Shown here: piece by piece, positions 1 to 64,000 of the stretch
How positions within the stretch are numbered: position 1 is the stretch's first letter
Layout: every line of letters begins with the position of its first letter
DNA from: Sthenelais limicola
Taxonomy: Eukaryota > Annelida > Polychaeta > Phyllodocida > Sigalionidae
NCBI GenBank assembly: GCA_942159475.1
Contig: OW804097.1
Span: 55,262,986-55,326,985, forward strand
DNA length: 64,000 nt
Direction: 5' to 3'
Notes under the pieces: model-generated
Told to the model about the DNA's origin: nothing
Databases searched by the model: none
What the model saw: only the letters and a program-made list of their open reading frames with translations
Made by a program: the position numbers and the translations under genes

Positions 1-53
1 ATTGCCATTTTTCACATTTATTTTCAAAATGTATATATAAACAGACAAACTAC

Positions 54-2227
54 CTGTCTCGGTGTCTGAATCGTTGTCCTGTTCATATGAAGGAGTAGTG
101 TCGATGAAATAAGCGCCCAGGTCCTGAGTGCCTGGTCGTATGTGCCTCCTTACTTGTTGTAGATGGACAGTCTGGCTGCTATGTGCTGAGCGGGTAGAAT
201 CGCTGCTGCTACTAGCAGGCCTTTCTTTGCGCTCAAAAGGCGATTTCTTTTCTTCTTTTACCTCTGCTTTTGCTCCTTCTTCGTCAGGAGAGACCTCAGC
301 ATCATCCCACGAATCGGGGACTGAATGGTTGCGTTTGGCTTTTGGGACCGATCCGTAGGCCTCTGTATGTGAGCCCATTTTGAAGGTGGCATCGTCGTCC
401 TCCTCCTCGTTCTCGAAGGCGTCCCTGTAGGAGCGGCTTGGCTGTGGGCGCACAGTATCCTGGGCCCTGATATCCGCCAGTAGATTGGAGAGGTGACGTT
501 CACGGTGGCTGTCTATGTCAATTGTGGCGCGCTGAAAAATAAACATTTTTAAAAATAATGATTTAGCCGATATATTTTTTATCCTGGGGTTATAATTAAA
601 TGTGTTTAAAATTTGAAGAAAACCTACGCCGGGTCAAAACGTCATTAAAAGTATGTGCCAACCAAAGCTACAATAAAATCAAGATACCGAAACATGGGTT
701 GTGGTATTATTTACAATCAAAATAAATATTATTACCACGTTTGTTAGATGACGTGAAACATTAAAAAATTAAATCATCGAACATTTGAACTAGATGTTAT
801 ATGAAAAATATAATGTCCATTGAATTAGCAAGAAAAGAGAATTTAAAATATAAATAAAGAGCACAAGAAATAATTAACAATATTCATAATTCCAATGGCA
901 TCAAATGCCTTAAAGGTGAGCCACGTTTTGATAGAAACTATACCAACAAAGATCTTAATATCTCTGATATCTAATCAAACCTACATATTTGTCATTAATT
1001 GACAAAAATAACCATTACCTAGTTAAATTCAATATGTATGCAAGAAATGGTTTGCGGTTTAAAACAAATATTAATCTTCAAAGGAACTGCTGTAAACGAA
1101 ATTTGATTGTATATGTATATATGGCCTTTAGCGGCGAGCTGGAAGAGCTACCATAGGTAGAAGTCTCAGTCCCCTGTCCTGCTCCATATTTTTGTAATTT
1201 TCTGAGCAGAAATAAAATTACGGTATTATAGAAGTTGAGAAAATGTTCTATTAAATACAAACATTATTTTTGAGTTATATATATATGTATATATATTTTT
1301 TGTGTGTGTGTGGGGGGGGGGGGGGGGGGAGTAATGCACACTATATAATCAAGCCTGAAGAAAAACCAATAAAGTTCGAAAATTAACCAAGTACTACCGG
1401 TACCTCATCTTCCTCCTTAACTATCATCTATGGTTATTTAACTAAGTAATTGTTTAGTGCTCTTTACAACTCATATACACTGGAAGCAAGCAATCTTTAC
1501 CAGGGGTAAATATAACTTACATTTGCAATATCCTTTTTCTTCGCCTTTTCTTTCCCCATTCGAGCATAGAAGAGGCCGATTTCCTTCCCCTTCAGTCCGG
1601 CGGGGTGACGTCCACGACCGCCGCCTCTTCCTCTGGGCCTAAAACCCTCTAAAATAGGGCGCATAAATAACATTTCACGCTGATACCTCACCAAGTCCGA
1701 TATCACAAAATCAATAACAGGTACTACGCTCTGTAAGATGTAGTATCATGTCGGCCTACTCTTGCTTTTGACGTGATTGTTCATGGCATGAAAAAAAATC
1801 TAATCTATACTAGATACGAACATTTAATAGAATCTACATATGGACTTTTGACGCTGACTATTTCGTTTGTATGCATTTATATTACGTTCCTTAAACAACA
1901 TATGTTTTATATCATATGTATAGGATAAATCTGGATCAATATAATGCAGTATCTGGATAATGTAGCAAATGATAGATCAAGACTACCGGTACCCTATAAA
2001 CAAATGATATGAATTTAAGACGTGATATTTTATTTACCATCATCGTTTTTATAGGTATCTCGCGAATCTAAACAATCTCTGTTATCGTGGTAGCTGGCAC
2101 GTTCGTGGTCAGCATAATCCCGACGGTTTCCTCCTCGTCCTCTCCTACTCCCTCTCCCTCTTATCTGGTATTCCCCGTGGTTGTAACGTCTACTGCTGCC
2201 GCCGCGACGGCCGTACGTTCCCTCCAT
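54..2227 (-). CDS. DHX36: DHX36-like DEAH-box G-quadruplex helicase, N-terminal part (3 coding exons, runs off left edge)
   Basis: Coding exons on the minus strand are 2227-2038 (ATG at 2227), 1648-1521 and 531-54. Donors read GGTAAA, TGTAAGT and GGTAGT, acceptors TTTTAG and TTTCAG, and phases chain 1, 0, 1, giving 265 residues. The start is rich in Gly and Arg (RGRGSRRGRGG). It is followed by GRGRHPAGLKGKEIGLFYA, which is the RHAU-specific motif that lets DHX36 stack on parallel G-quadruplexes. After it comes a helix (SHRERHLSNLLADIRAQD) matching the N-terminal extension of vertebrate DHX36, then an acidic, Ser-rich linker. The RecA-like helicase domains must lie beyond position 1. The family unwinds G4 DNA and RNA in nucleus and cytoplasm. 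Identification rests on the RSM and its context. Introns 532-1520 and 1649-2037 hold no other gene. Confidence 0.85.
1301..1329. repeat. (TG)n followed by an 18-base G run
   Basis: A short TG repeat at 1301-1311 runs into 18 consecutive G (1312-1329), inside an intron of the DHX36-like gene. The G run is on the plus strand, so the transcript would carry C. Similar G runs are at 4295-4311 and 62196-62210, and a C run at 58256-58267. Confidence 0.9.
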
Positions 2228-3170
2228 CTTCCGCTGCACCAGTTCGGGACAGCTTCTAGAGCAATATCCCTGCCCTGAAATGTTAATTTCAAAATACGTT
2301 AAACGATTCACGAGGAAATACAGATAAAAAATAAGCATAGAAAATGGATTTTAACACATACAATAGTCATGAATTCCGAGGTTGTAATAATTGATGAATC
2401 ATTAAAGCACTAAATATAGAAAAAATACTTAAAAGTATAATTTCTTAGGCCATAGTAGGCCATACTGCTGGAAACGGCAGGGTTGTTGAAAGAAAACATT
2501 CGCACTACAGGTTGGTGGGAGACAAACTAGTCAGTCTAGGGAGACTGAAATCTAAAGACTTTATATAGGCCCCTTCAGTAGGCCTACGGTACCTGAAAGA
2601 TGAAAATTGCAAATTTGACGGAAAAGGTTCTAACGACTGAGTGTGAAGGGGGTCACTACAATTTTAATCACTTTTAAGGAATCAAAGCCAAATTTACTGC
2701 ATTTAACTGCCGGGCTTTAAAATGGATTTTCATTTTCATGCGTGGAAACCCTGAGACATGAGAGTAGGCCCGGGCTATGGTACAATGCCTGGCCATTATA
2801 ATGATAAATGTTCCAAGCATAGCACACAGCCATAGACTGTAGAATGAGTTGAGTATAATACTAAATACTAGCCTGTACTATTAGTAATAGTAGCCTAGGG
2901 CTAGGCCTAGGGTCAGTGCGTCGCAGAATTCAATTCCACCATGAACATGTAAATAAACAACCGGGCATAGGGAAAAAACTCAGAATATATACTGTATAAT
3001 TACACATTATAAGTGTGATGGAACAGCAACCGAATAACCATATTTACCTTGGTTTGTTGGACGTAAAGCTGTCAATTATATACAACCGACTACAAAATTG
3101 ACAACCAAATCAAGGTTTTATCGCCCAGCACCGGTTTCCGGAAGTTGAGTTCCGAGGACAACCGCTAGGC
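2228..3170 (-). promoter_or_regulatory. 5' UTR, first intron and probable promoter side of the DHX36-like gene
   Basis: An acceptor (AACATTTCAG) ends at 2275, so the start-codon exon begins at 2274, 47 bases before the ATG. A matching donor (CCAAG|GTAAAT) lies at 3048/3047, suggesting a non-coding first exon at about 3048-3150 and an intron at 2275-3047. The transcription start itself is not visible. I see no gene in the intron. Confidence 0.4.
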
Positions 3171-3229
3171 GGAATCAGGCGCTGATGCTGCCATCTTGTG
3201 GGTTTTCTTTATATGTGGTCAAAGATATA

Positions 3230-3670
3230 TGGTATCAACTAAAAACTAGCTGTCAGGATGCTAGTGGGGTATAACTACTGCCTATACTGACCTAGGACCA
3301 CACATTTAAGGTTAGGTTTAGGGTTATAGTTAGCATCAGTATCCATCCATGTACTCTATTCCACTTCACAGAACACATGACAATACAGTGCGTAATGGTA
3401 ACAATGCTCTATTAACATCCTGGCAGCTAGTATATAGACGCTTCCAAGATATATGGAAGCGTCTATATACTAGCTGCCAGGATGTTAATAGAGCATTGTT
3501 ACCATTAAGCACTGTATTATCATGTGTTCTGTGAAGTGGAATAGAGTACATGGATGGATACTGATGCTAACTATAACCCTAAACCTAACCTTAAATGTGT
3601 GGTCCTAAGTCAGTATAGGCAGTAGTTATACCCCACTAGCATCCTGACAGCTAGTTTTTAGTTGATACCA
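3230..3670. repeat. 441-bp palindrome (foldback element)
   Basis: The two halves are reverse complements about position 3450 with no indel: position i pairs with 6900 minus i from 3230 to 3670. I see only a few mismatches between arms. The centre reads CTTCCAAGATATATGGAAG. Short AGATATAT motifs recur at the centre and at both outer ends, which would fit two inverted copies of one unit. Two short near-identical reading frames on opposite strands are by-products of the symmetry, not genes. Confidence 0.95.
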
Positions 3671-3954
3671 AGATATATAGGCCTGTCCTGAGCCGGAGGT
3701 GGCGGCGCCATTGGCGCTAAGGCCCGCTAAGCGAACTCTATCGGGGGACGCCAGTCAATACAATACATTATTCCATGATTTGGCCGTGAGCGTACAATAT
3801 AATCGATATACTTGCCGCTCACAAGGTGGACAATATAAATTCTGTGTATTGTAGGCTACAGTGACGTCACGACCGTTCGTGACTATGAGGACAACACAGT
3901 TTGATGAAATTAATGCAAATAAAGTTGTTTTAAGGTAAGAATCATGGAATAAAA

Positions 3955-4101
3955 GCAAGAATAGCACAGTATCGCGTTTTCGGGGGGCTACATTCTCCTC
4001 GTATGGCCGAAAAACAACTCGGCCTACGGCCTCGTTGTTTTCGGCCATAGCCTACTCGGAGAATATAGCCCCCCTCATACGCGATACTGTGCTGTTCTTG
4101 C
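3955..4101. repeat. 147-bp imperfect palindrome
   Basis: Arms of roughly 70 bp starting GCAAGAATAGCACAG and ending CTGTGCTGTTCTTGC fold around the centre GGCCTACGGCC near 4028. The arms are less perfect than in the 3230-3670 palindrome and unrelated to it in sequence. Confidence 0.85.
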
Positions 4102-4384
4102 CATACACACACCTGTATTTCATAACAATAGTTGTTTTAAATATGAGTAGACTAATATGGGAGATGTGCTTTTTGACAGTTCCGGGTCGGGAAAACCTGT
4201 GTTTCTGCTTTTATAAGCTTTTTTTGTCAAAAAATCCAAAAAAAAGTAAGATATGGTAAAAATTAATCAGGTATGGTCAAAGAAAATGTAGGCAGGGGGG
4301 GGGGGGGGGGGAGGGTAAATCAGAAACACACCTAGGCTATTATTTGTATTGCATAGCCTAATGTACAAGCCTGTGTGGCATAGG
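4102..4384. other. Spacer without gene; contains a 17-base G run
   Basis: The stretch between the palindrome and the retroelement holds a G17 tract at 4295-4311. I see no coding sequence. The last four bases before the element belong to its target duplication (CTAT, 4385-4388). Confidence 0.6.
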
Positions 4385-4388
4385 CTAT

Positions 4389-5012
4389 TGAAGAAATGCG
4401 GGCCATTCTTCGTAATAATTCAGGGTCAGTAGTTGGGCGAGAAATTAATCAACGCAACACACAGAGATGTATGCTTCGAATCAGTACAAGCCTTAGAAGA
4501 GGTCGAACTAATGCTGCTGTTTATTCTTATACTAGACAGATTAGAACGAATACACTGGTCCTGCGCTGATCGATTGGCTTAGGTCTCGTGGGTCCAATTA
4601 ATTGACAGGTTAGATTAGAGATCCAATCAGCCACAGGATAACAATGACAGACAAATTATTAAAACGAGGCTCAGAGTGACCACTGCCACTCTGACCAATC
4701 TCTTTGGGTGGTGACCAGGTCACAGGGTTATCTCCCCTCCCCTCTCCCTCCCACTCTTTAATCAGTATTTCCCCCCCTCCCCTGACCTGGCGGTCAGCCC
4801 CTCCCCTCCCTTCCCATGTGATCGACTTTGAGATAACGGTCAGACCTGGACCTCACCTGTACCTTTGGACTTTGGGATGATAAGAAATCCGCGAGCGTTG
4901 TGGCGGTAAGAAAGTGTGGGTAGCCTTCTGGCCAGTAGAGGCGCGACGAATGTCTGGCTGAATGAGACAACTTTAACTCAAAATTAGACAATTTAGGCTT
5001 GTCAATTTTACA
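4389..5012 (-). repeat. 3' LTR of the Ty3/Gypsy element
   Basis: This 624-bp LTR differs from its partner by an extra CGAT near 4570 and about three substitutions (near 4487 and within 4950-4962). It has TG...CA ends on the minus strand. No strong polypurine tract is visible beside it at 5013-5035, only AATGAGATTGGGA. Confidence 0.95.
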
Positions 5013-6494
5013 TACGTCCCAATCTCATTTAGTTCGGAGAACTGTGTACAACTTAGCTCTCCGAACCACTCTAAGGAGCAGACAACACATCGACGCAACC
5101 CTCATTTTAGTTTCTGGCCGACAATCCCCGAGCAACCCCGAGTATCACCGAGCGGCGACCCCCTTGGCCGACCGAGTTCTGCCGAACCGGAACCCCCGAC
5201 CTAGAACCATAAGTGGGCTTCACTTTCTTCCACTCACGAATCCACTGCCATCCTCAGTCAAATTCTACACTCATGCTTCATTAGATTTGGAGGTTTTGAT
5301 GCTCGATATCTAATTCCACATGAGAAACTTTTATTTACGTTGGGTACCTCGATCCGGCATTTTTAACCACTATATTTTTAACCTTTGACCCGCCGGACAA
5401 ATTCATGGCGGCCATCCCTATGTGGATCGAGGCTCCCTTTCTCCCGTAAGTACCTACATGTTTATACAATTGAAAAATGCAAAAATAAGACAATCTAGAG
5501 AAGTACAGAGGAAAAATCAACTCCCCTAAATCAAAAATAATAGCTAAAGATTTTACAATGCCTTAGCGTAAAATTATTACTGGAGCACGGCGAAACCCGC
5601 CTCGGATAATTTATAAACACAGTCTCTTAAGAGTTTTCACTAGGTGGCGTATTACCGCACTGTCTTTTGAGTTTAATATATTGTTCATCAATATCTCCGC
5701 TTTTCTTGTCTATGGGTTCTCCCCGTAGAAACGTCTCAGGCATTTTCACACAGTCTTTGAATATTGCCTTATATTTTTACTCGTTTTTGGGCTGCCTATC
5801 ACTACTTAACGTCCGTAAGGTGGCAGCATATATCTTATACACTTTCTATGTACCTGTCGCCGTGAACATCCTCAAGGTGGCGACACTGGTACATACTTAT
5901 ACATTTAATTTGGGAGCCTGGCTCCTCTGGTCTAGAAGACTGACAAGATTCCTTTATATTTTCAGCCCTTCTTTCGACCCAAAAATGGCCCGCTGAGGTG
6001 TACACACCGGTCTAGCGACTACCGACCGTTCCTAGGCTGGTCTTCTTGGTATCACTACTCCATCAACAACGTGACAACCTCCCATCTTTGCTTCACCCTA
6101 CTTCAGAGAACGGGTCCTTCATCGTCCTCTCTCAAGTGGTGGCTTATTCCTTCACATAACAGCTAGCTTTCTCACCCTAACTTGAGCAGAAGAGTGCGTC
6201 CCACTGCAAGCTAACACCGGGTGTACTTACTAGGTAGGGATTGGTGACTAGACCAACCAATTAAATTCTACGAAAGGGGTGAGGACCTTGTCCACAGTCC
6301 AGCACTAGGCCTGCTTTAGAGTAAACTAAACAGCTTTCGTGACAACACCTCCTTTGTAATTATTACCATTAGATTCCAATTAAATTAGCACAACAAAACA
6401 TTTTAAAATCAGAATCTGCTCACATTTGCACTTAAAACTAACATTATATCGGCTTACTTTTATCTCACACCATATATTCATCTGAGTCGTTGTT
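5013..6494 (-). other. Non-coding 3' region of the Ty3/Gypsy element
   Basis: About 1.5 kb lies between the env stop and the 3' LTR. Short ORFs occur on both strands but none resembles a protein family or shares the element's orientation and composition. I see no further gene. Confidence 0.5.
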
Positions 6495-8466
6495 TTAACA
6501 TACTACTCCACGGGGTACTGCAGATCTTTGTTTCATATCCATCGATCGAGGAGGTTTTGGGGGTGTGTTCTGTCTAAAGGAGGATAGGGGGTCAGTTTGG
6601 AGGGGTTGGGTCTCCGGGTTTTCGAGATCGTCAGTACCGCCAAGGGACTGGGGTCCAGAATCTTGCAGTGGAATCTCTTCAGCGGGTTGCTGTTGGGACG
6701 GGTATAGATTAGAAAAGACATTGGGGAAGGAGGGAAGAGGGGCAGAAGGTTTACTGGGTAGTCTGTCTAGGCTCTGGGTAGGACGTTTACCTAAGAGAGG
6801 GAGGCAAGAGCCGTCTCTCTTCCTCTTCACATACACCACCACTCCTATCAATCCAATCACGATTGCTAGGGTGAGCATGAGGGTCGCGAATCCCCATGTG
6901 GTAGATGCGGAGAAGGAAAAAGGCTGTACCGTCGGAGGAAGGGGGATATCGGTCAGGGAAATTAGGGGGACGTCGATCCTGCTGTTGAACTGGAGTTGTT
7001 GCTTCAGCTCAGGATAGTCTTCGAACTTTCTATAGGTTAAGTTGAGAGAGGGTAGGGACAGGGCTTTGGGGGGTGGAATTCTGATCGTGGAATTATGTTG
7101 CTCGATGCTGCGCACCCTCCAATCTTCACTATATAAGACGCAGCCACTGTTTACTGTGACCCGTGTGTGTTTGGTAAAAACATTTCTTATAGGTTTCTTA
7201 CTGATACACCTTAATACAGTCTCGACTGGAAAGTATACTGCAAGGATAACCGATAACCGATTCAAAATCTCGGAATATTTCGTTACTGACATTGCCATGC
7301 TTCTTAATCTCTTATCTGACACTTTACTGGACCTTTGCCTAAAATTATTTCTGTTTCACATGTTGGTTTTAGGTTCTCCAATGCAGAGGAACATACAGCC
7401 GGGCTGTATCCCATGCAGTGGTTAGGAACAAAAAGAGGCACCACTAGAGACACTGTCCATCGCTAATTCAGCGATGCCCTTGATGATTTTGAGGTAGGAT
7501 GGCCCATAAGGGGTAGGAAAATACCTTAGTTTATAGTGTAAATACTTAGTAGCCGAAACTGCAGGGATGACCACCTGATAAACTAATTGCTCGTCTGACT
7601 CAGATATGATTTGAACTTGTACACTTCTGTAGTACCAATGAACATCGTCTATCGGTTGGTGTCCCCTCTCACTCAATTGGTGAAGAATTTCATTTAAATG
7701 TACTTCAGGTAATATTTCATCAGTCAAGTACCCGTGCTCTAGGTGTGTTCTCTGGCGATGGAATAAATCAATTTGCCTATAATATACCAGCATAATGCCA
7801 TACTTGGCTAAGGTCAACTTGGCTAAGGGCCTGATCAACCTCTCTTCTCATGTGCATACGATGAATATCTCTAGAAAAACCATTTAAATGATGAACAATT
7901 TCAGATACCTGGTCAGTCAGATTTTGGCTTATCTCTCGCAGGTTTTGGATGTCGACTCGATTCTCTCGTAGGAACAGACGGGTCTGGTTTACCACAGAAA
8001 CCATCTCTGACTGGAAGTGAGACATCACACTGAGGCCTGCCTGCGATGCCTCCACAGCCGCTCGGAGCTCGTCGATCTGGTCTGTGGTAGCTGTACCGAA
8101 GAGAGATCGGCTGATCATTCCTACCACTCCTAGCAGAGCTCGCTTCATGCGAACTGGTGGAGTGGGTAGATGATCTTTGATGAATTGAACATGAAGCCGC
8201 CATGTTCTGAGGTCGGTGATTCCTACCACTTGCTGCTCGTGTAGTCCTTCCATCTTAGCTTCAAGGATGTGGAGCCACGACTCCATAGGCGGAGGAGCAG
8301 GGGGCTGGAGGAACATTAATGCTGTCCATGTTGCTGTGAGGGCCCTTACCTCCCCAGCCGAGTATACCAGCACACCTTCTTCAAAGATGTCTGCTTGGCT
8401 GCAAATGAGGTAACAGGTGAGCAACAGTAACCCCTTAGTCACTGTCCCCACCGCCATCTTGTGCAT
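6495..8466 (-). pseudogene. env: Env-like fusion glycoprotein, baculovirus F / errantivirus type (frameshifted)
   Basis: The start codon opens a signal peptide (GLLLLTCYLICSQA). About 120 residues later a furin-type site RMKR is followed by a Gly/Leu-rich fusion-peptide-like segment (ALLGVVGMISRSLFG), and then heptad-rich helices. This is the layout of F-like envelope proteins of insect errantiviruses and baculoviruses. Near the C-terminus lies a membrane segment (TLMLTLAIVIGLIGVVVYV) followed by a basic stop-transfer KRKR and a proline-rich cytoplasmic tail. The frame breaks near 7800, 7430 and 7310, so the gene as written is not functional. It probably was made from a spliced RNA, as in other env-bearing Gypsy elements. 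That point is inference. Confidence 0.82.
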
Positions 8467-9240
8467 CTGGTGCTGAGGTCACCTGCGTGTCAGGTGCTTG
8501 GTCGGTAGATGCTGATGTTCTTTTTGCTCTCTTTCCAGGTTTAGGCTCGCTCTCCTTCAGTGGACTAGGTTCTCTAGGGCTAGCAGGCACTCTCCGCTTG
8601 GCATGGAAATGCCTATGTAAGTGACGCTGAGGATTGTCTGGTGGGAGCACAATCCGCGGAGCTGCTATCAAGGCCCTTGTCTGAGACCTGGTGCGTATAT
8701 GAGGAGGTGGTAGAGGAGTACTTGGAGTCCTAGTTGTTGCTCTTCCAGTTGGGTTAACTGGAGTCTCTTCTATGTTTGCAGGAGTCCTGTACCTCATCTG
8801 AGGTAGTGTGAACGGTGCTGGAGCCGGTGGTGGAATGACCAAGGCCTGGTTCTGGTCAGCATTATAAGGAGGATGACGGGGTGGATCCGGAACCTCTGGT
8901 TGGTCCACGTCACTACCCATATCTTCGTCGGCTGAATAGAATTCTTCCTCGACTTCCGGTACCATTTCCACGTCCGCAGCGCCACCTACAGCTGGATCTT
9001 CCGCCTGGAGATAGACTTGATTCACAGGTGGAAGCAAAGGTTCATGTATTAAAGCATTGGGGTCAACATTTAGATTTTGCCCAGGAGGTTCAGGGGGGAG
9101 TGGCCTCGCTGCCCGAGCCCGTATTCTCGCCTGATTGCGCCTGCCTTGGCCTGCCCTGTTTTGCCTATTTCTAACTGTATCCCAAGCAATATCCCCAGAT
9201 ACCAATTTTATTCTCTCCCGATTTATTAGTTTTCTCTGAC
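8435..9240 (-). CDS. Proline-rich ORF between pol and env (pol tail or accessory protein)
   Basis: This open frame of about 256 residues follows the integrase break and overlaps the env start by about 30 bases. It is rich in Pro, Arg and acidic residues, with a basic start (RNRQNRAGQGRRNQARIRAR), an acidic middle (EVEEEFYSADEDMGSDVD) and a basic Lys/Arg patch near the end (KPGKRAKRTSAS). It has no known domain. It may be the C-terminal tail of pol displaced by the deletion, or a separate accessory ORF. Its length without stops in a degraded neighbourhood favours real coding. Confidence 0.55.
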
Positions 9241-9252
9241 CTTGTGGGTCTC

Positions 9253-12038
9253 TTACAGATCACTACAGCTCCCCTTACACCGGCTAGCTTCAGTATTTTC
9301 TGCAGCTACCCAGAAAGCGTCTGTGAGGGCTTGTAATCGTTCACTTAACACTTGGGGTTCTGTACCATCCGGCCCAGGGAAGATCTTAACAAAGGGGACC
9401 GGGGGTTGACGACCAAAGGTGAGAAAATAGGGAGTGAAATTCGTGACTGAAGAGGTGGAGACTCTATGGGCCCAAAGTGTGGGTCCGAGTTGATTCTCCC
9501 ACTCTGCTGGTCGCGCATTGATGAATTTTTTTAGGATATTCTTAAAGCTTTTGTTAAACCTTTCCGTCTTACCATTAGTTTGGGGGTGCCAGCCAGAAGT
9601 GTGTCTGACTTGCGTCCCAATGGATCTTAAATAACCTTCGACTTGTTGGCTCATGAATTCTAGACCCCTGTCAGTAATGATTACCTCTGGGGGCCCGTAC
9701 CGGGGTACATATTCATTTGCCAGATAGTCAGCTATATTTTTCCCAGTTTTTCTATCAATGGGTTTTACCTCCGCCCATCCACTACAGTGATCAATTACAA
9801 CTATAATATAGCGATTCCCATTGTCTGAAACAGGAAAAGGACCACATAAATCCATTCCCACTATCTGACCTGGGTACCTTGCTATAGGCATAGCGGTGGG
9901 AGCAACCTTATCTTGACCTGCACGATTTACTGCACACTTATCACAATTACTCAACACACGGAGGGTATCTTTCCTCATAGTAGGCCACTTGTAGGCCTCT
10001 AATATCCTATCAAGGGTTTTTCTCATTCCCCGATGGCCCACTTCAGTGTGTGCTCTTCTTATCACTCTGTAACGAGCTGATTGCGGCAACACCAATCTAG
10101 GATAAGCTGGTTTATTGGGTGGGGACATGATTGTAAACAATAATCCGTTGATTAGTGTGTAATCATCCACCTCCTCCAGGCCCAACTGATACTCAGCCAT
10201 CTGTTGCTGCTCTGTTCTGACTTGTTCTCGCTCAAGCTGATCAAACTCCCAGGGGATTTCCTCTGTTTCCTCGAGGGCACCTACTTCAAAATTACTGAAA
10301 GCGTTCCCCTCCCCCTGGTCATAAGTTTCATGAGTCTTTATGCGAGATAACATATCAGCCCGTACATTGTTCTTACCTTGTCTATATTCGATAGGGGCAC
10401 CATATTCTGCTATTAAAACAGCCCAACGCTGAATTTTTGTATTTTTAACCTCACCAAGAAAGCGATTTGAGGGGTTTATGGTCAGTATAGATGGTAAAAT
10501 CACTGCCATATAGATATGGCCTAAGTTTAGTTAGAGCATAAATAATGCAAAAGCCTCCTTTTCTATAGTCTCCCATTTTAGTTGGGGACCTGAGAGTTGT
10601 TTTGAAATATACTGAACTGGTCTTTCCACTCTCATCAGACTGAATGAGGATGGATCCCACTGCGTATTGACAGGCATCTGTATAAAGCTTATAAGCTTTT
10701 CCAGGTTGTGGATGAGCCATGATTTGGTCTGAAGTAAGAACGTCCTTTAATGTTTCGAACGCTTCTTGTTGTTCAGGACCCCATTTAAATCTAGCATGTT
10801 TCTTTGTTAACGCCACCAAAGGTGTTACAATTCTTGCATAGTCAGGAATACACTGACGATAATATCCACAACAGCCTAGAAAAGATCTAATGGCGGACAC
10901 ACTGTCAGGCGGGAGCATTTCTCGAATGGCTTTGACTTTGTCCGGATGTGAATTTATCCCTTGTTTAGACACCTGAAAGCCCAGAAGATCAACCTTGTCT
11001 TGAAAAAATTTACATTTACGGATAAAGTGTCAAAAATGATTTTGAGATGTTTTTCGTGCTCCTCCCGTGTTTTAGAGTAAATCACCAGGTCATCGATGAA
11101 TATACCAAGAAATTTCCCAATATATTCGGCGAATATCCGGTTCATTGCCACACAGCTGGGGCATTAGTTAATCCGAAAGGCATTCTACGCCATTGAAATA
11201 AACCTCTATGGCAGACAAAGGCCGTTTTCTCTATGCTTTCAGGGTGCATTTGGACTTGCCAATACCCAGATTTGAGATCTAGAGTGGAAAAGATCGCTGC
11301 TCCTGTTAGACTATCAAAGATATCTTGTATATTTGGTAGGGGGTGGGCATCTTTCTTGGTCACAGAATTTAATTTTCTAAAATCTGAACAGAACCTGGTT
11401 TCCCCATCTTTCTTAGGTACTAAAGTTATGGGACTAGCGCATGGTGACGAGCTTGGTTCAATCACACCTAACTCAAGCATTTCGTCAATCTCCTTATCTA
11501 CTATCAGCTTTTTGTTTAAGGGAAGGCGATAAGGTCTCTGATTAATAGGGCGGGCATTCCCCGTGTCAATTTCCATGTATACATCTTTTACTATGCCTAA
11601 TTTACCATTTTTGCCAAAAACTTCTGGGTATCTTTCCTCCCAGATTTCTTCCTCTGTTTTGAGGGAAGCAAATTCAGAATCTATTTCTTCTTCTACCGCT
11701 TGACTTTTATATTCTCTACCTCCTAGACGTATGATTCTTTTTCTGTGCCAGATTACTGAATCCAAAATGTCCAGAGCATCGTCCCCTAGTGGGAGATCGT
11801 GTTGGAGGTTTTTAACGACGTATACAGGAAGATGACTACCCCCAGCCTTAATTATCACCCTGCCTTCTGACTGCAAAGCATGACCACTCAGTGACCGTAA
11901 CTGTTCACCTTGTTCCAAAATTAATGGTCGGTGGTTTACCTTATTGAAATGTTTCCACAAATCATACTTAACTAAACTTCTAGTGGCGCCGGTGTCGATA
12001 AGTGCTTGTGCTTTCCTTCCCGCCACAGGAAGGGCCAC
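9253..12038 (-). pseudogene. pol: Pol: aspartic protease, reverse transcriptase, RNase H, integrase (frameshifted)
   Basis: Domains in order on the minus strand: protease with the active site LIDTGATRS near 12000; RT fingers and palm at 11560-11150 (LKSGYWQVQMHPESIEKTAF, MPFGLTNAP); the RT catalytic box FIDDLVIYS near 11090; RNase H at 10970-10450 (LYTDACQYAVG, YTDHKPLKSL); integrase at 10300-9300. The integrase has an HHCC finger (HTEVGH...CDKC) and DDE residues in MDLCGPF, ITDRGLEF and NGKTERFNKSFK. The frame breaks near 11148 (with a few codons lost between the RT motifs), 11025, 10625, 10545, 10465 and 9265. Several breaks sit beside short homopolymers. The C-terminal GPY/F region of integrase is not recognisable, so a deletion near 9260 is likely. 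All catalytic motifs remain legible. Confidence 0.93.
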
Positions 12039-12061
12039 ACGAAACCGCTTATCCGGCGAAT

Positions 12062-13288
12062 TTATTCCCCCGAAGGGAGAACAAAGGGGTTTGTGGGAAC
12101 TCTGGGAGTTAGGGCTTGTATAGCCGCTATAACGGGTTGCATTTTGTTATCCATTACTTCTTCCATGTCTGGTCGTACAGCCGCTCTCATTTGTGCGAAT
12201 CGAGTAGGGCATTCTCTAGCAAAATGTCCCTCCAATCCACATTCATAGCAAGTATTCTTACCTCTAAACCTTTTTCCCCCCTTCTGTGCCCCTCCCTTCC
12301 TTTTCTGACCCTGTTGTGACTCTACCTGATTAGAATTGGCAACCGGGGCAGGGTTTGGAGCGCTATAAGGCGGAAATGTAGGCAAATAGGATGGTTGTAC
12401 AAAGGGAAACTGAGTCTGGTTCTGAACTGGTGGTGCATGAACTGTTACTGATGAAGGTTGAGATCTTTCCCTCCCCAAGAGTTCTACCATATTTCTTAAT
12501 GCTTTTAATTCGTCCATCAAAGCTTTTGTTCCAACATCGGTCTCCCCAGTAGAGGTCGGTGGAGTCAGAGTTTGGGTTGGTGTCCGAGGTTTTGGGAGTA
12601 AGGCGCCTATTTCCATAGGTTCCTCTCTCCTTGCACCTCTGGCTGGAGCATCGGCTAACGTATGGGTATACGCTGCCGTTGTCGCCAGGTCAATTGCTTC
12701 CCCCAAGGTCTCTGGTCTGGTTGAGAATACCTCACACTGTACCTGTCTATCGGTGAGCCCACGTATAAAATCTCGAGCTAATTGTGACTGAATTACAGGC
12801 AAGGCCAAAACGCCTGGTTCATAAGCCCTTAGAGCTGTTTCCTGGTACTTACGGCCATAAATTCGTATGTCTTCGTATGGGAGTTGATGGATCCCCTTCA
12901 ACTTCTCTCTAAGTTGAGTGGTCTCCTCTTCTCCCATAAACAAGCGAATTATTTCCTGTTTTACACCCTCCCATGTACGTTCCGCTCCTTGTGCTTCTAC
13001 ATAAGATTTGATGGAACGTGCTAATAATCCCTGAGCTAACAATATAACTGCCTCTATGGCTATGTTATCATGCGCCCCTACTGTGATTCTAACTCTGTCC
13101 AACCCCTCTAACCACTCTCTGAGTGATTCTTTGTTGGTCCCATCGTTAGGACCCAGCAAGGTTGCATGTCTCTCCATATGCCTTCTAACTACTTCTATTG
13201 ACGCATAGTGTGCTTTACGATCAGCATCATTGAGTGCATTTACCTCTTCGGCGGTGATTTCCCAGTTAATAGGTGTTGTCAACGCCAT
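12062..13288 (-). CDS. gag: Retrotransposon Gag polyprotein
   Basis: This intact 408-residue ORF has the Retrotrans_gag helical region at about residues 50-190 (LREWLEGLDRV, FIRGLTDRQVQ). A Pro/Gln-rich linker follows, then a basic patch (GQKRKGGAQKGGKRFRGK) and one CCHC zinc knuckle (CYECGLEGHFARECP) at about residues 345-360. It forms the particle and binds the element RNA. The first ATG follows the leader directly. Its stop lies within sequence that stays open in the pol frame, so pol is in -1 relative to gag and probably expressed by ribosomal frameshifting. Confidence 0.93.
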   Translation of the reverse strand: MALTTPINWEITAEEVNALNDADRKAHYASIEVVRRHMERHATLLGPNDGTNKESLREWLEGLDRVRITVGAHDNIAIEAVILLAQGLLARSIKSYVEAQGAERTWEGVKQEIIRLFMGEEETTQLREKLKGIHQLPYEDIRIYGRKYQETALRAYEPGVLALPVIQSQLARDFIRGLTDRQVQCEVFSTRPETLGEAIDLATTAAYTHTLADAPARGARREEPMEIGALLPKPRTPTQTLTPPTSTGETDVGTKALMDELKALRNMVELLGRERSQPSSVTVHAPPVQNQTQFPFVQPSYLPTFPPYSAPNPAPVANSNQVESQQGQKRKGGAQKGGKRFRGKNTCYECGLEGHFARECPTRFAQMRAAVRPDMEEVMDNKMQPVIAAIQALTPRVPTNPFVLPSGE

Positions 13289-13475
13289 TTCGGAGGTAAA
13301 TGAATTAGCTGATTATATGTAAAGATGAATTACTATTACCTGCTTGATTTGGAATATTCTATTTCTATAGAGAGAATTTGGAATATTAATTTTTGCCTAG
13401 ATCCAACGTAACAATTTTTGTGCAGGTATTTCCAAAAACAAAAATTTTGATCTCTTTAGTCCCTATTCTTACCCA

Positions 13476-13685
13476 TTACATTTTATCCCAGTGGTAAGAC
13501 ATAGTGTCTAGCTGTTCACTGCTGAACTGAATCACACTTTCAGAGGTGCCTACGCAGTCGTTCCAATCCTCTGGTTCTGCGATCGGTGGATAACCATCAT
13601 TGAATATCTCCTCTAGGAAAATATCCTCAGCTTCGAGGTATTGTGGGAACTCTTCCACATACTCAATTCTTTCCGCCGGTGGCAT
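13476..13685 (-). CDS. Small acidic ORF upstream of gag
   Basis: A 69-residue ORF starts MPPAERIEYVEEF and is strongly acidic (Glu/Asp-rich). It lies in the leader between the primer-binding site and gag. It resembles no domain I know. It could be a leader peptide, an upstream ORF or chance; the lack of stops in an AT-rich leader argues mildly for coding. Confidence 0.35.
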   Translation of the reverse strand: MPPAERIEYVEEFPQYLEAEDIFLEEIFNDGYPPIAEPEDWNDCVGTSESVIQFSSEQLDTMSYHWDKM

Positions 13686-13882
13686 GTCTAAAATACTATC
13701 TCTACAGGATATAGCAAGATAATACTTGTGTGATCAGCTAATGCACCTTCCAATAAAAGCCCAGCTCAGAGTCCCAAAAACACAACACCCATAAATACAA
13801 TGGCAGTTTTGAAAAAGGCACACTCACCTGACTCCTTTTGCTTGCTTCCAAGGTCGGATACTGATCTGACCAACTAACTAGT

Positions 13883-13900
13883 CCCTAATCATGGTCGCCA
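13883..13900 (-). other. Primer-binding site
   Basis: One base inside the 5' LTR the minus strand reads TGGCGACCATGATTAGGG. The leading TGG is complementary to the CCA end of a tRNA, as is usual for Ty3/Gypsy. The tRNA species is not determined. Confidence 0.75.
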
Positions 13901-13901
13901 A

Positions 13902-14521
13902 TGAAGAAATGCGGGCCATTCTTCGTAATAATTCAGGGTCAGTAGTTGGGCGAGAAATTAATCAACGCAACACACAGAGATGTATGCTTCGAATCAGTAC
14001 GAGCCTTAGAAGAGGTCGAACTAATGCTGCTGTTTATTCTTATACTAGACAGATTAGAACGAATACACTGGTCCTGCGCTGATTGGCTTAGGTCTCGTGG
14101 GTCCAATTAATTGACAGGTTAGATTAGAGATCCAATCAGCCACAGGATAACAATGACAGACAAATTATTAAAACGAGGCTCAGAGTGACCACTGCCACTC
14201 TGACCAATCTCTTTGGGTGGTGACCAGGTCACAGGGTTATCTCCCCTCCCCTCTCCCTCCCACTCTTTAATCAGTATTTCCCCCCCTCCCCTGACCTGGC
14301 GGTCAGCCCCTCCCCTCCCTTCCCATGTGATCGACTTTGAGATAACGGTCAGACCTGGACCTCACCTGTACCTTTGGACTTTGGGATGATAAGAAATCCG
14401 CGAGCGTTGTGGCGGTAAGAAAGTGTGGGTAGCCTTCTGGCCGGTAGGGGCGCGACGAATGTCTGGCTGAATGAGACAACTTTAACTCAAAATTAGACAA
14501 TTTAGGCTTGTCAATTTTACA
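13902..14521 (-). repeat. 5' LTR of the Ty3/Gypsy element
   Basis: This 620-bp LTR is followed on the minus strand by one spacer base and the primer-binding site. The transcription start and polyadenylation site of the element should lie inside it, but I cannot point to them. Confidence 0.95.
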
Positions 14522-14525
14522 CTAT

Positions 14526-15189
14526 ATTGCATCGCGTTTCTTTTTGTTCTCGATCCCTCAAAGGAGATATCATATTAAAACTCTATTAAAATTCTGCTAT
14601 GGACACTAGAGTGTGAGGCAAGGTACAACACAATATTTTATTTAGTCTGCCCGATTCTTGTCCGATTATGTGCTTTTATCAATAAGAAATTAATAACAAG
14701 TGTTGCTTTGCTCTGCAACAAAGTGGTGGTTTAAAATATTCTTTTTCGAAGATTTTCATAAGATAAATTGCAAGACGTCTTACTGTAACGTTAATGTCGA
14801 ATATCAAAAGTCTAAACGATTTTTTTCTAATCCAACTTATATAATCGGCTCAGGGATGTAGGCCTAAACCATAGCTGTGATGAATTTCAATACTTATAGG
14901 CCTATTCTTTGAGACGGCCTTGCTCATCTGGTCACGTGACAGTGCATCCACACTTCTAGGAACGAACTGATTTTGTGCAATTTTGAACAATTAATCATAT
15001 ATAATATTAAAATCCATATAATAAAATATATTCATAATGAACATGAGCAACATTTCCGCAACATTTATTGCCTAAAATCGACAGTAATGCTGAGATTTCC
15101 CCCATTGTTTACTTTCACCCCACTGCCGGGCAGTGGGCCGGTACTTGGGGGAATCCAGCCCTTGACGACCATAGCAACCTTAATCTCCC
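14526..15189. other. Spacer without recognised gene
   Basis: AT-rich DNA right of the Ty3/Gypsy insertion. A short palindrome CCCACTGCCGGGCAGTGGG sits near 15120-15140. Nothing else is recognised. Confidence 0.5.
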
Positions 15190-15864
15190 ATAATATATGC
15201 GACACTTTCAGATCGTGGATAAAATGTTTATTAGAGAATTCTAAAGCTGCCTTTTCGAACAATGGTCATATATCCAACTGGTTCGACATAAGAAGGGGAG
15301 TTAAACAGGGAGACCCAGTCTCATCTTATTTATTCACGATGATAGTAGAGAAGCTAGCAGAAAGCCTGAGAAATGATAGTGAGATAGAAGGAATAAAAAT
15401 AGGAGGATATGAGAATAAAATAATACAGTTCGCAGACGACAGCACTCTCATGGTAAAGAATAAAATATCCCTTGTAAAATGCCTCAGAAAAATAGACGAT
15501 TTCTATTTAGCAATTGGTCTAAAACTTAATGCCAAAAAATCAAAAGGCTTCAGAGTTGGAAATGTTGTATTGTCTAATAGAAAGGTATTAGAACTAAACT
15601 GGGAGAAAGAAATAAAAATTCTAGGGGTCACCCTTATGTCGCCAAGAAGTGAAACAAAACTATCCCTAATAAATACGGTTGATGTTGTGCAAAAAAATCA
15701 AAAATGTAATAAATGCATGGAGGTACAGATCCTTGACAATTAAGGGTCGAATATTGGTCTTGAATGTTTTTGTACTACCCTTGGTTCAGCATACGTTATC
15801 ATGCGTTTATATAGACCCAAAGAAACAAAAGGAGATAGAAAATATTATCACCACTTTTTGTTAG
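15190..15864 (+). pseudogene. Non-LTR retrotransposon RT fragment (L1/Tx1-like)
   Basis: The plus strand encodes RT motifs in order: FDIRRGVKQGDPVSSYLF, then IIQFADDSTLMV (the catalytic FADD box), then LKLNAKKSK. A frameshift near 15680 moves the reading to a frame continuing with WRYRSLTIKGRILVLNVFVL, typical of the region downstream of RT in L1/Tx1-like elements. Endonuclease and both ends are missing. The similarity stops abruptly near 15862. Confidence 0.8.
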
Positions 15865-15956
15865 GGCCCCCGCCTTGGACGGTAGGGCCCCCGCCTTGGC
15901 CTCGCTTGTTGTGTACTAGGATCAACGATCCATGTGTAGCTATAGGATCGTTGCTA

Positions 15957-18900
15957 GGATGTTTGTTTGTTTGTTTCTTTATTGACAGCATTTCATTACT
16001 TTACAAATGATCATTCTCAGCATGTCTAAAATATTACAGAAAAATTAGTGGAATACATTCAATATGATTATTAATTAATTTTAGACTAAATACAACATTT
16101 TAACATTTAAGTATATTGATCATAGAGTTCGACACTTTGTCGCTTTATACACATAATCTCCCCCCGTCGTTTCAATAGCGAACTACATGTGCCCATATGA
16201 TATGGTAGCATTGAGTGTCGCCACCTACCGGCTCACGTCAACAATCATTGGAGCCTGTGATTGAGATAGGTTAATTCCTCTTACTGTTGATATCACCTTT
16301 ATAAAAATAAAAGATGATAAAATGCACAAGTGTTTTTTTGTATTTCTTCATATAGGTAAAAATCGCATAAAAACATAGGTTCGGGTTCTGGGTCCACAAA
16401 ATAAGCTAGCATCCCTAATATATTTCTTTGTTCTCTCTAAACTCTGCCCAAAGTCTTTCTTTTATTTTAATCTTGAAGTTCGGCAGATCAAGATTATTTC
16501 TAATCACAGGAGGTAGGTCGTTCCATATATTATCAGATTTAGCCAGACAAGATCTGGAAGTATTGTCTTTTTTCCATCTATGTACATTAACTTTTCTCCC
16601 ATCGTCGCCTCGTATATTCATATTTCTGTTCCTAATAATGAAGGAGCCTGTTCGATGTATAAGAGATAACATTCGACCTTTCCTGCGGAGGTGCAATGGT
16701 AATATTCCACATCTTGTATGGATATTATAATTCGAAACATGCCCCCTCACGTTCACAATAGTTCTAAGCCCTTTATTTTGAGTCTTTTGTAATTTCTGGT
16801 GTATATTTTGTGGGCCCAGATCCGTGCAGACAATGCTATTCTCAAGTATTGGCAATACAAATGTTTTATAGAGCGAAAGGGCAATATCAGGACCAACATA
16901 AGGCAGAACTTTTCTAATCTTATTAATCTCAAAATAGGCTCTCTTGGTGGTAAAATTCACCATCTGTTCCATTCTTAGATCAGAGTCGACAAGTAATCCT
17001 AGATATTTAAAAATCTTAGTTTCCTCAATACGATCATTCAATAATCTATAATTTGGTATATTGTTATTCTGCCTTCTGTTACCGTTTATACGTTGTATCC
17101 TGGTCTTGCCTATATTAAGCTTGAGGCCATTGTGCAGGCACCATTTCTCAAACTTTAATATGTCACCCTGTAGCACATTCACATCATTTTCGTTTTTAAT
17201 TTCCCTCCATATGACACAGTCATCCGCGTATAATTGTACTTTTGAGGCAAAGTTCAGTTCTGTTAGTGCAGTAATTTCTTAATAATTTTAGACCGTTATT
17301 CCTGAACCCCAGAGCATTCAGTTTAGACAGTAACCTATCCAAATTGATCGTGTTAAACGCCTTGGATAGATCGAAATATACAAGGTCAGAGTTTCTTCCA
17401 TTATCTTTGGTTTTCAGAAGGTCCAAAATGAGGTGACTGAGAGCGGTTTCCGTACCTCTACCTGAAGTAAATCCATGTTGCTTAGTAATAATTATGTTGT
17501 TATCTATAAAGTATTCATCTAGTTTTTCTTTCATTATTTTTTCAAATATCTTGCCAGCCAGGGAAGTAATCGTAATAGGTCTAAGGTTATCTACCTCAAA
17601 ATTATTTAATTTCTTGGGAATGACCGTGCATATTCCCCTTTTCCACACATTTGGATATTCCCCACTAATTCTGATTTTATTCAGGAGGTTAGTGAAGTTT
17701 CCAATGTCAGATGTAAGGCATAATCTTAAGAATATGGTAGGCAGATCTCTATGTCCGCTACTTTTGCTGTTGTCCAGAACCATAATCTTTTTTAGCACAT
17801 CGTCAATTAATATTTCTTCATCCCATGTGAATCTGCTGTTCAAAGTAACCAGATCAGGCATATTTTGTTGTATAGTGACTCTGGAAGTAATATTTGCAAA
17901 ATAGATGTTTGCCATATCGGCAGCAGCCTTACCAGTATAGGATTGATCATTTTTTATTATAGCCTCAATATTTGTTCTTGTTTTAGTGGAGGTCTTGGTT
18001 GGATAAATTTCTGACAAGTGATCCCAGAATTTCCTTCCATTACTGGAATGTATTCTAAGTATCTCAAGAACTGCTTCTCTCTTTGTAGTAATTAGTTTAC
18101 TTTTCAACCTTTTTCTCTGTGCTTTAGCTGCCTTCCAGTCATTCTCTCTGCCTGATCGTTTGGCTATTGTAAACAACCTATTCTTATCTCGTATCATGTT
18201 TTTAACATCTCTAGATTCGTTCCCTTTATACCTTGGTTTTATTAAAATTTCCTTCATGGGATAAAGCTTATCTAGAACTCCTAGGTATTTTTTACTCAGA
18301 GTTTCCCAGAATATATTGACTTCTAGATCTTCCAATGGTATCACTGGGAGGTTTAGATTACAAGCGTTCATTTCCCTTTGGACAGCTTCAGTATTCAACT
18401 TTCTGGCTAAATTTCTAGTATTAACCTTTTTGGTTTCATTGAGGAGGTCCGATCTGCCTCTACTCTTTTTTATTATAGCGTATATCGGTAGATGGTCAGA
18501 TAATATGTCCAGGGTACCAGTTTTGTTGACAAACCTACAATCACTCATGATCAGATCAATCGTGCTACTAGTGGTCGATGTAACTCTAGTTGGCTGGCTA
18601 ATTAATTGTTTCATGTTCGAGTTTTGTAGATGATTATACAATTGTCTCTTAGGGACACTGTTCTTCGAGACATCAATATTGATGTCACCCAGAAATAACC
18701 TTTCATGTCCTAAGTTTAAAGATCTCTGAAGGATTTGATTAAACTCTTCCATGTAATCAACTGTGCTCGAGTTTGGTGGTCTATAGATGTTACTTACTAG
18801 GATATGTTTCCTATTTCCAGCTTTTATTACAACGCTCAAAATTTCACAATGATCATTTATGTAAGATAAGTCGTCACTCAATGTCATGTTAATATACTCT

Positions 18901-19148
18901 TTACAGTAGATGAGTAGACCACCACCTCGATTTTTTTCCCTGTCTAGGCGCACAAATTTATAGCCATTTATTTTGAGTTGACTATCGTGTACACAGCTTG
19001 ACAACCAGGTTTCTCCTATACACACTACATCAAATGTACCATTTACAATCTCCAAATGGATGTGTTCTTTTTTGTAGAAATAACTAGCCGCATTCAAGTA
19101 ACAAATTTTAAGACCATTCAGTCTATCCACCTCAAACAAACTATCCAT
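15957..19148 (-). mobile_element. LINE A, CR1/L2/Jockey-group non-LTR element (5'-truncated)
   Basis: ORF2 begins at 19148 and the 3' end at 15957-15980 reads, on the minus strand, CAATAAAGAAACAAACAAAC: a polyadenylation-like signal and a short CAAA-type tail as in CR1/L2-group elements. No ORF1 precedes ORF2, so the copy is 5'-truncated, or ORF1 was lost. The 3' UTR covers about 15980-16414. Confidence 0.85.
16415..19148 (-). pseudogene. LINE A ORF2: APE endonuclease and reverse transcriptase with internal deletion
   Basis: The first 642 codons (19148-17220) hold an AP-endonuclease domain with CIGETWLSS, GGGLLIYCKE, LVSNIYRPP, LGDINID, STIDLIMSD and SDHLPIYA. RT fingers follow (ENLRPITITSLAGKIFEKIM-like block, KQHGFTSGRGTETALSHL, VYFDLSKAFNTI). 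Then the frame breaks near 17280. The RT block GVPQGSVLGP expected next is absent, and the sequence resumes directly with VQLYADDCVIW near 17225, continuing in another frame to 16415 with the thumb and C-terminal region. So roughly 40-50 codons are deleted at a frame break. Confidence 0.88.
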
Positions 19149-20060
19149 TTTCTAGTATCAAGGAAACATAGGCATGAATGAACCCACAAACCATACAATT
19201 AAAAACAGGTAGGTTGCTATTCGCGTGATAGCTCGCAAGTCCGACTCGTCGACCGTGTTCCGAAGAGGTTATTACAACCAGTCCAGCGGGGTTTGAGACA
19301 GAATACATGAAATTGGCGGTTAATTAACACAAGAAACAAGGCGTACCTTTAATCCTCTGTAATCTAGTATCCATAATTTTCGCAATTTCCGAGAGAATGG
19401 TATTTGTAAGTTTGTCGTTGGTATTTTTCATGAGATTTCACAGTCATGTCGGCCATACTGGTTCCGGTCACGCATTGTCGTGATATTGTTACCAGTCACA
19501 TTTTGCAAATCAGTGGAGATATATCATACCAGTTTACACCCAGTTTTATCATGTATCAGTCAGAACCACTATATATCAAAAGAATATTTTTATACAGCAA
19601 GTACTAAATCAACATTTCGGAAGTGAGACATGTGACCCAAGTACCCGTTTCCGGCATTCAAGATGGCGGACCATAGTCAAAACAAACCTGATCCACGCTA
19701 TGATCATTCGATTATTACGGTGAATTATGCCAATAAACAGGTATTTCGTGTCATTTGATCTAGTAACGGTACATATTGATGTTATTCTATCTCATCAGAA
19801 CCCTATAATCGATAGTCAAGTGAGTGTAATATCATACCAGTCTGTTTTAGCCTATTTTTGACTTCGTTTCGTTAAGTAGGTCATGCGTTTCCTGCATGTC
19901 GAACAGCTGTGAATGTCCTTCATTATTCCTTGATTTATTCAGCCTGATGGCGATATTCTTGAGCTTCAGAGTGTTTTCCCTGGGTGTAGATGATATATGG
20001 GTCAAGGACTTGCTTCTCACTTGATTTAAAGTTGTTGACAGGTATTTCTTCATCTTGTTT
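19149..20060. other. Stretch without recognised gene between LINE copies
   Basis: I see no convincing coding sequence. A short minus-strand ORF at 20053-19847 has no recognised motif. Confidence 0.4.
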
Positions 20061-20750
20061 TATATATATATATAGAATTTTTATTCAGCAAACATGTACA
20101 TTTGTTGTAATATATGCAGGAAAAGGACAAGGTTCGGTCTCCTATGGAGTTCTTCCGAGTAGCCCTTTTAAAATAAATAGATTGCAAAGTATACATGACA
20201 TTGTAGTTTGACAGTGTAACAGTGGTACAATTTCTATTCAATGATTTAAACAATTATAATTTGGACGGTAGTGGTTTTACATTAATACATTTTGTTCGTT
20301 ATTAGCTTGTGGCTGCAGTCCCGTTTTTACTTTCTACATCTATGTCTTAGATATTAGTTAAGACGCGTTATTTCTGCAGTTAGTTTTTTGTTTCCTCTCT
20401 GCCTGGACTGGCAGTGTGGGTTGCTGTAAACAATGTGTCTCTTCCTAAACTGGTCGAGAGTTAGGTAATAGCATATTTTTAACTGAAAATTAGGTATTGT
20501 GTCTCTTCCTAAACTGGTCGAGAGTGATTAGTACATTGGACTAGAAGAAAATTGGTCGAGATTAATTAAATAATAGTACATTGAACTGGAATTAATCTTA
20601 ATACTAACATTATAGCTGAATTTTCAACTTATATCCCCTTTCCCTTCCCACAATCCACCATTGTATTGGTCTTGATACACAGATCTTACATGTCTGTCTT
20701 CATCCCCCCTTCCCCCTTTCCCCATGCGGTTTCCAACAGATGAGATGTGG
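20061..20750 (-). repeat. Probable 3' end of a further LINE with (TA)n tail, plus a 66-bp direct repeat
   Basis: On the minus strand the sequence ends with GCTGAATAAAAATTC followed by a (TA)n tract at 20061-20075, the style of the other LINE 3' ends here. At 20433-20458 and 20499-20524 the segment TGTCTCTTCCTAAACTGGTC is repeated. No coding part is recognised. Confidence 0.45.
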
Positions 20751-20752
20751 CT

Positions 20753-20755
<3 letters not shown>

Positions 20756-20796
<41 letters not shown>

Positions 20797-20812
20797 TATA
20801 CATATATATATA
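20756..20812. repeat. (TA)n microsatellite, tail of LINE B
   Basis: Uninterrupted TA with two CA interruptions, directly after the AATAAA of the minus-strand LINE B. Confidence 0.9.
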
Positions 20813-20949
20813 TTTTATTGGTTTACATGAATTTACATTAGGTTTCAATACCTCACGGTTTACTACATTTACAATCTGTAATGCTTTACTACTTATATTT
20901 CATGTCAGGCACGCAGTGTCTGTTCATAAAAGTAATAAATTTACCTAAA

Positions 20950-21645
20950 TTACTGTACAATATTTTCCTGTCCCTGAGGAATGTTTTGTTCTCTCAGGTG
21001 GACATCATATTCCTGAGGGTAAGAGGATTTTAAATATACCTTAAATTCTTTTCTGGTTTTTATAGATCTGGGTTTGGACGGAAGATCGTTCCACAAGGAG
21101 GCCATTCTAAATATATAAGACTTTTTGAAACTTTCGTTTTTCGGGTGGGGTACTTTTAGTTTTATCCCATTGCTCAGTCCCCTCAGTACAACATTTCTGT
21201 TGTCCAGGTTATCAGTATTGAGAGACCTTCTAAATGCCAGCTCAAGAGTGTGGCTTTGCCTTCTCGTGTCTAAGGTGGGCAAATTAACCGCTCTATGGAT
21301 TTCTCTTGAGCTGGTGAATTTTGGAAGTTTTAAAACAATTTTCAGTGCCGCGTTTTGTAGCGACTGTACCCTGTCCAGATATCGTTGTGGGGCTGTTTGG
21401 TAAAAGATGTCCCCATAATCCAGGTGTGGCATTATAGTGACCTTATAGATGAGTAGTAAGGTGTTTCTGTCACATATACCATAGAGTTTGGACAGTGACT
21501 TAATTTTAGCCCGTACTACATTTATCTTTTTATCTAGAAAATTCTTAAAGTTTAATTGCCTGTCGATCTCTACCCCCAGGAATTTATAATAATCAACGGA
21601 GTCAAGTTTATGATGGCCTATACTATAACAAGAGTTCATGCTCCT
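20950..21645 (-). pseudogene. LINE B ORF2, C-terminal fragment only
   Basis: About 229 codons begin just after the expected YADD region: YYKFLGVEIDRQLNFKNFL, MPHLDYGDIFYQTAP, LQNAALKIVLKLP and ending with RMASLWNDLPSKPRSIKTRK. This is the connection and C-terminal region of CR1/L2-group RT proteins. The catalytic part is missing. It is related to, but clearly a different family from, LINE A. Confidence 0.82.
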
Positions 21646-23351
21646 TGTTTTTCGGGATCGCTGGACAGTCGTTCGATGTCGTCTTCCTGCTCGTTGGATT
21701 TCCCCTCCTCGTTTATAGATTGCAAGGCTGTGAATCTAGATCCACATGGGGTAGGTGTAATGCTGTCATCTTTGGATTTCTCTCTGCAATTTACCATTGT
21801 TTTCCTGGGAGATGGGCTGGTATAGCCGTCCTTGTCGACTACATCGTGAGCTGGCACAGGTTTGGCATTTTTGCATTTCAGTTCATGGAATTTATTAGTG
21901 GTCATAGCACGCTGTATTTCACCTCGTACATCCATGAGAATTCATCCAAACAAGTTATCACCCTTCCAGCATCCTTCGGCTAACTGCCAGTGGCCTAAAT
22001 ACACGCCAGCCCCCCATTTTTTGCTTGGAGTGGCCTCTATCAATCGTACATCCCCAGTATTAGCCAAACGAACTGCCATATTCTCATCCTTGTAGAATTT
22101 ACACCGTATGATATCCTTCATGATATCAACTTCTCTCTCCCTCCATTCCTTAGATGGGTGGATTCTCTCTCCCAGAGCTTTAATGTCCCTTGGTTCTGTG
22201 TGTCCAAGGATTTCATTGGCGAGGCTGGGTTTGCACATGCGAGCTTTCTTATGTACATATGCTTGTTCGGAGCAGTTGAAAACCTGACCTTCATATTCCA
22301 CATGGCATCCGTAAAAGTTGCTCATATACGCGTGCTCACCTTGAAAGGCTATGCCGTCTTTCACCTCGACAACTTTAATGCATCCTGGTTGCAGTTCCTC
22401 GTCTAGACATTTTAGCTGCCTATGACCATAAATCACACCGTCTATAAGGACCCTGTCCCCCTTAGGCCTTGTTCTTAGTGCGTCTGCTCCTTTAGAAATG
22501 GCATTTGCCGCTAATAGTTTCATTAGGCTTCGCCTTTTCTTCATTTCTATCGTGCAAAAGTCATGGCAAAACATGTTATCAGCGTTAGGCCATTCAGATC
22601 TAGGGAACATTGTATGGTCTTTGAAGCTCTTCGTTCCTTCGGTAATGAATCGATCCCTCATCGATTTATGAAGTAATCTCACTACCAGGGGGGGTGCGGA
22701 TCTTCTGTCTACAGTCTGTGACTGCCAATAGGTGGTATCGATCACACCAACCCAAATCTTTGGTAGAAATATGGCCAGAATTTTAGTTGCTATTTCTACA
22801 GGATTCTCACTGTCGTATAACCCCCTATGGATGTTCTCAATTACTACGTGAGTGTCCTTCTGTTGTTGTTTTATAATATCAAGCTCGTCTTGTACTTTCT
22901 CTACCGCCTTCTGGTTATATACCGTATCGCTCTGAATAAATTCCAATTTTGTGTCAACGACGAATTTTCTCTCTCTCGATTCAGTAGTGTTGCTTGCCAT
23001 AGCTTCTTCGAGAGTCTTGATTCGATCAGACATCTGTTGTCTTGATTTGACTAATGCTTGCAATATGAGAGTCTTCTTCGAATCCTCAGCGATTAGATTC
23101 TGCAGTTCAACCTCCAGATCAAACTCAGGGATTTCACCATCGGACGAATCTGTGTCTGTCATATCTTCAGCATCTAATTCATCGAAGTCGTATTCCATTG
23201 ATACTGGTTTTTTGGCCGTCGAACCAAGGGGAGAAGGATTCTTACGTTTTTCACCACTAGTTTCTGCACCAGCTTCAGGAGATTTAATATCCATTTTGGT
23301 ATTTGGGTCGAGAACATTAATTTTCCTAGCCCAGCTTTTCAATACTTCCAT
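21636..23351 (-). pseudogene. LINE B ORF1: coiled coil, RRM/CTD-like nucleic-acid binding region and NADAR domain (one in-frame TGA)
   Basis: ORF1 spans 571 codons with a single in-frame TGA at 21942-21944. The reading resumes in the same frame with ILMDVRGEIQ, so one point mutation explains it. Residues 1-90 are Ser/Asp/Glu-rich with a basic patch. About 95-175 form a likely coiled coil (MSDRIKTLEEAMA, VEKVQDELDIIKQQQKD). About 175-315 resemble the RRM and C-terminal domain of L1-type ORF1 proteins (APPLVVRLLHKSMRDRFI, EMKKRRSLMKLLAANAISKG, VLIDGVIYGHRQL). About 330-485 form a NADAR (YbiA-like) domain: YMSNFYGCHVEYEGQ, CSEQAYVHKKARM, DIKALGERI, WREREVDIMKDIIRCKF, NTGDVRLIEATPSKKWGAG and GDNLFG. 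The tail (486-571) is polar. NADAR enzymes cleave ADP-ribose from guanine; a role in retrotransposition is my inference. Confidence 0.82.
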
Positions 23352-23722
23352 TCAGGCAATCAGCACTATTGTAGAGAGTTCAGTTCATATAGATACGATT
23401 CAGCCGTGAATGATCACCGGTGCTCGGTATGGCTTGTTTACCTTATGGACAGTGTTGTCAGGTGCGGACCGTAGGCTATAAATACCTCCAGCGGGTCTAG
23501 GATCCTCCTAATGTCGCTCACCAATCGTAAAAGTGTCCGATTTTCATAAAATAAATCATTTTGATCAAGTCCAGATCGGTCACAGGTGTTCCCAACACAA
23601 CAAGGTATCCTAGTATTCACAAATCAGATTATTTGATACGCCATGTACTTGTGCGAACTTGGGAGTTCAGAGTGACATGTTATGCACGTCTGCCAGGTTC
23701 AAATTTCCCGCAAATGTACTAA
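23352..23722 (-). other. Possible 5' UTR of LINE B and flank
   Basis: No gene is recognised. The 5' end of the LINE is not marked by any visible target duplication. Confidence 0.35.
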
Positions 23723-23840
23723 GTGTATTTCACACCAGAGGGCAACAAACAGGGGAGTGGTGGTATACCTACTACCATACTCGCTTGTTGTGTGTATTTC
23801 ACACCAGAGGGCAGCAGAGACGTGGTGATATACCTACTAC
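23723..23840 (+). repeat. Two direct copies of a ~50-bp unit
   Basis: GTGTATTTCACACCAGAGGG opens both copies (23723 and 23792) and TATACCTACTAC closes both (to 23775 and 23840). The spacing is 69 bp. Function unknown. Confidence 0.8.
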
Positions 23841-25540
23841 TAGCTTCACTATAGAATCGGTAAAAGCACCTCCCATTGCGTTTAGGGAATAGGGAACTAT
23901 ATCCGCCTCAACAATGAAAAACGTTCTCAGTTTTGCATTTCAGGATTAGAAATCAAAGGAATAAATCCAAGGTTTCGGTTTAAAAATTAGCAGAATTATA
24001 GAATTATAGTGCTTTCCAATTGCTGACCAATTGCTAAGCTAAGGGCCTCACACTATGCCTATTCAATGACATAATTAGAAATTATTTTATTGATAGGGTC
24101 TTCATGTTTTCCCAGTTTATTTATACTTTTGATACATGATTAAATCGTAGTGACACAAAGCTGTCCGAAGCAAACAGAAATATCTTGAAGCCTTTTTCCC
24201 ATTTTAATTTTGTTGTTGTCAATTTTAAATAATAAATAATATACCTAATAAATTTAGTAATTTACTAACTAGTAAGGGGATTGCTATAAGTATCCGCGAA
24301 AAGGATCTTTTATTCTCTTTAAAATGGCATGGAATAGTACGTTTAGATAATCTAGCATAGACAGTCCCCAATCCGCACATCCTATATACCATTTCCACTG
24401 TGTAGGAACTTATGAAAGTTAAGATAAAATGAAGCTGGACTTTAGAGTCCTAATCATTATCATGTACTGTACATTACAATGGCTGGTAGTAGGGATAGGT
24501 CACCTGACAGTATAACAGTATATGTGGCGGTGGTATCATGTGTGATATCCCTCCATGAATAGACAACAGACAGATGTACAATTAACATGTTCATAAACTT
24601 TTTATTTTTTTCTCCCATACAGGCATTTAACATTTTTTCCTCCCGTAGAGGCATTTTTTTTTTTAACATGTCTTCTAAGCCAACATTAATAAGTTGTAGG
24701 AGAAACATGCAATATCACCACTGATTTTGAACGGATACAAACATAACATAACAATAATTTATCATAGCAAATCGGTTTGTCTCTCCTGTGGCTATTAATA
24801 TCCTAGTAGACCACTCCCAAGACCTGCTCATGAGACGCTAGTGACTCCATTTCGGGCAGCACCTATTAAGTGGGTCAGATCTTCAGAAAATGTACAATTC
24901 GCCTTTACCAATCCTCTCCAGTAACCCACATTTAAGACAAAAATATGGAAAGGCATTTGTATCCATATAGATTCCCTCCTCAATTCGGAGATGTAGAGTG
25001 CAAGTTTGCAAAAAACCTTCGAAATGGTCATAGGAATTGCATACGAAATAGGAAATTTTTTTCCTAATCTGCATCGAAATAGGTCCCAACAGGTCCTACT
25101 CCTCATTTTGAAAACATTTTAGAACTTTCCCAATTCTCACCAATTTCACATCCAGTCCATTCTTAACTTGCATTTTGCTTCTGCAAACTTGCATTTTTCT
25201 TTTCCTACTTCTCTTCGATCTAGGCCCCACTTCGTCAGACTGACTGCCTACTTTGCAAGACATCATGCCAGTCTGCATTTCATCACTTCCCAGTTTGACA
25301 CACTTAGTGCTAACTTGCAATGCATCCAAATGTTTACACTCCTTTTTCCAGTCACAACAAACACTCATTACAATATTTAGCGCCGCCCATAGACTGAGCT
25401 GAGGCATCCCTGGGTTGTGCATGCACTTCCCAGGACGCCAGGCAGTTATATAACTTATAAGAAGACTTCAACAATGAAAGGCAATAAAACAATTTGTCTG
25501 GGAGTTGGGTGTTTAGGGAATGAATAGATGTGTAAGGTTT
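23841..25540. other. Stretch without recognised gene
   Basis: AT-rich sequence with scattered short ORFs lacking domain motifs. A lone relative of the 52-bp tandem unit (GAATTGCATACGAAATAGG) is at about 25034-25052. Confidence 0.4.
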
Positions 25541-25692
25541 ATACTTCACTCTAGCCATTGACATTGCATACGAAATGGGAAAAAAGTTTATCATACTTCA
25601 CTCTAGCCATTGAAATTGCATACGAAATGGGGAAAAGTTTATCATACTTCACTCTAGCCATTGACATTGCATACGAAATGGGGAAATGTTTA
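25541..25692 (+). repeat. Three tandem copies of a 51-52-bp unit
   Basis: ATACTTCACTCTAGCCATTG begins each copy at 25541, 25593 and 25644, and each contains TTGCATACGAAATGGG. Copies are nearly identical. Confidence 0.9.
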
Positions 25693-26679
25693 TTAGAGAG
25701 GGAGAGCAAGAGAGAGAGGGTGTTCCGTGGATCAACATCAACTGAAACTATTTTTCTGGTGTTCGCCCAAACAACCTTTTTAATAATTATAGAATTGAGA
25801 AAACAATATCTAGGCATACACACGGTATACCTAGGGTTGTAGACTAGTAGTTCAGAAACTTGTGAAATTAAAAAAAGTATTGTCAGTTTATCTATAGGAC
25901 AATGTATCACCGTCTATCGCTTGCTACCACGTCACGGGGGTCGAAATCCCCAAAGCATCGTCATTCTAGTCAAATTCTATTGTCAGTTGATTCTTAATCT
26001 TGGGGCAAGATACTCCCGCTACTCTGGACGTCCTCTTCAGGTATCTTGCGGATTTTCAGTTTTCAGGGTTCTCTCACGATTGGTTTTGTACGGAAAATAC
26101 ACACCCAAATGTATATTGTCGGCGATATTTCGGTATTTGATATGCAGGACGGGAGGATATTTCCCTAGATGAGTATATTTGAATCAAATTACGGCCGCTA
26201 CGCTGTCTTTTGTCTCCAAATTGACTATTGGACGAACTGAGTAGATAGCACTGTTTGGTTAGATAGGCTGCCGATCTCTACACAGTAGGCCCTACTGCTT
26301 AACCTGTAGCGATATAGCACTTGGTTTGGTCAGCCTGCGCCTGACTATGTTTGGTCAGCTCCAGCCTGACTAGAGGGGCCAGACTTGTATTAATGCTAAA
26401 TAGAAATGCCCCCTTATGGGCGGGGCTTAGGAGGCGTGGTCTATTTGTTTGTTTTGACTGGAATGAGAGGGTCCAGACTTGTATGAATGCTAAATAGAAA
26501 TGTTGTGGCCCAACGTGCAGGTTGCAGGTTGCAAGTTTGCATGCAGTGGTCCTAGTCTGCAGCAATGTAGTGCCAGTGTGTGCAGACTAGGGTGCTACTT
26601 CGAAAACTCAAATTGCAGATTGGGATGTGAAGAATGCAAGTTAGCAATAGCAGGACCTAATATGCTACTGTATCTATAT
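25693..26679. other. Stretch without recognised gene; short direct repeats
   Basis: A ~30-bp segment with CCAGACTTGTAT and GCTAAATAGAAATG occurs at about 26381 and 26473. Nothing coding is recognised. Confidence 0.4.
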
Positions 26680-27765
26680 CTAAAAAGTGAGCGTAAACGG
26701 CAAAACATCCAAATGGACACCAGTCACTAGCGGAGTTCCCCAAGGCTCGGTACTTGGACCCGTCTTATTCTGCCTATTTGTGAATGACTGTCCCAAGGTC
26801 ACAGACTGCAGCGTAGAGATGTATGCTGACGACACCAAGCTTCACTCTATCATTGACAACACATCCAACATACAACAGGACCTCAACAACATCCAGGACT
26901 GGGCATACAAGATGCAGATGCGCTTCCATCCTGACAAATGTAAAGTGCTACACCTAGGTTACAACAACCCAAATCACAGCTACACCATGTTGAATGGGAA
27001 GGAAGAACAGCAAGAATTGGAGACTACAACGGAAGAAAAAGATCTGGGGGTCACAGTAGATGATAGACTAACCTTTGCAACCCATGTACAGAACATTGTC
27101 CAGAAAGCTAACCGGGTACTAGGTGCCCTGCGGAGGACGTTCAACTTCATGGACCCAACCATGTTCCTACAACTCTACAAAAGTCTGGTGCGTCCCCACC
27201 TCGAATATGCATCCTGTGTATGGTCGCCAGCCTATAAATACCTCAGCGACATGATTGAGAATGTACGGTACAGCGCAGGGCCACCAAACTAGTACCACAA
27301 CTGCGTGAACTCCCCTACGAGGAACGACTCCGCCGACTCAACCTTCCAACGCTTCTTTACCGTAGAAGACGGGCTGATCTTATCCAGGCATTTAAGATAA
27401 TTAACAACATCGATCAGCTAAAACAAGACACGGACTGCAAGGTCTGCGAGTCTAGGCAGATGTTCGAGTTGTCCTATGCCAGGAATACTAGGGGCCACAA
27501 CAAAAAATTCAAGTCCAACATGCCGTTGGGCACCGCTCACGCTTCTTTGCGACAAGAGTGACACCTGCCTGGAACCAGCTAAGCCAGTTAGCCGTCAACT
27601 CCTCAACAGTACTACAGTTCAAAATAAATCTCAGCCGTTGCCCAACCGAAAAATCACTCCTATACATCCACTAAATTCTATACCGCCTAAACTAATTAAC
27701 CCGCGAAACCCACCATGCACACACACAAATTAACGTTTAGCGTCTCATTATCCTTAAGGGATATA
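26680..27765 (+). pseudogene. CR1-like LINE, 3' fragment (RT palm to 3' end)
   Basis: The plus strand encodes VTSGVPQGSVLGPVLFCLFV, then SVEMYADDTKL (catalytic YADD), MRFHPDKCKVLHLG, EKDLGVTVDDRLTF and SLVRPHLEYASCVWSPAY. A frameshift near 27265 moves to a frame continuing with RATKLVPQLRELPYEERLRR and, after another shift near 27530, TPAWNQLSQLAVNSSTVLQF. This is the classic CR1-type end of ORF2. Similarity starts abruptly at about 26680 (5' truncation). Confidence 0.88.
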
Positions 27766-28364
27766 TATTGACGGATACAGGTGAGATTACAGGTGAGGTG
27801 AGATACAAATGCCTTTCCATACAAAAATGCTCTAGGTTTCAAAAGTGACTAGCTACCAAGCCAAACACCAAGTCCCCAGTGCTGCCCTCTGTAGGTCCCG
27901 TGACGTCATCAGTTTCGGTGCACTTCGATTAGTCTGTAGGCCACACTTCGATAGGTGCTGGCCTCGGAGCGTACGTTTTTCACCTAAGGAGGGCCTTCAA
28001 TAGGTAAATGACATACCTATCTATCTGTTGCAAAATCCAGTTCTTATTAATGATTAAAAACGAGTTAATCATGTAATTTAAGTGTTTTGTGAAGTTGTCA
28101 ACCCTAGATTTCTGAGCAAATGATGTTTTTCCATGTGTAATTCATGTCGGAACTGACCACTCTCTGAGGCCGCCTGATCACACAGCAGCTGTGCGGGACC
28201 TGTCAGGGTAAGGTTCCGATGACAAAAGCCTGTCTCACTCGGCCTCTACTGAGCGCGATGTGCGTCCAGGGTCAATACTGCTTATCCTCTAAATGAGATG
28301 GGTGGTACGCTGATAGGGTTAGGGATAGGTGAGCTTGGATAGGTTGCCGCGCTAAGAGTCCCTA
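27766..28364. other. Spacer without recognised gene
   Basis: No coding or repeat structure recognised. Confidence 0.4.
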
Positions 28365-28787
28365 GGATAATTTAGACCCCCGTTAGGCGTTACGGCGACA
28401 GGGGGCTTCCAAATAAATCAAATTTACATATTAATATCATCAAGAAATTAATTGGAAAGTTGAAAATAATGATTTTTTAACCATACAATCATATTATTTC
28501 CGATTAATGTGTTTTCCCCAAAAAATACTGGCTGCATTTTTTTAAACAGTGGTTTTGATAGGCAAACCCTCGTTTTTATGTGTGGACACATAAATGAGCA
28601 TTTTCTTGGCCTCACAATAAAAAAAAAAAAAAAAAAAATATGTCGTAGGACACTTCCCCCTAGACGATTTTTCTCCCCTGGATCCGAAAATACCAACGAA
28701 AATAATCTCAGATTAATATTTTAGCCTCTGGAGGAGCTGTTGTAACACCCAAATTAAATGGCGCACTTTTGGTGGAATTGCTCATAT
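28365..28787 (+). repeat. Truncated copy of the GAGCAATTCCACC TIR element
   Basis: About 420 bp match, in inverted orientation, the segment 32859-33340. Shared blocks are GACAGGGGGCTTCCAAAT, AAGAAATTAATTGGA, ACTGGCTGCATTTTTT and the terminus GGTGGAATTGCTCATATA (ends 28787). The opposite end of the element is missing. An A run at 28618-28638 lies inside. Confidence 0.8.
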
Positions 28788-30278
28788 ATCAGTGGTCGAA
28801 AAAGGACAAAAATAGCATGTCCTACCAGGCAAGCTTCTGACAAAATCAGGTTGCCTATTTTGAGCATTAAAAGTCCTTAAATGTCAGTCTCCCTAGACTG
28901 GGAACCCTGTTGTTGTTACTTAAATAATAACAGCTTTTCAACAGTGTTTTGAAAATGTTGTATGTGCTTGCAATGTAGGCCTAGTCCTAACCGTTACTCT
29001 TCATTATTTCCTTAATGTAAAAATTGTGGAATTTCACTAGGCCACCAGAGCTTCTGGCGACCTTTTTGTTCCTTATTCATCACAGGGAAGATTGGTTGTG
29101 GCACAAGGAAAAAACACAGGGAATTTGAAAACAAAATTTGTGTGGTCACCCTGAATTCGGTATATTTTGCGTTTATTGAAAATTTATCTAGACTCGCTGA
29201 AGTTGTGGATTGGATGCAAATGGATGCAAAAAATCCAGGGAAATAAAACGTCAGCGCTCATAGGCCTCGCTGGTGGCCTTCGCCTAAAAGTGATCATAAA
29301 CACTCATGATTTCTTTCATTTCAATTAGAAATATCTATAATCTATAGGCCTAATGTCCATGCAGAGCCACATGTAAAACTGCTAAGAGCGTTTGATATTA
29401 CAATTTAGATAGGAGATTTTTTTTCATATGTGGGTAACCGAAATGTGGTCTCTCCGTTTGTGATGGACGACCTCAGACTCTGATCGTGACCATTGATTGA
29501 TTGTGGAAATGGTGACCTAACCGTGTTAGGGGGTGGAACATATGCAGTGCCTTTCCATCTGATGCTATACTGACCCAGACCGGGTCATTTCCTAGCTAGA
29601 AATGAACAGATCTGGTTTAGCTAGGGGTACTGCCTGGCACATGGGATGAAAGTGCAGATCGTGTTGCTGAGCTGCAGGAATAAGTTAAGCTTTAGGGTTT
29701 TGTATAATTCATTTTCTGAATTCTGGTGATCATACAAGTTGCCCAAGCCTCTTATATTTATGAGGTCTATATGTAAAGGGAGTTAACAGGGTTTGAACAT
29801 TCGCCTCCTATCCTTCTGACATGTTTTGCCTCACGATATTCATGACTCTGCTGAACTTTTTACTTTAAAGGCTTTGTACATGTGAACGGTCTATGTTAAA
29901 TCGCTCTTCAAACTATTTTGAAATACACACATCTTTGTAATACACTTTCATGTCATTCATTTATTAATACTGTCAGTATGAAGCCAATGCTTGTTTGTTG
30001 ACTTTGTGTATATATCGAGGCAAACGTTATTACACTGAACAAATTACCTCAAAATACTCAATTCTAATCCGCCTCCTTTGTAAAATCAACCAATATAATC
30101 CATACCAAAATTCGAGTATTCTATTAGCTGTGCCTTTATTGATTATTTTATTCATTTTTCCAGATCATTGATTGAGAAACAATTGGAGAAAACATCCCAA
30201 AACGTTAAAAGTACAGATATTCCTGACCAGAACCAACGCTATTATCACCTGGTATTGATCAATCACTTCCTTTAAATC
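28788..30278. other. Upstream region of the methyltransferase gene, nothing recognised
   Basis: The promoter and 5' UTR of the gene starting at 30279 should lie in the right part. I see no distinctive core promoter element. Confidence 0.35.
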
Positions 30279-33200
30279 ATGGCGGAAAGCAAGGCTAACG
30301 AAAAGCAAACAGGAGAAACTGCTGATGACTTCTCTGGAGATCTTTGTTCTCGTGTCTTTGATGCTTTTGCTATGGTTTCAATCGGTCTAGGCTCTAAACT
30401 TGGCCTTTTCGATGTCATGTCAAAATTCACCGAGCCAAAGACTTCCCAGGAGATTGCTGATGCGGCTGGATTCAAAGAGCGGTAACATTAATTAGATATC
30501 TAGGGTCACCTTAGGGCTCCAAGCCCGTGAATGCTGGCATATTATGTATTTACATCCAGAAAATTACCGCAGCAAGACATTTATTTGTGGGAAGTAAATT
30601 GGTTATATTTCACCAGAGCTGAACGCTTTTAGATTGTTTTTATATTTAAAAATAAAGGATCGTCCCATCCATCCCCCCGCCCATTTCTCTACCCCTCCTA
30701 CCTACAATATCCATTTGATTTAGTGTTAAATACCGAGCCTACACATCACCAACGTGCTGTGTAGGCTCCCACCCTATAAATAGCCTACATGTTGTGAACA
30801 AGCTAGCTGTGAGTGTGGGTGTTATGTAAGGGTGGCAGTGGCTAGTAAGGGTATAACTGTTGGGTGGTTGAAGCTATGTAAACATGGCAGGGCTGAGTGA
30901 CAGCATTTCTGTACCATGAACGCAGTAGTTTTTCCAGACAAAAGGGTAGCTAACTAAGTGAAGTTTCTCTCAGGCGAATTACAGGTTGCCACTTACATGG
31001 GATAACAACAAAAGTTAGGCTATAAGTAGGGGTCGTTTATATATGGGGAGTGGACGCTGATTGATAGGGCGACGGGAGGAATTTCGGATTGGGATTCCAC
31101 CCTCATAGAGGGCGGGTCGGTCGCGCCTCGTCAAGCATCCAAATGCGTATCATATGCCCTATTTATCTTTCTTGATCCTTGATGTATAGTTAATTCAGGT
31201 TGTACAAATAGAAGTGTTAACAGGGGGCAGCTTAATTGTGGTGTTGAGGTTCTGTCTAGTTTAGCGGCCTGGGGAGTCTCATTAATGATATGTCCAACTC
31301 TAAAATGGTTAGAAATAAATATACAGCATTTTAAATATACACAGTCTGATTCTTCAATGGTAGGTACGTTACACTGATATAACCCCAAGTAAAAAGTATA
31401 TACACTAGTCACTATATTTAGATAAATTATTCCTCTATATTATATATGTTCCACTCCCCCCCCCTCCCCCACACACACACACACTCAGCATATTTGGTGG
31501 GCACCAACGCTCATTCCCGAAGTTCCCTTAAAAACACCCCCTTATCTCCAGAAATACCATCCTTTCTAGGCGACTATGTATTTCCATTCGCACGGGCAAT
31601 ATACAATTCCTTATTAAATATATTTCACAAAAGAACTGAAGTATATCCTCTCAATGGATATTTAATACCTATGACATATAATAATTATGTAATAGACCTG
31701 TTGTGTACATGGAATAGACATGCTTATTTCTTATGTGTTCCTCGCTAGTCACCGATTGACCTTTTTGATTATAAAGCAGGCGGGCAAAGATTCGTGATTA
31801 TTATGTTCTATTATATTCATAATTTTATATTTTTAAGTTATAAATAATCTCTGAATCAGAGGAGTCCCTTCACTGGCAGGAGAGCCCCCTCGAAATTCTT
31901 TCATTCCGCAAGTTCTTGTGGTGACGTTTGGGTTTCACTCAGTATGCTTGCTATCTGGTAGAAAGTCAACAAATCTCAGATAGGTGTAGAGGTGAAAAGC
32001 TGTCACCAAAGCTTCCGAGAATGCAATAAAATGTTCTTTCAGAGAAGGCAACGGTTAGGGATGACCGTAGTCAAATGACACAAAATCTAGCCATGCAAAG
32101 GAGTGACAAATCACCAACCGATGTTTTACACATTGACATCTGACAGGGGTGGGAACATTTTTTCGAGCCTTAGTTTTGATAGCCTACAATCGGGCATACA
32201 TTGTCTAATGTCTAATTATAATTACTAAGTTATGGGTTGTTTTACACACCCCTTTTAAAAATATCTCTGGGCTAGTTAATAAAGTACCCCTTTTTCTGTT
32301 TATCTCCGGGTCCATCAGCAAAATGCACCCCTTTTTTTAGAATTCTCCGGCCGGAGATTGCTGGCCATAAAGAGCACGGGTGTGGTACATATCTACCTCT
32401 GAGTGTGTGTGTAGGGGCGGTGTTCCACTTAACCAGAATTTAATTGGAAAAAGTTTAGTTTCACGGTATGTTTAGCTAAGTAAACTAATATATGTACATT
32501 AAGTTGGAAATGTGCAGGGAAATTTCCACCATCAATTCAGGTAAACCTAGTTCAGGTTAAGTGAAGTAGCGTGTGTATAATATAACATGGTTCTTGTTCC
32601 TCATAGATACGTACGTGAGTGGTTAGGTACCATGGTGACTGGTCACATCATAAAGCTTGATGAGAGTGGGAAGAAGTATTACATACCAGAGCACCGCAAG
32701 TCCGTCCTTACAGAGCCAGATCAACCTGGAGTTTACTCCCAATGTCTCTTCAACATCATTCAATGTCAGCATGAGCTAGAGAAATGTTTCAAACGTGATG
32801 GCCCTCCAGGTAGATAGAAATAAATTACATATCACTTAGCAGATTGATACATATATATGAGCAATTCCACCCAAAGCGCAGCATTTGGGTTGAAAAACAA
32901 CAGCTCCTCCAGAGGCTAAAATATTTATCTGAGATTATTTTTGTTGGTATTTTCGGATCCAGGGGGAAAAAGTCGCCTAGGGGGAAGTAAACTACAACGT
33001 TTTTAAATTTTTTCTTAATCGTGAAGCCAAGAAAATGCTTATTTTTCTGCCAGCACCACACATGAAAAACGCAGGCTTTCCTATCAGAATCACTGTTTAA
33101 AAAATGCAGCCAGTATTTTTTTGGGAAAAACTTATACATATTCTCGATATGATGGGTTCTATATGCATAATGGGCCAGAGGGACAATGATTACTCTGAAA

Positions 33201-36200
33201 TGATATGTTTGTATGGTTAAAAAAATCACTATTTTCAACTGTCCAATTAATTTCTTGATATTATGTAAAGTTGATTATTTCATAATTTGGAAGCCCCCTG
33301 TCGCCGTAACGGGGGTCTTAATTATTTTTGGAATATGCAGACCTAGAAGTTTATGTTTATGATTAGTACATCCATTGTATTCATTGTAAATCTCCCAAAT
33401 AATTCTTCCCAGCTGAATAGTGGGGTTAAGGATGCCAAGAAAAGTGGCTGGGAATATTAATGTCGCCGTAACGGGGGTCTAGTTTTCAGCAATAAATAAT
33501 TTAATATTAGCCTAGTTGGAATATTTTCACAAACTAAAGAGTGTAAAGACCCGTATATCAGGACTTATCAGGTACACACTAATTAAAAACATTATGCGTA
33601 CATTTTTATTATTTATTTCTAATTTAAAGCCTCATTTATGTACAAATATGTACCTTTCCCCTGTGCCCTTGACATCAGAATTCAGGTCACAGTTTCCGCC
33701 AAGCTCCCCTGACCACAATATTCATTACTAACGTTCCTAATTTCGTCTATATTAGCAGCAATATATCTGGTTTATGTACAAGAAAAAAAATCAACGGAAG
33801 CAATATAAAAAATTATGAATTTTCAGCCCTGGATGGCCAAATGTCGCGTTTTTGGTGGAATTGCTCATATACCTCTTAATCTGATTCATGGGTTAAATTT
33901 AGTCGTCAGTCTAGGCTCATAGTCGACAAAATCCCTCCAAACTGAGGGAAGGCCTCTCGCTTCTAACTGCAAAATCCCATTAGGACGATGGGGGTTGGCC
34001 TACTCTTAGCCTATACTAGGCCTCGACTTCCCAGCGAGGCCTATCATTTAAAGACCAAATCACCCAGGACTTTTTTGGATCACAACGGTGCACGCCCACA
34101 CCTTCAGCATGTCTTTAATGAATATCAATAAAAGTGAAATGCGCTTAATTTATTATGTCCGCCCATGCCGTGCCTTTTAAATCCACGTTTTTGTAAGCTG
34201 AATGTAGGCACTGGCGGCCTCCGCATGCATGTAGCCATGTTGACGCTGTGGGCCAAAGCCCTAGATTTTATGAGGGTTAACTGTCCGTCCCCGCTCCGGG
34301 GTGCGGGAGGATACAGGGACAGAAGCTCTGTCTAGCCTACTCTGAGCCGGGAAAGCCATTAGCACGGTAGGTGTATCACTGACATACCAATCTTATCTGA
34401 TTTGAGAGGCTCTGATCCTAGACTGTCTTATGTTTCTTATTGGTTGCACATTTTAGAAATTGTATTTTAAGTTGAGCAACATAAAATAGTTAGTTTGGAG
34501 GCCCACCACCTGTACATTGCCTAGGCATACGCCTGTCGCAGACAGGGTTGGGTGGAAGTTTATACTAATAATGAGGGCGTGAGTCTACTGGGAAGGCAAA
34601 GATCAATGGGTACATGCAAAGTTGTTCACCTTTTACATGTTGTCTCTAGCACTATTTCGCCGCAATTTTGTAATGCGCCGTCGAAGTTTACATGTTGTTT
34701 TGGTCTGATACATTTCTGAATCGGTAACCACAACTCCATGCCATGCTGTGCCATCTTGGACTGGAGTCACGTGACCGCAAGAGGCAGAAACCTACCATAC
34801 CTAGTGACAATAACCAGCTACAACGCTGCAGACATGTTTTACCATTTTCGCTGTCCCTTAAAGGGTCAGTAAACGGGTTCATAGTCACTTTTAGGACAAC
34901 AAACTTCATGCCGCCATAAATACAACATCCAAGTATCAATTTTTTTACCTCCATTTATGTCTAACTTATAGTCACTTACAGGCCCGAATTGAGAAAGCTT
35001 ACTTGAAAAGGTCTGTTTAGCACAAGAGGGCACTGAGAGTGCTGTGTGACGTCATAGAGGCACGCCAGAAATGTACATAATATCCCTACCTTCCCCCCCA
35101 ATCTCACAGCAATTGAAGCAGTTATGCAATACAGCTAATACCTATTCAAGAACCAGTCATGAGAGGTCAATAATTGGGTTGGTACACCCTCCTTCTTTCT
35201 AGCAGCAATTATGAGAGTTGTTTATTATGTTCATTGCATGTACATTTCAAGATTGGTGCACCTTTATGACGTAGGCAAACAGTGGCTCCTTGAATGGAGT
35301 GTTAAACTGTGTAACTACTTTTTCACTCCTTTAAATGGGTAAAACTCACTAAATAATAAGTTGAATTAAGTAAAACTGGGGTGGTTACATTTCAATAATA
35401 GCAGGGAAATGGATTTGCTCATAATATTTGGGGGTTTACTGACACTTTAAGCGGATTGGCTGAGCCAGCTTAGATAGGCGTGGCTTCATTCTGCCGGCCT
35501 TTGTGAGTTTTGTAAGTTTCTGCCTTTAGCAAAGTAGCGTCATTCCTTCAAATATTCATGGCGGCGATTCCATCGCCTCGCTAGCAGTTTAGTCTATAGT
35601 TTATTTAATATTACAGTATGATCAACGCACAATGACAATATGAAGTAAGTTTTATCATTGCTGAAAGGTAGGAGATAAATTTGAGGGATTGATTGTAGTT
35701 TGTGGAAGTTATGGGCTGTTAAGGGCCGTCTATGGCACTCTACTATAGAACACTGTACAACTCCACCTGCGGTGGATTTGTATGCTACGACTAAAAATAG
35801 TGTATAATGGATCTCTGAATATGAGTATAGTATTGGATTGTGGAGGTGTTGATTGCTGTATTAATACTAATACAGTTACGTGTATATCATGTAATATGAT
35901 ACTGTATCGTTTTACTATACTTTCAGGTGTGCCTTACTCAAGTTACCCTGGTATTCATGAAATGTATGGCCTATTGGCCGTAGCTGAACATACATGGGAG
36001 GGAGTGAAAAGCCGCCTTTCTCAAGCTCCTGGACTAATGAACATGCTAGGTATGTTTGTACAGAAATCTACAACCGGTATATTAACATTTAGTACCATAG
36101 CATGGCCTTCTATCAATCATTCAATATGTCTGTAATTCTCTGAACGTATATTACATTTTATGTCAGGAGAGCCGCCACCCATTTGAGTTAGCATTAGCAA

Positions 36201-39200
36201 TATAATAGAATGGCAATAATTATTACGGCCGTTTTCGTGTGGGGACACTTGGCATTGAGCAGTCTGCAGGGTCTTATTATGAGGGGAGACACGCTTGAAT
36301 GTCATTTATGGTTGTCATGATTGGGAATGGGAATCCCGAATTCTGACATCATACAGAGAGAGAGAGGGGTAACCGGCGGATGTGACTTTGCATGTGGCAA
36401 TGTTGACAAAAAAAACAGGTCAACCAGGTGGTTTTGGTGGTCTGGAATTTGCCCCCTGTTGTGTGAGGTATTAGGTTGCAGACTTAACAACTTATCATGC
36501 ATGACAGCTGCCATGAAAGAGTAAACTAAAAGTTCACAAACTAAATGTGCCAAGAGGGCAGGCTAATTGAATAAAGTTATTTCAAAAAGGTTAATTGAAT
36601 AAAAGTAAATTTTTAAAAAAAAAACATTCTCAATTTTAAAAGAAAGTTACAAACTATTCAGCCTAGCCTAGCTTACTACTTTTTTGTTTTTACAACAGAC
36701 TTTTTGTTTTATACCAACGGCCAACTTTTCTTTTCAACTAACTTTTTTTTAGACCAACTTCTTTTTAGACCAACTTTTTTTACGACTACCCTCCCGCTTC
36801 TTCATCCTTCCCCCTGCTCCTCTTCCCGCCTCATGCTCTCTTCTCCCCTTCCCCCTTTTCACTTTTTTTCAACTAACATTTTTTTCCGACCAACATTTTT
36901 CCGACCAACTTTTTTGGGGGACAAACTTTACAAACTTTTTTTATACATGTACCATGTACCATGATAAATCTCTCCATCTCTCATGAATACTTATATTTTG
37001 TACTGAAAATAATTTGGAATTTTTAAAGGTCTTGAAGACTGAAAGTATCTGATTACTCCTGGGGATGATTAAACATGCATCATGCACCATGGACATATAG
37101 GACTGCACTAGATATTTGTTCTTTTTACTAAACTGATAGAGTGATGATGTACTAAACTGATAGAGTGATAGAATGATATGACGGCAACTGATATGGTCGA
37201 CCCGAATAGGGTCTGTAGACCCTTCACAGGCATGTTTAGTATAAAAACCGATGGTATGCTGTCTTGTTGAGTCCAGACTCTTCAATACTTCATTAATAAT
37301 TCCGGATTTGGCTGGCTGGGCAAAGAGCACTATATTGCTTTCAATATATAGCAGCAGTAGTGGCACACTAGTTGAATGGGAGGCGGACAAGCATTGGGGG
37401 CGAGCGTGGGCAGCGGTGCATACAGGTAGCATGGGGCGGAAATGGTGCTACGTTCAAAAGTTCTGTGAGGCTGTTGCTGGCTAAACCTGACTATCATTGT
37501 TTGTGTGCATTAATGACGTATAGATTATGGGCGCAAATCCAAGGGAAATGTCTTAAGGTGACTCAGTAGTGATTTTGTAACGGGTTGCGTGGCAACGCCT
37601 AGCGTGAGTAGCGGGTTACAACTTTTGCTGTTATTCACGCACCAGTGAATGTGTATTCAATACACATAGCAGGGCATATAAGCATTATGCACACAAAGTT
37701 TGTATACAAATAAGTCTTAATATTAAAATTCCAGCCTGAAAATTGATGCTGATTTTTGGTGGGTGAGTTTGTATCTATGGTAGCTGCATCCATATTAAAT
37801 TTCAATAAGATTTATGCAGCCATTTTGTGTAAAGCAAATATTCATCAAGAATTTTCTCATTTTTAGCCAATTTTCTCATAATTAAGTTTTAATATAAAAA
37901 ATTCAGCCTGGAAATACATGCTGATTTTTTGTATGAGAGTTAGTATTTATGATAGCTGCATCCATATTGAAGTTCATTGAGATTTATGAAGCCATTTTTG
38001 TTCAATTCAAATATTTATCAGGAATTTAATTATTTTCTCATTTTTTCTCCATAAATAAGCTGTAATATAGAAAAATATAGCCTGGAAAGCTATCCTGATT
38101 TTTTGTGTATGCGTTAGCAAATACTGTATCTACATTCATATTGAATTTAAAAAATATTCATCAAACAGTTTTTTTTAAAAACGCTGATTGTCATCAGCCA
38201 AAGTCAATTTTGCTAGTGCCCCATACTGCCACTAGGGGGCTTCCAGGGGGCTAACTCAGGATCTGAGGAAAAAAACATTATCTGATGATAAGTATATATA
38301 TGTTGAATGTCTGGGTGAAATTTGATGTCTGAATTCATGTCAGAACCATTTTAAACAAATTATGTTAATAAATCACTCAAATGTAGTAAAATTACTCAAA
38401 TATGATTTATTATTTCTATCTCCATACCGCCATAGCATGAAAACTAGCCTGGTGACCTATATTTTTTTTTCACTTTTTTTCAAGTATCATTGGTAAAATT
38501 TTAGAAAAATTCATCAATAATCAAAATCACTACTGAGTCACCTTAAGATGCTATTACGCGAATATCATTGACGATTTATATACAGTGATGTTGAAAATTG
38601 GGCAATAAAATAGCGTTTTTTTCCTTACTGCGTTTACCGATGTATCGGGTACGATGTGCTTAGTGCTGAGTGTTAGCCTGTCGCTTTTTCACGGAAAAAG
38701 CAGTAGTTGCGTCTCGTCCAGGTGGCGGTTGTCCTTTAATGTTAATCACAAATAGCGTAAATATTATAAGTATTAGTCCTATGTGTATAATATACCTCCC
38801 TGATTTAACCCATTCGTCATATATCTTTAGATCAAGCCCCAACATTATTTATTATCAGCAGGCTTGTTATGCTAAGAATCTGTCATGTCAACATTGACTC
38901 TCATTCATTTAGCATCTACCCGGGAACATCTACAAAATGTGATATTTTATTTCAGAATCGGGGACAAAAGTTTGCGAGTTTGGAACTGGTTCTGGACTAG
39001 CAGCACGCCATGTTGCAGAGAGGTTCCCAAAGTCTGAAGTCCTCGGCTTGGACATATCTGAGGAAACCATTGCGACTGCACAAGAAGAGGCGAAGAAGAA
39101 GGGCCTTTCCAACTGTCACTACAAAGTGCAAGATATCTGCAGCATGCCTGAAGAATGGAGCGAAAGATGGGATGTGGGGCTGATGTTTGATGTGGCGCAT

Positions 39201-39503
39201 GATGTCCCTTTTACCACAACCATGCTCAAAGATGTGTACCGTGTAATGAAACCGGGTGGACTTTTCATAATGAAGGAGATGGATGTGCATTCTGAGCACA
39301 AGGATAATCTAGATGTGCCAATGGCTAGGATGGTGTATGCCTTCAGTGTATTTCATTGTATGCCTGTTTCTTTGAGTGTTGAGGGAGGTGAAGGGCTAGG
39401 GGCCGCTTGGGGAATAGAGGCCCCTAGAGCTGTTCTAAAAGGAGTTGGTTTCGATATAATACACCAGGATCAGGCATTATTTGTTTGTAAGAAACCTTTG
39501 TAA
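30279..39503 (+). CDS. Class I SAM-dependent methyltransferase (Rv2258c-like), four exons
   Basis: Exons 30279-30481, 32607-32809, 35927-36049 and 38956-39503 join in phase (2, 1, 1) with GT/AG sites and give 358 residues, the usual family length. Residues 15-110 form the winged-helix dimerisation domain (SKLGLFDVMSKF, TSQEIADAAGFKERYVREWL). The Rossmann fold starts with motif I CEFGTGSGLAARHVAERFP (about 183-201), then the acidic loop VLGLDIS and the post-motif MKPGGLFIMKEMDV. Related annotated proteins in marine invertebrates and bacteria have no firmly assigned substrate. The gene is expected to be cytosolic: there is no signal or membrane segment. Introns 2 and 3 carry TIR elements. No broken residue is evident. 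Confidence 0.88.
30482..32606 (+). other. Intron 1 of the methyltransferase gene
   Basis: It contains a C-run and (AC)n tract at about 31455-31485 and no recognised gene. Confidence 0.6.
32854..33871 (-). mobile_element. ~1-kb non-autonomous TIR element (termini GAGCAATTCCACC)
   Basis: The left end (32859) reads GAGCAATTCCACCCAAAGCG and the right end (33866, reverse complement) reads GAGCAATTCCACCAAAAACG; both are flanked by TATAT. Imperfect inverted similarity extends to about 35 bp. The interior has no transposase and carries GACCCCCGTTACGGCGACA (minus-strand reading) twice, near 33320 and 33480. It lies in intron 2 of the methyltransferase gene. The superfamily is not determined because the target duplication is ambiguous (TA-rich). 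Confidence 0.78.
33872..35926 (+). other. Rest of intron 2 of the methyltransferase gene
   Basis: No gene or clear repeat recognised. Confidence 0.5.
36680..36945 (+). repeat. T-rich degenerate repeats in intron 3
   Basis: Many copies of ACCAACTTTTTTT-like units, interrupted by a C-rich block at 36785-36860. Confidence 0.7.
37557..38542. mobile_element. 986-bp MITE with TTAA target duplication (piggyBac-like)
   Basis: Perfect 21-bp inverted termini start GGTGACTCAGTAGTGATTTT (37557-37577 and 38522-38542) and are flanked by TTAA on both sides (37553-37556 and 38543-38546). TTAA duplications are the hallmark of piggyBac-type insertion. The interior has no coding capacity. It holds three degenerate tandem units of about 160-180 bp (about 37718-38170), each with AGCCTGRAAA, TGCTGATTTTT-like and CATCCATATT-like blocks. 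It lies in intron 3 of the methyltransferase gene. Confidence 0.85.
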
Positions 39504-39566
39504 ATCTGTTAGAGTGGAGAAAAGTAATGTTTCATAAGTAATTTGTTTTGATTTAATCTAGATCAT

Positions 39567-39617
39567 TGGGATATGATCTATCACGATGAGGCACTGTTTG
39601 TAAAACAAAAACCTTTT
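39567..39617 (+). pseudogene. Remnant duplicate of the methyltransferase C-terminus
   Basis: Sixty-four bases after the stop codon a 17-codon stretch reads WDMIYHDEALFVKQKPF. It aligns without gaps to the real C-terminus FDIIHQDQALFVCKKPL with 9 identities. This suggests an old tandem duplication of the last exon, with only its end still readable. Confidence 0.6.
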
Positions 39618-39669
39618 ATACCGTATTTCCTGGAATTTAGTTAATCATAATATGCTACGTAAATTAATC

Positions 39670-39675
39670 AATAAA
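39670..39675 (+). terminator. Polyadenylation signal AATAAA of the methyltransferase gene
   Basis: The first AATAAA after the stop codon, 167 bases downstream, on the coding strand. Confidence 0.6.
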
Positions 39676-40598
39676 GCTAGGATTTGAGTGTAAGGCCAGT
39701 TTGCAACGACAGTCAGTGCTATTGTTTTAGAGACAGAATTCATAGATATTCCATGTCAACTAAATTATTAGACCCAGGGAGATTTTCGTGGCCACAAAAT
39801 AAGCATCTTGCCTTTTTTAGATACCTTGGGGTTTTGCATCCGTGGATGAAATTACACATAGAGAAACTATTCATTGTCATTGGGGAAGGGGAGGGGAGTC
39901 AGTTTTCTAGGAAATCAACTTGTTGACCCCTATAGGGTCTACAAACCAGTGGGAATTTAAGGGTACTTAATAGTGTTTCATTGGTTCTGTGACCTATGAG
40001 CTCGGTTACATTCTGTAACGGTACACAAATATTCGTAACTTAACTTTCAGCAGTATCCTTTATTTTGGTTAAAGTGTCACTGTCCCCAGACATCAACAAA
40101 AGGAAGATGTGAGGAACGACATATATTTCTCTTGTTATAAATTCTTTATTTCCTATGTTTCAGGCGGGGTTGGTGCCCTTCGTTAGGGAAGAAAGTTCAG
40201 AGAAGCATGCATGCAGAGCTAGGCATTCCTGCATTGGCATGTTATAGAAATAGATTGCAGATGCAAGATATATTTTGATGATAATTTGAATAATTAAATC
40301 GCCTGCGGCTAACGCAGGGAAGTTCATAGATAATTTGTTTTCCTTTATATTTTCCTCAATCAATAGAACTCCTCTCTCATAGAACTATACTTTGGTTATA
40401 GTTCTGTGGCTCTCTATAGCCAGTCTCATTGGTCCAGCAGTCAACTCACACATTTAGTTAGTGATGCCATTCCCTTTCGATTGGTCAAAGAACTAGAGAG
40501 GCTAAGATCGAATTAAGCGAGAAAAGGGAGTTAAATAGGGTTTTGGGATATATATAGGTTCTTCGGACCAGAGGCTTCGGTGGCAGTACTATATATAG
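39676..40598. other. Intergenic, nothing recognised
   Basis: No coding or repeat structure recognised. Confidence 0.4.
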
Positions 40599-41190
40599 AG
40601 AGAATGGGACGAGCTGGCAATAATCGAAAATTTATAGGACGAGATTCGTCCACATAAGCACGATGCCGTAGGCAGAGTGCTTATGTGGACGAATCAAGTC
40701 CTATAAACTTTCGATTATTGCCAGCGAGTTCCATTCTATATTTATTATATGTGCATAAAATTTGATCATATGTTATCAGATATCACTGAAAAAATATTAA
40801 AGAAGTCTCAGAGAGCCCCGCTGCCCCGCTGCCAGCCCCGTTATTAGCCAAGTTATATTGTTGACTTAAAACGTTCATATCGCAGCCATTTCTTTAGCTA
40901 CATTAATAAAATTTATATCATTCAATAGAGAATGTATTACTCTATTTAATTATGGGATTTTTATTATGTATTTCTCTAATCATAGTACCAGAATCACGGG
41001 TGGATTACCGATCGCGGGGATTTGTTTACATCCTTCGCGGGGATTTGTTTACATCCATTGCTCCGCGAAGCATATAAACAGAGCTATTTTTAGACAACTA
41101 CATTCATATAGGACGCGTCCTATATGACTATTTTTATAGCACCCCACTTATAGCACTTCTCATATAGCATGCGCGTATAATAAATAAGCT
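40599..41190 (+). mobile_element. Foldback element copy 1
   Basis: It opens with a 138-bp palindrome (40600-40737; arms about 60 bp, loop CGATGCCGTAGGCAGAG) and closes with a smaller palindrome at 41103-41127 (centre GGACGCGTCC), then TATAGCACCCCACTTATAGC. About 360 bp between the two palindromes are not shared with the other copies. There is no ORF. Confidence 0.8.
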
Positions 41191-41403
41191 TGTGTTTATT
41201 TTTGGTGAAAATGGTTTTCACACGGGGCCACAACTCGTCTAGTGACGACATTACAAATGTGTGTACCATGATTCTGGAAACATTGTCATCGACAGTGTAA
41301 CATGTTAGCTCTCAAAGGAATGAATATATCGTTAGGTCTTTTGGAGGCTTGAAAACATAAATACCCACATTAATTGTTGGTGTTGCCCCAGATATAATCT
41401 TTA

Positions 41404-41645
41404 TTATTATACGTGCATCCCTCTTGAGAGGTGCTATAAGTGGGGTGCAATAAAAATATTCATATAGTATGCATACTATATGAACTACTTCGTCACCAAG
41501 TCGGCTACTTTTTTCAGATTTACACATGATACATTTGTGATTACGCATCAAGTTTTATGCCCATATAATAAATATAGAATGGAACTCGCCTGCAATAATC
41601 GAAAATTTATTGGTTTTCGATTATTGCCAGCTCGTTCCATTCTCT
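41404..41645 (-). mobile_element. Foldback element copy 2 (inverted, short form)
   Basis: This copy has the same parts in reverse order: the GCTATAAGTGGGGTGC block, the 26-bp palindrome at 41459-41484 (centre GTATGCATAC), and a 67-bp version of the large palindrome (41576-41642) lacking the inner stem. Confidence 0.8.
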
Positions 41646-42044
41646 CTATTAGTGTGTTTGATAATAAGACCGTACTATTATTATGGAAGTTGATTTTTAC
41701 TTCAACATTTGTATCTGTGTTCAAGAGTATTCTACCAGTTACACTGACTGACAGAATGTAAAACATTTACCTATCTATGCCAGATGGTGCTATTTTTGCC
41801 CAGTTTAATTTTTATCAATTGAATGTGCTGTTCTGTAATTGTTATTATTGTAAGTTATGTATTAGTGATAATAAAGTTGTCATAGTCAAATATCTATCTC
41901 TGACCTTCATGGCTATGGACGTAAGCCCTAATTTATGATCAGGACTACATGAAAAAATAGCTCTGGACAACGAGGCATCAATAGTGGCATATAAAATATG
42001 CCTCAGGCATATAGTCCAGGCAATCTAGCTCAAAAAACCCAAAA
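41646..42044. other. Spacer, nothing recognised
   Basis: No coding or repeat structure recognised. Confidence 0.4.
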
Positions 42045-43059
42045 TGTCAAAAAAACTAGAACAGAAATGCGGTTTTCACCATCCTTTCCCACAAGGGCCC
42101 TGTATTAACATACTAAAAATGTAGAAAAATTTATCGTTGGGAAATAGGGGAAAATAGCCATTTTCCAAAATGGCTGCCATGGGATAAGTGCCCAGCTAAA
42201 AATCAATGTAACTTTTGATCAGAACATAGCAAATGGATGTATTTGGTGTCTATAATGGGGTTTTTAGATATGCCCAACACACTGGTGATATTTAAAATCA
42301 TGTTAGACATTTCCTAATATCCGATATCCAAGATGGCCGCAATTGGAAATCTGACAATTTTGGAAAAGTTCATAACTTTTGATTGAAACATGGTATGAGG
42401 CCAATTTTGGTGCCTATTATGGGGTTTTCAGGTATGACCAATGCTGTGATAACATTTAAAAACATGTTAGACATTGCATGACAACTCATATCCAAGATGG
42501 CCACCATTGAAAATCTGACAATATTGAAAAAGTTCAAAACTGTTGATTGAAATATAGTATAAGGACCAATTTTGTTGACTATTGTGGGGTTTTCAGGTAT
42601 GCCCAACACAGTGAGAACATTTAAAACCATGTTATTCATTGCCTAACCCATATCCAAGATGGCCACCACTGAAATTCTGACAATTTTGGAAAAGTTCAAA
42701 ACCTTTGAAAAAAACATAGTATAGGACCAACTATGGGGTCTAATATGGAGTTTTCATGTATGGTGAATGACAGTAATGCTGTAGGACACATGCTCAGTGG
42801 CAAAGCAATGCCCAGAGCTCATAGACACTATTCTCTTGATGGCAGTCCTTATTTTACTGATGGTTAAATCGCATTTACTGAAAGAATACAATATGGCAAG
42901 TGATAGGATAACTTCCTTATGTAATTAAATAATTTTGTTTATGATCATATTATGTACATAGACAACTATCTCATATGTCTATATGCAGGAAATATATCAC
43001 ATCAATCCATAGATTAGACAGTCAAATACATGACAAACTATAGAAATTCTTTCTCAATA

Positions 43060-44260
43060 GAGAATGTTCCCCTCTAGCCTTATACAATTTTATCTGGCTC
43101 CGGATGCAATGTTCATTACTGATTTTTAACCATGCCAAATGCAGATCAAATGACTGAAACATCTTTTGAAGAAGCAAATTCAAAAGTTGGCCAAAGAGTC
43201 CCTCTGCACCAGGAGAAAGTTCCACAGAGAACTGTCCTGGTGTTACAAGTTGCATCACCTATATCTGGCTGCAGTATAATGAAGATGGTACTTTCAAGGG
43301 CTTTCTGAGAGCAGAAAAATCAGGCAATTGTAAATATCACCTTGCATCAATCCAAGAAAGGTTCTCCTACCATTGCTGCCCCGGAGCCCAACATGTATAA
43401 CAAAATAATACATTCCTATTTAGAGAATATGGCCAGACTAGAAGACGATGACCCTAATATCCATGATATATACTTGGATGGCCTACAGATTCTGGGTGGT
43501 CTCTCCACTGTCCTGGCTATTGAACAGGTATTGATATGCAGCATCTAAACTGGTTATCTCACTAGTGGGGGGAGTATGTAAGAGTTACAAAGGCTGGTTT
43601 GGGGAAATTCTCTTCCTACTTGCTCTCAACTAAACCAAGGTATACACGGATATACTGGCATCACATTTCTCAATAGTAAACAACATAGAAGCTTTAAACA
43701 CTCAACAGAGGTGTGATTGCAAAGCTGGTAAACTTTCTTGATGTATAAACCCCTTTATAATGACAGACACATTGCATATTATTGTCTCAGGTGAAGTGGC
43801 TTCAGTACCTGTGACAATTGATAAAACTGAAGCTGTTGTGCAAAATCACTGTTTTTTCAAGCACATCATGTTTTCAATGGAGAGACCTTGCTACATAGAA
43901 TCATTTGGACCTGTGGTGTACATTTAAGGACATCTGTGGCAATTATATTCATTATGTGAAAGCCAAGTATGGGGCATTATTGTGTTTGATGGGTACTTTG
44001 CTCCAGTAAAGGACACTTATTGAGATGAGGATCAAAAGTGCCTCTGACAGTGAAGAAGGAAGTCATTCTGGGAAATACATAAAATAAAAAGTGATTCCGC
44101 AACTTATTGAGTGACATCTTGGTACAAGCTGACCTTGTCATTCATTGCCAAACTCCTATGGTTGCTGCTGCTGACAAAGAATTGTTGTTGCAGATGACAC
44201 ATACATACTTATTTTCTTATGCTGCCAGGGCAACAGTAACAACAGAGGATATTTCTGAAG
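43060..44260 (+). pseudogene. Decayed member of a multicopy invertebrate protein family
   Basis: In shifting plus-strand frames I read YIWLQYNEDGTFKGFLRAEK (about 43260), then YNKIIHSYLENMARLEDDDP and GLSTVLAIEQVL (43390-43530), QRLVWGNSLPTCSQLNQG (about 43585), SVPVTIDKTEAV (about 43810), VFDGYFAPVKDTY (about 43985) and VADDTYILIFL (about 44190). The same blocks, in this order, occur in a large family of uncharacterised proteins in cnidarian, mollusc and echinoderm genomes (WLQY..., GLSTDLVIEQVL, VFDGY...STKD, GDDTDLLVLL). I recall it as a family but know no name or function. Many stops and frameshifts make it a pseudogene. Confidence 0.62.
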
Positions 44261-44372
44261 TAAAAGCATGAATCAACAAAGGTCCAGGTCTGATTCTGGG
44301 AGGCCAAAACAATCCCCTTAACAAACTTTGTTACCACCAGTTTTATCAAAGAGTTATGAGAAGGACAGCATA

Positions 44373-46650
44373 CATGTGTGTTGACTAAGATTCTTCCCCA
44401 ACTTCCACAGTAGCCCAATCCACAGCCTACTAGTGTACAGTTATGGTTAGGCAACTACTGCCTTCAGCTCACAGACTAGGGGTGGGAAGTGAAAGAAGGA
44501 CTGATGTATCCAGCAATGATGGGCAAGTCACCAACACCAGATTAACTGTTGATGATGATTAAATGTAATTAAATGTTCTGACTACAGACCAAAATAAAAC
44601 TTGTACTAAGTTCTATCAAACTTTGAGAATTATTCAAACACTGGTCAACCCTGCTCCCCCATCATCCAATTCATACCCCATCTCCACCATCACACTTCAT
44701 CTCACCACCACCATATGATTGAATAATGGCAACCACTGATATTTTGAAACCTCACTCTAATTATCTGTTCTCTCTGCTTGTTCAAAAGGACTGATTAGTA
44801 AATTCAGGAGACAGCGGAGGACCAGGAGACCATGTTTACCCAAGCTGTCCTGGCCTATATGGCTTATGCCAGACCAAATACCTGAATAAAATTTGTTAAG
44901 TTTCTGGGATAGCCATCTTGGATATATGTCAGGCAATGTTTGAAATTAATTTAAATGTCATCACTGTGTTGAAGCATACCCAAGAACCTGATAATAGCCA
45001 CTAGAAATTGGTGCTTATACCATGTTTCTATCAAAAGTTTTGACCTTTTACCAATATTTTCAGATTTTCAATGGTGGCCATCTTGGATATGAGTTGTCAT
45101 GTAATGTCTAACATGTTTTTAAATGTCATCACAGGATTGAGCATACCTGAATACCCCATAATAGGCCCAAAAACTGGCCTTATACCATGTTTCAATCAAA
45201 AGTTATGAAATTTTCCAAAATGTCAGATTTTCGGTGGCAGCCATCTTGGATATCTGTTATAAGGAAATGTCCAACATGATTTTAAATATCACCAGTGTGT
45301 TGGGTATACCTGAAAACCCCATTATAGACACCAAATACATCCATTTGCTATGTTCTGATCAAAAGTTACATTGATTTTTAGCTAGGCACTTACCCCATGG
45401 CAGCCATTTTGGAAAATGGCTATTTTCCCATATTTCCCAACGATAAATTTTTCTACATTTTTAGTATGTTGATACAGGGCCCTTGTGGGAAAGGATGGTG
45501 AAAACCGCATTCATGTGTGTTGACTAAGATTCTTCCCCAACTTCCACAGTAGCCCAATCCACAGCCTACTAGTGTACAGTTATGGTTAGGCAACTACTGC
45601 CTTCAGCTCACAGACTAGGGGTGGGAAGTGAAAGAAGGACTGATGTATCCAGCAATGATGGGCAAGTCACCAACACCAGATTAACTGTTGATGATGATTA
45701 AATGTAATTAAATGTTCTGACTACAGACCAAAATAAAACTTGTACTAAGTTCTATCAAACTTTGAGAATTATTCAAACACTGGTCAACCCTGCTCCCCCA
45801 TCATCCAATTCATACCCCATCTCCACCATCACACTTCATCTCACCACCACCATATGATTGAATAATGGCAACCACTGATATTTTGAAACCTCACTCTAAT
45901 TATCTGTTCTCTCTGCTTGTTCAAAAGGACTGATTAGTAAATTCAGGAGACAGCGGAGGACCAGGAGACCATGTTTACCCAAGCTGTCCTGGCCTATATG
46001 GCTTATGCCAGACCAAATACCTGAATAAAATTTGTTAAGTTTCTGGGATAGCCATCTTGGATATATGTCAGGCAATGTTTGAAATTAATTTAAATGTCAT
46101 CACTGTGTTGAAGCATACCCAAGAACCTGATAATAGCCACTAGAAATTGGTGCTTATACCATGTTTCTATCAAAAGTTTTGACCTTTTACCAATATTTTC
46201 AGATTTTCAATGGTGGCCATCTTGGATATGAGTTGTCATGTAATGTCTAACATGTTTTTAAATGTCATCACAGGATTGAGCATACCTGAATACCCCATAA
46301 TAGGCCCAAAAACTGGCCTTATACCATGTTTCAATCAAAAGTTATGAAATTTTCCAAAATGTCAGATTTTCGGTGGCAGCCATCTTGGATATCTGTTATA
46401 AGGAAATGTCCAACATGATTTTAAATATCACCAGTGTGTTGGGTATACCTGAAAACCCCATTATAGACACCAAATACATCCATTTGCTATGTTCTGATCA
46501 AAAGTTACATTGATTTTTAGCTAGGCACTTACCCCATGGCAGCCATTTTGGAAAATGGCTATTTTCCCCTATTTCCCAACGATAAATTTTTCTACATTTT
46601 TAGTATGTTGATACAGGGCCCTTGTGGGAAAGGATGGTGAAAACCGCATT
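44373..46650 (+). repeat. 1,139-bp tandem duplication (two copies)
   Basis: Copy 1 is 44373-45511 and copy 2 is 45512-46650, beginning with CATGTGTGTTGACTAAGATT. Copies are almost identical; one difference is TTTTCCCATATT versus TTTTCCCCTATT near the end. Each contains a spacer and one right-hand inverted-repeat arm. Confidence 0.93.
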
Positions 46651-46672
46651 TCTGTTCTAGTTTTTTTGACCT

Positions 46673-47530
46673 TTTTCATAAATTGACTGGACTAATAGCA
46701 CTTGGCCATGCCCACTGACTCTAGAACTACCAACTTGTATCCCGACCCTCGCTCGATTGTGTGAAAATGCTACCTCCCGACTTCCTATAGCCAGAAACAA
46801 TGTCTCCAGGCCTGTAGAGATTTAAGGTTGATTAGTTTAAGGTGTTAGTTTCCCTTGGAATGAAGGGATATGTGGAGTTTGGACCAGGAATGGTATGTCT
46901 TGGTTAGATTAGTTTAATTTTTCCCTTCATTTGAAGGGGTTAAGTATTTGAGCCTCAAGTATTATTCATATTATTTTTAAAATCTAACTTTAACATGTAT
47001 TAAAGCTATCCAATCAACGATAATTTTCAAGTCTTCAAAACTGTCATGATTCAGACCTAACTAAAAATGTAATTTTGTTTATGGCCACACCAAGAGGTCA
47101 GCTGCCTTGAGCAACTCACCTGACATATATAACCCCCGCTCACCTCATTACCCACTCCCACCATCCCACCCCTCAACCCCACACCACTCTCCCGCCCATC
47201 AAAAGTCAATTCTGACATTTGAGGCGGGGCAAATGAGGACTTTAAAACCTGTATTAGCGCAGTAGCTATCCAATCACTGATATACCATTTTTTATCTAAT
47301 CTGAGAGGCAGTGACTATAAAGTTAGGAGCACACATTTATTTTCTGTCAGTTGTTTCAATATGATGTTATTGCATTTGGTATATATAACATACCCACCAA
47401 TGTGTTCCCTACTTATTTCCATATTCATGGGTGAAAGTAGTGTCATGGCAAAAATACCGAAATATTCCTGGCAAGGGGAAAAAAGCATAGTAAAGGCAAC
47501 CCTGAATATTTTTTGAAAGCATATTTTAAA
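46673..47530. other. Intergenic, nothing recognised
   Basis: No coding or repeat structure recognised. Confidence 0.4.
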
Positions 47531-47534
47531 TGGT

Positions 47535-47650
47535 GCAGCCATAAGCAGTCTAGTGTTGGGTCGGCTCAGTGTGACTCCCATGAGTAGCATGATGTGGGTT
47601 CGAACCCAGGCGCGGCTGCAAGTGCACCTCCTCCCACAAAATACTAGGGG
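47535..47650 (+). repeat. tRNA-derived SINE or tRNA relic
   Basis: A near-perfect B box with T-arm stem (GGGTTCGAACCC, 47596-47607) lies 35 bases after an A-box-like TCGGCTCAGTGTGA (47561-47574). No full cloverleaf forms, so a SINE head is more likely than a working tRNA gene. Confidence 0.45.
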
Positions 47651-48620
47651 AATAGTCTCGGTGAAAATTATTAGCGGAATAGTCCCAGTAAAAAATTATC
47701 TTTAGAAAAGAAGAAAAAATTGCACAACGTAATAAGCTTTTAGCAAATATACTTTTATTCGTCAAAACAGCATAATATTTATAAAAATATATATTTTTTT
47801 TACTTTTATATGACAAAATCCAGACACACATGTAACATTTCTGACTCAATATAACAGCTCTTTGGAGGACGGAGGCACCGAGATTTAAGTTTTACTTCCA
47901 ATAAAGTAGGGGACAAATTTCAATATGAAATACCATCAATGTATAGCAGTAGACTGGATGTTCCGATAATTCAAGACCAAGTCTTTTTAAATGCTGAATA
48001 AAAAGGGAAGCATGGAAATAACGCTAAGGCATGCATGTTCTATAATGTAGCCTACCCAAGAGCATATTACAGATCGTACAATCAACACACCCGAGACCTA
48101 TCCAAATGCTAAATGAATAGAAATTAACATAAAAGTATAACCGCAAGTATTTGGCAAGTTAGCAAAACCCATAAACCTGATTTATAACACAAATTAATGC
48201 ACCAGTAGTAGCACCATAAACAGAAGTTGCATTTGCAATCCCGTACATCTAAAAAGAAGAATTATGGCTTTGATCAAAGTGTGTTTATGTGTGGACCAGA
48301 CTAATAAGTTTATGATAATTTTGGCCCCCATTTAAATGTACTCGACTTAGCTGACTCGATATCGTATCGTACACCCGGCGGTAGTTCAAAGGCATTAGAG
48401 CAGAGAAATACCAATTTTGACTAGACCAGTAAAGTCCTACAGTACACACAGAAATAGTACAGTAAGACTTGTACCTAAAGACACCTCGACATTGACACCC
48501 AGGGCAGTCACTTTGTTGTACATTGGGATAGGACCCTCCAATGAGGGAAACTTCCCACTATACTGGAGCCCAGTCCCGACAGTGCCATACTATATTCAAA
48601 CGGGCCAATGACACTCATAG
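47651..48620. other. Intergenic, nothing recognised
   Basis: No coding or repeat structure recognised. Confidence 0.4.
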
Positions 48621-48925
48621 AGAGAATGGGACGAGCCGGCAATAATCGAAAATTTATTGGACGAGATTCGTCCACATAAGCACGATGCCGTAGGCAGAGT
48701 GCTTATGTGGACGAATCAAGTCCAATACATTTTTCGATTATTGCAGGCGAGTTCCATTCTATATTTATTATATGGGCATAAAACTTGGTGCATAAAACTA
48801 TTAAAAGTGTATAAAAGTGGCCGAATTGGTGACGAAGTAGTTCATATAGGACGCGTCCTATATGAATATTTTTATAGCACCCCACTTATAGCACCTCCCA
48901 TATAGAATGCGCATATAATAAATTA
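48621..48925 (+). mobile_element. Foldback element copy 3
   Basis: A large palindrome at 48622-48760 with the same loop as copy 1, an ~80-bp spacer shared with copy 2, the 26-bp palindrome at 48841-48866 (centre GGACGCGTCC) and the TATAGCACCCCACTTATAGC block. This is probably the closest to a standard-length copy. Confidence 0.85.
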
Positions 48926-49643
48926 GTGTAAATAATGCTAAGGATCGATACACCTCTCCCCACTATATGCTTAGATGCTAAAACAGAAATATACCGGAGG
49001 GCCTCAAGTAAGGTACAAAAAGAGAAACTTTCAAACTGAACATACATTCAAGACATACACATGTATCTAAAAACATCTCAATGTATACGTAGTCAGAACA
49101 TCGCAAACTCCTAATAAAAGTTTTGATAAAATCAATGATGTGAAAAGAATGGATAGCGATGTATTCCTAGGTGTACAGGGCACAACGAGATTAAGAAAAT
49201 ATAATAGGATGTTTCCGATCATTAGCTGGTGTGCCACTAAATAAAAACCCTAAACACCATTGACTCATTTGAACTTGACTCCAACACAACTGAATAAGAA
49301 ATATTCCGATACACTTGGAAAGAATCTTCCACTGAAACACAGATTTGCCTTAGTGTGGAAATGACCACACATGAATCTGAATTGATCTGACTATCGGTAC
49401 TTTTTAAAAAATATATAAATGCAGCGAGTCACATTTTCAGGAATCAGATTTGTTCCAGTGTGCTGTGTCCAGCTTCTCAGGTCGTCGCTATATCCGTGCG
49501 AGGGAATGGCTAGGTAAAATGTTGAGTACTTAGACAGAAGCACAGGTAATAGGATGCCAGTAATGACAGGCTGAAATCCTGAAGAAGAGCATCATTCATG
49601 TTTATGGCGCCCATTCCCATATGCACCCAATAGGAGTCCAGAA
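48926..49643 (-). other. Probable 3' UTR side of the zinc-finger gene
   Basis: No clear minus-strand AATAAA is seen close to the stop codon. Nothing else is recognised. Confidence 0.35.
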
Positions 49644-52600
49644 TTAAGGTGGTAGTGGTGGTGGCGGTGGTGGTAAAAGTGGTAGTGGCGGTGGTAGTGG
49701 TGGCGGCGGTGGCGGTAGTAGATGTAGTGGAGGTGGTAGTGGTGGCGGAGGCGGTGGCGGTAGATGTAATGGAGGTGGTGGCGGTAATAGATGTAATAGT
49801 GGTAGTGGCAGTAGTGGTGGGGGTGGTGGCAGTAGTGGTGGTGGTGGTGGAGGTTGTGATAGTAGTGGTGGTGGTAGTGGTATTAGTGGTGGTGGTAGTG
49901 GTGGATTTGGTGGTAGTGATGGAGGCATAGGCGGTGGCGGTGGTGGTGGTAGTGATGGAGGCATAGGCGGCGGCGGTGGTGGAGGAGGTTGTTGGGGGGA
50001 ATTCAAGAAAGCTTGAGTAATGGCATCCTTGACAGTTTGTTTCAATTCTTTGCCTCGCTTAATCAAATCCTCCCTGTTAAGAATGACTGAATGGCGAATC
50101 CTCATGTGTTTGATAAGTTCGGAAGGGCGGTTATAACCTCGATAGCAGATCGGACAGGGATGGGGATGTATGCCTGTATGCTCTCGCCTATGGAGGATAA
50201 GAGTGTCAGGGCGACTGAACTTCTTGCCACAGATATTACACTCGGCCAGTTTCTCCCCAGTATGTGTCCACGAGTGGTACAGGAGATTTCTGGCCAGGAC
50301 GAACGCGTGGCCACAAATGGGGCAAACGTGTTTTTTCTGGGGCTTCCTCTTGGGCGGCCGAGAGGCAGTAAAAGGAGAACCAGAACTAGGAGGCATTGGT
50401 GAAGGCGTGTTTCCTTGGCCGACGTGTGGAACGATTGGAAAGCTATTGGGAACTGATGGTGTTTCTTGTTGAGATGATGACCCAGGGATGTTGTTTCCTT
50501 CACCCTCCTCTTGTTTTATCTCAGGGAAGCCACCAAGAATATAATTAGGCTGGTCACAACTGTACGAATCAGTGGAGGAACAGTCATAACTATCATCCAA
50601 ATTCATCCCACAGAAATCTAGGAGGGCCACACCTAACATCCTTCTTCCATTATTACGATCTGGTGTTGTCTGATCATGGTTAGGCTCCAGTTTAAGGTAC
50701 GGCACACATGGAAGTTCTTCTGGACCATTGGCAGTGACAGCAGCAGTAGAACCATAATCAGTCACTTGGGGCTTGCTTTCCTCTATGTAACCTCCGGTAG
50801 ACCCATTCTGAACAAGAGATCCAGAAGGCCAATTCTGAACAGGAGATCCGGTAGACCAATTCTGAGCAGGAGGCTCGAAAGGACTTCTGAGTTCATCTGA
50901 AATGGATTTCATGATTATTAGATTAATTAAAAATTGCTTCAGGCAAGGTACAAGGTACATTCAGAAATAAATTGAATACGGCTAGCAAAATATATATATG
51001 CAATTTAATATAGGACCGTCTAGTGAGTATATTGAGTTTAGGGTACATAATTATTATTTTTATTTCATCAAACTGAGATGACGTCTTCACTGACGACTTA
51101 TTGACATTTTTTTGTCAGGTTCAATTGTTCATTCAAAGCTAATTATACCGGGGGAAATAATAGAAATCAACTTCAATAATGATTGATGTACGGTGCAGGT
51201 AAAAACTTTCAAAACTGTTTCGCGGAGAAAAAAGTTCAATACCTCCGCCAAATTGATCTCCCCAATCCATTAAACTAAATTGTGATTAAAGTAACTGAAA
51301 CTATAGGTGACAAAACTTGAATTACCAGATGTTGCCGCTCCTCAAAGCATGTGTAAAATCTGATTCACTAATTTACTCAGAAGTTTCAAATGATTTATTT
51401 AAGAAAAGAATGGTACAAATGCCCCAACCTAAATAATGCCTCCAGGTAGGTTACTAATACGTTTTATAGGGATGTTTCCTGGGAATCCACAGTACCATTA
51501 GGTGTTAAACAGTCAATGTTTCATTCCAAGATCATTTTCAATCATTTTACTTCACTCTGCATATGAATAATGAGGCAATTATTATTAGACAAGCAGATAT
51601 GAAGGGGAATGTTTTATAAAAATCAATTAAAACAATGGAGATTTAACCTCAATCCAAATATCGGAAGTTTAAATTGACCTGAAGATACAAAAATAGTCCT
51701 TAAACCTAATGACTGGACACACCAACTGATAAAACAGGTGGTCTTTGTCACCCTATTCCAGTCCCCCTCCCCGCTCCATGTCCATACCCCTTTCCCTCCA
51801 GACCTGATGAGAGGGGGAAATCATGGACAAAATATTCCTTGGAAAGTTTTTGTCTGCACAGTACATCAAAACCAAAACCAAACTAAACACATCTTACAAT
51901 ACTTCTAGTAAGATTCATAGTTCTCAATATTCAGAGGGAGTAATTTAAGGATTGAACATAGATACCATACCCTCAAAGTTGTCATAAGTTGTCTCACTGC
52001 TTGGGACCAGCGAGTCACATGCAATTAGTGACGTCTCCTCATTGCTGTCCTCAATTGGTTTCATAGATTTAACTTCAGTGATGCATAACTCTGTTGGTTT
52101 GACCGATCTAACTTCAGTGATGCATAACTCTGTTGGTTTGACCGATCTAACTTCAGTGATGCATAACTCTGTTGGTTTGACCGATCTAACTTCAGTGATA
52201 CATAACTCTGTTGGTTTGATCGATCTAACTTCAGTAATGCACAAACCAGTGGCATTTTCACCACTGGTTGGTTTAACATGGTTCTCCGACTGAACAGCTT
52301 CTATGGAGTCTGGATTAAGTTTTCCTATCCTTGAGGTTATACCACCACAAACAATCATTTCATTGCTGACATTAGAAGAAAATTCAATTTTATTGTTTTC
52401 ATGATTTTCGCTCTGCCCAAGATCTGCTTGTGGAGAAGTGGCATCTGAAGGATAACCAAGTTCATCATCCTCATGATTTTCAAGCTTCCCAACGCCTAAT
52501 GGTATAGGAGTAGCGTTCTCAAGATCTGATGGTATAGGAGTAGCGTTCCCAAGATCTGATGGTATAGGAGTAGCGTTCCCAAGATCTGATGGTATAGGAG

Positions 52601-55600
52601 TAGCGTTTCCAAGATCTGATGGTATAGGAGTAGCGTTCCCAAGATCTGATGGTATAGGAGTAGCGTTCTCAAGATCTGATGGTATTGGAGTAGTTTTCCC
52701 GAGATCTGTTGGTATAGGAGTAGTGTTCTCAAGATCTGATGGTATTGGAGTAGTTTTCCCGAGATCTGTTGGTATAGGAGTAGTTTTCCCGAGATCTGTT
52801 GGTATAGGAGTAGTGTTCCCAAGATCAGATGGTATTGGAGTAGTTTTCCCAAGATCTGTTGGTATAGGAGTAGTGATCCCAAGATCTGTTGGCGTAGGAG
52901 TAGTGTTCCCGTGATCTGTTGGTGTAGGAGTAGTGTTCCCGTGATCTGTTGGTATAGGAGTAGTGTTCCCAAGATCAGATGGTATTGGAGTAGTTTTCCC
53001 AAGATCTGTTGGTATAGGAGTAGTGATCCCAAGATCTGTTGGCGTAGGAGTAGTGTTCCCGTGATCTGTTGGTGTAGGAGTAGTGTTCCCGAGATCTGTT
53101 GGTATAGGAGTAGTGTTCTCAAGATCTGCTGGTATAGGAGTAGTTTTCCCAAGATCTGTTGGTATAGGAGTAGTTTTCCCAAGATCTGTTGGTATAGGAG
53201 TAGTGTTCCCAAGATCTGTTGGTATAGGAGTATTATTTTCAAGATCTGACAGTATAGGAGTAGTGATCCCAAGATCTGATGCTGGAGAAGGAGGGAGTAC
53301 CTTACTGAGATCAATATTGGGATGAGACTGTCCAATATGAGAAACCAGAGCACCAAGTTCGATGAACTCCTCTGAACACAGGCACCGTCCAGTACTGAAA
53401 CACTTGTGTAAGTTCAGATGTGTGATAAAGTCTGTCAAATTGGTGAAGCTCAAATGACAAAAATGGCAGTGCACTAGTTCTGTCAGGATGGGAGACTCTT
53501 TCCTATGGCGACGGAGATGATTGTTAACACCTCTGAAATCAGCAAATGTTTTACCACAGAGTTGGCAAAAGAAATGTTTGAACCTAACTTTTGGTTGCAC
53601 CATGTATGTATAAGCCTCTGCGTCCCACGACGATGCCATAGAACACGAATTCTGTGTAGAGTGAATAGAGGAACTATCTTGGATAGAAGAAGTCACTGTT
53701 GTATCATCACCAGTTCCACATTCACAAGGCTCTCCCACTGACATGTCAGCATTAGTGGCTGCTTTGGGAGAAGTTCCTTGAGGAATGAAATGAGGGCGAC
53801 TTTCGAGAGGTGGGAGAAAAATATCTAAGTCAATTTCTTTAGAGTGAAATTTTCTTAAGTGAGTTATAAGCTTGTGTAACCTCACTGAGGATTTATGACA
53901 GAAACATCTCCCCCTGCTTAAATTCAAGTGTAGTTGCATGTGAACGTACAAGCGGGAATAATCATTGAAACACAGGTGGCAAAACATGCATTTCACACTG
54001 GAAGTAGACAAGTCCATTGTAAAATGCTTTTGGTAGTGGCTATACCCTCTGAGGTCCTTCATTTCGAAATCACATGCCTGACACTTGAATGGTTGGATGC
54101 GATCAGGGTGTACATAAATGTAAGCATAATCTTCAGCCCCTATAAGGTAAGGATTGTAGTCATGGTTTCGTTTTTCCACTTCCACAGAATAAGAAGTTTC
54201 TTCAAGGGCAGGTACATAAAAATCTCGTACCTTCAAGTGAACCTTCATATGTAATATAATACCCCTAACACTATGAAGGGCCTTTTTACACAAGGGGCAG
54301 TTGAACACAGTTTCTATGACATCATTCCTATGACGTTTTAAGTGCCGGAAATGGTCCTCAAAGTTAAGAGTTACATTGGGACAAACGGGACAATGTAGCA
54401 GTTGCTGTTCATGTGCCTTCGTCTTACTAGAAATGTGAGGTATATCGGTTGACAAAGGTACAGTTTCTTCATCTTTGGAGCAAGCCAATGTAGATTCCAT
54501 CAACTCATCCGTGCTACCTCCGCTTTCATTTGGAGAAGGTTCAAGTATGTTGTTAGATTCCGTTGGGCCTTGGTCAGCGATCGGCTCTTTCGTTGGTCCT
54601 TGATTGTCAGCCGTCTCTTCCTCTGGCTTGTCTGGTATACTTGAAGTTGACATTAATGAAGAGCGATCTTCCTGGTGGGGAGGAGCTACAGAACGTTGCC
54701 AGGATCTGTCATGAGGATCAATGCGCTGCAAATAGCTGCATGATGTGGCTACATTCGTATCTGGTTCTGGATAACTGACTGGGGTTTCAAGACTATGTGC
54801 AGTAACTACGTTATCTGGTTCTTGATGACTGACTGGGGCTTTAACACTATGCGCAGTAACCACATTTAATCTTGCCAACAAAGAGGGATTGTGGTATTGC
54901 ATGTGGAGTCTGAGCATGCCTTTGAACGGGAAGTACTTGTTACATACACCGCAAAAGTTCCCGTCATTTTGCTTGCGAGTGTTTTCTTCATTTTTGCCAT
55001 CTCCGTCTTCTCCAAGCAGGTTGCGTTTATCCTTGGGTGATTCACTTGGTATATTACAATTCAAAGTGCCCTCCGGGGATTCACTGGGGCTTACGGAATG
55101 GAAAGTATCCTCTGGTGATTCACTGGGCATAATAGAATCCAATGCGTCCATAGGTGGTTCACTGGGCATAAAATAAGTCACGGTGTCCTTGGGTGATTCA
55201 CTGGGCCCAACGGAATTCACTGTGTCCTTGGGTGATTCACTGGGCACAACAGAATTCACTGTGTCCTTAGGTGATTCACAGGCCACAACAGAATTCACTG
55301 TGTCTTTAGGTGGTTCACTGGGTCTTACAGTGATGGATGTACTGGTTCTGTCACGGAGAACAATATTTGATATCTTGGTTGGTGTGGACTCTTTCATTGC
55401 TTTCTCACAAGCCTCATTTTCCTTGGTGCCACTCACAGAACTAGCATTATCACTTGGGTTCGGGCTGGCTTCCCTTTGCTTCACACACCCATTTTCTCCT
55501 GTTCCTTGTCTTAGGACCAAACTACATGGATCATTACATTCCTCTGTGTCCATCAGGCAGCTCTTCTTATTGTCATTAGCACAGTTGGCATACGATTCTG

Positions 55601-58600
55601 AATTTTCCTTCACAGGCGACTCACTGGGCCTAACATAATTCAAAGTGTCCTTTGGCGATTCATTGGATGTACCAGTGTCAGCATCATTCTGTGATGTATC
55701 AACCAATATAGTCTCGGTTATTGCACAGGTCTTGGTAGAATTTGCAGAGGTTTTATTCCATCCATCACTTGTTTGGACAAGCCCTTCATAGCTTTCCGTT
55801 TCCTTGGAGACATGTACATCTTTGGTGGATGGAGAAGTAGTCGGAGGTAAGGGATTGCCAGGGGATACCAATGCATGGTTTGTGGAGCCCTTAACTTTAG
55901 CCACATTTACCGGTCGTGAAATTGTACCAGTCGATTTCTTTCCTATTCTACTTTCTATGATAGAGTCCGCTGTGTTCTGAAGCAACCGTATAAGGTTGGG
56001 GGGAGAATTTGTCGCTTTTGGTGGATTTTGAAGTAACTCCGAAATGAGAGGAGACTCTGATCTAATAGCATCCATCCTAGATGTAGGTAATGCACCTGCA
56101 CCGTTTTGTTCAACAGTTATTGGCACAAGAGGGGAAGCGATGGATGCACTGGTTATGTCGCGGAGAACAGAATTGGATGTCTTGGATTGTGTGGACTCTT
56201 TCGCTGGGTGCTCAAAAGCCTCAGCTTCCTTGGTGCCAGTCCCACCACTACCATTATCAGTTGGGTTCGGGAAGGAGTCTATCACTCGTCTGATGACCAA
56301 ACTAAGTTGCCCTGGCCCCCTCTCTGGGTCGATACATTTCCATGTGTTCGTCCCTCCGCTCTTCTCATTGCCATTAGAACAATTGTCATATGGTTCTGAG
56401 TTCTCCTTCTCCTGAGGTTTGGAGCCAGGGGTACTAGTAATAGCAGCGTTCATAACGAGTGTGTTATCTGCAGCATGCTTACAATGTTTAATATGCCAGA
56501 GCTGTCCAGGCTTAAAATGAGATTGCCACATGTGACTATAGATGGAAGTTCCCTTTTTGATTACCATGCAAATAGGGCATCTACCCATGGGTTGGTGAAG
56601 GTTTTCTTCAAAAGTAACATGCTCTTTCATGTGAATGAACAATCCTTTCCAAGAGGGAGTCCTCGCATTGCACAAAGGACAGTCATGTTCGATAAGACCC
56701 TTTTTTTCTAGGATGTTTGGAGTGAAGTGAGTGACAGCGACATGATCGGTGATTTCTTTTTCCGTCATGAATATTTCACTACAGAAGAAGCAGGAGAAAC
56801 CACGACCATTATAAGCATCTTGCATCACTTGCTTTGCTGCTGCGCCTGGAAAATACGAAACGGTGTAAATCAGTAAAGTAGAGCAAAATGGGTGCCGAAT
56901 CTAGATATCTAGTTCTTTCGTGTCTCCATGGGTTTGGCTTGGTACGATTGAATACGATACGATAGATTTTCAAGGCCCATATGATGAGTTCCGTAGGTGC
57001 ATGCTTAGGCCCTCAAACACATCAGATCTAACGATTTCAAGAGTTAGACTACCTATTCGTCTGTTTTCAAAGGGATTAAGACATGACAAAGATTAGCATT
57101 TGACTTAAAATTGCAATGCTTCCTTACCTATAATTATTATCGTATCATTCATTTAAAAAATTGTCACATAGGTATCTAACAAGTAAAACAAGATTCTGGC
57201 TATTAAATAGGCTACTCAATGGGAGTTAACACCATGTGGAAGGCTACATACACCCATTACTTCTTAGATCTTACGGAGCAAAACTTCATAGGCATTAAAG
57301 TCAGTAAGTGGGGAAACAATGGGATATAACATACTTCGATGTTTCCTCTCTAAGTGTTGTTGATAGAGCCTCTCAGTCTTGTATTTACATTTGCAAAGCC
57401 TGCATGCATATATCTTGTCAGAGGACGGGTCAGGCGGCTGGTTCTGTTGTGCAGGGACGGCGGCGGCGGGCGATGCGAAATTTGATGGAACAGAAGCTGC
57501 CTGAAGACCGGTCAGCATAGGAGCCACATGTGGGCCTGCTGCAACAGAAGTGTCAAGATGAGATAGTGATTGAATAGAGACAAGTCAACAGCCTGCAGTA
57601 ATGTTAAGAAAATCTCAGAACTGTCAAGCAGAGGTAATAGCCAGTTTCACTATATTCATGAACTTTCACGATTTTGAGCAGCAGTACCTTCTTTAAGCAT
57701 TGTAGCATCCACTACCCCTGAAGAAGGGAGCAAACGTTGGGAATAATAAGGTGACATTTTAAAGAAATAATAAATTAAAATAAACTGACATTCAACAATT
57801 CAAATAGTCGTCTCTCTGAAGAATTCAAACCTCCAAACTTCTTTAAGCAAGTTCTTTAAAGATGTTGAGTGATCACAAACGTCTAAAGGGAAGTTTCCAT
57901 TCAGTATGTTAGCAGAGGGTGTATGAGGCAGGGAGAGGATGGTAAGCCTGGCCTTGCTCTATACTAGGGGATGACAGCCCCACCAGTCTGACTGAGATCA
58001 ATAGTGGGAGAAACCAGAGACACAAGTTCGATAAAATGAAATTCTTAGAATAAAAGTCATATTTTACCTGGCAGGTTACGGTTAGATGAATCCTCTAAAA
58101 CCACATTCCAATGCTGCGCCCTAGAAATAGAATATAGAATTAACTAAGGACATTAAATAAAAACAATACCAGACAACATCCAGCAACCCACGACAGTAAG
58201 AAAAATGGGCTTTAGGACGTTTCTTTAGTTGTATTTCCATGGGGAAGGGGGATGTCCCCCCCCCCCCAAATTTCTTAAAACTGGGAGTGAAATGGGACAT
58301 TTTGTATCATAATAACATGTATTTATTCTCCCTGATTTTACCACTGGAATGGCTTCGTATAGTCATTGTCTCAAAATTGGACATGCCTACAATTTCCAAG
58401 GCATTCTTTGCCATTTTTGAATAATTAAAATCAAATTCAATGTCTTAAATTAAGGTCCTGTACGAATCCTCTACCCACCCAATGAAAGGTTTCAAGGCTT
58501 CGGACATTAACAGTTTTATATTCAGATTTCATATCAATAACCATTTTTTCAACTATTACTTTGTGAGTAATTTACTATAAGGTGTGAGAGGGGCCAGTCA

Positions 58601-61600
58601 GGGGAATGTGTACTTAGCTCAAACAACCTCAAATTTAGACCGTAAAAAACAATCAACTAGAAGTCATTCTGCAAAAAGAAAAAGAAATCGAGCCAGTACA
58701 AAAACAGCTTCCTATACAAGGCAAAAGTGGCCTGGAACTCACTAGCTACTGACATCCAGGCCATAGAATCCAGAAAAGATATTAGAAAACAAGTTCAAAA
58801 GACCTACATGAGTTATTAAATTTAAGAGTGTGGACCTCTCACCAAAAGGTAATATAGAAATGGGTGCTTTATATCTTGTACACTTTATATTGTTTTATTT
58901 TATTTTGTATAATATGTAATCAACTTTTGAAACTGTACTGTCAGATCTGGTAAGAAGTTTATCGAGACTTGCCAAATTATAAAATATTACATTCTGAGAC
59001 AAAACTGCAACGTACTGTACCGTACATGCAAAAACTAGTATTATTGTTACTTTAAAGAACGTTTTAGGCTGCAGTGTCAGATCGGGTAAGACGTATATTG
59101 AACCAGACACAGCCAAATGGACTTAACCAAATTATATTATATTAAGTCACCCTGTACTGTAATGTTCATGCAGAAATTATATAATATTATTTACTAATAA
59201 CTATACTTAGACATCAATAATATTAATATATCAGTCTTGCGTCAAGATTTAGAAATAAATCGGATAAGACAAGTCTATATTATCATTATGTCAAGAATTG
59301 CACTGTGCCGTGTAGTTGTTACAACATACTCTAGCATATATCCTCATTTCTTCAAGTATTAGTCTCTCCACTAGTTAACTTTCTAATAAAGGTAAAACTT
59401 GTCGACCTGTTTGTCATTCTATCAATCTATGTATATGTAATTATTGACAAATAAAAGAACATTTTATTCTATTTTATTCTATTCTACAGTGACAAACAAG
59501 AGCATCTTCGAAATTCCAAGACCATTTAATAGATTCCAACAAAATCAAGGCCCGTGAAATGATTTTCTAGGACCTTGGACCGAAATGCACATTTTCCAGG
59601 CATTGAATTCATTTTTCCTAATTCAAGGCTTTTCCAGCTTTCCGGGACCCCGCGGAGACCCCGTATGGAGTACACAAAGTATCATTTCTTGAATCCTAAA
59701 CATACCTTTGCCGTTTGCAAGGAGGAGGCGCCATGCTGCCAGAAGGATGATCTCCATAAGTTGAGCCATTGGTTTGAGGGCCAGCACCCCAGCGTCCTCC
59801 GATTGACGTCATAGGAGTTGCACCATTAGGAACAGGATTCTGGTTCAATGCCATTTGAGGATGGCGAGCGTACACAGGAGCTGGAGTCTCAGACTGTCTC
59901 TGTCTTGACTCATAGCTCCGAGCAGCAGGATATGTTGGGAAGTCATAGGTATAAGCTGGAAATGTAAAGAACTGTTGGTCCACTGGGGCAGCCTGCGTTG
60001 GAAATTGACTGGTGAAGTTTGTGTTTGAGTTGAGTGACTGGTATAGGTGGGGGTGCGCTTGACGTTGGTGCATTGACTGAGGGGTGCATGGTTGCCCGCT
60101 ATACATTGTGCCGGGAAATTGAAAGTGACCTCCTCCATATTGTTGACTAGAGTTACATTGCAGAGGATGCGATGGTGGTGGTTGCTGTCTATGCTGTGAC
60201 TGCGGGTAGTGATGATATTGGGGTGGCGGCTCTCTTTGGTGTTGGTGTTGCTGATGATATTCTGGTAAAGACAATCTAGGAACCAAGAAGTCGCCGCTTC
60301 CATGACTAGGTGCAGCGTTGGACTGAAATAGGAGGTGCGTCTGTTGAACTAGTTGAGGGAGTGGTGAAGGAGCAGATTCAGGATCAGCTATTGGTTCTAT
60401 CACGATGGGTTTCCCAAACGAATGACAAGTGCTTTCCTCCTGCAAAATAAAGAATGGCCGATTTTAATTATTGGTTGTCTCACATCCCTATTTTAATGGC
60501 ATAGACAACTTACTACCGACACTACCAGCGTCAACCAAGCTGTTTCTATCAATTTGATATTTCAATTTGACTTCTTTGTATATTTCATAAAGAACTAGCA
60601 AAGTACCCGTCCGCCGGACGGTCACCCTCTGCCTCTCACCGTTTCTTTCCTTCTCTCTCCCTGTCCCTACCCACTTCTCTCTCCCCCTCTTCTCGCTCTA
60701 TCCTCTTGTCCCTCACCCTATCCGATTTCTCCCACCCTGTCCCTCTGCTTCTTTCATTCTCTCCTTCCCTCTCCCTCCCGTCTTTCTCTCCCCCTTCCCC
60801 TCTTATCCTATTCTCCCTCTCCCTATCTGATTTCTCCCACCCTCCTCCCTCTGCATCTTTGCTCTCCCCCGCCCCTCTGATCTTTTATCTCTCTCCCCTC
60901 ACCTACCTCTCTTTTTCCTTGCTCTCCCCATCCACCTCTGATCTCTCTCCCATTCCTAAGGACTCTCACAGGACGCGTTGCTAGGGAATCCCGCATTGCT
61001 GGGACGGTGGGACATAAATGACTTTGTCTCAGAAAGTCCCAGAAAGGCTCTCCCCATGGCTTCCCCAACATTCTCTTGCTAAAAATAGTTGTATAGAATA
61101 TAACTAAAAAAACTAGAAAGGGCTTCAAAATCATATTTCCACCCCAGATACATCCCAAATCACATGTATACGTGGGTAGAGGGATGGACAGAACTGTAGG
61201 CCTACAGATCAGAAAAAACGGTGGGTAATATAATAGATTCCGAGAACATGTCAGACAAAGAAACCCCTCTACTCCTATATTATACGGATATTAGCTTTTA
61301 CTGGTAATATTAAGTCACTGTGACGCATCCTTGCACAGACCCGTATCCAAGCAGAACTGCACAGGAAGGGATGATGCCTCATGGTGACAAATAGGTCCAA
61401 TAACAACGAAAACGACCCAAGGAAGACTGTTCAGAAAGATTCCCCAATTCTAAAATTTCAAACTTTTCAGTAATTGACCCAAGGAGAATTATCATTTATG
61501 AACGCTATCTCAATTCCAGATTTTGAGATATGTCAGTATGATACTGGTAAGTGTCACCGTTACTTGTTTTTCCAGTGAAAAAAATCTGGAAAAACTGCTT

Positions 61601-63157
61601 CAGCTGTTCATAGCCCCATGGAAATTTAAGCCAACCACTAACATGTTGATGTGTGTCTGTGGTCAGGCGTACAAGGTTTCATAATGGTAATTCCCTTCAA
61701 ACGAAGGGTCTCCAGAGCTTGTGGTCCTAGACTGAACAATTTAGCTATTGTCAATCCAGTGTTTAAAGTATGGTATCAATATTTTTCAGGAAATTGTTAT
61801 TGCAGGTAAAGCCTGGCTAAGCCAGGCTATGTCAGCATAGGGGAGAGTATGAGAGGGGTGACCCCTCTCATTGGGAAAATTTTCGGAATTCCCCCAACCA
61901 CGATTTATATATATCTGAAATATGTTAGAGCAAATTGATGACTTGTCCACTTCCATGATTGTATAGGATCAACCCTTCTCTTGCCTGCTATGCATATATA
62001 CAGGTGCTCTAAGTGCTAGCAATAGTGACTATCAGGCGGTCAAGACCAAGGGGTGTATATATACAGTATAGAAGGATAAATATATTGATAGGGTAGGTAG
62101 ATTGTTTAGGTAGATTGTTAAGAGAAACCATACAAAGTCTGAGTGACAATATATATATACGTTTATGTCTTACAATATGTGCGTGTGTGTGGTGCGGGGG
62201 GGGGGGGGGGTTGTCTATATAATAGTTTGCAATGTTGCTTCTACAACTAAGAACCTTGAATTAAGACCACTAAATACCAAATGCCACGCTAAAGGGAGGA
62301 AGAATACTTTTCTTATGTTTTTTTTTCCAGAATAATCAGCAGCAGACAGTAGATGTAGTGTAGAATTTGAGCCAATTTGTGTTTTCTCAGAGGAATGGAT
62401 TTCTATTACTGGGTGTAATTATTACACCCAGTAACAGAAATCCATTCCTCTGAGAAAATAGACAATTGGATTCCGGAAAATGAAAGTGTTAGCTGCTGAT
62501 ACATACAGATAGATAGCAATATATAGTATAAATATTTTCAAATTTGAAATAGTTATACGTTGAGATATAGCAATATTTCATAATCTATTTACACACCCAC
62601 GGTTTCTTTGAGAATTCTAGTTGCTATAAATTTTTTAAAAATTAATGGATTTTCGTCCAAAATATCAGTAATACAGATTCACCCGTGGCAGTTTTTAGGG
62701 GCAACTATTATATAATTAAATAGTTGTGAATAAACTCAAACCACCTCATAGGAATACTCACAAAATGGTCAGTTGGTATAGATTCAGTTTCCTGCCTTTC
62801 AACCGTAAGTTCGTCCTAGAATGAGAAATATTTAAGCTCATATCAATTCCTGGAAGTGACTACCTTAGATCTAGTTTGTCAAGGCCCTTAAATTCAACTT
62901 GATAAAACGACATGTATTCTCCAATCAATAAACTCTACCAAGAGGGGATTAGCATTAATTCAAAGGAAAAATATTATCTAACGTCTTCAGTTTAGGATGA
63001 AGGAAATTACTTCAGCAAGTGTCTCAGGGTTTTACTTAAAACAAATTGAAAACACAATTATAAGGTATTGTCTTTGAGAATAAAGCAATTAAACACTCAC
63101 ATAAGCAGTATCAAATAGCGCCACAATATCACTCGTTCGTTGTAGGGAACTGTCCTG
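49644..63157 (-). CDS. Giant C2H2 zinc-finger protein, at least eight exons (5' end uncertain)
   Basis: Exons on the minus strand: 63157-63101, 62815-62762, 60439-59706, 58120-58068, 57717-57688, 57538-57335, 56845-51971 and 50896-49644. All joins keep phase with GT/AG sites, giving about 2,419 residues. Layout: a Gln/His/Pro-rich N-terminal region (exon 60439-59706, ending PPPCKRQR); one C2H2 finger (ACRLCKCKYKTERLYQQHLE); then a 4,875-bp exon with about 12 degenerate fingers in groups (first FSCFFCSEIF, last VHCHFCHLSF), separated by Ser/Thr/Pro-rich linkers and tandem repeats. The last exon has three classic fingers (HVCPICGHAF, AECNICGKKF, HPCPICYRGY) with one HTGEK linker, and a long proline tail. 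It is probably a nuclear DNA- or RNA-binding regulator. I recognise no orthologue. Confidence 0.85.
49647..49990 (-). repeat. Polyproline-coding GGT/GGC-rich tract
   Basis: The last ~115 codons of the zinc-finger gene are almost only Pro and Leu, with two copies of PPPPMPPSLPP. On the plus strand it reads as an imperfect (GGT)n repeat. Confidence 0.9.
50897..51970 (-). other. Last intron of the zinc-finger gene
   Basis: Donor G|GTATGG at 51970 and acceptor CATTTCAG at 50897. No feature inside. Confidence 0.75.
52060..52250 (-). repeat. 39-bp tandem repeat, five copies
   Basis: It encodes about five copies of a 13-residue unit, SVKPTELCITEVR, near the end of the large exon of the zinc-finger gene. 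Confidence 0.95.
52497..53290 (-). repeat. 30-bp tandem repeat, about 26 copies, coding a decapeptide
   Basis: In the zinc-finger frame the unit is LGNTTPIPTD with variants (K for N, S for T, A for T). Plus-strand landmark GGTATAGGAGTAGT recurs every 30 bases. The unit is rich in Thr and Pro, so a disordered, possibly O-glycosylated or phosphorylated linker is likely. Confidence 0.95.
55030..55330 (-). repeat. 39-bp degenerate tandem repeat
   Basis: It encodes repeated SESPKDTVNSV-like 13-residue units in the middle of the zinc-finger protein; Ser-Pro pairs suggest proline-directed kinase sites. Confidence 0.9.
58640..59490 (+). repeat. LINE 3' fragment in a zinc-finger gene intron
   Basis: The plus strand reads SQYKNSFLYKAKVAWNSLAT and QKTYMSY then stop (58692-58819), the typical C-terminus of CR1/L2-like ORF2. 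A ~600-bp 3' UTR follows and ends with AATAAAAG and a TTTTATTCTA-type tail at 59450-59488. The rest of the element is missing. Confidence 0.6.
60440..62761 (-). other. Large intron of the zinc-finger gene with pyrimidine-rich tract and hairpin
   Basis: 60620-60960 is a plus-strand CT-rich low-complexity tract (CTCTCCC and TCTGATTTCTCCCACCC motifs repeated). A G15 run is at 62196-62210 and a perfect hairpin at 62382-62459. No gene recognised. Confidence 0.6.
62382..62459. repeat. Near-perfect hairpin, ~38-bp arms
   Basis: TTTTCTCAGAGGAATGGATT at the left is matched by its reverse complement at the right. The centre is GGGTGTAATTATTACACCC with a single unpaired base. One mismatch is seen in the arms. 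Confidence 0.93.
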
Positions 63158-64000
63158 CTGTGTAGGAAAAATGAGCAGACATTATGATAAACATTCATGA
63201 GGTGGATACCGAAATACCGAGACCAGTTTGGTAGATTGGACAAGAATGGGAACAAAGCGCTTAGCTTGTGTCCGAATTAATACCGGTAGATTATTAGGGG
63301 TCCACAATTGTCGATTGCAACACCCACCAAAACCTTGTGGTGATGGGCAATGTCCTGGGACGTCATCTGCTATATAATGTGGCCTCTGCCAAAAGGCGAT
63401 CGACGCTGATTACAATATTTACGCTTCAAAACCTGAGTAGTGATCTTAAAACGTTAACTTAGGTGTTTCCTTGGTTGCCCTATCAACCTCATTTGGTATG
63501 AACCCTAGTGAACAAGGCATGTATTCTGAGGCTGTGTAATTGGAATGTTGAACCCTTGGTCATTCAATCCAAGTGTTGGCAGCTTCATGACCGGTGTGTA
63601 GGCCTATTCGTATGGTATTGTCAAAACGAAATCATTCGTATGGTATTGTCAAAACGAAATCTGACTTTTAGTAGACATTTAAGTCAACCTGACCCTTCAC
63701 AGCTGTTTATTTTATTGGACCATCGCTAAGGATGGGTATGACGAGGTGCATCCTCCCAAGGCAGGCCCTACATAGTATTCAAATGACCTCACCCCAGTCA
63801 GTGGCTATCCTCACTGGCAGCCATATTGTGTGTCTACGCAGAGAGCGGGAGGCACCAGATCGACAGGCTTTCCCGTTTTGAAAAATGTGAGAATAATGTA
63901 ACGCTGTGTATGAAGTAGCTCCCTGATGACGTCACCAAAATCCTGTAAGTACTTTTCTATATAATGTACACGCAGTGTAATGCGCGATTGGAATACGCAT
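63158..64000 (-). promoter_or_regulatory. Possible first exon and promoter of the zinc-finger gene
   Basis: The minus strand has ACACAATATGGCTGCCAGTGAGG at 63830-63808 in part: an ATG at 63824 in a YY1-like ATGGCTGCC context followed by a possible donor. A perfect CRE (TGACGTCA) lies about 100 bases upstream at 63927-63934. The phase does not join directly to the exon at 63157, so an intermediate exon or another start is needed. Confidence 0.3.

What the first reader, a model, noticed from the sequence alone, without database searches (positions are those of the whole stretch)
21636..23351. NADAR (YbiA-like) domain fused to the ORF1 protein of a LINE
The C-terminal third of this ORF1 shows SNFYGCHVEYEGQ, SEQAYVHKKA, WREREVDIMKDIIRCKF, NTGDVRLIEA, KWGAG and GDNLFG in the order and spacing of NADAR enzymes. 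The N-terminal part has the coiled coil and RRM/CTD-like layout of ORF1 proteins. NADAR proteins are known to hydrolyse ADP-ribose from guanine in DNA and counter DarT-type toxins. A retrotransposon carrying one could strip ADP-ribose from its cDNA or the target, or counter a host PARP-type defence. I know of no description of such an element.
Basis: partly seen in the sequence, partly recalled or inferred. Interest (0 to 1): 0.87.

Follow-up and report, generated by a model that had tools for sequence, protein, structure and literature searches.

The report
NADAR enzyme domain in LINE ORF1
A broken copy of what looks like a jumping gene (a LINE) carries, at the end of its first protein, an enzyme-like domain from a family that can remove ADP-ribose from guanine; one earlier paper briefly reports the same kind of fusion in oyster elements.

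Summary

An in-frame TGA (21944-21942) interrupts the last NADAR helix; reading through it completes the domain (94.5 against 78.4 bits). The frame then runs to a TGA overlapping the ATG of a 229-codon ORF (21639-20950), which resembles the C-terminal part of LINE reverse-transcriptase proteins. Endonuclease and RT core are missing, so this is a dead, internally deleted LINE copy, or two abutting fragments. The coiled coil is only predicted; RRM/CTD is not confirmed. NADAR in LINE ORF1 is already in print, for Tx1 LINEs of Crassostrea gigas (PMC12477816).

The catalytic Glu, Lys and Glu are kept, but four otherwise conserved ADP-ribose-contact residues differ, so activity is uncertain. By recalled motifs the RT remnant looks Jockey/CR1/L2-like, not Tx1-like; if it is one element, NADAR occurs in a second LINE lineage. 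No intact eukaryotic relatives could be searched.

The parts
21942..23351 (-). ORF1 up to its first in-frame stop, 469 codons (ATG at 23351)
   Evidence: NADAR by Pfam
22812..23117 (-). predicted coiled-coil region (residues 79-180)
   Evidence: helices 79-119 and 127-180 in the model with alignment; also in the single-sequence model, (low confidence)
21915..22337 (-). NADAR domain, residues 339-479 when read through the stop
21942..21944 (-). in-frame TGA inside the last NADAR helix
   Evidence: domain match grows from 78.4 to 94.5 bits when read through
21636..21941 (-). same-frame continuation of ORF1 after the stop (101 codons, then TGA)
   Evidence: it begins with the end of the NADAR domain
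21636..21639 (-). ATGA: the stop that ends the ORF1 frame overlaps the ATG of the downstream ORF
20950..21639 (-). 229-codon ORF resembling the C-terminal part of LINE reverse-transcriptase proteins; endonuclease and RT core absent
   Evidence: blastp to the LINE ORF at 16415-17278 (E 6e-18) and to the RT fragment at 26684-27292 (E 4e-8); E 1.4e-17 and 1.6e-8 when the query begins at the ATG. No Pfam family matches it
20753..20813 (.). TA microsatellite past the end of the RT remnant, possible 3' end of the element
23723..23840 (-). two direct-repeat units 65-69 bases apart upstream of ORF1, possibly 5'UTR monomers
   Evidence: (families D2, D3)

Best explanation
This is a decayed copy of a two-ORF LINE whose ORF1 protein is an N-terminal coiled-coil region followed by a C-terminal NADAR domain. 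In intact copies, ORF1p would coat the element RNA as an oligomer. The NADAR domain, carried into the ribonucleoprotein, would hydrolyse ADP-ribose from guanine in the element's RNA or cDNA, or from other targets there, and so protect the element from a host ADP-ribosylation defence. Shown here: the NADAR sequence and predicted fold, the catalytic Glu/Lys/Glu, the stop codon, and an RT-like remnant next to it on the same strand. Inferred: RNA binding, one element rather than two, any catalytic activity, and the defence role. My odds: about 0.85 that this is a LINE ORF1 protein with NADAR in either arrangement, about 0.65 that it forms one LINE with the RT remnant, and about 0.3 for the anti-ADP-ribosylation mechanism.
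For: NADAR profile, sequence and fold matches; 41 predicted viral structures match at E up to 0.001 in BFVD, many of them named NADAR. Residues corresponding to E43, K50 and E125 of the Phytophthora enzyme (roles read in PMC11543638 section 12; positions mapped by hand on the alignment) are E362, K369 and E439 here; among 48 aligned homologues these are E in 48, K in 48 and E in 46. The residues corresponding to K75, W89 and W133 are kept as well (46, 48 and 48 of 48). An RT-like remnant follows on the same strand with an ATGA stop-start overlap. The same kind of fusion is reported for Tx1 LINEs of oyster. Guanine de-ADP-ribosylation by eukaryotic NADARs is reported in PMC11543638 (passages). 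Clam CARP-1 and the pierisins modify guanine, though that paper says that NADARs as erasers of their marks are not experimentally confirmed. ZAP/PARP13 restricts L1 (PMC4441479, abstract and headings seen), but a heading there says that its zinc-finger domain is sufficient, so this need not involve ADP-ribose.
Against: ORF1 is broken by a stop inside the domain. Residues corresponding to the ADPr-contact residues R79, R93 and D130 are E395, E407 and K444 here, against R in 44, K or R in 39, and D in 47 of 48 homologues; Y84 corresponds to H398, where 46 of 48 have F or Y, and D86 to S400 at a variable position. In the pairwise alignment the residue at D130 is a Ser, so the Asp is lost either way. 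[quoted passage not shown] by its spacing to the Trp, that Asp is the one missing here (my inference). No ORF2 core; no target-site duplication found beyond 8-base matches; no second copy in the window. RRM/CTD not confirmed. The RT remnant has no Pfam match and no reverse transcriptase among its PDB matches up to E 1; it is recognised only through other LINE frames of this window. The blastp starts 12 residues upstream of the ATG; that part adds about 2 bits, so whether the join lies exactly at the ATG is open.
Confidence: 0.6

Rival explanations
1. Two elements abut: a 3'-truncated Tx1-type LINE supplies the NADAR ORF1, and a 5'-truncated Jockey/CR1/L2-type LINE supplies the RT remnant.
For: Published NADAR LINEs are Tx1; the RT remnant carries motifs (HLDY, LWNDLP ... 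FK) that I recall as typical of the CR1/L2/Jockey group, not of L1/Tx1; LINE copies are often 5'-truncated (recalled).
Against: ATGA stop-start overlap at the join, with the downstream frame open from that ATG; same strand; by eye, no remainder of another ORF2 in the six-frame translation of 19140-20760 beyond the TA repeat, and no tblastn hit of the LINE proteins there.
Confidence: 0.28
2. A host or viral NADAR gene retrocopied beside a LINE fragment; the N-terminal part is not a LINE ORF1 protein.
For: RRM/CTD not confirmed; NADARs occur in invertebrates and in RNA viruses of invertebrates (passages).
Against: A long predicted coiled coil and NADAR in one intronless frame that ends on an ATGA junction with an RT-like ORF; published ORF1-NADAR LINEs.
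Confidence: 0.1
3. The LINE NADAR is no longer an ADP-ribosyl-guanine hydrolase and serves as a binder of ADP-ribose or RNA, or in RNA processing.
For: Charge changes at two phosphate-contact positions, loss of the Asp and of the aromatic residue at the adenine; RNA processing is the role suggested for retrotransposon NADARs in PMC12477816; SNA-3 with its NADAR domains acts in trans-splicing.
Against: The catalytic Glu/Lys/Glu are all retained; the changes may be decay of a dead copy.
Confidence: 0.3

Closest known systems
Tx1 LINEs of Crassostrea gigas with NADAR in ORF1 (PMC12477816, passages read)
   Same: LINE ORF1 protein carrying a YbiA-family NADAR domain
   Different: no sequence of those elements could be compared here; the RT remnant next to this ORF1 looks Jockey/CR1/L2-like by recalled motifs, not Tx1-like; this copy is broken
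[quoted passage not shown]
   Same: retrotransposon carrying NADAR
   Different: LTR element, NADAR in Pol and not in an ORF1 protein
NADAR of Phytophthora nicotianae (8bau) and YbiA of E. coli (2b3w)
   Different: R79, Y84, D86, R93 and D130 of 8bau not kept; here fused to a long coiled-coil protein
LINE ORF1 types I-V (PMC4120745, passages read)
   Same: variable ORF1 proteins with extra domains such as PHD or esterase
   Different: the paper's main text as held has no occurrence of NADAR, YbiA or ADP-ribose

Membership tests
NADAR family (PF08719) | profile match over the domain | tested here: met
   E 9.7e-22; 1e-26 read through the stop, profile 9-162 of 163
NADAR family (PF08719) | NADAR fold | tested here: met
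NADAR family (PF08719) | catalytic Glu, Lys and Glu (E43, K50, E125 of 8bau) | tested here: met
   E362, K369, E439
NADAR family (PF08719) | ADP-ribose contacts R79, Y84, R93 and D130 of 8bau | tested here: not met
   E395, H398, E407 and K444 (Ser at D130); so a member by sequence and fold, not shown to be an active hydrolase
NADAR family (PF08719) | hydrolysis of ADP-ribosyl-guanine | not testable with these tools
   needs an assay
type II LINE ORF1 (coiled coil, RRM, CTD) | coiled coil | tested here: inconclusive
   long helices 79-180 predicted at middling confidence; oligomerisation not tested
type II LINE ORF1 (coiled coil, RRM, CTD) | RRM and CTD | tested here: inconclusive
   no profile match and no relevant PDB sequence match; model too poor there
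APE-type LINE | ORF2 with endonuclease and reverse transcriptase downstream | tested here: not met
   only an RT-like C-terminal remnant follows in this copy
Tx1 clade | L1/Tx1-type RT phylogeny | tested here: inconclusive
   RT core absent, so no tree was made; C-terminal motifs, aligned, are Jockey/CR1/L2-like from memory

The most novel reading that the evidence does not exclude
NADAR has been captured by, or exchanged into, a second LINE lineage (Jockey/CR1/L2-type) besides Tx1, as a new ORF1 type, because stripping ADP-ribose from the ribonucleoprotein or cDNA gives LINEs an advantage against a host nucleic-acid ADP-ribosylation defence.
Probability: 0.3. Interest if true: 0.75.

Novelty: new member of a known kind. 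Interest (0 to 1): 0.42.

Why it matters
Retrotransposons that carry an ADP-ribosyl-guanine hydrolase would point to an ADP-ribosylation defence against mobile elements in animals; PMC11125620 (passages) calls the roles of animal NADARs unclear. In the passages I read, PMC12477816 notes the fusion for oyster Tx1 elements in a few sentences and says that its role in retrotransposition is unclear.

Tried and rejected
Host gene: rejected as the main reading because the frame is intronless, ends on an ATGA overlap with an RT-like ORF, and the fusion is published in LINEs. Single-sequence AlphaFold of ORF1: uninformative (mean pLDDT 35.3). RRM/CTD by Pfam and PDB sequence: nothing relevant; no L1 ORF1p-like chain is among the rows shown, which hardly test that region. 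Weak hits to PspB, Met_gamma_lyase, DUF1664, RIB43A-like and PARP (E 0.18-0.3) and cohesin (E 0.028-0.042) were taken as chance. ORF1 and its NADAR part as queries in viral contigs: 10 and 2 stretches matched a pattern, none a relative. Target-site duplication search between 20700-20765 and 21600-26500: three 8-base matches, TA-rich words left out. Rfam on 19000-29000 and tRNA scan of the window: nothing. Paper searches for a NADAR-LINE fusion: NADAR with retrotransposon (104 papers, 20 listed), 'NADAR domain' (15), NADAR with non-LTR (0), YbiA with ORF1 and LINE (1), Tx1 with LINE, oyster and ORF1 (2), NADAR with transposable element (7), DUF1768 (6). Of the 15 'NADAR domain' papers I read passages of five; the others I saw as listings only. 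Among what I read only PMC12477816 describes a LINE fusion. PMC10294476 (bivalve transposons) has no occurrence of NADAR in its main text. The organism was not identified.

Full report
What is there. The finding lies on the minus strand. Pfam NADAR (PF08719) matches residues 339-469 at E 9.7e-22, 78.4 bits against a cut-off of 35.1. NCBIfam's riboflavin-intermediate N-glycosidase model matches residues 340-469 at E 6.9e-18, below its curated cut-off (65.4 against 73.7 bits), and an anti-phage NADAR model weakly (20.9 against 240 bits). By sequence the solved NADAR 8bau is found at E 1.3e-11 and YbiA 2b3w at 0.027. tblastn with the NADAR part finds 577 of 50,697 phage records at E up to 0.01, all under 60% identity.

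The stop codon. The frame goes on after the TGA as ILMDVRGEIQ..., which aligns with the C-terminal end of seven phage NADARs. Read through the stop, the Pfam match grows to 94.5 bits and profile positions 9-162 of 163. The ORF1 frame therefore once continued, and this copy cannot make a whole NADAR domain unless the stop is read through. The continuation ends at a TGA (21638-21636) that overlaps the ATG (21639) of the next ORF.

What follows. The next ORF, 21639-20950, matches the LINE frame at 16415-17278 (23% identity over 226 columns, E 6e-18) and the RT fragment at 26684-27292 (22% over 90 columns, E 4e-8). Starting at the ATG, the values are 1.4e-17 and 1.6e-8. The first of these LINEs has Exo_endo_phos_2 and RVT_1 matches in its frame at 17220-19148. 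No Pfam family and no reverse transcriptase among the PDB matches up to E 1 is found with the remnant itself, so its identity rests on these two comparisons. It has no endonuclease or RT core, and by eye no further ORF2 part is seen in the six-frame translation of 19140-20760. Either the LINE lost most of ORF2, or two fragments abut. The ATGA overlap in frame favours one element, moderately. The motifs of the remnant (HLDY, LWNDLP, FK) are, from memory, those of the Jockey/CR1/L2 group and not of L1/Tx1; no call tests this.

Active site. From PMC11543638 (section 12 read; other passages) and a mapping by hand on the alignment, E43, K50 and E125 of the Phytophthora enzyme correspond to E362, K369 and E439 here. 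Among 48 of the 57 homologues found (nine partial ones left out) these are E in 48, K in 48 and E in 46. K75, W89 and W133 are kept too. Against activity: R79, R93 and D130 correspond to E395, E407 and K444 (Ser), where R stands in 44, K or R in 39 and D in 47 of 48 rows. Y84 corresponds to H398, where 46 of 48 have F or Y, and D86 to S400, a variable position. PMC9303266 (passages) mutated E251, D343 and W346 of SNA-3 as homologues of residues critical in YbiA; by spacing to the Trp, this Asp is the one missing here (inference). Whether this is decay of a dead copy or a trait of the lineage cannot be told without relatives.

Literature. PMC12477816 (passages) reports NADAR in ORF1 proteins of several Tx1 LINE families of the Pacific oyster, and in one Gypsy lineage of Ectocarpus, and suggests a role in processing RNA intermediates. 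It is the only such description that my searches found; the library lacks most subscription papers, and most listed papers I did not open. PMC4120745 (passages) describes five ORF1 types spread over the CR1 and L2 lineages; the word NADAR does not occur in its held text.

How it may work. Most likely intact ORF1p brings a NADAR hydrolase into the ribonucleoprotein, where it removes ADP-ribose from guanine of RNA or cDNA, or from other targets. Only the predicted fold and the catalytic residues are shown. Guanine-modifying ADP-ribosyltransferases are known from a clam and from butterflies (CARP-1, pierisins), though PMC11543638 says that NADARs as erasers of these marks are not experimentally confirmed. 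ZAP/PARP13 restricts L1 (PMC4441479, abstract and headings), with its zinc-finger domain sufficient according to a heading.

Limits. No eukaryotic relatives could be searched: the protein database was off, the genome search did not complete (eight calls), and the DNA collections searched hold viruses, phages and prokaryotes. The organism is unknown; that it is an animal is my impression from the repeats and zinc-finger frames, not a result.

Noticed in passing
window 16415-19151, minus strand: Another LINE with endonuclease and RT matches, its coding split between two overlapping frames at 17220-17278.
   Followed up: partly
window 26684-27292, plus strand: A further LINE RT fragment (YADDTKL motif), similar to the RT remnant beside the NADAR ORF.
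   Followed up: partly
window 14940-15743, plus strand: Open frame with an RT-like stretch (FADDSTL, by eye), similar to the RT fragment at 26684-27292 (E 1.8e-5).
   Followed up: no
window 6495-13312, minus strand: Open frames that read like an LTR retrotransposon: a CCHC gag-like frame, RT and integrase-like frames, and two further frames with possible membrane stretches, perhaps env-like (by eye).
   Followed up: no
window 23735-23747 and 23804-23816: The two repeat units upstream of ORF1 each hold CCAGAGGGCARCA, close to the CTCF core motif as I recall it. With one mismatch allowed the window has 3 matches against 0.14 expected, but the pattern was taken from these very repeats.
   Followed up: partly
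window 51945-56900, minus strand: Long C2H2 zinc-finger frame with a tandem PIPTDLGKTT-like repeat (by eye).
   Followed up: no
window 25546-25690, plus strand: Three near-identical units of about 50 bases (CTTCACTCTAGCCATTGA...) seen by eye.
   Followed up: no
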